A stretch of DNA of 38,988 bases, taken from assembly GCA_016875735.1 (NCBI GenBank), contig VGOW01000035.1:1-38988 (forward strand). The letters run 5' to 3'. This stretch comes from Chloroflexota bacterium (GTDB taxonomy: Bacteria > Chloroflexota > Anaerolineae > Anaerolineales > VGOW01). The position numbers and the translations under genes were made by a program. The notes beneath the pieces were generated by a model. The model was not told the origin of the DNA, did not search any database, and saw nothing but the letters and a program-made list of their open reading frames with translations. Shown in pieces: positions 1 through 38,988 of this stretch. The first letter of the stretch is position 1. The number at the start of each line of letters is the position of its first letter.

Positions 1-1
1 C

Positions 2-499
2 CCTGCCCCCGATGGAACAACTTCTCAAACAAGCGAAGGCGGCGGCTTCGCGCACATCATGGACATCGTTCGCGCCGTGCGCAACGCCCGCGCCGAAAAC
101 AAAGTTGAATTGGGCAAAAAGATCGCGGCGGTGATTGTGGCCGGAGAGAAAGAGGAGTTGATCGGCAGTCAACGGGCAGTGATCGAGCGGTTGGCAAATA
201 TCGACCCGGCGCAGTTCCACATCTCAGCCCGCCTCGCCGAGAAACCGAAGGAGGCGGTAACGCTGGTGATCGGCTCAACCGAAGTGTATTTGCCGATGGC
301 CGGAATGGTGGACGCCGACGCCGAACGCGAGCGACTGACGAATGAACTGCGGGCGCTCGACAAGCAGATCGCCAAACTCGAAGCGCTGCTCGGCTCGGAC
401 TTTGCCAACAAGGCGCCCGCGGCGGTGGTGGAGAAGGAGCGAGGGAAATTGGCCGAAGCCAAAGAGTCGAGATCGAAGTTGGCAGCGAGGTTACGATAG
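2..499 (+). CDS. valS: Valine-tRNA ligase, C-terminal part (5' end outside window)
   Basis: This is the tail of class Ia valyl-tRNA synthetase, which charges tRNA-Val with valine in the cytoplasm. The reading frame is open from the window edge. The visible part begins at the end of the anticodon-binding domain, with the family-typical motif IVRAVRNARAENKVELGKKI. It ends in the Val-specific C-terminal coiled coil: about 65 residues rich in Glu, Lys, Leu and Ala, starting near DADAERERLTNEL and ending SKLAARLR. An internal ATG at 59 is not a real start, because homologous sequence precedes it. It is the only plus-strand gene in the window and converges on the fabF-like gene, with a hairpin between them. 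The catalytic domains cannot be assessed. Confidence 0.93.
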   Translation, partial: PAPDGTTSQTSEGGGFAHIMDIVRAVRNARAENKVELGKKIAAVIVAGEKEELIGSQRAVIERLANIDPAQFHISARLAEKPKEAVTLVIGSTEVYLPMAGMVDADAERERLTNELRALDKQIAKLEALLGSDFANKAPAAVVEKERGKLAEAKESRSKLAARLR

Positions 500-522
500 G
501 CTGAAGAGGGTGTCGTAAACGA

Positions 523-549
523 GCAGGCGGCGGCGTTGCCGCCGCCTGC
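523..549. terminator. Perfect 12-bp GC hairpin between convergent genes
   Basis: GCAGGCGGCGGC (523-534) pairs perfectly with GCCGCCGCCTGC (538-549) around a 3-nt loop. It lies between the valS stop and the fabF-like stop, where a bidirectional terminator would be expected. There is no clear U-tract on either side, so a REP-like palindrome is equally possible. Confidence 0.5.
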
Positions 550-558
550 GCCGTAAAA

Positions 559-1717
559 TTACAATTCCCGAAGAAGCCTATCGTATTTTCTAAAAACTAA
601 TACCGTATTGTGCCCGCCAAACCCAAACGCGGCCGACAGCGCCACATTCACTTCGGCAGGCCGCGCCGCGTTGGGCACACAATCCATCGCGCAGTTCGGA
701 TCGGGAGTGTGATAGTTGATCGTCGGCGGGAGGCGCGCACCAAACATCTGCCGATACGCCCGCACCTCGAGCGGGTCGCCAACCGGCGTGCCGGCGGCAT
801 GGGCATTGGCGTAATCCACTTCTTCGGGCCGGACGCCCGCCTTCGCCAGCGCGTGCCTCATCGCCCGCGCCGATTGTGTGGCCGACTCGTCCGGGGCGGT
901 GAAGTGCAGCCCATCCGACGTGCCCGCATACGACAGAATCTCCACCAGTGGCTCCGCTCCGCGCGCCAGCGCAAAGTCAAGCGACTCTAGAATCAGAATC
1001 GCCGCGCCCTCGCTCACTACGAATCCGTCGCGGTCGGCGTCGAAGGGGCGGCTGGCTTCCATCGGAGAATCGTTCCTGCGCGAAAGCGCGCCAAGGTTGT
1101 CGAACCCGGCAATACCCAACGGATGCACCGCCGCTTCAGTGCCGCCGGCGATCATCACCCGGGCATCCCCACGCTTGATAGTCTCAACTGCCATGCCAAT
1201 GGAGTCGGCGCCCGTAGCGCAGGCCGAGGCGATGCCGAAGTTCGGGCCATGCGCGCCGAAGCGAATCCCAACCTGCACGCCCGACGTATCCACCACTTCC
1301 ATCGGAACGAGGAGCGGATTCATGCGTTGCGCCCCTTTGGTCAGCATGATCTCGTGCTGAGCCGCGTATGTCCAGATTCCGCCGGAGCCGCAACCGATGA
1401 TCACACCCACATCATCGGCAATGGCGGGTGTGATGTCGAGTTGGGCATGGGCAACGGCCTCAACGGCGGCGGCCAGCGAGAATTGCGCGGTTCGGTCGGC
1501 GCGGCGAGCCTCTTTTGCCGACATATAGTTGAGCGGGTCGAATCCCCATGCCTCGCCGGCAATCTTTACCTTCCACGCCTCATCGCTCGCGTCGAACAAC
1601 GTAATGCGGCGGATACCCGAGCATCCACTCGCCACATTGCGCCATGCTTCGGGCACGGTGAGTCCCACGGGCGAGAACACCCATGCCAGTGACGACGACA
1701 CGTTGAGGCTCTATCAT
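559..1717 (-). pseudogene. fabF: 3-oxoacyl-ACP synthase II-like gene with frameshift and active-site deletion
   Basis: This is a thiolase-fold beta-ketoacyl-ACP synthase, the condensing enzyme of fatty-acid or polyketide synthesis. The longest open frame is 380 residues from a GTG at 1701, but its first residues do not resemble the family. The true start is the ATG at 1717 (GGAG at 1730-1733), which encodes MIEPQRVVVTGMGV, the canonical KAS N-terminus, in another frame. The two frames meet at about 1672-1676, where CTCTCG appears to have become CTCG. The nucleophile Cys (ASACATG, residue 161 of the GTG frame) and the first His (NAH, 301) are present. About 36 residues between MFG and PPTIN are missing, and in FabF these carry the Lys and second His (TKSMTGH region). 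FGFGGTN is FGFGGHN here. With both lesions it is probably inactive, or a non-catalytic KAS derivative. It starts about 20 nt after the upstream membrane-protein gene. Confidence 0.8.
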
Positions 1718-1737
1718 GCTTGCGTTTCGCTCCGAAA

Positions 1738-4056
1738 CTATGGCTGAACAGTGACGCGAGCCGGCAGAACGATCCCGTCGGCAAACATCTCCACAGGGAC
1801 CAGGGGTCGAAGCCTCTCACCCGTTCCGGCGTTCCACAACCCCACGACCACCCGGTATTCGCCGGGCGGCAGAGCGCCGGATTGAAACACCAATTTGTGA
1901 TCGTCGCGAACGTAGCGAGTGGTGGGCCAGCGCGTGGTCGGAAAGTCGGCCGGGTTCAGCTTGTCGGATTGGGCATAGAGTTGATCGTCGGCGCCGATGA
2001 GGTGAGCATACACTTGAAAGTTCATCGGCACGGGGGCCTGCGTCTTCCAATACAGCGTTGTCGTCAACGGTTCGCCGCTCCGGATCGTATCGGCGCTGAG
2101 ATCGTAGGCGAGCAGTTGAAGGCCGCGCTCCATTTGAACAAAGTATGGGCGTTGGGCCACCGCCACTGTCGTGCCGCTGGAATTGCAGCGAAACCATCCG
2201 GCACGATCAGCATTCAATTTGAGGCCGAAGCCCAACAACACCACGACTCCGATGGCGATCGCCGGCTTCATTGGCAACGCGATCGTCTCTTCGCCGCTCA
2301 TCGGCCGGGCGACCGCCAACGCGGTGGCGGCGATCCATCCGAACAACGCCAGCAATGAAATGCCCCACGCGAGTCGGCGCGGCAATGTGTCCTCGAAGAT
2401 CACTTCCACCGTGTGCTCGCCGGCCGGAACCGGAAAGGTGATGAAGCCATCGGGCTGAGCCACTTCAATGGGAACCTCTTGCCCATCCACACGAGCAGTC
2501 CAACCGGGAAAATAGAAAAGAAAAACGCGAAAGACGAAATCAGTGTCGGATGAGATTTCGTATTTGTCGGCGAAGGGGCGCTGTTCCCATCGAAGCACAT
2601 AAGCGCCGTCGGGCAGGGTGGCGCGATTCAGCCGGTCAATCGAGCCGCCGGCTTTGTACGAGTCGAGGAGGCTCTGCTGGGACCCGGGCAGAACGGTCAC
2701 GCCCACTGGCAGAAAGTCGTTGGCCGACGTTGTGCCGAGCGCGCGCCCCTGCTGTTCGACGCTGATCATGCGCAGGGCATCCACTTTGCCGAACTCGCCC
2801 CACTCCGGCGGGTAAAGCAAGGGCATGGCGGCCACAATGGTGGCGGCTACCAAAACGAGTCCGGTTGCGGCGGCGACTTTCATTCCAGTTTTGTCGAATC
2901 GCTCCACCCATCGCACCGAAAGCCCGGCCAGCGCGGCGAAGGCCAGCGCCGCAGGCGCGAGGAAGCGCGTAGGGAACTGAAAGAACGACATGATGGGAAT
3001 CGCTTCCCAAAAGTTGACCGAGGCTTGGGTGATGAGATAGATGAAGCCGACGGCGGCGAAGACGAAGAAAAATGTGTCGGTGCGGCGGAGGCGGCGCGAG
3101 AAGACGGTGAGCGCTCCGGCCAGCGCGAGTATCCATTGAACGAGGCCGATGTTGAATTGAACGAGAGGCGCGGTCGCGCCGAGATCGAGGTAGCGTGTTG
3201 GGGAGAACAGTTCGCGCAGGGTGACGAAGTAGTTGTGGAAATCGAAGTAGCCCGGCCCGGCGACGTTGTGCAGCTGCACGGCGCTCCGATCGATGCCGGC
3301 CGGGAGCCAGTAGAAGGCCGCCAGCCCGAGTCCGAGCCCAATGGCCGCCGCGAGATGCGGAACGTGCCGCCGCGGATCGGGGCCGAGATAGGTTTGCGGC
3401 GCCAACGGCGAGATCAGTGTTTCCCATCCCACGAAAGCCAACAGCAAGGCATACACTACCAGCGCCATGAGGGGGTGCGAAAGAATCAGCGCGGCGAGTG
3501 TGAGGCCGGAGAAGGCTAAATGAAGCAATGAGCCGGTGCGCCGGAGTCGGTCGAACGTCCACAGGATGAGCGGCGCAAGCGAGAGCGCCAGCGACTGGGG
3601 CACATCGCCTCGGGCGTGCGGATCGATATACAAAACGTAAGGCGAAAAAACGAACGCCGCCGCCGAGACGATGCCCGGCACTGCGCCCCATCGGTCGCGG
3701 CCAAAGAGATACATGCCAACCGAACCGATGCCGGCCGCCAGCACCAGCGCGAATTTTGTTCCGGCCACCGGCCCCGTGTCGGTAAGCAGGCCATAGTACG
3801 CCGCCACATGATAGGCCAACGGCGAATAGAAATTGAAGACGGGGTAACCGTAGCCAAAATAGAAATCGGGCGCCCAACGGGGATAGAGCACGCCCTGCCG
3901 AATTGACGAAGCGATTTCGGCGACGCGATAGATGTGCATCTCCGCGTCGGTCATGGTGGGCATACTGGGGCGCGTGAGCAGGGGCCACGCGCCCAGCGCG
4001 GCGATCAGCGCCGCGACCAGCAAACCCGGATCAGAATAGCGTCGAAGGAAAGACAT
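1738..4056 (-). CDS. GT-C-type membrane protein, PTPS-related (PF10131-like)
   Basis: This is a large polytopic protein of about 772 residues with many hydrophobic spans. Its first extracytoplasmic loop has the signature of the '6-pyruvoyl-tetrahydropterin synthase-related' membrane family: TDAEMHIYRVAEI followed by LYPRWAPDFYFGYGYPVFNF. That family belongs to the GT-C-like set of putative lipid-sugar-dependent glycosyltransferases; substrate and product are unknown. The last 150 or so residues form a soluble beta-rich domain (LTTTLYWKTQAPVPMNFQVY, then LPPGEYRVVVGLWN) that recurs in other genes of this window. An upstream TTG at 4074 is possible, but the ATG at 4056 is preferred because the TTG lies inside a hairpin. 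It follows sucD on the same strand and is followed at once by the fabF-like gene. The GT-C assignment is firm and the biochemical role is inferred. Confidence 0.82.
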   Translation of the reverse strand: MSFLRRYSDPGLLVAALIAALGAWPLLTRPSMPTMTDAEMHIYRVAEIASSIRQGVLYPRWAPDFYFGYGYPVFNFYSPLAYHVAAYYGLLTDTGPVAGTKFALVLAAGIGSVGMYLFGRDRWGAVPGIVSAAAFVFSPYVLYIDPHARGDVPQSLALSLAPLILWTFDRLRRTGSLLHLAFSGLTLAALILSHPLMALVVYALLLAFVGWETLISPLAPQTYLGPDPRRHVPHLAAAIGLGLGLAAFYWLPAGIDRSAVQLHNVAGPGYFDFHNYFVTLRELFSPTRYLDLGATAPLVQFNIGLVQWILALAGALTVFSRRLRRTDTFFFVFAAVGFIYLITQASVNFWEAIPIMSFFQFPTRFLAPAALAFAALAGLSVRWVERFDKTGMKVAAATGLVLVAATIVAAMPLLYPPEWGEFGKVDALRMISVEQQGRALGTTSANDFLPVGVTVLPGSQQSLLDSYKAGGSIDRLNRATLPDGAYVLRWEQRPFADKYEISSDTDFVFRVFLFYFPGWTARVDGQEVPIEVAQPDGFITFPVPAGEHTVEVIFEDTLPRRLAWGISLLALFGWIAATALAVARPMSGEETIALPMKPAIAIGVVVLLGFGLKLNADRAGWFRCNSSGTTVAVAQRPYFVQMERGLQLLAYDLSADTIRSGEPLTTTLYWKTQAPVPMNFQVYAHLIGADDQLYAQSDKLNPADFPTTRWPTTRYVRDDHKLVFQSGALPPGEYRVVVGLWNAGTGERLRPLVPVEMFADGIVLPARVTVQP

Positions 4057-4071
4057 CGTGATAACAAGAGT

Positions 4072-4113
4072 CAAGCCAGAAGCCCCCGTCGTTCTCAGGG
4101 AACTTCCGGCTTG
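4072..4113 (-). terminator. Hairpin downstream of sucD
   Basis: CAAGCCAGAAG (4072-4082) and CTTCCGGCTTG (4103-4113) pair with one mismatch around a 20-nt loop, in the gap between the sucD stop and the ATG at 4056. No U-run follows on the minus strand, so it may be a weak or factor-dependent terminator, or an attenuating or processing hairpin. Confidence 0.45.
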
Positions 4114-4140
4114 ATTGGAATCGCAAATGCGGCGTGTGGC

Positions 4141-5004
4141 CTATGCCAGCAGGCCCGGAATCTGTTCGGGGTATTGGGCGACTTTGACTCGGGCCTGCTC
4201 GAGGGCTTTGACTTTGTCGGAGGCCAGGCCCGATCCGCCCTCCACAATCGCTCCGGCGTGCCCCATTCGCTTGCCGGGCGGGGCCGTCTGCCCGGCGATG
4301 AAAGCCACCACCGGCTTGGTGAGATGATCGGCAATGAACTCGGCCGCCTTCTCTTCGTCGTTGCCGCCGATCTCACCGATCATCACAATGCGATCGGTCT
4401 GCGGGTCTTCCTCGAACATCGCCAGCACGTCGATGAAGTTGAGCCCCTTCACCGGGTCGCCGCCGATGCCCACGCATGTGGATTGCCCCATGCCGCTTTG
4501 GGTGAGCGCATAGATCACTTCGTACGTGAGCGTGCCGCTGCGAGCCACAATGCCCACACTGCCCGGCCGGGCAATGTAACCGGGGATGATTCCCACTTTA
4601 GCTTCGTCCGGCGTGAGCAGTCCGGGGCAGTTGGGGCCGATCAACTTCGCGCCCTTTTGATCGAGATAATTTCTCACGCGCATCATGTCCTGCACCGGAA
4701 CGCCTTCGGTGATGCACACAATGAGCGGGACTCCGGCATCGGCGGCCTCGAACATGGCATCGGCGGCGAATCGCGCCGGAACGTAAATGAGCGCGCAGTT
4801 CGCGCCAGTGGAATCGACCGCCGATTTGCAGGTGTCGAACACTGGCACTTTGCCTTCGCACGCCCACTCGCCGCCTTTGCCCGGAGTCATTCCGGCCACA
4901 ACCTTCGTGCCATAGGCCAGCATCTGCGTGGCATGGAACGTGCCTTCGCGGCCCGTGATGCCCTGCACCATTACGCGAGTGTCTTTGTTTACAAGAATGC
5001 TCAT
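4141..5004 (-). CDS. sucD: Succinate-CoA ligase (ADP/GDP-forming) subunit alpha
   Basis: This is the alpha subunit of succinyl-CoA synthetase. It binds CoA and carries the phospho-histidine of the TCA-cycle reaction succinyl-CoA + Pi + NDP = succinate + CoA + NTP. The N-terminal CoA-binding Rossmann domain starts [20 protein letters not shown]. The active-site His lies in [11 protein letters not shown] near residue 240. Length (287 residues) is normal. The start is set at the ATG at 5004 (MSILVNK), which matches the family and has GGA 8 nt upstream; the in-frame TTG at 5016 would add four unconserved residues. It follows sucC after a repeat-filled gap of about 80 nt and is almost certainly cotranscribed with it. 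A hairpin lies beyond its stop. Confidence 0.96.
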
Positions 5005-5013
5005 GAGCAATTC

Positions 5014-5088
5014 CAAATCTCAAATCTCAAACTCCAAACCTCAAATCGGCGGATTTGAAATTTGGAGTCTGAAGTCTGGAGTTTCTAT
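5014..5088. repeat. Heptanucleotide tandem array, inverted halves, between sucC and sucD
   Basis: Five 7-nt units of the CAAATCT/CAAACTC type occupy 5014-5048. Complementary units (TTTGGAG, TCTGAAG, TCTGGAG) follow on the other side. The two halves form a 16-bp stem, 5032-5047 with 5052-5067. Its only two mismatches become G-U pairs in the minus-strand transcript. The array overlaps the sucC stop codon (TAG, 5087-5085) and fills the intergenic gap. Confidence 0.8.
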
Positions 5089-6221
5089 TTGTTTTTTGCC
5101 GCCGCCACTGCTTTTTGCGCCGCGTCGGCCAATGAAGTCGCCGTGATCATCTTGGCCTCGGCCAACAGTTTGCGGCCTTCGGCTTCGTTGGTGCCCACCA
5201 ACCGCACCACCATGGGCACGCCGGTCGGCACCTCATCGAGCGCCTTCAGAATGCCTCGCGCCACTTCGTCGCAACGAGTGATGCCGCCGAAGATATTGAA
5301 CAGCACCGCTTTGACGTTTTTATCCGAGAGGATGATTCTCAGGGCCGCCGCCACTTTCTCCGAACTGGCTCCGCCGCCCACATCGAGGAAATTGGCCGGG
5401 GTTCCGCCGAAGTGGCTGATGATGTCCATCGTCGCCATCGCCAGCCCCGCGCCGTTCACCATACAACCGATCTCGCCATCTAGTTTCACGTACGAGAGCC
5501 CGTACTTTCGCGCTTCGGTTTCGGCGGCGGCCTCTTCGTCGAGATCGCGCATCTCGGCCAGATCGGGATGCTCGAACAGCGCATTGTCGTCGAGCACGAT
5601 TTTGCCGTCGAGCGCGAGCAACTGATTGGCGCCGTTGATCACCAGCGGGTTGATTTCGGCCAGCGTGGCGTCGGTGTCCCAATAGGTTTGGTAGAGCGCG
5701 GCGGCGATTTCCCCAAAGGCTTTCCAATGTTCGTGAGGCAAGCCAATGCCCGCCGCCACATTTCGCACTTGATAATCGCGCAATCTGAGAAACGGGTTGA
5801 CGTGTTCGCGAATGACTTTTTCGGGAGACTCCTTGGCGACTTGCTCGATCTCGACGCCTCCGGCCATCGAGGCGATCACCACCGGGCATTTGGCGGCGCG
5901 GTCGTTGGTGATGCCGAGATAAATTTCGGTTTTGATCTCGGCGGCCTGATCCACCAGCACTTTTCGCACCGGCAGGCCTTTGATGTTCATCGCCAAAATC
6001 TGCGCCGCGTATTCTTCGGCCTGCTGCGCATCTTTGGCCACTTTCACGCCGCCGGCCTTGCCGCGTCCGCCCACCAGCACTTGGGCTTTGATCACCGCCC
6101 GCCCGCCGAGTTCCACCGCAATGTCACGCGCCTCGGCGGCAGTGGACGCGACTTTGCCTTTGAGAATCGGAATGCCTCGCTGGGCAAACAGTTGCTTTGA
6201 CTGATATTCGTGAAGTTTCAA
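5085..6221 (-). CDS. sucC: Succinate-CoA ligase (ADP/GDP-forming) subunit beta
   Basis: This is the beta subunit of succinyl-CoA synthetase: an ATP-grasp nucleotide-binding domain plus a C-terminal CoA-ligase domain that supplies the succinate site. The sequence opens with the family signature [16 protein letters not shown], has [19 protein letters not shown] near residue 45 and the phosphate/succinate-loop motif [14 protein letters not shown] near residue 315. Length (378) is normal. The start is a TTG at 6221, chosen because an excellent GGAGG lies 5 nt upstream and because the protein begins exactly like its homologues. A promoter with an extended -10 lies about 45 nt upstream. sucC and sucD together form an ordinary TCA-cycle operon in the middle of the surface-glycan genes. 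Confidence 0.97.
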
Positions 6222-6226
6222 AAGGG

Positions 6227-6231
6227 CCTCC
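6227..6231 (-). promoter_or_regulatory. Strong Shine-Dalgarno for the TTG start of sucC
   Basis: GGAGG on the minus strand ends 5 nt before TTG (6221-6219). It is the best SD I see in the window and justifies the non-ATG start. Confidence 0.8.
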
Positions 6232-6239
6232 GGAAAGAA

Positions 6240-6263
6240 TGGAGTTGAGAGTTGGAGTTGGAG
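6240..6263. repeat. Short heptamer-like array upstream of sucC
   Basis: The minus strand reads CTCCAACTCCAACTCTCAACTCC, a degenerate 6-7-nt tandem related to the CTCCAAA units between sucC and sucD. It lies within the likely sucC 5' leader. Confidence 0.55.
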
Positions 6264-6265
6264 CG

Positions 6266-6274
6266 ATTATACCA
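6266..6274 (-). promoter_or_regulatory. Extended -10 promoter for sucCD
   Basis: The minus strand reads TGGTATAAT, a consensus extended -10 (TGnTATAAT, with the hexamer at 6271-6266). I see no good -35, as is common for extended -10 promoters. The predicted start is near 6259, giving a leader of about 38 nt to the SD and TTG of sucC. The element lies just past the stop codon of the upstream gene. Confidence 0.65.
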
Positions 6275-6289
6275 TCCGCAGAATCGGCG

Positions 6290-9200
6290 CTACGGGACGG
6301 AGGGGCCGTCGGCCTCCACCGCAAAGCGCATCACCCGGCTGTTGTTCGTGTCCGCCACATACAGCCATCCGTCTCCCACAGCCAAGCCCGAAGGCAGATC
6401 GAACGTCGTGCTGTCGCCGCCAAAATCGCCGAAGGTGTGTTGGAACAATCCATTGTCGGCGAACACGATCACCCGGTAGCCTTTGGGATCGGTGATGTAC
6501 ACACGGTTTTGATTGTCGATAGCGATGTACGGTTTGTTGTCGAGCGACTGCCCCTCCCAGCCCGACACATCCCACTTGCCGAGAAATGCGCCGTCGGTGG
6601 TGAACACCTGCACGCGCTGATTCCACGTATCGGCCACGAACAGTCGGCCATCGTTCGACACAGCCACACCCACCGGCTCATCGAGCTCGCCGTCGAGCGC
6701 CCCGCCCGACCCGATCTGCCGCAGTGGGTTGCCCTCGCGGTCGAACACCAGAATCCGTTTGTTGCCGGTGTCGGCCACATACACGTTGCCGCCGCCATCC
6801 ACCGCGATCCCTCGCGGCCCCCACATCGCGTTCAATCCGGCATCGGTCAACCCGAACACGCCCCACGTCGTCACGAACTCGCCATCGGGCGTGAACTTTT
6901 GGATGCGATGATTCCACGTGTCCGCCGCATACACGAATCCATCGCTGTCCACTGCCAATCCCCAAATTTCGTTGAACGTGCCGCCCATCGCCGTGTTCGA
7001 TTCGATGCTTCCGAAAGAGCCCCATGCAGTGATGAACTGGCCGTCGGCGGAAAACTTTTCGATTCGATGGCCGCCTGTGTCGGCCACGTACACCGATCCA
7101 TCGGGGGCGGCCGCCACCGCGCGCGGAGCGGTGAACTCGCCCTCACCCGTTCCCGGCAGTCCCCAAATCACGTCCGCAGTGAGCAGAAGTTTGCTCTCGG
7201 CGTACGGGTCTTTCACCGCCTCCGGCCCGATGCCCAACGGCCACAACTGCGCGGCCACATCTTTGCGAATGTAAAAGCGCATTCGGTCGGCCACCGGCCA
7301 ACGCGAGAGGCTGTAATCCACACTCGTCAGTTCGCCATACTTCGTGTAATCACGGAAGAACCAAACGCGAAAGATGGCTTCGCGATACTGCGGGTCTTTG
7401 ATCGCGTTCAGCAAACGCTCGCCGCCGTTTTCTTTGTCGAGGCCGAAGTATTCTTGCATCGGCCACCACATGCGAATGTACTCGAACGAATAGTAGCGGT
7501 TGCCGAGCAGGGGCTCCACCTTCGACCAGTTGTTGTCTCCGGCAATGATCAGCGGCGTATCCTGAAACGCCTCGCGCGTCGGCTGATCGCCGTAAAACAC
7601 CTGCCCGGTGAAGTCGCGCATGTACCACGTCACCGGCCACGACACATCGTCGTCGTAGGCCACGCGAATGCCCATGCCGTCGGTGGTGCGCTTCGAGATT
7701 TCTTCCACCTGCGCCATCACCACTTTTACGCCCGGCGCACCCGAAGCGTAATTGATGAACTCGGTTTGATTGTCGAAGTTGATGTAGTTGGCGTAAAAGG
7801 CCGCGCGCGCGGTGAGGAAGACGAGGCCGACTCCGGCCAGCATGGCCGTGATCACCCCCAACTGCTTCCAACCCAGACTTCGCCCAACAAAATACATGCC
7901 CACTCCACCGCCGATGGACACGGCCATCGCCATCAAAAACGACATCGTCGCCTGCAGCTGATTCAGTTCGTTGCCTTGAAACGGCGGCGTCGCGCCGAGC
8001 CACTTGAAGATGGCGAACAGCACGCCGTAGATCGTGAGCGGCGCGACGAGCAATGCAATCCACCCGCTATTGGCGCGGAAGTTCTGCCAATCCACCGCTT
8101 CCACAATTTGCCCGAAGGCCCAGGCGGCCAGCAAACCCATCGGCAAAGTCATGTGCACGGTGAGCCATGGCATCTTTTCGCCTGCGTACGAATACATCGA
8201 GAATGCCAACAGTATCCAATAGCCGATGAACACCAGCGCCGGGAACTTGGCCGGAGTCGGTGTCGGTGTCCCGGCGGAGTCGTCGTCGCTGTCCGCATCC
8301 ACCATCACCCATCGCCAAATCCCCAGCCCGGCGGCCAACATCGATCCGATGGCCGGGAGGAATTCATACACCGGCACTTGCAGGAGAAGATAGAAATACC
8401 ACGGCTGGCTCCCGCGTTGAACATCTTGCTGATCGAGCCAATAGCCCAGCGACCCCACCATGCCGGTGGCGAAGCCGCCGCCGTTGGTGAACATGGTGGT
8501 GAACAGCGGCACGTAGATGCCGTAGAACACGCCAGACGCAATTAGCCATTTCTTCCAATCCCAAAACAAGCCGATGCCCGCCGACAGCACGAACAATGGC
8601 ACGAACACCGTTGCGGTTTTGAGCAAGCCGCCGTACGAATAATCGAGTGGGTCGGCTTTGAGGAGGAGTTTGACCGGCACGGCGGTCAACTGCGGCAGGG
8701 CGAAGGTGATCAGCACGATCATCATGTTCACCGACGCATAATCGCGCATCTTCTCGCGAAAGACGGCCACCGAGATCAGCGTGGCCACAATGAGGAAGAC
8801 GATGACCACGCCCAGCGCAATGCCCATCGCCGTGAGATATGGATTGGATGCCGAACTCGTGGCTATATCGCCGGACACGACGATGGGCGCGTTTTCTATT
8901 GCCCACGCGCTGTGCCGCCCATACCAGAAGAAGAAGCCGGACAAGACCGCCGCCACTGCCGCGCCGGCGAGCGTGACGCCGAACCACCACTTTTGCCGCC
9001 CCTCGGGCCACTGCGCCGTGAACATATCGCGCAGGTAGATGAAGCCCAAAAACAAGAGCCAGATGGCAACGTTGAAAAACGAAATTTCTTTTGTGGCATA
9101 CAGCAAAGAGGTCGTTGCCGCCATGAGGTAGAGATATTTGTCCTCCTTCGTGTCCATGTAATAGAAGAGGGACAAAGCCATGAGCAGCTGCCACACCAGC

Positions 9201-9664
9201 GTGTACGGGTCTTCGCGGGAGTATCGAGTGTAATAGAGGAGATAGGGCGAGATGAGGAAGAACAGCGCGGCCAGCAACGCCCCCGCCCGCCCCAACCAAC
9301 GGCGGAAGAAATACATGAGGCCGACGGCGATCACGCCGCACACCGCCGCCGGAATGCGGGCGGTGAAATCGCTGGCCCCGAACAGCGTGTACGAAAGAGC
9401 CAGCGCGTGAAACTGCAGCGGCCCGTGCATCAACGGCGTGTGCACGAAGCCTTTGCCCTTCGAGAGTTCCCATGAATAGTATGTGTGCAGACTCTCGTCG
9501 TGGCTGATCACGCGCTCGCCCAAATTGTAGAAGCGGGTGACAATTGCCAACGCGATCAGCACGGCATACAACGCCTTCTCCCAATCCAAAGCCAACGCCG
9601 ACCACAAAGGCCGATCCAGAAGATTCGAGAAGGAAGATTGACGGGGCAATGATGCTTCAACCAT
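6290..9664 (-). CDS. Agl23-like GT-C membrane protein fused to a six-repeat NHL beta-propeller
   Basis: This 1124-residue fusion has a polytopic GT39/GT-C domain of the type called 'flippase activity-associated protein Agl23' (TIGR03663-like) at about residues 1-700. The expected acidic loop after the first span is VISHDESLHTYYSWE (D56, E57). A soluble region follows. From about residue 824 to the end there are six NHL repeats, each with a clear VADT-x-x-x-R-[IV] core (VADTGGHRIEKF, AADTWNHRIQKF, VADTGNKRILVF, VADTWNQRVQVF, ITDPKGYRVIVF, VADTNNSRVMRF), enough for one closed propeller. The propeller probably faces outside. The ATG at 9664 has GAGGTG upstream (9670-9675). GT-C proteins transfer sugars from lipid carriers outside the membrane; the donor and acceptor here are unknown. 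It is the last gene of the upstream glycan cluster before sucCD. Confidence 0.88.
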   Translation of the reverse strand: MVEASLPRQSSFSNLLDRPLWSALALDWEKALYAVLIALAIVTRFYNLGERVISHDESLHTYYSWELSKGKGFVHTPLMHGPLQFHALALSYTLFGASDFTARIPAAVCGVIAVGLMYFFRRWLGRAGALLAALFFLISPYLLYYTRYSREDPYTLVWQLLMALSLFYYMDTKEDKYLYLMAATTSLLYATKEISFFNVAIWLLFLGFIYLRDMFTAQWPEGRQKWWFGVTLAGAAVAAVLSGFFFWYGRHSAWAIENAPIVVSGDIATSSASNPYLTAMGIALGVVIVFLIVATLISVAVFREKMRDYASVNMMIVLITFALPQLTAVPVKLLLKADPLDYSYGGLLKTATVFVPLFVLSAGIGLFWDWKKWLIASGVFYGIYVPLFTTMFTNGGGFATGMVGSLGYWLDQQDVQRGSQPWYFYLLLQVPVYEFLPAIGSMLAAGLGIWRWVMVDADSDDDSAGTPTPTPAKFPALVFIGYWILLAFSMYSYAGEKMPWLTVHMTLPMGLLAAWAFGQIVEAVDWQNFRANSGWIALLVAPLTIYGVLFAIFKWLGATPPFQGNELNQLQATMSFLMAMAVSIGGGVGMYFVGRSLGWKQLGVITAMLAGVGLVFLTARAAFYANYINFDNQTEFINYASGAPGVKVVMAQVEEISKRTTDGMGIRVAYDDDVSWPVTWYMRDFTGQVFYGDQPTREAFQDTPLIIAGDNNWSKVEPLLGNRYYSFEYIRMWWPMQEYFGLDKENGGERLLNAIKDPQYREAIFRVWFFRDYTKYGELTSVDYSLSRWPVADRMRFYIRKDVAAQLWPLGIGPEAVKDPYAESKLLLTADVIWGLPGTGEGEFTAPRAVAAAPDGSVYVADTGGHRIEKFSADGQFITAWGSFGSIESNTAMGGTFNEIWGLAVDSDGFVYAADTWNHRIQKFTPDGEFVTTWGVFGLTDAGLNAMWGPRGIAVDGGGNVYVADTGNKRILVFDREGNPLRQIGSGGALDGELDEPVGVAVSNDGRLFVADTWNQRVQVFTTDGAFLGKWDVSGWEGQSLDNKPYIAIDNQNRVYITDPKGYRVIVFADNGLFQHTFGDFGGDSTTFDLPSGLAVGDGWLYVADTNNSRVMRFAVEADGPSVP

Positions 9665-9680
9665 AACAACACCTCAATAT

Positions 9681-9742
9681 GCTAATAGCCGATGGCTAAT
9701 GGCTAATAGCCAATGGCTGATCGCTATAGCCAATGGCTATTT
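9681..9742. repeat. Heptanucleotide tandem array GCYAATR, about nine units
   Basis: Successive units are GCTAATA, GCCGATG, GCTAATG, GCTAATA, GCCAATG, GCTGATC, a 6-nt GCTATA, GCCAATG and GCTATTT. The array fills nearly the whole gap between the GT39-like gene and the Agl23-like gene and touches the stop region of the former. Confidence 0.85.
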
Positions 9743-11632
9743 GACCGCGTTGGCCGCGAGGGCGTGAATGTCCGCGCGAACCCACAAATCGAACGCGCGC
9801 GAGAACTCGGCCGGCCAGTTGCGGTGCAGCCACCAATTCACAAAGGATCGGGCGGTGACATCTGCTTGCAACGGGCGGGATTGCGCGGGGAAACGGTCGC
9901 CGACGTAGGCCGCACCCAGCGCGGGATCGGAGACTCCGTCCGTCGTGATCACCACCGGGCTGTTCGCCGCGCCCGCCAACGAATCGACATATCGGGCACG
10001 GGTGAAGTCTCGCAGTTCCCAACCCAACAAACCATCGCGAACATCGGTGGGCGAGCTGCTCACCACTGCGATCTCCACATCTTCGGCTTTGCCCGTTGCC
10101 CGAAGCGATGTATGGCGAATCTCGCTCACCATCAGCCGGATGTCGCGCTGAGTCGCCGTCGGAGTCCAAAGTTCGCCGGGGTTGCCCGTCCGCCACTGAG
10201 TGAGCGCCAGCCCCGCGCCCAGCGTGCCAATCGTCGTGGCGAGGCCCAAAGCGATGGCCGCGCCGCGCACCGCCGATTGCGCGCTCCACCCGGCGGCAAA
10301 CAGAATCGTGACGACGACTCCGAGCGCGGTCACAGCGAGCGCAAGATACAGATTCAGATCGGGCGGCGCGTTGAGGATCGTCGTCGCCCCGCGCGCGTAC
10401 GCGGCCAGATTGAAATATACAAACACCACCATCACAAATAGCGCGCCCGCTTGCGAGATCACCGTATCCCGTTCGCCCTCGAGCCACTCGCCGGAAAACG
10501 TTTCGGCCAGCGCTTTGCCCGCCAGCATTGCCAGCGGCACAACAACCCACACCGCATCACCCGCTTCGCGGCCCGGGTACAGAATCGCAAAGGCCATCGC
10601 GCCGACGGCCATCGCGCCCATCGCGGAGGCGGCTTCCCGCCAGATCAAGCTGGCGGCTCCCCGGCCCGCAAACGTATCTTCAAGAGCCGGGTCGCGGGCA
10701 GAAAAAATTTGTCGCACTCGCTCAATCAATGCATGCCAGTATTCCGAAAGAAAGGCGACGTACAACCCGCCCGCGCCCATCACGGCGAGCAGCGGCTCAT
10801 ACGCGAATATCATTTGCGGCGCAAGCCAAGGCGCGCGCGCCGCGCCGCCGAGCATCCACCCGGCCAGCCAGCGCGGGAGCGCCGCGCCCGCCGCCGACAG
10901 CCCCGCCGGGTTGAGCAAGCCCGCTGTCGAAAACAGCGCGAACGTCACTGCCGCCGCCGCAAGCATTTTCCAAAATTGTGATCGGAAAGTGGGGATGCCT
11001 TCGCGGATCGAGCGCGCGATCTGCGGCTGATTGAGCACGACCATCGTGAGTCCCAACAGTGACGCCGCCGCCGCCGATACAAAACGCGGCCCGCTGGCCA
11101 ATCCCAACCCGAGTCCGATTCCGGCCAGCAGAGGGGCGCGGTCTGCGCGGCGAATCGCGGCGATGACGATCAGCAGACTGAGCGCGGCGAGGGTTGTGCC
11201 ATCGGCGGCGCGCGAGGCGGCCAACATCACCGGCGAGATCGCCGACAGCGCGCAGGCCATGAGCGCCGCGCCGCGCCCCATCTCACGGCGGAAGATCATC
11301 GGCGCGAAAGCCACCGCTGTTCCGGCGAGCGCCGAAAGGAAACGCGCCCAAAACTCGCTAGCCCCGAACAGCAAAAACGAAAGTGACGTGAGTGTGTGCA
11401 GTGCCGCGCTCGTCGGCTGAACCGGGGCAATGGCCGAAGCCGAAACAAAACGCCACGCGGCCAGCGCTTCGCGCGCTTCGGCCAGCGAGAGCGGCGCATC
11501 GCCCAAACTAAAAAGCCGCAACGCCAACGCCAACGCGCCGATGAGCAAATACAATCCAGATTCCACATTGAGGGCGGCGGCCCACTTCAATTGCGCGGCC
11601 GCCTCATCTTTTTGCGCCACAGCCATCGTCAT
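9737..11632 (-). CDS. GT39/ArnT-like polytopic membrane protein
   Basis: This 631-residue protein has many hydrophobic spans and a GT39-like N-terminal region: LRLFSLGDAPLSLAEAREAL, then LHTLTSLSFLLFGASEFWAR. The usual first-loop Asp-Glu pair is replaced by a SLAEAREAL segment, so catalytic competence is uncertain. The C-terminal soluble part (from about residue 530) is probably extracytoplasmic. The start is the ATG at 11632, because it forms an ATGA overlap with the stop of the upstream YYY gene. The longer open frame to 11869 only reads antisense-like sequence inside that gene. Translational coupling ties it to the YYY protein, and the Agl23-like gene follows. Confidence 0.82.
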   Translation of the reverse strand: MTMAVAQKDEAAAQLKWAAALNVESGLYLLIGALALALRLFSLGDAPLSLAEAREALAAWRFVSASAIAPVQPTSAALHTLTSLSFLLFGASEFWARFLSALAGTAVAFAPMIFRREMGRGAALMACALSAISPVMLAASRAADGTTLAALSLLIVIAAIRRADRAPLLAGIGLGLGLASGPRFVSAAAASLLGLTMVVLNQPQIARSIREGIPTFRSQFWKMLAAAAVTFALFSTAGLLNPAGLSAAGAALPRWLAGWMLGGAARAPWLAPQMIFAYEPLLAVMGAGGLYVAFLSEYWHALIERVRQIFSARDPALEDTFAGRGAASLIWREAASAMGAMAVGAMAFAILYPGREAGDAVWVVVPLAMLAGKALAETFSGEWLEGERDTVISQAGALFVMVVFVYFNLAAYARGATTILNAPPDLNLYLALAVTALGVVVTILFAAGWSAQSAVRGAAIALGLATTIGTLGAGLALTQWRTGNPGELWTPTATQRDIRLMVSEIRHTSLRATGKAEDVEIAVVSSSPTDVRDGLLGWELRDFTRARYVDSLAGAANSPVVITTDGVSDPALGAAYVGDRFPAQSRPLQADVTARSFVNWWLHRNWPAEFSRAFDLWVRADIHALAANAVK

Positions 11633-14229
11633 TGCCCGCCTGCCATTTCGTAAATCGTCACTCCATCGGATTGATAGATCGCGTTCATATTGCGGTCGAA
11701 CTTCGTCAGCCCGTCGTCGCCGTATTGGCTTCTCTCCGCCGGGCCAACGTACACGTATCGAATGTTGTATTTTTGCAGAATGGGCAAGGCCGCTTCCCAA
11801 TCTCGCGCCGTGTACAGAATTCTCACATCCTCTTCGCGCCCGGCAAAGGATTCGGCTGTGCCGCGCCACTGCAACTCATGAAACGGCCAACCCAACACAG
11901 TGGGCAATCCGGTGTGCGCCGACACGCGCGCAAACTCGGTGTAACTTCCGCCCACCGCTTCGGCAATCACCGGCCTGCCCTTCACTGTGGCATTGAGAAA
12001 TTGAATCGCCCTGTAATCGGCGGCGCGGCTGAAAGCCATATACGCCATGCCGTCGAGCGTGGCAACCCGATCGCCGTCCGCATCGCGCGTCGTGCCCTGC
12101 CAGTTTTCGGTGATCGTCGTCGTCGCCAGCGTCGGATAGATCAGACCGATCACCACCGCCGCCGCCGCCACGGCCCCGAACAGAGTCTGCCCCAGCGGCC
12201 TCGCCATTCGCAACACCATCCACACTCCGAACGCTCCAGCCACCGACCACAACACCCAAGCCTGATAATAAAACTTGAAGATCGTATTCATGCGCGTGCT
12301 GAACAGATCGCGCAGATAGACGAACTCCGGGCCGAGTGTGAGTAGCGCGCCGGTGGCGGTCAGCACGGCGGCGAACACGGCGGTGGATGGGAAATTTGAA
12401 TCCGGCGGGGCGCCGCCATCGTTCGCGCGGCGCGGCCCGAACACGAGTGACGCCGCCACCGCCAAAATGGCCGTGATCAGAATTGGCGTGAGCGCTCGTT
12501 CGATCTCCAATCGCCGCCGCAAAATAAGCGCGGGGGCGCTTGGCAGTGGCGCGCTGCCGATGAGCGAATCGATGGCGCTCTGCACTTCGGGGCGGCCGCT
12601 CAACAAAATCACCATCGTGAGCGCGGCGCAAATGAGGATGAGGCCGGCCAGCGTTGCCAGCCCGCTCGCCACGCCGCTCCGCCAATTGGCCCGGTTGAAG
12701 TTGCTCGCCGCCGCCCAGCCCAGCCACGGAACGACGACGAACAGCAACGGGCCGAACATGACGATGAATTGCTGGATGCGCGCGCCAAAAACCACGTTGG
12801 GCAAAATGCCGCCGAGCTGCGAGCGGAAGCCAATGTAAAACGGCAAATACAACACAACCCCCAAGGCCGCGAGGCTTGCGCCGAGAACCAATCCATCGCG
12901 CCACACGATGTCTGTCCATCCATCGCGCCGCACGCGAGCAACGGCGTGCGCGGCAACGCACACAAAAACGTAGATCGGAAAATCCCATGTGTTGAGGAAT
13001 GACAACCCGCCGAGAATGATCGCCCCCGCGAAAAGGTCGAGCCACGGCAGAGGCCGCCATGCCGCAGAGACCGACGCGGTCTTGGAGGCCGCGTCGGTCT
13101 GGCCCAAAAACAAGTTGAGGGCGAAAGCGATCCCCAAAAACACGAACGGCAGTCCGAGCACGTGCGGGTGCATGTCGCCGAGCAAAAACGAAAAGAAGGG
13201 GAACTCGTCGATCACTTCAACTTCTGCGCCAAAGAGATCGCGGTCGTGAATCACTCGCGATGACTGCCACCACCACAGAAAACGATCGGGCGCGAACGAC
13301 GGCATCCCTTCGCCGGGCGCAGAGGCAACGGGCGGGTTGTTCGTCCACTTGATGTCCACCCAGCCCCAAAAGTTTGATTTGTAATCGCATCCGGCGCACG
13401 CGGCTTCGGCTTCGGGCTGGCAAATGACGCAGTAACGATTATCGGCGGAGCATTGGATGCAGGCTTCAGTTTGCGACGGCTCTGCCGCCAACCAACCGAG
13501 TTTGTGCGCCACTTCCAGCCCGCCGTTGAAATTGCCGAGAAGAATGAACAGCGGCCCCAACAATGCGGGCGCAATTGCGCGAACGAGCGATTGCTTGCCC
13601 GCCGCCGCGATCATGTTGAGCACAACGCCAAACGCGCCCGTTGCTGTCAGCCCGAAGAGCAAAGCGATGGCGAGATTGAAGGCCACGCCCGGCATCACGC
13701 CGGAGAGCGCGGTGAGCATTCCGACGATCACATATCCGAAGTGATAGTAGCTGATGGCGTAACCGGAGAGCCATGGGTCGCCGGGCGGCTGGGCGCCGGT
13801 TCGCAATACCGAATTGAGAAAGGCGAACTCCATCGGCTTCTCGGTGGCGGTGATGGTGGGGTTAAGGGAGCGAGCATAAGCCCAGAAGCCGAAGGCGATC
13901 AGAAAAATCACTTCGACTGCCAACACCGATCCCCAATTGGTTTTGAGCCACTGCCGAATCTCGCTCGAGGTTTCGCCGCGCAGACAGGCCAGCGATGCCG
14001 CGCCGACGATCATGAGCGCGGCCATCACGCCGCCCGGGCTCACTTGCGTGAAGCCGAAGTTGCCGAGAAGCCAGCCCGTGTAGCCGACAGCCAACAGCCC
14101 GCCGGTTTTACTCAGCGAGTATCCGCGATCGGGAAGGAAACGGAAGAGGCGAAAAAGGATCGGCCAGGCAACGATTCCAAAGATGGCCACGATGAGCCAC
14201 CACGAGGCAAAACTCTGCGCGTCAGTCAT
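11629..14229 (-). CDS. YYY-family (DUF2298 / TIGR03662-like) membrane protein with Cys-rich loop
   Basis: This 866-residue polytopic protein belongs to a family I know mainly from Chloroflexota and methanogenic archaea. It has the hallmark TEKPMEFAFLNSVLR, then GYAISYYHFGYVIVG (the 'YYY' segment), WWWQSSRVI, and DEFPFFSFLLGDMHPHV with a D-x-H-x-H motif near residue 351. The C-terminal soluble domain (DGMAYMAFSRAADY... to TIYEM) matches the end of the 1659-residue protein. Function is unknown; it is presumably a GT-C-like surface glycan enzyme. Oddities: three CxxC pairs within 25 residues (CIQC, CVIC, CAGC) in a loop at about residues 255-280, and an in-frame palindrome insertion at 13068-13100. 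Its stop overlaps the next start (ATGA). Confidence 0.85.
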   Translation of the reverse strand: MTDAQSFASWWLIVAIFGIVAWPILFRLFRFLPDRGYSLSKTGGLLAVGYTGWLLGNFGFTQVSPGGVMAALMIVGAASLACLRGETSSEIRQWLKTNWGSVLAVEVIFLIAFGFWAYARSLNPTITATEKPMEFAFLNSVLRTGAQPPGDPWLSGYAISYYHFGYVIVGMLTALSGVMPGVAFNLAIALLFGLTATGAFGVVLNMIAAAGKQSLVRAIAPALLGPLFILLGNFNGGLEVAHKLGWLAAEPSQTEACIQCSADNRYCVICQPEAEAACAGCDYKSNFWGWVDIKWTNNPPVASAPGEGMPSFAPDRFLWWWQSSRVIHDRDLFGAEVEVIDEFPFFSFLLGDMHPHVLGLPFVFLGIAFALNLFLGQTDAASKTASVSAAWRPLPWLDLFAGAIILGGLSFLNTWDFPIYVFVCVAAHAVARVRRDGWTDIVWRDGLVLGASLAALGVVLYLPFYIGFRSQLGGILPNVVFGARIQQFIVMFGPLLFVVVPWLGWAAASNFNRANWRSGVASGLATLAGLILICAALTMVILLSGRPEVQSAIDSLIGSAPLPSAPALILRRRLEIERALTPILITAILAVAASLVFGPRRANDGGAPPDSNFPSTAVFAAVLTATGALLTLGPEFVYLRDLFSTRMNTIFKFYYQAWVLWSVAGAFGVWMVLRMARPLGQTLFGAVAAAAVVIGLIYPTLATTTITENWQGTTRDADGDRVATLDGMAYMAFSRAADYRAIQFLNATVKGRPVIAEAVGGSYTEFARVSAHTGLPTVLGWPFHELQWRGTAESFAGREEDVRILYTARDWEAALPILQKYNIRYVYVGPAERSQYGDDGLTKFDRNMNAIYQSDGVTIYEMAGGQ
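13068..13100. repeat. In-frame palindrome inside the YYY gene
   Basis: AGACCGACGCGG (13068-13079) and CCGCGTCGGTCT (13089-13100) are perfect 12-bp arms around a 9-nt loop. On the coding strand this gives QTDAASKTASVS, a small-residue linker between membrane spans. It looks like a mobile palindromic repeat tolerated in frame. Confidence 0.65.
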
Positions 14230-14278
14230 TCAACTCTCGAATTGAAGGGGCAGGGAATGAGGGCGGGGTATGCGGGCA

Positions 14279-14773
14279 TCAATAAGTTTGGATGGGCGCG
14301 GGGGTGAGCGTGGGTGTGTGAGAGGCCATTGCCGGGTGTGTGGCCGACAGCGTGGGCGTATCACTGCGGATAACGACAGCGGCGGGCGTTTGGATGTACG
14401 GCACGCTGGGCGCAGAGGCCCGCGCCGCGCCCAACGATACGCCGGACACAAAAACCATCGCCGCCACTGCCATGCTCGCCGACACTTGCCACGACCGATT
14501 GCGCGCGCGCGATGCGCCCGGCAAGCCGATGGGCAGCGGCGTTTGCCATCGTCGGCGGACGGCCTCCCACCCGCGAACGGTGTTCACGGGGAGATGAGTA
14601 AGCGCCCGCGCGGAGTCGGCCACCGCCGAATATGTTTCGCGCAGCGCGGCCAATTCGGCGCGGCAGGCATCACAGCCGCGCAAATGCGATTCGATGCGCG
14701 CCGCCTCGTCGGCGGCAAGCCGCCGCTCAATGAAGGCCAGCAATTCTTCGCCAACGTGATTCGCAGAGATCAT
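14279..14773 (-). CDS. Anti-sigma factor with zf-HC2 (ZAS) domain
   Basis: This 164-residue protein fits a zinc-binding anti-sigma factor that holds the cognate ECF sigma factor at the membrane. The N-terminal cytoplasmic part has the ZAS signature H-x3-C-x2-C in RIESHLRGCDACRAEL. A single membrane span follows near residue 95-115 (VSASMAVAAMVFVSGVSL). The C-terminus is a short Thr/Pro-rich extracytoplasmic tail. The start is the ATG at 14773, which overlaps the sigma stop as ATGA; an upstream in-frame start would lie inside the sigma gene. The translational coupling and gene order are classic for an ECF/anti-sigma pair. Confidence 0.9.
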   Translation of the reverse strand: MISANHVGEELLAFIERRLAADEAARIESHLRGCDACRAELAALRETYSAVADSARALTHLPVNTVRGWEAVRRRWQTPLPIGLPGASRARNRSWQVSASMAVAAMVFVSGVSLGAARASAPSVPYIQTPAAVVIRSDTPTLSATHPAMASHTPTLTPAPIQTY

Positions 14774-15429
14774 TGTTGACTGCTCTCCAAAGCTTCCAAC
14801 CATTCGCGCCCCGCGTTACCTTCAACAATCAATCGCCGTCGCAGGGCGGCGATGGCCGCGCGCACTCGCGACTCGGCGGCCTTTGCGCCGCAACCCGCCG
14901 CTTCGCCAATTTGGGCGTAGCCCATCGCGCCGACGAAACGAAGAACGATCGCCTCGCGAAGTTTGGGCGAGAGGCTCTGCACTTCGGCCCACAGTTCGCG
15001 GCGAACGCCGCGCGCGGCCAGCCAATCTTCGAGCGGGCGAGCGGGCGCGTGTTTGTGAGCCTCCGCCGACTCTTCTCTGGCGAACCACAACAGCGGGATG
15101 GAAGCCAGCCATTTGCGGCGGCGCTTGTTGCGGTAGCGGCTGATGGCAATCGTAAAGAGCCAAGTCTGAAACGCCGACTTCGACGGATCGTATCGGCGCA
15201 GGTTTCGCAGGGCGTACACAAACGTGTCCTGCGTCACCTCGTCAGCGTCGTCGGCGTCGTTGAGCAAACCAGCCGCCAAACGGAACACCGCCGGAGCGAA
15301 TCGCCGATAGATGGCCTCTGCGGCGGCTTCATCGCCATTGCCAGCGGCGGCCAGCCAATCGGTCAAGCGTTCATTACTGTTATACACGGTCACTGGTAGA
15401 AATCCGTTGTGCGGGCCAAGAGTCTTCAC
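14770..15429 (-). CDS. ECF-family RNA polymerase sigma factor
   Basis: This 219-residue sigma-70 family protein has only regions 2 and 4. Region 2 spans about residues 40-105 (EAIYRRFAPAVFRLAAGLL, DADEVTQDTFVYALRNLR, FQTWLFTIAISRYRNKRRR). Region 4 spans about 145-205 (LSPKLREAIVLRFVGAMGYA, then a helix-turn-helix ending RVRAAIAALRRRL). The GTG at 15429 overlaps the R-M stop (GTGA). A later GTG about 40 nt downstream could also serve, because the first residues are not conserved. Targets are unknown, but the surrounding surface-glycan genes are natural candidates. It is followed by its anti-sigma factor. Confidence 0.92.
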   Translation of the reverse strand: MKTLGPHNGFLPVTVYNSNERLTDWLAAAGNGDEAAAEAIYRRFAPAVFRLAAGLLNDADDADEVTQDTFVYALRNLRRYDPSKSAFQTWLFTIAISRYRNKRRRKWLASIPLLWFAREESAEAHKHAPARPLEDWLAARGVRRELWAEVQSLSPKLREAIVLRFVGAMGYAQIGEAAGCGAKAAESRVRAAIAALRRRLIVEGNAGREWLEALESSQQ

Positions 15430-18400
15430 TCGATAGGCCAGCGCGGTATGGCTTTGTCAATCTCTGCCATGAGGCGCATCGTTTCTTTCAGGGCAACAAC
15501 CACCCGCTGATAATGCGCGATGTCGTCATTGCTCAACGTCCGCCCCTTGCGGTCTTTCAGCCATTTGTCGCAAACTTGATAGCCGCCGACGCGGAACTCC
15601 CACACCGCCTCCGGCACGCCGCCGAAGTATTGCGAGTCGTTGATCCAGACTTTTCTTTTCTCGTGCTTCACCTTTTCAACGGCGTTACTGCCCGCAACAG
15701 AGTAAGACGTGATGAAGTTATCGAGCGCGGGCGATTTGAGCAAATGCAGGCCGACGAGTTCTGCGCCTTTGGCCGCAAGTTTGGCGAACAGTTTTTTGTC
15801 AGAAGTGAGCGGCAGGCGCGGGAAATCTATTTTGAGAAATTCGGCGTAACGCTCACGGTAGACGGGCGAATGGAAGATGGCATAGGCGTAATGGAAAACA
15901 TCTTCCGGACCAAAGGTCTTCTTCAAATCGCCCGTGCCGTCGGCAGCAAACGTCAAGCCCAGTTTTTGAGAGCAGTCCGCAATGAACTTGTCGGATAAGT
16001 TTGGCCGACGCCCATTTTCGTGATCGAAGAGCGTGGCAGGGTAATCACCATTGGGATAGAGGTAGAGGGGGAAAAACGAATTGATGTCATAGGCGGCGCA
16101 CGATTTGTGGCCGCAAACGTGTTCAGTGGCTAGCGCCCCCCACGCATCTCGGGTTTGCCGTGTAGCGATCAGGCCGATGTTTTCCCCCGACAACATATGC
16201 TGCATGACTTCGGCGCGAGGCATGCACATGAACCCCCGTGTCTGGCCAGTGTAGTACGTATGCCTGATGTCAAACGGCCGATAAAGGAAGCGCGCAAGTT
16301 TTGACTTGTGAACCCCATGCTTCCGAATGTCGGCTTGAGCCAGAGCGACTTTCCAATCGCGGACATCTTCGCCCAAATCAAATTTCATGCGCGCCATTTC
16401 CGGCGGCAGAGAGACGAAATCTTGCACTCGACTCAAGATTTCTTTCTCTGTCCAACCAATTGTCAAATCGTCTCGCGCAGTCACGATGCCCGCCGAATGC
16501 ACCGGCATGATCTCCGTCAATTTCCAGCCTGGCTCATATTCGGCGCGGATTCTCCCCGCTTGCGGAGACAGAAGATAAGCAGGTTTAACAGGGCGTGCAT
16601 TCCTCCATTTCAATGAACGAACATCGTTGCGCTCCAAGAATGCATACTTTCTGGCTCGCGCTCCCCAAAGCTGGGCGTGACGCGCTATTGCTAAACCGTC
16701 CCGCTTTTGGATGCGCGCAAGGTGTTGAGGCGGCAGCTTTATTGCCAAGATGATCGCCACCCCTTGTTGAATGTCAAAAATATTTTCGTCGGGGCCACCA
16801 TCCGGCGCACGTTCTTTCTTCTTACTATTGCCGTGCAAGTCCAACACATAGAGTTCATCAAAGGACTTCAATAAATGCTGTCGCATCCCGCGAAAAGTAG
16901 GGTTGTCGAGGTAGCCGTGATTGGTGATGAAGGCAACTATGCCCTGCCCTGTTTGCTCAATGCGCCACTGCGCGAAGCGAATGAATTTCACATAATCATC
17001 TTGGAGCCATTTCGGGTTGCGTTCACCCAAAGGCCGCCCATCCACCGAGTAATAGTCGCGGACTAATTCGCCAATCCATTTGCCTTTATTGGCTGAGTGG
17101 CCGGAATACGGCGGATTGCCGACGATGACCATAATCGGCGCGTTCTTCTTCACCTGCGCGGCTTCGCTGGCTTCCTGCGAGATGTACCAGCCCAAATCTC
17201 CCAGCGTCTCAGAACGAGTCACCCCCTCGTCGAGCGCATTGGTCAAATAGATGCGGAGGCGATCCTCTTTGCCCCATATGTAATTCAGGTCTCGAAGCAG
17301 GAGGCCGAGTTTCAGATGGGCGATGACATACGGCGCAACCAGCAGTTCAAAGCCGAACAGGCGCGGCAAGAGATTCTGATGAACGTACTCCTGCCACGCG
17401 CCGCCCTGCCGTTTGCTCATCAACGTTTCGTGAATGACTCGGACGGCGAAATACAGGAATGTGCTTGTGCCAGTGGCGGGGTCGAGCAGATTAACGTCTT
17501 TGGCGGCCAACCCGAGCGGGCGATCAAAGCGATCTCTCAATAGCGAATCAACCGAGTTGACGATGAATTGAACGGCTGGCTCCGGCGTGTAATACACGCC
17601 GCGACTCTCGCGGAGTTTTGGATCATATGCGGCAAGGAAGGTTTCATAGAAATGCACCACGGGGTCTTCCGTCCGCGTGCGCTTGCCAAAGTCTTTGAGA
17701 ATAGCGCTTAAGTCGGCGCGGGCCAACAGCGAGGCAATGTCATCCAGAAACGGCGCAATCAGCGTATTCTCCAATTCTTCGCCCACATCCAAAAACAACT
17801 TGCGGAGAAAGCGATTAGCCGAAAGATGCTGATACGCAGAGGAACGGCTGAACCCCTCGCCCCCATCGCCTCTCCCGGCGGGAGAGGCGGCAGGGGTGAG
17901 GGCGCTCACGCGAGCGGCGAACAACCCATAGGCCATCGTCTGCGCGTAGATGTCGGCAAACTCACCGGGTTTGAGGTTGGGAAGCAGGTATTCTTGAAAT
18001 GCCTTGTATTGCTTGTGGAGCGCCCCGCTGATCTCCTCTTCGGCTTGAAGCGCGTTGAAGGTCAAATCGCGGATGAGTTTTGCCAACTGCGCCATGCGCT
18101 CGGCCAAATCGCGAGGCGTGCCGACGATGGGAATTTCGGTCTGATAAAACTCATTGAATAACTGCTCGGCGGTGGCGATACCTTCCGGGTCGGGCGTCAA
18201 CTTTTTATGCTTGCCAATCGAAGCAAGGCATGCCGTGAGTTTGCGCTGCCCATTGACGTACCAGCGAAATTCAAGATAGTCGGTCAATATCAAATTATTG
18301 AGCGACTGTCTATAACGCTTGAGTTGATCCGACTTTTCGACTTTGTCGAGATCAACGCCAACATCCTTTGTCTCGACGTAACCGAGAGGAACACGGCGGC

Positions 18401-18581
18401 GCTCCACAATGAAATCGGGCGCGCCGCACTCAATGTGCTTGGGGTCGTTGGAGGCGTCAACGCCGGAAGCCAGCGATTCCAGCAACCACTCCAACGAGGA
18501 GCGGTAAGTGTGCTCGGTGGCTTTGCCACTCTGCAAATCGCTCTCGATCCGCTGAAGGTAGGTTTCGAATAGGTTCGCCAT
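15426..18581 (-). CDS. Single-chain type ISP/IIG-like restriction-modification enzyme
   Basis: This 1051-residue protein should cut DNA and methylate adenine within one polypeptide. The N-terminus has a PD-(D/E)xK nuclease signature: PDFIVERRRVPLGYVETK, with D56, E70 and K72. A helical linker and a gamma-class N6-adenine methyltransferase follow, with motif I LLDPATGTSTFL near residue 365 and motif IV NPPYSG near 488. The C-terminal half resembles the target-recognition domain of type ISP enzymes (LlaBIII-like). The SF2 helicase module of classical type ISP enzymes is absent, so a type IIG-like mechanism is more likely. A GC-rich palindrome is inserted in frame at about residues 227-242 (ALTPAASPAGRGDGGEG). 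It sits between two glycan genes, 20 nt after the 1659-residue gene, and its stop overlaps the sigma-factor GTG. The motifs make the class secure; the recognition site cannot be read. Confidence 0.88.
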   Translation of the reverse strand: MANLFETYLQRIESDLQSGKATEHTYRSSLEWLLESLASGVDASNDPKHIECGAPDFIVERRRVPLGYVETKDVGVDLDKVEKSDQLKRYRQSLNNLILTDYLEFRWYVNGQRKLTACLASIGKHKKLTPDPEGIATAEQLFNEFYQTEIPIVGTPRDLAERMAQLAKLIRDLTFNALQAEEEISGALHKQYKAFQEYLLPNLKPGEFADIYAQTMAYGLFAARVSALTPAASPAGRGDGGEGFSRSSAYQHLSANRFLRKLFLDVGEELENTLIAPFLDDIASLLARADLSAILKDFGKRTRTEDPVVHFYETFLAAYDPKLRESRGVYYTPEPAVQFIVNSVDSLLRDRFDRPLGLAAKDVNLLDPATGTSTFLYFAVRVIHETLMSKRQGGAWQEYVHQNLLPRLFGFELLVAPYVIAHLKLGLLLRDLNYIWGKEDRLRIYLTNALDEGVTRSETLGDLGWYISQEASEAAQVKKNAPIMVIVGNPPYSGHSANKGKWIGELVRDYYSVDGRPLGERNPKWLQDDYVKFIRFAQWRIEQTGQGIVAFITNHGYLDNPTFRGMRQHLLKSFDELYVLDLHGNSKKKERAPDGGPDENIFDIQQGVAIILAIKLPPQHLARIQKRDGLAIARHAQLWGARARKYAFLERNDVRSLKWRNARPVKPAYLLSPQAGRIRAEYEPGWKLTEIMPVHSAGIVTARDDLTIGWTEKEILSRVQDFVSLPPEMARMKFDLGEDVRDWKVALAQADIRKHGVHKSKLARFLYRPFDIRHTYYTGQTRGFMCMPRAEVMQHMLSGENIGLIATRQTRDAWGALATEHVCGHKSCAAYDINSFFPLYLYPNGDYPATLFDHENGRRPNLSDKFIADCSQKLGLTFAADGTGDLKKTFGPEDVFHYAYAIFHSPVYRERYAEFLKIDFPRLPLTSDKKLFAKLAAKGAELVGLHLLKSPALDNFITSYSVAGSNAVEKVKHEKRKVWINDSQYFGGVPEAVWEFRVGGYQVCDKWLKDRKGRTLSNDDIAHYQRVVVALKETMRLMAEIDKAIPRWPIE
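17854..17902. repeat. In-frame GC-rich palindrome inside the R-M gene
   Basis: Core arms CGCCTCTCCC (17867-17876) and GGGAGAGGCG (17880-17889) flank GGC, with a longer imperfect outer stem (CCCCTCGCCCC against GGGGTGAGGG). The coding strand gives LTPAASPAGRGDGGEG, a peptide typical of palindromic repeats read through in frame. Confidence 0.75.
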
Positions 18582-18601
18582 GCCGCGAATTGTAGTGCCA
18601 G

Positions 18602-21600
18602 CTAGTGATTTTGCAAAACTTCGTAAATCACTGTGCCCTCATTTTGGTAGGCTATCTTGAGCAACCCCTTTTCAGCCATGCTCTCGAACTTCGCCAGTGA
18701 CGGCGCCGGGAAATAGACTCGCTCATACTCACCCACGACAATATATCGCACGCCGTATTTTTGCAAGAAGTCCATCGCCTGCTGGTAATCGACCCCCATG
18801 TAGAAAGCGTTGATGTCATTCGACCGCTGCCACACGAGCCGATCGGGCAGGAGCACTCGCTGTTGGCGCTGATGCCAGTTCCAGCCCAGCACACCGGGCA
18901 GGCCGGTGTTGATCGTGTATCGCGATCCCCAGCGGTATTCGGGCGCGTTCACTTCTACGATCACCGGTGAGCCTTTCACGTTTTCCTGCATCCAACGAAT
19001 CGCGTCGGCGTCATATTTGAGATCGAACGACTGCCCCTGATCAGCATAGCGAGCATAACTCATGTACAACATGCCGTCGAGCGCGCGCGGCGCGGCGGGC
19101 GCGATCCGATCCTGAACTTTGGCCGATGTTGCCAACACTGTATACAACGCCGCCGCCGTGACCAACGCCGTGAGGCCGAACTGCCACACATTGCGGCTCA
19201 ATGGTTTCCACTCCGGCATCTGCGCCCAAACCCAAGCAATGGCCGCGCCCGATGCGACGCTGAACAACGTCCACACTTGCAGGTAAAACTTGAACACGGT
19301 GTTCATCCGGCCAATGTCGCCTTTGGCAACGACGACTTCCACCATCACCGTCAGCGTCAATCCGAGCCCGATCAACCCCAGAGCCGCCCGCCGTTCGGGT
19401 TCGGCCTCCCTGCGGATCATCAGCAGGCCCGTCCAGGCAATGAGCGGCACGGCGAGGAGAGCCACATCGTATCCGAGCCACCACATGCCGAAGACCATCA
19501 GCATGAAAGCCACAAACGCAAACAGCGCCGGGCCGAGCAAATCTTTCACTTCGTCGAATGGAATCTTCTGCATCCATCGCCGGGTTTCGGTGAGCAGAAA
19601 AACGAAGATGACGAATAGAAACAGGCCGTGAACGGTGAGATACGAATCGAGGGGCGTTTTGTCGCCGCGCCACAATTGCACCGAGCCGTAGCCCTCGCCG
19701 CGCCAGTGCGAATAGGGCCAAAAGAATGCCAGCGACAGCAGGATGAGCAAAGCACAACGCCATGCAGTTTCGATGGCGTACCGCAAATCGATCTTGCCAT
19801 GCTGGCGCAGTTGGCCGTAAGCGATGGCAACACACCCCAGCGCCCAATAAGTTTGATAATCGGAAAGGTTAGATGGCTGAATCGATCCGAACACAACGCC
19901 GCCCACGATCCACAGCGCCGCCGTTTCGAGCCAACGCCGTTCGCCGTCGGCCGCTGACATCACCGCCGAGAGCGCCCAGCCCAGCGCAATCACCGTGATC
20001 GTCAGCACGATCATGTGCGCGTGCAAGTCAGCGTACAAAAAGGTGAAAAAGGGAAACTCGGTGATTGGGATAGTCTGCTGATCCGGAATGACTCGCGTGG
20101 CGTTCCAATACCATTCGCCCGTGCCGATCATCACCGGCGTATGCTGAACATAGATTCGCCAGATGCCCACCGCCGCCCTCTGCCAATCGGTGATGAATTG
20201 AATCGGCGTCGTTGCCGGAACATCGAGCGCGGCGCGAGTGAGCGCCTTCATGATCGTCTGCGTCTGCCCCAAGTTGCCCAGCGCCACAAATAACAGCGCG
20301 GCGAACACGCCCGCCAAATATGGATTGGCTACGATGCGCTGTACGCTGTGCGGCGTGGGCAATGAACTGCTCGCCATTCGCTGGCCGGCCGCCACAAGAT
20401 TGAAAGCCACGCCGAACGCGCCCATGCCCGCCAGCGAAAACAACATCGGCAGAATTAAGTTGTAGGCAAAGGCGGGCACGATGCCGAGCATCTTTGTCAG
20501 CGCGCCCACCACTACAAAACCGAAATAGTAATAGTTGAGATAGCCGCCCGCGTACCACGGATCGTATGGCGGGAACGACGTGCTTTTGAGCACAGCGTTG
20601 AAATACGAAAAATCCATCGGCTTCTCGCCGCCGTAGGCCGGGTGCCACAGATCGCCGTTGCCCCAACGGATGAGCAAAAAGAAAACGAACCACAACAGCG
20701 ACAACAATTCGACGGCGAGGGCGTAGCGCCAGTTCACTGCAACCCACGCTTTGATCTCCGCAAAACGCCGCCACAGAATCAGGGACGCCGCCACCGCCAT
20801 CACTCCGGCAATGATCCACAATGCCCATTGGGTGAAAGGAAGGATGCGGAAGCTGGCGAGAAACCACGATACCCACGCAATGAACAACAGCGCCAAATTG
20901 CGCGAGAGGGCATAGCCGCGATCGGGCAGGCCGCGCAGCGCGACGAAGGCGATGGGGAAAGCGATGAGGCCGAGCAACACGCACGCAAGCCACCACACGG
21001 CGACGCCCAATGGTTGGTATTTGTTGAGCGGCGATTCTCGATTGAACAGCTCGGCCCACGTGCCCCCTGCCCTTTGCTCGGCGAGGCGATCATCGGGCAG
21101 CATGAGCATGGTGGGCGCGGCGGTGGCTTCGCGCGGCCCCTGCGCCACCACCGTATTCAAGTCAATCGCCTCGAGCACAGCCATCGCTTTCTCGATGTCG
21201 AAGTCGGCGCGTTTCTTGAAAACCCAAACGGGCGCATGATCGTACACGCTGAAGGCTTCTTCGGCGGCGAGCGGGTTGTCGTTGAACAGAGGCGGAGTCG
21301 GCGTCGCGTTCCACGCCCACGATCCGCTCACATCCGAAATTTTCAACGGCCCAATCGTGATCGGCGAAGTGAAGGTCGCCGCCAGATCGAATTCGAGCCG
21401 CCCGTCGAACAGGGCCCGATAGTATTCCATCGTCATCGGATACGCGGCGGGCAAACGCGAGGTGCTCCAGATTCCGCGCTGGCTGGGCAGGATGATGTAA
21501 TCCACTTGGGCGAGGTTGGTGCGGAACATGAGCCGTTTGTTTTCGTCGTCGTTCCAGCGCACCTCCATCGTCATGCCTTGATACAACCCGCCGAAGCCGT

Positions 21601-23581
21601 CGCGCCCGTCGAGGCGCAAAGGCAAGCCCTCATCCCAATTCTCGTTGGCGATGATCGAGCCCCACAACTGCACCGGGTTGCCGCGCGGCGCGCTGAGAAG
21701 CAAATAGTACGGCACGCCTTTAGTCACCGCCGCCGGGCCGAACGAAATTGATCCGCCGCCGCCGCGTTCGTCTCCGATTTTCGGAGTGGTCGTCAAATCG
21801 GCAGAGGCCAATGGTTGCAGCCCGCCCGGATCGGCGGCGAGCACAACGTGAATGGTGTGCGGTGCGTTCGAGAATCCGTCGCCCGCATAGCCCACCGAAA
21901 ATTCATTGATCACGCCATCGATGCGCGGAGAGAAGGGCACGGGGATGGGAAAGTCGGCGCCGACTTGCATGCCGAAGGGAACGGGCACCGGCTCGGTGTG
22001 GGCGCCGGTGGCGGTGTCCATCCGAAGATTGATCGGCGCGGGCACGTTGCCGTAAATCCAGCGCGAGGCCTGAATGCGCGTGTTGTCCGTCCGATAGATC
22101 GAGGTGAAGCCCCATGCCCACGCAAGGCTACCGATCAAGATAATCGCGCCGAGGGCGATGGACGAAAGACGAAAAACAAAGGGCATTCGACGATTGGCAG
22201 TGTTCGTCATCCGTCGTTCGTCCTTCCTCTTCACTCCGAGATTCCACAACTCGCACAGCGCCCATGCGGCGAAGAGGGCAAGGAAAGGATAGATGGGCAA
22301 GAAGTAGCGCATGGATTTGACCCAGCGCGTGCCGGTGAAAAGAAAGAAGCCGCCCGTCCACAAGAGGGGAAGCAGATGCTTCTGCCATTCGTTTTTCTGA
22401 AAGGCGCGGCGCATGGCCCACAGGAAACCGCCCCACGCGGCGGCGCCGAGCGGCAAGCCCATGCCCCACAGCACGATGTTGGTGAGCGGGAAGATGATGG
22501 CCGGGCGATTCGTCCACTGTTCGCCGGGCGGCCCGCCGCCCACGCCGCTCGATTCGGCTTGCGCCACCGCCATGCTCGTCAGCCATTCGGGGTTGGGGGT
22601 GACGGTGAAGATCGTTGTGTCGCCCGTCGTGGCGCGGAACGACATGGGCTGTGTGACTCGAAACGTGATGAGCGACACGACTCCGGCCAGCGCCAACAGC
22701 GTGAACACTTTGCCGATGCCAGCCGCAGATTTCGAGTCACTGCTTTCGCGCAGGAGGGTGTCGGTGTTGGCGATGAAGGCGGCCACGACGATCATGCCCG
22801 CCAATGGAACGAGATTGATGCGCGAGGCGACAGCCATGCCGAAGAAGAGGCCGAAGAGGGCGTACCACACCGCCCCCCCCCGTCCCCCCCCGCTTCGCGG
22901 GGGGGGCAATACAACCCTCACCGCGCAATACATTGCCAGCATCACGAACAGCACGGCAAAGTTGTCGGAGGTCATGAAATGCGATTGCTGAATCTGCATC
23001 ACGGCCAGCGCGCTGAGGGCCGAGGCCAGCAGGCCCACGCGATGACTGTACAGCCGCGCGCCGATGAGGTAGGTCACAAACAATGCCAATACATCGCACA
23101 ACGCGGAGAGTGTGCGCCCCATGAGTCGCAGATCGCCGTAGGCGGTGTTGTCGGTGAGTTCGGCGGTGATACGGATGAGGATGATGGGCCACTGCCCCCA
23201 GCGCATCCGGTTATCGGGGCCGGGCGCGGCGAGCGAGCCGGCCTCATCGTATTTTTGGTAGGGGCTGATGGAGGAGAGGCGCGTGTTGAAATAGTCGCCG
23301 AGCGTTTTGGGGATGGAAAGGCGGGTGAGTGTGCTGGTGAGGCCGTATTCGTCGGGGTGGAGGTCAGTGCCCTGATTCCAATTCACCCAGTTGAGGCGGA
23401 AGTAGATGCCTACAACGATGAGGCCGATGAGCAGAAGATCGAATGCAAAGCCCAGCACATCCGCGAGGGTTCGAACGGCTGGCCGAGGTCGAACGGCGGC
23501 GTCCGACGGAGTGGAGGGCAGGTCAGGCGAGAGGTCGGGCGAGGGTTGCTCGGCGGCGTCTGTCGCGATCGTTTCAGTCAT
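18602..23581 (-). CDS. GT-C glycosyltransferase fused to a YYY (DUF2298-like) membrane domain, 1659 aa
   Basis: This is an exceptionally large fusion. Residues 1 to about 860 form a GT39/PMT-like module: a Pro-rich cytoplasmic N-terminus, a first span, then LHPDEYGLTSTL with the Asp-Glu pair (D77, E78), further spans, and a soluble beta-rich domain. From about 870 a second polytopic module matches the 866-residue YYY protein: GLPDRGYALSRNLALL, EKPMDFSYFNAVLK, LNYYYFGFVVVGAL, and EFPFFTFLYADLHAHMI (D-x-H-x-H near 1186). The C-terminal soluble part is shared too. A heptamer array (22160-22229) and a GC palindrome (22884-22906) are read in frame in loops of the first module. It lies 5 nt after the 728-residue GT-C gene and 20 nt before the R-M gene. 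The substrate is unknown. Confidence 0.87.
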   Translation of the reverse strand: MTETIATDAAEQPSPDLSPDLPSTPSDAAVRPRPAVRTLADVLGFAFDLLLIGLIVVGIYFRLNWVNWNQGTDLHPDEYGLTSTLTRLSIPKTLGDYFNTRLSSISPYQKYDEAGSLAAPGPDNRMRWGQWPIILIRITAELTDNTAYGDLRLMGRTLSALCDVLALFVTYLIGARLYSHRVGLLASALSALAVMQIQQSHFMTSDNFAVLFVMLAMYCAVRVVLPPPRSGGGRGGAVWYALFGLFFGMAVASRINLVPLAGMIVVAAFIANTDTLLRESSDSKSAAGIGKVFTLLALAGVVSLITFRVTQPMSFRATTGDTTIFTVTPNPEWLTSMAVAQAESSGVGGGPPGEQWTNRPAIIFPLTNIVLWGMGLPLGAAAWGGFLWAMRRAFQKNEWQKHLLPLLWTGGFFLFTGTRWVKSMRYFLPIYPFLALFAAWALCELWNLGVKRKDERRMTNTANRRMPFVFRLSSIALGAIILIGSLAWAWGFTSIYRTDNTRIQASRWIYGNVPAPINLRMDTATGAHTEPVPVPFGMQVGADFPIPVPFSPRIDGVINEFSVGYAGDGFSNAPHTIHVVLAADPGGLQPLASADLTTTPKIGDERGGGGSISFGPAAVTKGVPYYLLLSAPRGNPVQLWGSIIANENWDEGLPLRLDGRDGFGGLYQGMTMEVRWNDDENKRLMFRTNLAQVDYIILPSQRGIWSTSRLPAAYPMTMEYYRALFDGRLEFDLAATFTSPITIGPLKISDVSGSWAWNATPTPPLFNDNPLAAEEAFSVYDHAPVWVFKKRADFDIEKAMAVLEAIDLNTVVAQGPREATAAPTMLMLPDDRLAEQRAGGTWAELFNRESPLNKYQPLGVAVWWLACVLLGLIAFPIAFVALRGLPDRGYALSRNLALLFIAWVSWFLASFRILPFTQWALWIIAGVMAVAASLILWRRFAEIKAWVAVNWRYALAVELLSLLWFVFFLLIRWGNGDLWHPAYGGEKPMDFSYFNAVLKSTSFPPYDPWYAGGYLNYYYFGFVVVGALTKMLGIVPAFAYNLILPMLFSLAGMGAFGVAFNLVAAGQRMASSSLPTPHSVQRIVANPYLAGVFAALLFVALGNLGQTQTIMKALTRAALDVPATTPIQFITDWQRAAVGIWRIYVQHTPVMIGTGEWYWNATRVIPDQQTIPITEFPFFTFLYADLHAHMIVLTITVIALGWALSAVMSAADGERRWLETAALWIVGGVVFGSIQPSNLSDYQTYWALGCVAIAYGQLRQHGKIDLRYAIETAWRCALLILLSLAFFWPYSHWRGEGYGSVQLWRGDKTPLDSYLTVHGLFLFVIFVFLLTETRRWMQKIPFDEVKDLLGPALFAFVAFMLMVFGMWWLGYDVALLAVPLIAWTGLLMIRREAEPERRAALGLIGLGLTLTVMVEVVVAKGDIGRMNTVFKFYLQVWTLFSVASGAAIAWVWAQMPEWKPLSRNVWQFGLTALVTAAALYTVLATSAKVQDRIAPAAPRALDGMLYMSYARYADQGQSFDLKYDADAIRWMQENVKGSPVIVEVNAPEYRWGSRYTINTGLPGVLGWNWHQRQQRVLLPDRLVWQRSNDINAFYMGVDYQQAMDFLQKYGVRYIVVGEYERVYFPAPSLAKFESMAEKGLLKIAYQNEGTVIYEVLQNH
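22160..22229. repeat. Heptamer array inside the coding frame of the GT-C/YYY fusion
   Basis: Ten 7-nt units (GGACGAA, AGACGAA, AAACAAA, GGGCATT, CGACGAT, TGGCAGT, GTTCGTC, ATCCGTC, GTTCGTC, CTTCCTC) have inverted halves, like the intergenic arrays. They are translated as a basic loop that includes KRKDERRMTNTANRRMP. Confidence 0.7.
22872..22907. repeat. In-frame G/C-tract palindrome inside the GT-C/YYY fusion
   Basis: CCCCCCCCGC (22884-22893) and GCGGGGGGGG (22897-22906) form a 10-bp stem with a 3-nt loop, next to a second C9 run. The coding strand gives LPPPRSGGGRGG in a loop between membrane spans. Confidence 0.75.
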
Positions 23582-23586
23582 GCTCG

Positions 23587-25773
23587 TTATGGCTGTTCCA
23601 AGAGTCGCTCGTCAAAATCCAATGTGCCCGGCACAAAATATGTGAGGTAGTGCTTCTCGAAAAATTCCGAAACGTGAAAGGACAGTGTGCCGTCGGGGTA
23701 CGCGCGGCGCAAAAAGTCGATGGCTTCGGCGTCGTCGCGGTGAAGGATGAACAGCTTGGGGCGCGGATCGTTTTTCAGATCATCCAGCGCCTCCAGCGTC
23801 AACGCCGCATTGTCCCAGCCATACCTTCCGGCATAGATGCCGACGGCGCGCGTATCCACCCAATACGGATACGACTTCACCATCACTGTGTCCCAATCGC
23901 CCACCGAGTCGGCCCATGCCCGAACTACCTTGCCGATCTCTGGCGCGTTCTGCACCGATGTTTGGTATTGATTAGCGTAGCGCACGAAAAGGATATACCA
24001 GTTTGATTGGGCGGAGATTAAAAATAGCGCGGCGACGAATGTCATTCCGAGCATTGCCCCCAACCGACCGGGGATCGCTTTGCGGCCATATTCGAGAAGA
24101 AGGCACAAGGGGATGGCGACGAGGACGAACACGATGGGCGCCGCCGCGCCGGAGCGATGCAGTGACGGGTTCTCGACCGGAAAGGCGAGGACGAGAGTGG
24201 AAGGCAAAAGAAGTATGGGAACGGAAAGAAGCAAAAAGAGATCGAGCCAGTGGCGGTAACGGATGTATCGGTAGAGGGTGAAGGCCGCGCCGAGAAACAA
24301 CAGCGCCCCCATCACCCAATCGAGCGCGGGTTGCTCGGCGGGGCTGATCAGCCAGGCCGAGTCCGATGTCCACGAAAACATGCGCAGTGAGTTCCATTCG
24401 TTTTGGAGGAGCACTTGCCACGTGGGCGGCGCGGTTTCCAATCCCGGCTCGCCAGTGATGCGCGTGGAGGTGCGCCGCCAAAAGTTCTCCGGCTCGTCCA
24501 CCGCGTAGCGAATCATGGGCATGAAGGCGGCGAGGAGAATGAGAGCCAGCATGAGAAGCCACACCCCAAGCCTGAGCGCAATGGCTTTGCTCCGGCGATG
24601 CAATGCATACAACGCAAAGGCAACTCCGATGGCAAGCGGCACAATGCGAATGGGCGTATAGCCATACAACCCAATGCCCAGCGCCGCCGCGCCCACCAAC
24701 GCAAAGTTGCGCCGCTCGTATTTGAGGGCGCGAACGATGAGCCACAGCGCGATGGCCGAGAACAACATAGCGAACGGAAAGCGCAGTCCGTTGCGGCTGA
24801 TGACGTTGGGCCACCAGCCGATTCCGGCGGCGAGCATTGCCAGCAATCCGGCGGCGTCGCCGGAGAACTCGCGGGCGAGGAGGAAGATGAAAGGCAGGGT
24901 GAGGAATCCGGCCGTGGCGGCGACGATCTTCAGCGTGAGGGGGGTGAGGCCGGTTCCGGCAAACTCTGCGGTGAAGGCGGCCAGATAAAACATGAGCGGC
25001 TCACGCCCGCCGTTGGTTGGCTCGAAGATGGGGCGTTTGCCGTTGTTGAGAATATCGTTCACATCTTTGATCTTCTCGACGTGATCGCTGGTCATGGCCA
25101 CTGGCACTGCGTCGAGTTGCGAAAAGCGAAGCCACGCCGAGACGGTCAGCGCGGCGGCAAACAGAATGAGCGTGCGCGAAAGCCGAATAGCGGCCCCGCC
25201 GCGCGCCCACTGCGCGACTCGTTCAGCCCATTCCGCTCGCTTCGCTCGCAGCAACGGCCCTTCCCAAAAGGCGATCAGCCACAGGGCGAGGCTGGCTGTC
25301 CAAGTGAAGCGGGCGAAGACATTGAAATCATTATTGGCCGAGAATAGAAACGTGAGCGCGGTGGCAATGACGCCGACTCCGACTGCGCGCCATCGGATCC
25401 CAACATCCTCAACAGACGGAGGGATGATGCCGGGCAACGGCACGGCGCGGGGAAACGGATCGCTGACGAGAGCCGGCAACCAATCGAGATGGAGCCGCCA
25501 CGCTTCGACGATCAGAATCGCGGCCCCGACGGCGAGCGCGGAGAGTCCGATCCACGGCTGACGGAGGGGCGTGAGGCTGTATTGCCCGATGAGCGCAATG
25601 ATCATTGCCAACGGCACACCGGCCCACACCCACAGATCGACGCGCGCGGTTTCGACAGCGGGAAACCACTGGATGGAAGGGAGTCGCGCGGATTCGTCGT
25701 CGGCCAACACGGCAGGCAAAGGCCCGAATCCGAGTCGGTGAAGGAGGAGGAGATAAGCGTCCCAGAGAGTCAT
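23587..25773 (-). CDS. GT39-like GT-C membrane glycosyltransferase
   Basis: This 728-residue polytopic protein has an extra N-terminal block of about 200 residues with several spans, followed by an ArnT/PMT-like module. That module begins with LRFSQLDAVPVAMTSDHVEK (acidic loop near residue 225), then GGREPLMFYLAAFTAEFAGTG and LAREFSGDAAGLLAML, as in Chloroflexota GT39 proteins. Its last 150 residues are soluble (YWVDTRAVGIYAGRYGWD...). It should transfer a sugar from a polyprenyl-phosphate carrier outside the membrane; the acceptor is unknown. The ATG at 25773 abuts a heptamer array and has no obvious SD. It ends 5 nt before the giant GT-C/YYY gene, so the two are surely cotranscribed. Confidence 0.85.
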   Translation of the reverse strand: MTLWDAYLLLLHRLGFGPLPAVLADDESARLPSIQWFPAVETARVDLWVWAGVPLAMIIALIGQYSLTPLRQPWIGLSALAVGAAILIVEAWRLHLDWLPALVSDPFPRAVPLPGIIPPSVEDVGIRWRAVGVGVIATALTFLFSANNDFNVFARFTWTASLALWLIAFWEGPLLRAKRAEWAERVAQWARGGAAIRLSRTLILFAAALTVSAWLRFSQLDAVPVAMTSDHVEKIKDVNDILNNGKRPIFEPTNGGREPLMFYLAAFTAEFAGTGLTPLTLKIVAATAGFLTLPFIFLLAREFSGDAAGLLAMLAAGIGWWPNVISRNGLRFPFAMLFSAIALWLIVRALKYERRNFALVGAAALGIGLYGYTPIRIVPLAIGVAFALYALHRRSKAIALRLGVWLLMLALILLAAFMPMIRYAVDEPENFWRRTSTRITGEPGLETAPPTWQVLLQNEWNSLRMFSWTSDSAWLISPAEQPALDWVMGALLFLGAAFTLYRYIRYRHWLDLFLLLSVPILLLPSTLVLAFPVENPSLHRSGAAAPIVFVLVAIPLCLLLEYGRKAIPGRLGAMLGMTFVAALFLISAQSNWYILFVRYANQYQTSVQNAPEIGKVVRAWADSVGDWDTVMVKSYPYWVDTRAVGIYAGRYGWDNAALTLEALDDLKNDPRPKLFILHRDDAEAIDFLRRAYPDGTLSFHVSEFFEKHYLTYFVPGTLDFDERLLEQP

Positions 25774-25815
25774 GGGGAAGGATGAAGGGTGAGCGATGAA
25801 GGATGAATCATGAAA
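25774..25815. repeat. Heptamer array GATGAAG between methyltransferase and GT-C gene
   Basis: Units GGGGAAG, GATGAAG, GGTGAGC, GATGAAG, GATGAAT and CATGAAA fill the gap. The methyltransferase stop (TGA, 25810-25808) lies within the array. Confidence 0.75.
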
Positions 25816-26593
25816 CCTTGCGAGTCACAAAGAAGACGTATGCGCCCTTCTCCTGCTCCCCCTCTTCGTAATAGCGGCGCAGAAGTTTTTCGGTGAGCCA
25901 AAGGTTGGCGCGAGAGGGCCAAAGTATCCACCGCCCGAAGAGGGCTTTGCAGATTGCGGAAGGCAGGCCCAAATAATGCCCCCACTCCAATGCGCGGTGC
26001 GCGCCCGGAGAGAAATAATACCAGCATCGCTCCACATCGAACCCGGCGCGGCCCAAACGCTCGCGCCACACCTGCGGCGAATCGCAGTGATGGTGGCGCG
26101 AGATGCGGTTGAAGAACCGCTCATAGGTTTCGGCCAGCGGGCGCAAACCCACGCGCCGAAGGAAACGTGAGATGGAAAGGAACTCAAGAAAGTGTTCGGA
26201 GGGCGAGCAGAAGATGAACCTTGCGCCCGGCTGAAGAACACGATTGAGATCGACCAGCACCGACTCCACATCGGGAATGTGTTCGAGCACCGAATTGCTC
26301 ACCGCGCAGGCAAAGTAGCCGGTGGGAAACGGAAGGCGAGCGCCATCGGCCTGCGCGGACACGAGATACGCGCGCCGATCACGCGCTTCCTTCAGTGGCC
26401 GCCACCACGGATCGGCGCCCGCGCTCAATGGGCGGCCAAACGTCTCCGATGCAAAGTGGCCGTCGCCGCAACCGAGATCGAGAGTCGGTTCGGGCAGAGG
26501 CAAGTCGTCGTAGAATTTTGCCTCAACAGCGCGAAGCAATCCGCGAAAGGCGGGCATGGCTTTGATCTGCCGCCAGAGAAGATCATCGGTCAT
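25808..26593 (-). CDS. Class I SAM-dependent methyltransferase (Methyltransf_11 type)
   Basis: This 261-residue Rossmann-fold methyltransferase has motif I PTLDLGCGDGHF at about residues 36-47, a post-I acidic region, and the motif IV/V area FPTGYFACAVSNSVLEHIPD followed by LNRVLQPGARFIFCSPSEHF. The C-terminal third is specific to a subfamily I cannot name. The ATG at 26593 (MTDDLLWRQ) is preferred over the longer frame to 26692, whose extra residues come from repeat-like DNA (GCGCAAAG, CGCGAAGG). Lying among glycosyltransferases, it could methylate a glycan or lipid intermediate, but the acceptor is unknown. It is followed by the GT-C gene after a heptamer array. Confidence 0.85.
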   Translation of the reverse strand: MTDDLLWRQIKAMPAFRGLLRAVEAKFYDDLPLPEPTLDLGCGDGHFASETFGRPLSAGADPWWRPLKEARDRRAYLVSAQADGARLPFPTGYFACAVSNSVLEHIPDVESVLVDLNRVLQPGARFIFCSPSEHFLEFLSISRFLRRVGLRPLAETYERFFNRISRHHHCDSPQVWRERLGRAGFDVERCWYYFSPGAHRALEWGHYLGLPSAICKALFGRWILWPSRANLWLTEKLLRRYYEEGEQEKGAYVFFVTRKVS

Positions 26594-26731
26594 GAAACGA
26601 TTCGCCGTAAAGACGCGAAGGGCGCAAAGTTGTGTGAAGGAGATCGCATTATTTGCGCCATTGCGTTGATTTCTCTTGGAGCCTATCTCCAAACCTCGGT
26701 TGGGGGCGCCACCGACGGCAATGCCGCCGGC
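26594..26731. repeat. Intergenic repeat region with hairpin downstream of helicase
   Basis: No gene is visible in this 138-nt gap. It holds a degenerate array of about 9-nt period (GTAAAGACGC GAAGGGCGC AAAGTTGTG) at about 26607-26640. A hairpin, ACCGACGGC (26711-26719) with GCCGCCGGC (26723-26731), follows immediately after the helicase stop and could act as a terminator, although no U-tract follows. Confidence 0.5.
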
Positions 26732-29700
26732 TTACCGCCAAACCTCGAAGGCCATCTGCTTCACTTTGGGCCGGCGCTGGGCGCGCGCCCGCAGAAGCGC
26801 CTTGCGCCCGGCTTCGCTCTTCGTGTAAATCAACTCGCCGCCGCCCACGTAACGCCGCCAGTGTTCGGCGAACGATTCGGCCCGCTGTTTGTTGGCCGCC
26901 AGCACATCAGGCACAGGATGATACACCATATCCACCTTGTCCTGCCGCACTAACCCCCGCAAGAAAATCCACAGAGGTTGCCATACGGATTGGGGCAGAG
27001 TCGAAACGTCGCGGGTGATGAGATAGCGCGGCTCGCGAAGGGCGGCAAAGGTTTGCTGATAGGCGCGGGCAAAGGTGTCGGAGTCTTCAGGCGAGGCGTA
27101 ATCAATGAACACTTCGTAACCGTCGGCGTCGGTTTGGCGCACGCGCACGAAATCGTCGCTCAAGTTGCGGCCGATCAATCCTGCATCGCGCAGCCCGGCC
27201 AGCACGGCTTTGGCAACGTCGAGCAGCACACCGTCGGGAGGGACGTCATCCACCAGCGCCTTGCGGAAGAGGCGATAGGCGCTCCGCGCATTGTATGCAA
27301 AGACGACGGCAGGCACGATGAACGACACCGCGCCGAACGCGCACAGCAACCCATCGAGGCCGCCCACGCCCACCGCAACACGCGCCGCCTGCAAACAAAT
27401 ATAGAGCGCCAACATGAGACTTGCGAGCAGCGTGGCGATGAACTCGCGCAGGAGTCTTTTCAACGTGTCGGTCACGCGGTGTGCGGTGAGGAATTTGATC
27501 TCGGCGGCGCCCAGCTGAGTAGCCGTGTACGTGAAGTTGCTGTATTCCTCGCCGATGCCCCACAACTTATACGAGTCCACTCGCGACTCGGCAGTGGCGC
27601 GGGCCAGCATCCGGCGATTGTATTTGTCGTAGTTGATCTGGCGGAAATCGCGGGCGCACAAATCGAACGCCAGATCACGATCCACGTGGACAACGCCTTT
27701 GGCGATTTGACCGTGTTCGCGCCCGACCAACATCTGCGCTTGCGCCACCGCCGATGCATCGGCCAGCATCTGCTGCCACTCGCCGTTGTTCACCACCCCC
27801 CAATACTGCGCGTGCTTGCGAGCAAATCGAAGCAGGTCGGCGTTGCCGCGCTCGAACTTGCGCGCCACGCACACCACATCCCAGTTGTGGGCCACTTTGC
27901 GATCCCACGACGGATCGAGGCGGAGGGTGCGCCCGCGCAGTTGATTGACTCCGGTGGATGTCGTCACCGCCGTGAGATCGACCAGCGTGTTCAACCCCAA
28001 CGCATCCCACCCCTCGCCGAAGATTCCGCGCGTGCCGACGAGACAACGAGTAAAGCCCTGCTCGAACATCGCCGTGATCAATTGAACGTACGTGCGCGAT
28101 GTCCAATCCTTTCCCGTTCCGATGAGCGACATGATCTTTTCGTCGTCGGTTTCGCCGTATTCAATCGTCGTTTCCAGATTCCGAGCCGACAGCCACTCGC
28201 GCATCACGCCCAGCATTTCTTCGCCGTGATCAGAATCGAGCAGGACAACGTTGCCGGTGACGAGGATTGCGTCGAGGGCATTGAGCTCGGAGTCGGCCAC
28301 CAACGCGCGAAAGAGCCGAACGGCGCTTCCGGCATCGGGGTCGAGAACGTCTTTCAGTTTGCGGGCGCGCGCGCTCACCTTTTCGTAATCGGTGATCACC
28401 ACCGCCCGCATCTGCGCGCCCAATGCTTTTTGCTCGGCTCGCAAAATTTTGATCGTGGCCGCATCCTTCGACTCGGAGAGGGCGAGGACGAGATCGCCGG
28501 GGGCGCGGCCCTGCCGCAAGCCGCGTTCGGTGAGCGAGAGGCCGAAGGGGGCCAGCGCTTTTTCGAGATCCGAAAAGAGTTTGTGATCGGCGCGGTCGTC
28601 GCTCGTCTTTAACACATTCAGCCCGAACGGCTCAAGCAGGTTTGCCCAATCATCGAGCGTCATCGGCTCGTCCATCTCATCGAGCAATGGCAGGCCTTCG
28701 GGAATGGGCTGTTGGCGCAAGCGCAGGTATTTGATTCCGGCGATGGCAAGCAACGGCTTTTCGTTGATGAAGTTCAGCCACACGTCGGGCGATTGGAACA
28801 GAAGGGTGGCGGCCACCCAACGGGAGAAACGGTCGGAGTCGGTGATGGCGTGGAGGGCGCGTTCGAACGCGGATTGAATGTCGCTGAGGTAGTCGGTCTC
28901 GCGCGGCGTCGGCTCGCAGAAGAGCACGAGGTCGCGATACGGCGCGAGGTTGCCCTCTTTGACCACAGCGGGCGTGGGCACTTCGAAGTCCACTTCGCCG
29001 AGAAGGCCGACGTAGTTTTCGTATTCGTCGTCGGTGTCGAGGCCGGGCAGGGTGGCGGTGAGGCCGACGATGCGCGCATCGGGGATGCGACGGATGAGTT
29101 CTTTGATGATCAGCGCCCAATAGTCGAGGAGGTGATGGCACTCATCGAGCACGACGGTTTTGACTCCGAAACCGACAAGCCGATCAATGAGCGCGCGGGC
29201 GTTGGCATGGATGAATTGCGCGCCGTTGAACTTGGGATCGCGCAGGGCTTCGCGTTTGCGGCGCGCGTATCGTTTGCGGATTTCGGAATCGTAAGCGGCG
29301 GGGTTGTTCGCTTTGAGAGTCTCGATGCGGAGTCGAGCGGCGGCCTCGTCGTCGGCTTTGCTTTCGCGCACGAGCGCATCGATCCAATCGACTTCGGCCA
29401 GTTCACGGAGGAAGTCGAGATTCTCTCCGGGCGTGGACAGAAGTTGGTAAGTGAAAGCGTTGATCGGTTTGAGTTCGCGCGGGTCGAGGCTCGCCCATTC
29501 GGAGATTTGCGACGGGTCTTGGAGAAAGAGGCCAACCTTTTCCTGCCACTGCGATTGAATGGTAGAGGTGGGCGCGAAGACGACGGCGGGCTGGCCGAAA
29601 GTGAGAATGAGTTCGATGCCGACGATGGTTTTGCCTGCGCCGGGCGGCGCGACAATGTGAAACTTGCGATCCGTCTCGCCCTTCGATTTCACCAGATCGA

Positions 29701-29755
29701 GAATCATCTTCTGGTATTTGCGGAAGGGATGGCGGAATTGGAGAGGGTTGGGCAT
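26732..29755 (-). CDS. DEAD/DEAH-type SF2 helicase with C-terminal membrane spans
   Basis: This 1007-residue protein has Walker A APPGAGKT (residues 36-43), motif Ia VVFAPTSTIQSQW, DEAH-box variant DECHH (204-208), motif III GLTATLPG (about 231-238), and in RecA domain 2 GTRGIFGEGWD and motif VI QLRGRTLRLD (about 603-612). About 330 residues separate the two RecA halves. It is unusual in having two hydrophobic segments near 770-822 (FIATLLASLMLALYICLQAA; AFGAVSFIVPAVVFAYNA) and then a soluble C-terminal domain of about 180 residues. This would anchor the motor to the membrane with both ends cytoplasmic. I do not recognise the C-terminal domain with certainty. No nuclease motif is evident. It lies between the GT4 gene and the methyltransferase. 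A defence or DNA-processing role is inferred only. Confidence 0.8.
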   Translation of the reverse strand: MPNPLQFRHPFRKYQKMILDLVKSKGETDRKFHIVAPPGAGKTIVGIELILTFGQPAVVFAPTSTIQSQWQEKVGLFLQDPSQISEWASLDPRELKPINAFTYQLLSTPGENLDFLRELAEVDWIDALVRESKADDEAAARLRIETLKANNPAAYDSEIRKRYARRKREALRDPKFNGAQFIHANARALIDRLVGFGVKTVVLDECHHLLDYWALIIKELIRRIPDARIVGLTATLPGLDTDDEYENYVGLLGEVDFEVPTPAVVKEGNLAPYRDLVLFCEPTPRETDYLSDIQSAFERALHAITDSDRFSRWVAATLLFQSPDVWLNFINEKPLLAIAGIKYLRLRQQPIPEGLPLLDEMDEPMTLDDWANLLEPFGLNVLKTSDDRADHKLFSDLEKALAPFGLSLTERGLRQGRAPGDLVLALSESKDAATIKILRAEQKALGAQMRAVVITDYEKVSARARKLKDVLDPDAGSAVRLFRALVADSELNALDAILVTGNVVLLDSDHGEEMLGVMREWLSARNLETTIEYGETDDEKIMSLIGTGKDWTSRTYVQLITAMFEQGFTRCLVGTRGIFGEGWDALGLNTLVDLTAVTTSTGVNQLRGRTLRLDPSWDRKVAHNWDVVCVARKFERGNADLLRFARKHAQYWGVVNNGEWQQMLADASAVAQAQMLVGREHGQIAKGVVHVDRDLAFDLCARDFRQINYDKYNRRMLARATAESRVDSYKLWGIGEEYSNFTYTATQLGAAEIKFLTAHRVTDTLKRLLREFIATLLASLMLALYICLQAARVAVGVGGLDGLLCAFGAVSFIVPAVVFAYNARSAYRLFRKALVDDVPPDGVLLDVAKAVLAGLRDAGLIGRNLSDDFVRVRQTDADGYEVFIDYASPEDSDTFARAYQQTFAALREPRYLITRDVSTLPQSVWQPLWIFLRGLVRQDKVDMVYHPVPDVLAANKQRAESFAEHWRRYVGGGELIYTKSEAGRKALLRARAQRRPKVKQMAFEVWR

Positions 29756-29762
29756 GGAGAGC

Positions 29763-29839
29763 GAACGGCGAATGATGAATGACGAATGATGAACAGCTAT
29801 TTGCCACTTGCTACCTGCTACTTGCCATTTGCTACCTGC
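29763..29839. repeat. Two abutting heptamer arrays between GT4 and helicase genes
   Basis: Five units of GAATGAY type (29763-29797) are followed directly by six of YAYYTGC type (29798-29839: TATTTGC, CACTTGC, TACCTGC, TACTTGC, CATTTGC, TACCTGC). The last unit supplies the TAG stop of the GT4 gene (29834-29832). Confidence 0.85.
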
Positions 29840-30977
29840 GTTTCAATTCCTCATACACCACCTCGTACTGCTCGGCCACTGCATCGGGGGAGAAGCGGGC
29901 GGCGATTTCATCGCGCGGGCGAATGTACTTCTCGCGGTTGTCGAGCACGTCAATGAGGGCCTCGGCCAGCGCCGCCGAATCGCGGATGGGCACGATGCGC
30001 CCCATGCCGGTCATCGCCGTCGGTTGGCGGACACCCGGCAGATCGCTGGCGACGACCGGCGTGCCGCACAGCATCGATTCGATCTGCACGAGGCCGAACG
30101 TTTCGGTGCTGTTGATGCTGGGCAAAACAGTGGCGTGGCAAGCGCGGAAGAAGGTCGCCATTTCTTTGGGGGTGAGCGTGCCCACATGCACGTAATGCCG
30201 CTTATATTTTTCGAGCAGTGGCTCGATGCGCCGAACATAGGCCGAATGCCCGATGGCCTCGAATGGCCCGGCGTGCACGATCACCGCGTCGGGATACCGT
30301 TCCATGAGTCGCGGCAGGGCTTCCAGCAAATACTCCACGCCTTTCTCTTCGGCCAGCCGCACGCCGAGTCCGATGGCAGTCTTGCCGGCGATGCCGTGCA
30401 TCTCGCGGAACACTTGCACATCGTCTTCATCAGGAATCGGAATCTCGACCGGCGGCGGAATGATTCTGACTTTATGCAGATACTGCGAAAGATACGGCGA
30501 GTGCCGGGCGAAGTCGTCGGTGTAAGCGCAGACGACGTCGCACAACCGCGCGGCGGTGTGATTGCTGAGCGAGAGGGCCGCGCTGGCAAGGTTGTTGATC
30601 AGAGTCGGCGGCAGAAGCAGATCAGAGTGATAGGTGAGGATGCTCGGCTTGCCGAACAGTCTGGCGCGGGTGGCGATGCCGCTGGCATCCAACTGCGGCA
30701 AATGCAAGCTGAGCACATCGTTTTGCCACACGAACTTGGTGGCGAGAAACGAAAGCGTGGGCATGATCACGCCCCGACTCACGCGGGCAATCACCGGCGC
30801 GCGAATCACACGCACGCCGTCCATCATTTCCTCGTAGGGCAGGCTCGGCTCGTAATGCGAAGTGAGCACGGTCACATCGTGGCCGCGCCTCGCCAGCGCG
30901 CGCGACAATCGCTCGACATAGATCGTCAGCCCCGACACGTGCGGGCGATAGTATGTCAGCGCGACAAGGATTTTCAT
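29832..30977 (-). CDS. Family 4 glycosyltransferase (GT-B)
   Basis: This 381-residue cytoplasmic GT-B enzyme should add a sugar from a nucleotide-sugar donor. The N-terminal acceptor domain begins KILVALTYYRPHVSGLTIYV, and the C-terminal donor domain has GLGVRLAEEKGVEYLLEALP, then the EX7E catalytic pair E292/E300 in STETFGLVQIE and CGTPVVASDLPGV. Length is normal. The ATG at 30977 overlaps the stop of the flippase-like gene (ATGA), so the two are coupled and probably act on one lipid-linked glycan. It is probably retaining, as the family is; sugar and acceptor cannot be told. Confidence 0.93.
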   Translation of the reverse strand: MKILVALTYYRPHVSGLTIYVERLSRALARRGHDVTVLTSHYEPSLPYEEMMDGVRVIRAPVIARVSRGVIMPTLSFLATKFVWQNDVLSLHLPQLDASGIATRARLFGKPSILTYHSDLLLPPTLINNLASAALSLSNHTAARLCDVVCAYTDDFARHSPYLSQYLHKVRIIPPPVEIPIPDEDDVQVFREMHGIAGKTAIGLGVRLAEEKGVEYLLEALPRLMERYPDAVIVHAGPFEAIGHSAYVRRIEPLLEKYKRHYVHVGTLTPKEMATFFRACHATVLPSINSTETFGLVQIESMLCGTPVVASDLPGVRQPTAMTGMGRIVPIRDSAALAEALIDVLDNREKYIRPRDEIAARFSPDAVAEQYEVVYEELKRR

Positions 30978-31984
30978 TCAGCGTGAGTCGGCGGGGTGTG
31001 TGTCGTGGCAAGCAAGCCTTGCGCCGCAGTGGTGAGATGCTTGAAACTTTCGCCTTCGCGGTCGAGGCCGATGGTGCCGAATACGGCGATGACGAGAAAG
31101 CCGAAAACGTGAAGAACGATAGCATACGCCAACGCCACATCACCGGGCACGCCGAAGACGGCGAGGCTCGCCACCGCCGCCGCTTCGTACAGCCCCGCGC
31201 CCGACGGCGCAGAGGGGATGGTGAGGCCGAGCGCCAGCGCGCAGTTGACGAAGATGCCCACGTACCACGGCGAACCCGGAACGAAAGCCAATAAAGTGAC
31301 ATAGGCTGTCATGCCCCATCCGATCCACACCACCGCCGACCAGCCGATGGCTGCCGCCAGCCGTTTGCCTCCGGCGGCGCTCACTCCGCGCAGGAAGTCG
31401 TCGCCCCACGAGAGAAGGCCATCGCGCAGTGAGGGCTTAAGCCAGCCGGTGAACGATCGGGCCAGCGCAACGGCTCGTTCGCGAAAGGCGGCGGCCACGA
31501 ACAGACTCACCACGCCCACAAGGGCAATCGCCGCCGTCACCAACCCGGCGCGCGCAAAGAATCCCTCGCTTGGCGCCAACGGCAACACCATGATGAGCAT
31601 GGCAAACACGAAGAGCACGTCGAGCAATCTTTCGATGAGCACGGTCGAGAGTCCCTGCATCGTCGTCACCGTGCTGTTGCGGCTGGCAAGGTAGGCGCGA
31701 CCCAGTTCGCCGAGCCGCAGAGGCAGAACATTGTTGAGCAAGTTTCCGGCATTGGAAATGTGGAAGGAGCGCGACACCGAAATGCGATCATCGAGCAGTG
31801 CGCGCCAGCGCCGCGCCCGCGCCCACATCGAAACGAGCATGATGGCCCCGGTGGGGATGAGCCAAAGATAGTTTGCTTTCGTCAGTTGCCCGGCCAGATC
31901 GGAGATGCTGACATCTTTGAGAATGAGAGCCAGCGCCGCCGCGCTGAACACGACGCCAACCACAAGCCGCCAATTGATTTTCAC
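30974..31984 (-). CDS. AglD/UPF0104-type (LPG synthase-like TM domain) membrane protein
   Basis: This 336-residue polytopic protein of about eight spans belongs to the lysylphosphatidylglycerol synthase transmembrane / UPF0104 family, often found as a putative flippase next to glycosyltransferases. Visible signatures are NLLNNVLPLRLGELGRAYLA after the second span and LTIPSAPSGAGLYEAAAVAS near the C-terminus. No soluble synthase domain is present. The start is a GTG at 31984 with GAGGTGA 8 nt upstream. A TATAAT box lies about 28 nt further upstream, so this gene may begin a transcript that includes the GT4, helicase and methyltransferase genes. Lipid-carrier flipping is the family's suggested role and is unproven. 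Confidence 0.88.
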   Translation of the reverse strand: MKINWRLVVGVVFSAAALALILKDVSISDLAGQLTKANYLWLIPTGAIMLVSMWARARRWRALLDDRISVSRSFHISNAGNLLNNVLPLRLGELGRAYLASRNSTVTTMQGLSTVLIERLLDVLFVFAMLIMVLPLAPSEGFFARAGLVTAAIALVGVVSLFVAAAFRERAVALARSFTGWLKPSLRDGLLSWGDDFLRGVSAAGGKRLAAAIGWSAVVWIGWGMTAYVTLLAFVPGSPWYVGIFVNCALALGLTIPSAPSGAGLYEAAAVASLAVFGVPGDVALAYAIVLHVFGFLVIAVFGTIGLDREGESFKHLTTAAQGLLATTHTPPTHAE

Positions 31985-32011
31985 GATAGAGTCACCTCAG
32001 TGCGAGCGGGA

Positions 32012-32017
32012 ATTATA
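32012..32017 (-). promoter_or_regulatory. Consensus -10 box upstream of the flippase-like gene
   Basis: The minus strand reads TATAAT at 32017-32012, in the 48-nt gap between the dppC stop and the GTG at 31984. I see no recognisable -35. It is a plausible start of the flippase-GT4 operon. Confidence 0.5.
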
Positions 32018-32032
32018 CTCGACGCACTCCCC

Positions 32033-33039
32033 TCATTCCCCTATCGAAAACAACGAGCCCTGCACCGTCGTCACGTAGAGCCGGCCCGGCACGAGCGCGC
32101 CGCCCGCCGGGTATTGGGAGATGCCAAACGATGCCACCCATCGCGGTTCGTCTGCGCCGATGGCGTACGACAAACACTCACCGCCTGTGCCTCGGTGTAC
32201 CCCGCATAACATGATGGTGAAGAAGACCACCGTCCCGGCAAAGATCATGGCTTCGGGTCGTTCACGGTTCTCGGCGGCAATCGCCAGCATCTGCCCGAGT
32301 TCGGGCGTGCCGCTGATTCGCTGCATGGCAAAGTCTTCAATTTGAAACCACACCCCGCCGCCGAGATAGTAGCCGAGAAAGCCCAGCATCGCCGTCACCA
32401 GCAGCGTGTTGCTGATCTCCACGGCGAACAGCATCCACAGCATCGGCGCGATCTGCCGCAACACGTGGACGAGCACAATTTGCGAATCGGGCTGCCCTAA
32501 TGCGCGGGCGGCTTCGATATATTGTTGGCCTTTGATCTCGCCGGTCTGTTGGCGCACGAGCCGGGCGGTCTCCGCCCAGCCAGTGAGCGAGAGGCCGAGG
32601 GTGAATGCCGTGACGCCGGACTCGATGCCGACGATAGCAATGACTCCGAGCGCGACAATGAGCACTGGAACCGCGAGCGACGCCGAAATGAGCGTTAGCC
32701 AGATCCCGTTTGCCCGCCCCACCGACCAGCCCGCCGCTACGCCAACCAGCGTGCCCACAAACAATCGGAGCGCGGCCACCGTCACTACCATCGCCATCGT
32801 CGGTCTCACCGCCCGCAACAATTGGCTGAGCAGATCGCGCCCCTGGGCATCGGAGCCGAGCCAATAGCCGGGAACGGCGGCTTCACCCACGTTCCGTTCG
32901 CATCCTGCAAAATGAAAACGCCCGCCGTGGGATCGCGGGGCGCAAGTTGTTTGCCGAAGAGGGCGATGGAAGTCACCGCCAGCACGATTATCCCGCCGAA
33001 GATAAGAGGCCAATTGACGCGGCGGCCCAGCGCGCTCAT
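32033..33039 (-). pseudogene. dppC: DppC-type ABC transporter permease, frameshifted
   Basis: This is a peptide/nickel-type (BPD) inner-membrane permease. The start ATG at 33039 overlaps the dppB stop (ATGA). The first 56 or so residues (SALGRRVNWPLIFGGIIVLA ... GTWVKPPFP) are normal for the family, but the frame then runs into unrelated sequence. The continuation GYWLGSDAQGRDLLSQLLRA lies in another frame that stays open to 32033. One missing base in the GGG at 32870-32872 (CCC on the coding strand) explains this exactly, restoring VKPPFPGYWLGSDAQGRD. The EAA-loop region (EIKGQQYIEAARALGQPDSQ) is intact. The last 55 or so residues are not permease-like and end VPGRLYVTTVQGSLFSI, reminiscent of a truncated beta-propeller blade. 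No slippery heptamer is visible, so decay or an assembly error is likelier than programmed shifting. Confidence 0.82.
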
Positions 33040-33971
33040 TGACTCTCCTCCGCGCGGCGAAGATGGGGCGCCAGCGCGCGCACCAATCCCGAGGCGGTCA
33101 AGTCGGCGATGAGAAAAAAGAAGGCGAACGCAGTGAGTGTTGCCGCCAACGCCGACGGGTGCAGAAAATACAACGACTCTTCGACATGCGAACCCTGCGA
33201 CGGGATCAGAATCAACGCCAACAGTCGGCCAATGCCGGGCCACGAGAAAAGCCGCTCGACGACGATCATCTCGCCCATCAACAGCCGGAACGATCCGGCC
33301 ATCGTGAGAATGATCGGCGCAAGCACGTTGCGAAATGCATGACGCCAGCGAATGCGCCCCCATGAGTTGCCCACCGCCCACGCCGTAACTACGTAACGCT
33401 TGCCCAATTCATCGGCCAGCAAATGCGCCGCCATCTGCGCGATCTGCACCGTCGGCCTGAGCATCAGCGCAATCACCGGCAAGATAAGATGCGCGTCCAA
33501 ACCGTATCCCGCCACAGGGATATTCAACGTATCGGCGCCAAAGCGTCCCGCCATTGCAACCGCCCCGACGACGAACAGCGTGCCAAGATAAAAACTCGGC
33601 ATCGCCAGCCCAACGGTCGAGAGCGGCGCAAGCCACAACGACACTCGCGGCGGATTGGCGCGCGCAGCGATCACCCCCAACAACACACCCGCAACGACAC
33701 TGAACGCAAAGGCCACAGCCAACAGGCTTACACTCGCGCCCGCCGCTTTCAGCACCGCCTCGCCCACAGGCATCCCCGCGCCGAGGGGCAGTGAGCCAAA
33801 ATCGAGTCCGGCGGCGTTCTGCAAATAAACCGCGTAAGTCGGCAAGAGCGGCGCGGGCCGCTCCAATGGCGCGAAGAACGGGTTGCGCTGCATCTGAATG
33901 TTGCGAGCGAAATGAGCGTATGAGAAGCCCGCAAAATTCGCCAGCAATAGCGCAACGGGAATGATAGCGAC
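33036..33971 (-). pseudogene. dppB: DppB-type ABC transporter permease portion, cut from its N-terminus by TGA
   Basis: This is a BPD permease with the usual features: KAAGASVSLLAVAFAFSVVA, LAPLSTVGLAMPSFYLGTLF, the EAA-like loop LLADELGKRYVVTAWAVGNS, and EMIVVERLFSWPGIGRLLAL. It has no credible start of its own. The frame runs back through VAIIPVALLLANFAGF, half of a membrane span, directly into a TGA (33974-33972), which is in the same frame as the upstream TPR gene. A TTG at 33947 could be used but would delete most of the first span. The simplest reading is a TPR-permease fusion interrupted by TGG to TGA. Its stop overlaps dppC. Confidence 0.78.
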
Positions 33972-34436
33972 TCACCCGATGAGCCCTAAGACACTGAAGC
34001 GACTCGTTTTGGGGATGGCGGGCAATGGGGCGGATGTGGCTGGCGGGGCGGTTCGAGATGGAGTGGCCGGGAGGGGCGCCGCCACCAGAGGAGGCGGTTT
34101 GGCCGCCAACGTTCGCTGTGGGGAAACAGGGCGCGCGCCAGCGTGTCTCGTCACCGCAGGCGAGGCAGGAATCTCAAGAGCAAGTCGATCACCCTCGAGC
34201 CGCCGCTCTGCCCAGCGCACAGCCTCCTGCGCCACCGCATTGTCAGGATCAAAGTTCAGCGCTCTTCGAGCATAAAGGAGGGAATCATCCGGCGGCGATA
34301 TGGCGGCCAGCACAAGGAGCGCCTCGGCATTGCCTTCATCCAAACTTGCCGCCTCATGCAGTAATTGCCGGGCCTCGGCAATTTGCCCTGCCCTGATGTG
34401 TTCCTTCGCCGCCGAAAGAAGTGGGGCCACACTCAT
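33972..34436 (-). CDS. TPR-like N-terminal module of a TPR-DppB permease fusion
   Basis: This 154-residue open frame has its own ATG (34436) and ends at a TGA. The first 80 residues are TPR-like helical repeats (LLSAAKEHIRAGQIAEARQL, ASLDEGNAEALLVLAAI, ARRALNFDPDNAVAQEAVRW). A Pro/Ala-rich linker follows, then the start of a hydrophobic span, SRFSVLGLIG, cut off by the stop. Downstream sequence in the same frame completes that span and continues as a DppB permease, so this is probably the broken N-terminal part of one protein. A short soluble TPR protein could still be made. Confidence 0.75.
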   Translation of the reverse strand: MSVAPLLSAAKEHIRAGQIAEARQLLHEAASLDEGNAEALLVLAAISPPDDSLLYARRALNFDPDNAVAQEAVRWAERRLEGDRLALEIPASPAVTRHAGARPVSPQRTLAAKPPPLVAAPLPATPSRTAPPATSAPLPAIPKTSRFSVLGLIG

Positions 34437-34511
34437 AGCGCCCGCTTTCCCATTTTCTTCACCCTGCCGATTCGATACCTCTCGCCGCCAAAACCTTCAC
34501 GACAGATGATG

Positions 34512-36008
34512 TCAGTTCACGTCCAGCACATCGACCGGCTTATCTTCCACCTGCACTCGATCCTTGCTCACCCGCACCTCTTCGTGGTACGACCGCTCCG
34601 TATTCACTTCCCACAAATCATGAGCGCCCAGCCCCAGCATGTTTTCCACCGCATAAATCGCTGTGAGCATTGAGTGATCCTGATTGTTGTACTTATGCAA
34701 TCCGTTGCGCCCAATCGTCTGCAAATTGCTGAAGCCGGCCAAATACTTTTTGATCGTCTCCAAATGCTCGGCATACACCGAGTCGTACACCGGATACGCT
34801 TTCAACTGCCGCACCACCGTCCCATCGATCACCTTCGCGCCTTTCGTCAGCCCGATCTTTTCCATCTCTCGCTTGCCCAGTTCGAGCAATTCAGCGTCGC
34901 TCATCGTCCACAGCGCATCGCCCTCGGCGCAAAAATACTCCAGCCCCAAACTCGAGGTGGCCGAATCGGCGACCATGAACGGACTCCAGTTTCCAAAATT
35001 CTGAATGCGCCCCACCTTCACGTCCGGGCTGTGAATATAAATCCAGTTGTCAGGGAAGAGATCGGGCTTGTCCACGATCAGCACCACCGTCAGAAAATCA
35101 CGGTATGAAAGATGCCGGATCGAAGACAGAATTTCGAGCGGCGGCGGAGGATCGAGTTTGGCGATGAGCTCGGTGAGCGGCGCGGAATTGATCACGTCGG
35201 TCGCCCCGATGAATCGGGGGGCGCCGCCGATGACCGCTTCCACGCCCGTCACTTTATTTCCCTCCCGAACCACTTTCACCGCATCGGCATTCATAATCAC
35301 CTCGCCGCCCCGTTGCCGAATCAGTTCAACTACCCGCTCCCACATCATGCCGGGCCCGCGCTTCGGGTAATGGAATTCTTCAATGAGGGTCTTGATGTCT
35401 TGATTGCGTGGCTTGAACAGCGCATTGCGAACGGCCTCGAACAATGACAGGCCTTTGATTCGCTGCGCGGCCCACTCGGCGCGGATTTCGCTGGTGGGAA
35501 TGCCCCACACTTTTTCGGTGTACGTCTTGAAAAAAATCTCGAACAGCCGCTTGCCAAAACGGTTCGTCACCCACTGCTCGAAAGTCTCTTCCTGCGGATA
35601 GGGGAAAAGTTTGTATCGAAGATACGACAGCATGATCAGGGCGCTGCGCCAGAGGCCCATGTTGAAGAGCGCGTTGAAAGCCCGAAGAGGATAATCGTAA
35701 AATTTGCCGTCGTAATAAATGCGCGAGATGCGCGGGCGGAGCATGAACTCGCCGCCCATCCACTCATTCCACAGCGCATTCACCGCCTCCACTTTGGTGA
35801 AGAAGCGATGGCCGCCGATGTCGAAGTAATAGCCATTGTATTGCTCGGTGCGGGCGATGCCGCCGACGAGATGATACTTTTCCAGCACCGTCACTTTCAC
35901 CCCGCGCCGAATCAACTCCCACGCGGCAGTGAGGCCCGCTGGCCCCGCGCCGATGATGACGACGTGGCGCGATTGCGAATCGAGGAATGCAGATTGTGGG
36001 TTGGTCAT
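34512..36008 (-). CDS. FAD-dependent oxidoreductase, UDP-galactopyranose mutase/amine-oxidase-like
   Basis: This is a 498-residue flavoprotein. The N-terminal dinucleotide fold is VVIIGAGPAGLTAAWELIRR (GxGxxG at about residues 20-25, with the ribose-binding Glu at 43). The family-specific YYFDIGGHRFFTKVEAVNAL and the C-terminal FAD-contact segment TIGRNGLHKYNNQDHSMLTA also appear. This subgroup is related to UDP-galactopyranose mutase and protoporphyrinogen oxidase and usually lies in polysaccharide clusters; its exact reaction is unknown to me. The start is the ATG at 36008, which overlaps the upstream stop (ATGA); the longer frame to 36047 lies inside the preceding gene. It probably modifies a nucleotide sugar or lipid intermediate used by the neighbouring transferases. 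Confidence 0.86.
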   Translation of the reverse strand: MTNPQSAFLDSQSRHVVIIGAGPAGLTAAWELIRRGVKVTVLEKYHLVGGIARTEQYNGYYFDIGGHRFFTKVEAVNALWNEWMGGEFMLRPRISRIYYDGKFYDYPLRAFNALFNMGLWRSALIMLSYLRYKLFPYPQEETFEQWVTNRFGKRLFEIFFKTYTEKVWGIPTSEIRAEWAAQRIKGLSLFEAVRNALFKPRNQDIKTLIEEFHYPKRGPGMMWERVVELIRQRGGEVIMNADAVKVVREGNKVTGVEAVIGGAPRFIGATDVINSAPLTELIAKLDPPPPLEILSSIRHLSYRDFLTVVLIVDKPDLFPDNWIYIHSPDVKVGRIQNFGNWSPFMVADSATSSLGLEYFCAEGDALWTMSDAELLELGKREMEKIGLTKGAKVIDGTVVRQLKAYPVYDSVYAEHLETIKKYLAGFSNLQTIGRNGLHKYNNQDHSMLTAIYAVENMLGLGAHDLWEVNTERSYHEEVRVSKDRVQVEDKPVDVLDVN

Positions 36009-37807
36009 TGGGAGTCGGTTAATTCCACTTCGGCCAGAGTCGCCCATCCGGCTTCGCGGACATCACTCCAGTTCTGAATCGGAAGCATGGTTTTCGCATG
36101 CGGGTCGAAGTATCCCACGATCAATCGCAGAGGCGATGTCGCGGAAGGAAGGCGATCGGTGTCAAAGACGTAATCGTCCCGCCGCAATTCGCCGGGCAGC
36201 CATGTTGTTGGCAGGGTCGTTCCCATGCCGGGATAATTCACGTAGTCGAGCCAGAAGGATCCGTCGGGGCGGACGAGGCGGACGGCGACGGTGTAATCGG
36301 TGGAGGGGGTGATAAGAGTCTGCCAGTAAAAAGTAATTAGTAATTGGTTATGGCGGCGGGCGACAGTATAACCACGAAGGGCAATTTCATCGCCAAATCG
36401 GATGTCGGTTTGAGTCGCGGCGGTCGGGATTCTGTCCACCAACGGCGGCGGCGAATATGCGGGGAGAAGATAGAGAGGGACGACGGCAACAGTGAAGGCG
36501 AGCATCGCAAGCGAAACGGCGAGGGCGACTCGGCGGACGGCGACCGGTGAGCAGCGCGCGCTGAAGCTTCTCAGCCCCCACACGGCCAGCGCCGATCCGG
36601 CGGGCAAAGCGGGGAAGATCAACCGCCCCTGAATCCCGGCGGCAAAAAACCACCGCGCGCCCAATGCCAGCACTGCGCCAACCCAAACAAGCGCAATCAA
36701 CCTTGCCCGATGGCAAGCAATGTATTCTCCAATTCCGCGAAGCAGGTCGTTGCGCCGAAGAATATCTGCCAGCGAGCCAAACGCGGAAACCGAGAATGCG
36801 ATCACGGCCATCGCCGCGCCGATATCGAAGAATGCGTAAATCCCATAGGGCGTGATGGGGACGCTGATGTGGCCGAACAATCCCCACGTTGAAAGGCGCA
36901 AGAGACGGAATTGGTCCCACAGAAACGAGAGCGACGGAGCGGACGGCGTATCGGCGCTGCCGCCTACGAATTGGAGGAACGCATTCAACGCCAGCGGATC
37001 GCCATACACGAATTGATTGCGCGCATACCACCACCCGGCAACCGCCATGAACACGGCGGCGGCAGTGGCCGTATCGGAGAGTCGGCGGGTGATGAGGAAG
37101 ATCAGCCCCAACGCCAATAACGCCAGTGCTGTGCCGATCAGTTTCGACAAGGCCATCAGCCCCATCGCCGCTCCGAGCAGCGCCGCCCGGCGGCGAGTCG
37201 AGCCGCTGCGGGCAATCCACAGCAACAATGCCAGAGTCAGAGTGGAAGTGAGGGTAATGGCCGAGTCGTTACTGCACGAGGCGTTGATGAAAATGAATTG
37301 TGGGATGAAGGCAATGATGGCGGAGGGGAGAAACAGCGCCCACCCCGATTGAGCGTCAGTCACGGAGCGCGCGATGAAAAATGTCGCCGCCACCGTGCCT
37401 GCGCCGAGCAACACCGAAAGCCAACGGCAGAGACGCACGGCCAGCGTTGCGCCGCGATACGGAAAGGTTTGATCTGGCCCGTGAAGAAAGGCGTTCTTCT
37501 TTCCCGGCAGTGTCGCATCGCCGATATTGGCTTTGGGTTGAAGAACGGCTTGGCGGCTCAAGTCGGATGTGTCCACCCAAAATGATGAGACGGCGGCCGC
37601 CCAATAAAACAGCGGCGCTTGCAACGCTTCCTGATCCCAAAGGTGTTCGCCCGGTTCACCCAGTGGAGGGAACCACCCGTAGCGGGAAATGTAATTGACA
37701 ACCGAGTAATGCTGAAGTTCGTCGGGGGTCTCGAAGATGGGGATGGCGACAGAATAGATCACACCCAGCACAGCAAAGGCGGCAACAATAACAGATAGAT
37801 GTCGCAT
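36005..37807 (-). CDS. DUF2142/GT39-like GT-C membrane protein
   Basis: This 600-residue polytopic protein has the acidic first loop of GT-C enzymes, PIFETPDELQHYSVVNYISR (D29, E30), then QEALQAPLFYWAAAVSSFW as in DUF2142 proteins, and several spans to about residue 450. The last 130 residues are a soluble beta-rich domain (LLITFYWQTLITPSTDYTVA ... LRLIVGYFDPHA) of the kind also seen in the 772-residue protein and in the partial gene to the right. Part of that domain is encoded by four heptamer-like units (36324-36351). It lies 6 nt after the partial gene and overlaps the FAD gene (ATGA). Confidence 0.84.
   Translation of the reverse strand: MRHLSVIVAAFAVLGVIYSVAIPIFETPDELQHYSVVNYISRYGWFPPLGEPGEHLWDQEALQAPLFYWAAAVSSFWVDTSDLSRQAVLQPKANIGDATLPGKKNAFLHGPDQTFPYRGATLAVRLCRWLSVLLGAGTVAATFFIARSVTDAQSGWALFLPSAIIAFIPQFIFINASCSNDSAITLTSTLTLALLLWIARSGSTRRRAALLGAAMGLMALSKLIGTALALLALGLIFLITRRLSDTATAAAVFMAVAGWWYARNQFVYGDPLALNAFLQFVGGSADTPSAPSLSFLWDQFRLLRLSTWGLFGHISVPITPYGIYAFFDIGAAMAVIAFSVSAFGSLADILRRNDLLRGIGEYIACHRARLIALVWVGAVLALGARWFFAAGIQGRLIFPALPAGSALAVWGLRSFSARCSPVAVRRVALAVSLAMLAFTVAVVPLYLLPAYSPPPLVDRIPTAATQTDIRFGDEIALRGYTVARRHNQLLITFYWQTLITPSTDYTVAVRLVRPDGSFWLDYVNYPGMGTTLPTTWLPGELRRDDYVFDTDRLPSATSPLRLIVGYFDPHAKTMLPIQNWSDVREAGWATLAEVELTDSQ
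36324..36351. repeat. Heptamer-like units inside the DUF2142-like gene
   Basis: CAGTAAA, AAGTAAT, TAGTAAT and TGGTTAT are consecutive 7-nt units within the coding sequence (translated as HNQLLITFYWQ on the minus strand). The FYWQ part fits the beta-domain consensus, so chance similarity is possible. Confidence 0.4.
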
Positions 37808-37813
37808 CGAGAG

Positions 37814-38988
37814 TTAAGGGCGAACGGTGAAGTGAGCGGCTTCAACCGAGTTGAGGCCGTCCGCCGAATTGAGCCGCTCGCTCGTCGCCGGATCGTACAT
37901 CCCCACTTCGATGCGGTAATCGCCCGGCGGCAAGTCACGCGGCAACACGATGGCGAATAAGTCATCGATCTCTTGTCCCGCCACCCACGAATCCGTCGGC
38001 GCGAGCCCGGCCTGCGGGATGCCATCGTGCTGGGCAACGAGTGCGCCATCGCCGTCGAAAACGTGCGCGAATATGCTGAGTGATTTGCCCATCGCGCGCA
38101 GGCATCGCCATGTGAGCGCGACTCGCAACACGCCGCCGGATCGCAGATCCGATTCGACCAAGCGCACGCGGGATAATTCGGCCATATCCCCAAAAATCAC
38201 GTTGGCCGATGTGGGGCGGCCAGATTCTGCGCCCGTAAAAAAGTGAAGCGCGCGAATCGGCCCGAACCATCGCTCTTCGGCGCGAAACATGTTCGCGCTG
38301 GCCCACGATTCGATTCGGCGGCTCGGATCTCCTTTCTCGGCGTTCCACAGCACCACCCACACTTCGCCGGCTTCCGCTATCCGTTGGCTCATTTCGGTTT
38401 CGACTCGATCAAAATCCACCGGCCAGCCGTTGGCAATCGGATGCAGACTCATTGCGCTCATTCCATTCTGCGCGCGCAAAATCTCAAACTGATTCGGCGG
38501 ATAGAGCCACACCGCCGCGCCGGGCGTCGTCTGCAATTGCGAGGCGAGAGCGGCATAATCTCCTGCGAACGCCGCTGGGTCGCCGAAGACATCATGGGCA
38601 ATGCGCGCCGTGAGGGCGCTGGAGGTGTTGACGACGCGCCACAAGTTGAGAATCGGCGCCCCGTCGAACACTTCGGAACGAGTCAAATCGAGGCGGGTGT
38701 TGTACGTGCGGACGAGTTCTAATACCAAACCGTCGGGGGTATCAGATGGGAAAGGGTAGATGGGCAAATCCTGAATCACGTAAATCGAATCGCCGCTGAG
38801 GAGCCACGGGATGATGTGCGCTTGCTGTTCGGGCGAATCGAGAAGGCGCTCGACGATGCCGTGGCGCTCGCCCCAATTGGAGTAAAAGATAGGGTTGAGG
38901 GTGGGCCACGCCAATACGTTGATCCGTTGTCCTGTGATCCGTTGTTCGCGGAGAAGATCGGCCACAACTTGTTGGCGGGCAAGGCTGT
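37814..38988 (-). CDS. C-terminal part of a large surface/membrane protein (5' end outside window)
   Basis: The frame is open to the window edge; a GTG at 38965 is internal, because SLARQQVV precedes it in frame. The visible 391 or so residues lack membrane spans. They look like the extracytoplasmic C-terminal region of a GT-C protein: an alpha/beta part (VLAWPTLNPIFYSNWGERHG, IIPWLLSGDSIYVIQDLPIY) and a final beta-sandwich-like domain of about 115 residues (LRVALTWRCLRAMGKSLSIF, LPPGDYRIEVGMYDPATSER). The last domain is clearly related to the ends of the 772- and 600-residue proteins here. The GT-C assignment for the missing N-terminal part is inferred from this shared architecture. Confidence 0.7.
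   Translation of the reverse strand, partial: SLARQQVVADLLREQRITGQRINVLAWPTLNPIFYSNWGERHGIVERLLDSPEQQAHIIPWLLSGDSIYVIQDLPIYPFPSDTPDGLVLELVRTYNTRLDLTRSEVFDGAPILNLWRVVNTSSALTARIAHDVFGDPAAFAGDYAALASQLQTTPGAAVWLYPPNQFEILRAQNGMSAMSLHPIANGWPVDFDRVETEMSQRIAEAGEVWVVLWNAEKGDPSRRIESWASANMFRAEERWFGPIRALHFFTGAESGRPTSANVIFGDMAELSRVRLVESDLRSGGVLRVALTWRCLRAMGKSLSIFAHVFDGDGALVAQHDGIPQAGLAPTDSWVAGQEIDDLFAIVLPRDLPPGDYRIEVGMYDPATSERLNSADGLNSVEAAHFTVRP

Follow-up and report, generated by a model that had tools for sequence, protein, structure and literature searches.

Related palindromic repeats

Rickettsia palindromic elements (RPEs) are the classic example of palindromes contributing peptide segments to proteins. 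At a much smaller scale, the small dispersed repeats (SDRs) of Nostoc form a hairpin backed by compensatory changes, and following the account of Elhai in 2008 they are reportedly confined to a cyanobacterial subgroup. In-frame palindromes within Rickettsia genes are recorded in a review that places about half of the RPEs in genes (PMC10969869). The TM_ECO repeats of Escherichia coli K-12 are described as always intergenic and as divisible into types A and B by their second loops, TTA and CCG respectively (PMC4666352), and a repeat of the form CCCTCTCCCXX(X)GGGAGAGGG is recorded for Enterobacter sp. 638 (PMC2869309). Two further publications document GTAG/CGTC-type REPs lying within genes for DNA polymerase I and DnaE (PMC3733652), and PARCELs, palindromic coding repeats of punctate distribution that are arranged in tandem and code for 25-residue domains (PMC2996958).

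The three palindromes and their host genes

The window, a stretch of 38,988 nucleotides that makes up one entire contig of a 4.15 Mb Chloroflexota genome in 150 contigs, contains three palindromes, and inspection of the sequence and its open reading frames (ORFs) confirmed the initial annotation in placing each of them in frame within one uninterrupted ORF of a long gene. The first (family A, 13068..13100) is a 33-bp near-perfect palindrome, AGACCGACGCGG-N9-CCGCGTCGGTCT, with 15-nt arms (93%) and the minus-strand reading QTDAASKTASVS; its minus-strand host gene (11629..14229) codes for a multi-spanning DUF2298 (PF10060) membrane protein of 866 aa. The second (family B, 17854..17902) is a 49-bp imperfect palindrome, probably of degenerate TM_ECO/intrastrand-triplex type, with 24-nt arms (83%) and the minus-strand reading LTPAASPAGRGDGGEG, located in a minus-strand gene (15426..18581) for a type ISP/IIG restriction-modification (R-M) enzyme of 1051 aa (Type_ISP_C PF18135; PADLOC REase_MTase_IIG). 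The third (family C, 22872..22907) is a hairpin of C and G runs with a GCTTCGC centre and a perfect stem at 22884-22906 (10-nt arms, 100%), and its minus-strand host gene (18602..23581) codes for a 1659-aa fusion of an N-terminal PMT/GT-C part with DUF2298.

Four hairpins scoring at least 10 were detected in the window, three of them being these palindromes, where 25 Markov-1 surrogates gave an expectation of about 0.8, so that their self-complementarity is only mildly unusual; chance was excluded for A and B because both recur in the genome. The three belong to separate families and are not one kind of element. An Rfam scan of the window returned no matches. A perfect hairpin with 12-bp arms at 523-549, between two convergent ORFs, is probably an ordinary terminator-like structure.

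Families A and B are neither RPEs nor tagged REPs. Judged by the description of RPEs, both share with them the dispersal of palindromes in frame in unrelated genes, and about half of the B copies are genic; but the Rickettsia type first proposed for them proved a misfit, with units of 33–49 bp (A, 33 bp in 73 of 96 copies; B, 49 bp) in place of about 150 bp, and with A mostly intergenic. A resembles the SDRs of Nostoc in being very small, in its covarying hairpin and in its nesting within larger repeats, but differs in spanning at least four phyla. In common with GTAG/CGTC REPs, A is a small palindrome with intragenic copies in polA and DnaE-type genes (PMC3733652), whereas it lacks tag and tail, is near-perfectly symmetric and has no linked RAYT that could be found in its own genome. 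The likeness to PARCELs extends to palindromic coding repeats and punctate distribution but not to tandem arrangement, the inserts of A and B being single loop insertions (PMC2996958).

Family A: unit, stem and distribution

When a 91-bp stretch around 13068-13100 was used as the query, matches elsewhere in the genome covered the 33-bp palindrome and little more. The consensus of the family is AGACCGACGCGG-TTT/TCT-NNN-AAA/AGA-CCGCGTCGGTCT. The set of 96 copies, drawn from 46 own-genome stretches, the window and 80 loci from an exact-arm search after removal of identical flanks, includes four members of 30, 31 or 38 bp with differing centres from Streptomyces (L175), Oscillospiraceae (L214), Hyphomicrobium (L216) and a bog Syntrophobacteraceae (L226), which are probable chance matches or terminators. 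Across 35 distinct copies, 97.9% of the cells of the 15-pair stem were paired, and the covariation score of 0.094, driven mainly by a U-A to C-G exchange at pair 14/20, compared with 0.063 in shuffles and was reached by none of 500 of them, kin rows possibly inflating the shuffle control and the arms of most rows being set by the search pattern.

About 14 copies were located in the own genome, of which 13 are intergenic and several lie within 20 bp of a gene end. With a coding fraction of 0.885, based on gene calls from a codon model trained on the window, this single genic copy in 14 means that A avoids genes in its own genome.

Exact arms were found in 86 stretches among 84,980 species genomes, and the 80 loci returned came mostly from Anaerolineales/Chloroflexi metagenome-assembled genomes (MAGs), with one Syntrophobacteraceae MAG contributing many copies and others coming from three Chitinophagaceae, one Methylococcaceae and one deltaproteobacterial MAG. 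Only four of 400 sampled Chloroflexota, a sample whose rows do not include G001, G003 and G004, held exact-arm copies; the reversed control gave 0 in all. Searches with a covariance model, counting both strands, detected A in each of the five genomes belonging to the window's genus (29 matches in the own genome and 42, 26, 40 and 10 in the others), in G006 of the same order (4) but in none of three other genomes of that order, in two further MAGs assigned to Anaerolineales and Chloroflexi (15 and 80), and in two same-phylum genomes outside the class (74 and 22); three genomes are listed twice, as judged by identical positions (G451 as G001, G452 as G004, G454 as G003). The corresponding numbers elsewhere were 87 in the Syntrophobacteraceae MAG, 63 in the Methylococcaceae, 31 in the deltaproteobacterial MAG, 15, 13 and 6 in the Chitinophagaceae, and 2, both weak, in a bog MAG.

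Alignment of own and same-genus loci by blastn paired the 33-bp unit plus at most a few flanking bases, and between species the match was confined to the 33 bp. From its letters the unit is about 55–70% GC, and the Chitinophagaceae contigs that bear it are 36–39% GC. This combination of patchy spread, exact sharing of 33 bp and residence in low-GC contigs is read as horizontal spread of a small unit, among hosts that outside Chloroflexota are mostly MAGs in which mis-binning is possible. Viral contigs yielded no match; a single plasmid match (67% of the query, E 0.9) and a single phage match (88% of the query, E 0.09, 90% identity) were each taken as chance.

In the Syntrophobacteraceae MAG (JADGQM loci, e.g. 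L170, L173, L186), nearly every A copy serves as the hairpin at the centre of a larger repeat, about 90 bp long, that has inverted ends of its own and is possibly a MITE that captured A. Half units of A were also observed, in tandem with a 23-bp period (L223:4495-4619) and beside a full copy in mnmG (L248:5242-5292) and in an ABC gene (L217:2043-2096).

Family A copies inside genes

For eight of the 96 copies, the window copy included, Pfam supports the gene in which they lie in frame. It was applied to 10 ORFs with A, to the host genes of the three window palindromes, and to seven plus two further B hosts; in foreign genomes the A hosts were hand-picked long ORFs, so that genic copies in short or unannotated genes will have been missed. 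In seven of the 10 A-bearing ORFs the insert falls inside or between domains: between the exonuclease domains of DNA polymerase I (polA, L236), inside PF01134 of MnmG (L248), between the two parts of IspG (L218), and in a NACHT-LRR protein (L190), a DnaE-type polymerase (L208), an ABC ATPase (L217) and an LPG_synthase_TM/GT2 protein (L177). In L067 the insert is upstream of the domains, and L235 and L063 matched no family.

The fixed arms of A are free of stop codons in all six frames, and the usual length of 33 bp corresponds to 11 codons. Five of six genic 33-bp copies encode a polar peptide, (K/Q)TDAxxKTASVS, which gives a suggestion of frame preference (p 0.018 if the frame is preset, at most 0.053 for any frame).

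Comparison with solved structures showed extra residues at the A site in MnmG, placed the sites of polymerase I and DnaE between aligned blocks, and located that of IspG between its two aligned parts. The ABC ATPase, by way of contrast, aligns to its solved structure without a gap, indicating that A there replaced sequence and did not lengthen it. Only one other genome in the family of G176 supplied a DnaE, at 35–37% identity, and no empty site could be defined for that gene.

In the window DUF2298 protein (P0003) the A site is a connector of varying length among 29 homologues, several of which have loops as long or longer; none of the 29 carries the palindrome there, and no clear net gain from A was apparent. 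The AlphaFold model of this protein (mean pLDDT 87.9) places the insert (377-388) astride the end of helix 360-378 and the connector before helix 396-412, residues 384-388 having pLDDT values below 50. The initial annotation had all three palindromes falling in loops; at the A site this applies to the low-confidence connector and not to the helix end, and at the C site alignment supports a connector of variable length.

Family B: a TM_ECO repeat with genic copies

The 19-bp core of B was recovered at 32 places in the genome at up to two mismatches, the reversed control giving none, and extended copies approximate to CCCTCACCCC..CCCTCTCCC-NNN-GGGAGAGGG..GGGGTGAGGG. The TM_ECO pattern CCCTCNCCCN3-6GGGNGAGGGN3GGGNGAGGG had 10 exact matches among the 46 own-genome stretches and the window, the second loops TTA and CCG both occur among own copies, and one 33-bp own-genome copy was 100% identical to E. 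coli in the best records; with the E limit set permissively at 10, 5376 of 5426 E. coli genomes had some match to that copy. The exact pattern, the loop types and the E. coli identity together identify family B, to judge from its letters, as the TM_ECO/potential intrastrand triplex (PIT) repeat. The window copy is probably a degenerate member, fitting the pattern with two mismatches and a second loop of N3-7 as against a published limit of one mismatched pair and N3.

Where B departs from TM_ECO is in its Chloroflexota host and in the location, in frame within genes, of half of its core copies: 12 of the 24 copies with a strict core, a tally over stretches that were picked around matches and so not a genome-wide count. 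The peptide encoded is mostly LTPNPSPxGRGEG. One host, a type IIG R-M gene (L080:1948-4974), has B-type hairpins at two sites, one further diverged and one in the Eco57I domain shortly before NPPW; an N6/N4 methyltransferase-Mrr protein carries two copies, as does a TPR protein, in which the insert is beyond the matched repeats. The other hosts are an SHMT-GcvT fusion, a CoA transferase III, a MobA-like transferase, a glycosyltransferase, an FAD oxidase/CCG protein, a heparinase-like protein and the window type ISP/IIG enzyme (17854..17902). Genes for DNA methyltransferases or R-M enzymes account for three of these hosts. The expectation that this genome tolerates or spreads such palindromes widely was thus borne out for B, half of whose core copies are genic, and not for A.

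Empty sites were available for the CoA transferase. The own-genome protein reads RA-LTPNPSPTGRGEGVRVG-SRIDIS, with residues read from the DNA alignment, and the corresponding site is RAVTGEGSRIDIS in G002 (same genus, 77% identical) and RALTGEGSRIDIS in G021; the latter, though empty, already contains CCCTCACC, the left end of B. On balance the protein gains 12 aa, which falls short of the 49-bp unit. In G006 (78%) this loop holds a B copy of its own, with junctions that differ. The presence of B in one CoA-transferase loop in two genomes of different families (L096, L290), with a same-genus genome empty, is an observation compatible with a recurrent target or with gene transfer.

Both full-length homologues of the window R-M enzyme (P0001) are without the B segment, the net difference from L048 being 11 aa; the window sequence AARVSA-insert-EGF is matched in L049 by AAKTRAEGHF, and GAGGG, the right end of B, is present at the site in one homologue. 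The model of this host was poor (mean pLDDT 43.7).

Family C

Only four further genome positions matched C at E<0.01, sharing the GCTTCGC-centred hairpin or part of it. With so few relatives, all weak, an inserted element is not established. By alignment the C site is a connector between conserved blocks at which homologues have loops of all lengths, and hairpins of C's score are expected about once per window. The chances are even that C, and C only, reflects coincidence or low complexity: it is built of C and G runs, although the four positions elsewhere that have the hairpin or part of it tell against this reading. C is probably a low-complexity hairpin in a variable loop and nothing more.

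The earlier proposal that mobile palindromes had created new peptide segments accordingly finds its support in A and B, which are dispersed, probably mobile, and encode in-frame peptides, and fails for the weakly recurring C. Neither A nor B is unique in the genome or present at the same position in all homologues, and the search of the whole genome that had been advocated returned some 14 copies of A and 32 places for the core of B as against the few positions for C.

Mode of spread

Families A and B are dispersed as exact common units with a conserved hairpin and in-frame genic copies, A being patchily spread across phyla and one B copy having empty sites in relatives. We consider it quite likely that both are short palindromic repeats, non-autonomous, which multiply and pass from genome to genome with an enzyme supplied in trans. 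The unit recognised would be the hairpin, or a single-strand structure formed by it, and an enzyme acting in trans from elsewhere would move A and B as DNA. Genic copies would persist where the frame stays open, in variable surface loops, and selection may thus lie behind both loop placement and frame bias; the build of A (11 codons, stop-free arms, a polar peptide) would aid survival in genes.

Repeats of 2 bp, and none longer, flanked 11 of 78 A copies against 5.7 expected (p 0.019), a test that leaves out 18 JADGQM loci with larger common flanks, the figures with these being 22 of 95 against 6.4. No clean target duplication was found. The comparison of hosts with insertion-free homologues supplied empty sites for one B copy. 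Beside A copies no gene family recurred except generic kinase, regulator and ABC genes. Four Y1_Tnp (PF01797) genes (L166-L169), one very strong, were detected in the own genome, and no A palindrome was present within about 1.5 kb of them. At genic sites the length gained often falls short of the element itself (+12 aa in the CoA transferase, +11 aa in P0001, none for A in the ABC ATPase), and for this reason the sites do not show clean insertion of the full unit. A scan of 969,491 bases gave 22 solo A half-sites, about 4 being expected; as candidate transposon ends they were rejected, those inspected being half units in tandem, full copies that had diverged, or single matches.

Transposition in trans via a single-strand hairpin is the mechanism we favour, with template switching at microhomologies close behind and better fitted by the net-gain figures. 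This second mechanism, a real though lesser possibility, would spread the repeats without a transposase, by template switching during replication or gene conversion at short homologies; a fork stalled at the hairpin or triplex would copy the repeat into a site already resembling the repeat's end. It agrees with the want of a target duplication, with net gains shorter than the element, with the G021 empty site that holds CCCTCACC and the P0001 homologue that holds GAGGG, and with the tandem half-site arrays of 23-bp period (L223) and the half-sites beside A in mnmG and the ABC gene; TM motifs are moreover tied to instability in E. coli (PMC4666352). On its own, however, it leaves unaccounted for both the patchy occurrence of one and the same 33-mer in at least four phyla and the usual length of 33 bp (73 of 96 copies).

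That the palindromes are functional sites under selection (a terminator, a protein-binding site or an RNA hairpin) and not selfish repeats appears improbable: the intergenic position of 13 of 14 own-genome A copies, several no more than 20 bp from a gene end, and a hairpin kept by covariation would suit such a role, but in-frame copies in polA, mnmG and ispG, a very patchy distribution even among relatives, and a unit of about 55–70% GC within contigs of 36–39% GC would not. Least probable of all is that A and B are RAYT-moved REPs of the GTAG/CGTC type, since, for all that A falls within the 20–40 bp size range, that intragenic REPs are published for DNA polymerase I and DnaE genes (PMC3733652) and that the genome has four Y1_Tnp genes, no base is conserved in the 12 positions either side of A (95 copies), which leaves it without tag or tail, its symmetry is near-perfect and no A lies near the Y1_Tnp genes.

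Novelty and significance

A string search of mostly open-access literature with the A halves found no description of the family, which seems to be undescribed, and a search of the same literature found no account of TM_ECO-type copies inside genes, PMC4666352 being the only paper listed that uses the name TM_ECO; B is thus a known repeat type that is not expected there. Inside genes, A and B add a dozen or so amino acids with the frame intact, an outcome like that of RPEs but obtained with much smaller units, in several phyla, and for TM_ECO with a repeat described as intergenic. It is conceivable, at somewhat less than an even chance, that A is a selfish, gene-free 33-bp DNA which passes between phyla and enters genes, core genes (polA, mnmG, ispG) among them, as a ready-made loop peptide, such entry being made possible, on that reading, by arms open in six frames and a length of 11 codons. 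Should A move between phyla as a 33-bp unit, few mobile DNAs proposed would be as small. Conserved genes with and without a single insert make the question of tolerance directly testable.

A variant palindrome, AGACCGACGCGTCCTTCC..GGAAGGACGCGTCGGTCT, with a different inner stem, was also observed at L269:1203, L270:4749 (G176) and L177:4979.

Follow-up and report, generated by a model that had tools for sequence, protein, structure and literature searches.

XPB (ERCC3/RAD25), known in archaeal, bacterial and TFIIH forms, and RadD, a protein of about 586 aa, are described SF2 motors that share a motor core with the protein studied here. The ResIII subunits of restriction enzymes (PF04851) have the same ATPase domain, and ComFA is a membrane-linked SF2 ATPase that handles DNA. 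Two papers present ComFA as a transformation ATPase (PMC8262900, PMC12236230). The SF2/XPB-like kind of motor is already known; its combination with a predicted membrane hairpin and an apparently dedicated C-terminal tail, as seen at the present locus, had no description in the open-access text searched. In that text we found neither an account of this helicase family nor a prokaryotic integral-membrane SF2 motor, and in the libraries searched the family carries generic names only (ResIII, DEAD, "DEAD/DEAH box helicase family protein").

The window, that is, the whole 38,988-nucleotide stretch of DNA analysed, contains the helicase as a single open frame on the minus strand, with an ATG at 29755 and a stop at 26732. 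Homologues start at about the same position as this 1007-aa protein. The features of the locus are as follows.

26594–29839, minus strand: segment missing from the empty site, comprising the helicase and short flanks (BLASTN junctions against G001, G002 and G003)
26732–29755, minus strand: whole SF2 helicase/translocase gene, 1007 aa (open reading frame and translation, ResIII/DEAD matches, AlphaFold model)
28907–29755, minus strand: first RecA-like motor domain, residues about 1–283, with a helical insert at about 110–196 (secondary structure of the model, ResIII match)
29624–29653, minus strand: motif I, VAPPGAGKTI, residues 35–44 (kept across the homologue alignment)
29129–29149, minus strand: motif II, LDECHHL, residues 203–209 (D204, E205, H207 and H208 invariant in 62 sequences)
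27791–28408, minus strand: second RecA-like motor domain, residues about 450–655 (model and structural alignments to XPB)
27917–27946, minus strand: motif VI, NQLRGRTLRL, residues 604–613 (Q605, G608, R609 and R612 invariant in 62 sequences)
27254–27484, minus strand: membrane helical hairpin, residues about 758–834, predicted N-in/C-in (model helices, hydropathy and charge in 44 homologues, absence as a unit in 33)
26735–27244, minus strand: C-terminal alpha/beta domain, residues about 838–1007 (model; no PDB or viral fold match, no PDB sequence match)

The core SF2 motifs that an earlier note had reported from the sequence are indeed there: Walker A, DExH and motifs III, V and VI occur in order, which places the protein in SF2. 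Motifs I, II, III, V and VI were invariant or nearly so in homologue alignments, and LTATLP (residues 232–237) and FGEGWDA (residues 579–585) were both kept across homologues. Pfam returned ResIII (PF04851) at residues 10–236 with an E value of 1.7e-13 (51 bits, cut-off 22.5) and DEAD (PF00270) above its cut-off with an E value of 2e-9. The full-length AlphaFold model had a mean pLDDT of 87.9 and a pTM of 0.84. In three homologues (L069, L072 and L087) the frame continues for about 170–200 residues ahead of the usual start, possibly as an extra N-terminal domain. Promoter and terminator scans of the helicase region gave results at or below chance.

Using the family profile against PDB sequences, we obtained XPB first (E 1.8e-17), with RadD at E 7.5e-9. 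A structural search with VIA-align also had XPB on top (9pd3_A and 7egb_6, TFIIH; Z 26.6, 3.2–3.3 Å, about 370 residues); the INO80 and FANCM translocases came closely behind, DEAD-box RNA helicases lay at a Z of about 22 and RadD at 21.4–22.1. Both sequence and fold bring the motor nearest to XPB, yet it is not XPB: we rejected that identification on a score of 40.7 bits, the cut-off of the NCBIfam XPB equivalog (NF045503) being 610, a value that none of the host's own genes reaches. XPB supplied the best PDB sequence match and the best match to the two-RecA core, although its sequence match is limited to the first motor domain, and the helicase, unlike XPB, has long helical inserts, a predicted membrane hairpin and a different C-terminal domain. 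The helicase resembles RadD in its SF2 core; the match is confined to that core, and the hairpin and C-terminal domain are not shared as far as seen. Lhr, which is a neighbour of one homologue, belongs to a different SF2 subfamily.

The ResIII ATPase domain is also what the helicase has in common with restriction-enzyme subunits. Type I and III restriction enzymes combine a nuclease domain with an adjacent modification subunit, whereas Pfam found only ResIII and DEAD in the present protein, no modification or specificity partner lies alongside it, and a hairpin is present. By Pfam, the flanking genes encode a glycosyltransferase and a small-molecule-type methyltransferase.

That the motor would act on DNA rather than RNA we infer from its XPB-like kinship alone, with the DEAD-box RNA helicases not far below in the structural ranking. 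Since those helicases do align, and since membrane-glycan genes lie on both sides of the window copy, we considered an RNA motor at the membrane, working for example in mRNA handling or decay. Such a role appears improbable, however: XPB came first in the sequence search and no DEAD-box RNA helicase stood above it, the two flanking genes adjoin each other without the helicase in sister genomes, and other homologues have other neighbours.

Hydropathy analysis located hydrophobic spans at residues 772–790 and about 795–826, and the full-length model showed two helices there (758–797 and 800–834) joined by a two-residue turn and followed by an ordered C-terminal domain, which agrees with the two spans near residues 770–822 and the soluble domain after them that the earlier note had described. 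Among the long-spacer homologues, 43 of 44 had two segments with a mean hydropathy of at least 1.2. In the 44 hairpin-bearing homologues, K and R averaged 2.66 over the 15 residues ahead of the hairpin and 3.61 over the 15 that follow it, against 0.32 in the loop, with more after than in the loop in all 44 and more before than in the loop in 42. Because these charges carry a positive-inside signature with both ends inside, the motor and the tail should both be cytoplasmic, on either side of an N-in/C-in hairpin. Computationally, the segment thus has the two helices of spanning length, the positive-inside flanks and the conservation within the hairpin branch that mark an integral membrane protein.

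Of 74 sampled homologues, 41 have the hairpin and 33 lack it as a unit. Between two conserved anchors lay 82–166 residues in proteins with the hydrophobic pair and 41–47 in those without, two classes that do not overlap. We built a tree from the motor part alone, leaving the hairpin out; hairpin presence corresponded to one change, with an SH-aLRT of 100 on the dividing branch, in a tree whose root is not known and in which long branches meet at that branch. The hairpin-less branch comprises Planctomycetota, Verrucomicrobiota and marine group II archaea. Because the hairpin is present in the most distant of the relatives compared, a Paenibacillus megaplasmid and two gut scaffolds, its loss on the way to this soluble branch would be the simpler reading. 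The two gut scaffolds (L028 and L029; MT836806 and MT838455), which encode these distant homologues, are named "Bacteriophage sp."; the neighbours scanned were a NUDIX hydrolase, an ABC transporter and a regulator, with no phage structural genes among them, so the scaffolds are probably bacterial contigs. Lineages that share the motor and tail but differ in the hairpin form a natural comparison for the effect of membrane tethering on a DNA motor.

We regard the hairpin as a probable real membrane anchor on the grounds of hydropathy, charge, its deletability as a unit and the model, in keeping with the earlier suggestion of a motor tethered to the membrane. The same two segments could instead lie buried within a globular core, given that membrane insertion is argued from hydropathy, charge and a model, and that the segments are weak in a few homologues (maximum hydropathy of 1.37 in L040 and L056). 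We give this reading very little credence: the hairpin is missing in one piece from nearly half of the sampled family while the rest of the protein is kept, 42 to 44 of the 44 homologues have positive-inside charges, and structure prediction, the check that had been proposed for it, gave a long two-helix hairpin that, as far as a model can tell, speaks against burial.

Modelled alone, residues 830–1007 formed an ordered domain (pLDDT 85.7), and the soluble, uncharacterised C-terminal domain of the earlier note was confirmed in this respect and by database searches. Foldseek against PDB (lowest E 0.49), VIA-align (highest Z 3.7, to Ohr, over residues 6–75 alone) and the viral models of BFVD (lowest E 0.15) gave no match worth naming; a PDB sequence search returned nothing even at an E value of 1, and Pfam had no match for the domain. 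It may be a new fold, a novelty that missing fold matches leave unproven. In 400 genomes of the phylum, the domain had 12 matches, 11 of them inside frames of about 1000 residues or more and the twelfth in a 290-residue frame near a contig start. Because the phylum matches lie inside the helicase, the domain seems dedicated to this motor. Conserved positions in the wide alignment were Y911, V948-P949, F962 and W966, joined in nearer homologues by R910 and R915, and we noticed no nuclease motif.

Taking motor, hairpin and tail together, we consider it likely that the protein is a membrane-anchored, cytoplasm-facing, ATP-driven DNA motor, an SF2 translocase of the XPB-like type with a dedicated tail. 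A membrane position and an SF2 motor recall ComFA, and a similar machine might draw transforming DNA in from the membrane. We judge such an import function very unlikely, because neither Pfam nor NCBIfam matched a ComFA model, no competence gene occurred among the neighbours read, and a patchy solo gene for a 1007-aa protein with helical inserts and an unrelated C-terminal domain differs from ComFA in size, domain plan and gene context.

The family is scattered over bacteria and archaea, with anchored and soluble branches discernible from sequence. A relative at an E value of 1e-10 or better was found in 16 of 400 genomes of the window's order, most of them full-length and 42–54% identical, and among five genomes of the genus the helicase was in the window's genome only. 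An alignment-guided scan of 84,980 species genomes yielded at least 574 stretches with a relative, unlike a single-sequence scan of the species genome contigs, which gave no match. The best 80 of these at least 574 stretches include Chloroflexota, Dormibacterota, Obscuribacterales, Clostridia, Actinomycetota, Planctomycetota and Verrucomicrobiota, as well as marine group II archaea and one micrarchaeon. Microbacterium had the gene in 36 of 198 genomes (one copy broken), and several related species of that genus have it at a common locus beside MoxR, which we read as vertical synteny. Of 116 marine group II genomes, 73 carried the soluble form and 107 the RpoB control; the soluble form sits at partly conserved positions among metabolic and housekeeping genes.

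In three same-genus genomes (G001, G002 and G003) the site is empty, and the flanking glycosyltransferase and methyltransferase genes adjoin. BLASTN junctions at window positions 29840 and 26593 lay 33–122 bases apart in these genomes. Synteny with G002 extends through most of the window and that with G003 through its middle part, and the GC content of the helicase is no different from that of its flanks. On the comparison of these genomes, the simpler account is that the window's lineage gained the gene, with loss in the relatives as the alternative, and the helicase is best described as a stand-alone accessory gene. About 8 kb away lies a single-chain Type IIG restriction-modification gene (15426–18581, minus strand; PADLOC E 8e-284), which is absent from its syntenic place between an ECF sigma factor and a gene for a 1659-aa protein in G002 and G003. 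Because each gene is missing from an otherwise syntenic stretch, the two represent separate presence/absence events. The earlier note had taken this enzyme, 8 kb off in the same direction, as a hint of defence; its position and strand were confirmed, whereas its closeness says little about the helicase because the restriction-modification gene is an insertion of its own.

Clean presence or absence of a single gene between conserved genes within a genus, as for the nearby Type IIG gene, is a pattern that would suit single-gene defence: a membrane-held motor could bind entering phage or plasmid DNA and translocate, so that replication is blocked or proteins are stripped, or the C-terminal domain could signal. 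The patchy occurrence (16/400 in the order, 12/400 in the phylum as counted by the C-terminal domain, and the Microbacterium figure above) fits this, as does one homologue that adjoins a Type I HsdR gene. We nevertheless hold defence to be somewhat unlikely. With PADLOC, we compared 113 near with 113 far genes from 32 homologue loci plus the window, and found no enrichment of defence genes near the helicase as in a defence island: 17 families matched near and 59 far, the far set being inflated by generic kinase and ATPase models. The helicase itself matched none of the PADLOC models strongly, those of known anti-phage helicases (HamB, BrxHI, DruE, DpdJ and others) included; the best was a partial match to typeIV_DinG (E 2.3e-5). 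There is no partner nuclease, we noticed no nuclease motif in the tail, an IMG/VR scan gave no match, and marine group II archaea commonly carry the soluble branch, in syntenic positions among housekeeping genes. A specific defence role, which the earlier note had named alongside DNA handling, is thus not supported; the housekeeping-only neighbourhoods that it had named as grounds against its reading were found in part, many neighbourhoods being of that kind. More doubtful still is an anchored one-gene defence on invading DNA in which a new-fold C-terminal domain would do the recognition and the hairpin would have been gained or lost once, leaving matched soluble and membrane lineages.

No conserved operon partner emerged in bacteria, where no neighbour family recurs widely; an amidohydrolase downstream of the helicase is common to three relatives of one family, again read as vertical synteny. 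At locus L069 of a Chloroflexi genome (985–9473), the helicase homologue stands between Lhr, whose identity is supported by winged-helix domains, and a Nei/Fpg-type H2TH gene, on one strand with gaps of about 8 bases. In mycobacteria, lhr-nei2 is an inter-strand-crosslink repair operon (PMC11323726). At L070, the helicase is preceded at 48 bases, on the same strand, by a uracil-DNA glycosylase gene. These are two unrelated cases chosen after looking, and we take them as a hint.

For the role in the cell, we lean toward genome maintenance, ahead of invader defence, with DNA import and RNA handling behind both. The full proposal, repair included, is that the protein is a stand-alone membrane-tethered dsDNA translocase from the XPB/RadD-like part of SF2, serving genome maintenance, and we put it forward tentatively, as a possibility of less than even weight. 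Using ATP, the two RecA-like domains would hold duplex DNA and move along it stepwise; the hairpin would fix the motor to the inner membrane face, so that DNA held there is pulled or remodelled; and the C-terminal domain might recognise a substrate or partner. Damaged or stalled DNA would thereby be opened or processed, as by XPB and Lhr in soluble form, and hairpin-less branches would serve this function in the cytosol. We count for the maintenance reading the invariant or nearly invariant motifs, the XPB kinship, the modular positive-inside hairpin, the Lhr/Nei and uracil-DNA glycosylase neighbours and the soluble marine group II branch among metabolic genes. Against repair stand the envelope-type genes (glycosyltransferase and methyltransferase) on either side of the window copy and a patchy, insert-like distribution that is unusual for a repair gene.

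Elsewhere in the window, a three-gene block on the minus strand (32033–34436) with two ABC-transporter permeases was also without a match in the G002 and G003 synteny. The genes at 11629–14229 and 18602–23581 (minus strand) encode large proteins of 866 and 1659 aa, the latter with no PADLOC match, which cluster by BLAST and may be paralogues. The methyltransferase frame next to the helicase opens with a TTG at 26692, and homology begins near 26600; the gene's real start probably lies some 30 codons past that TTG.
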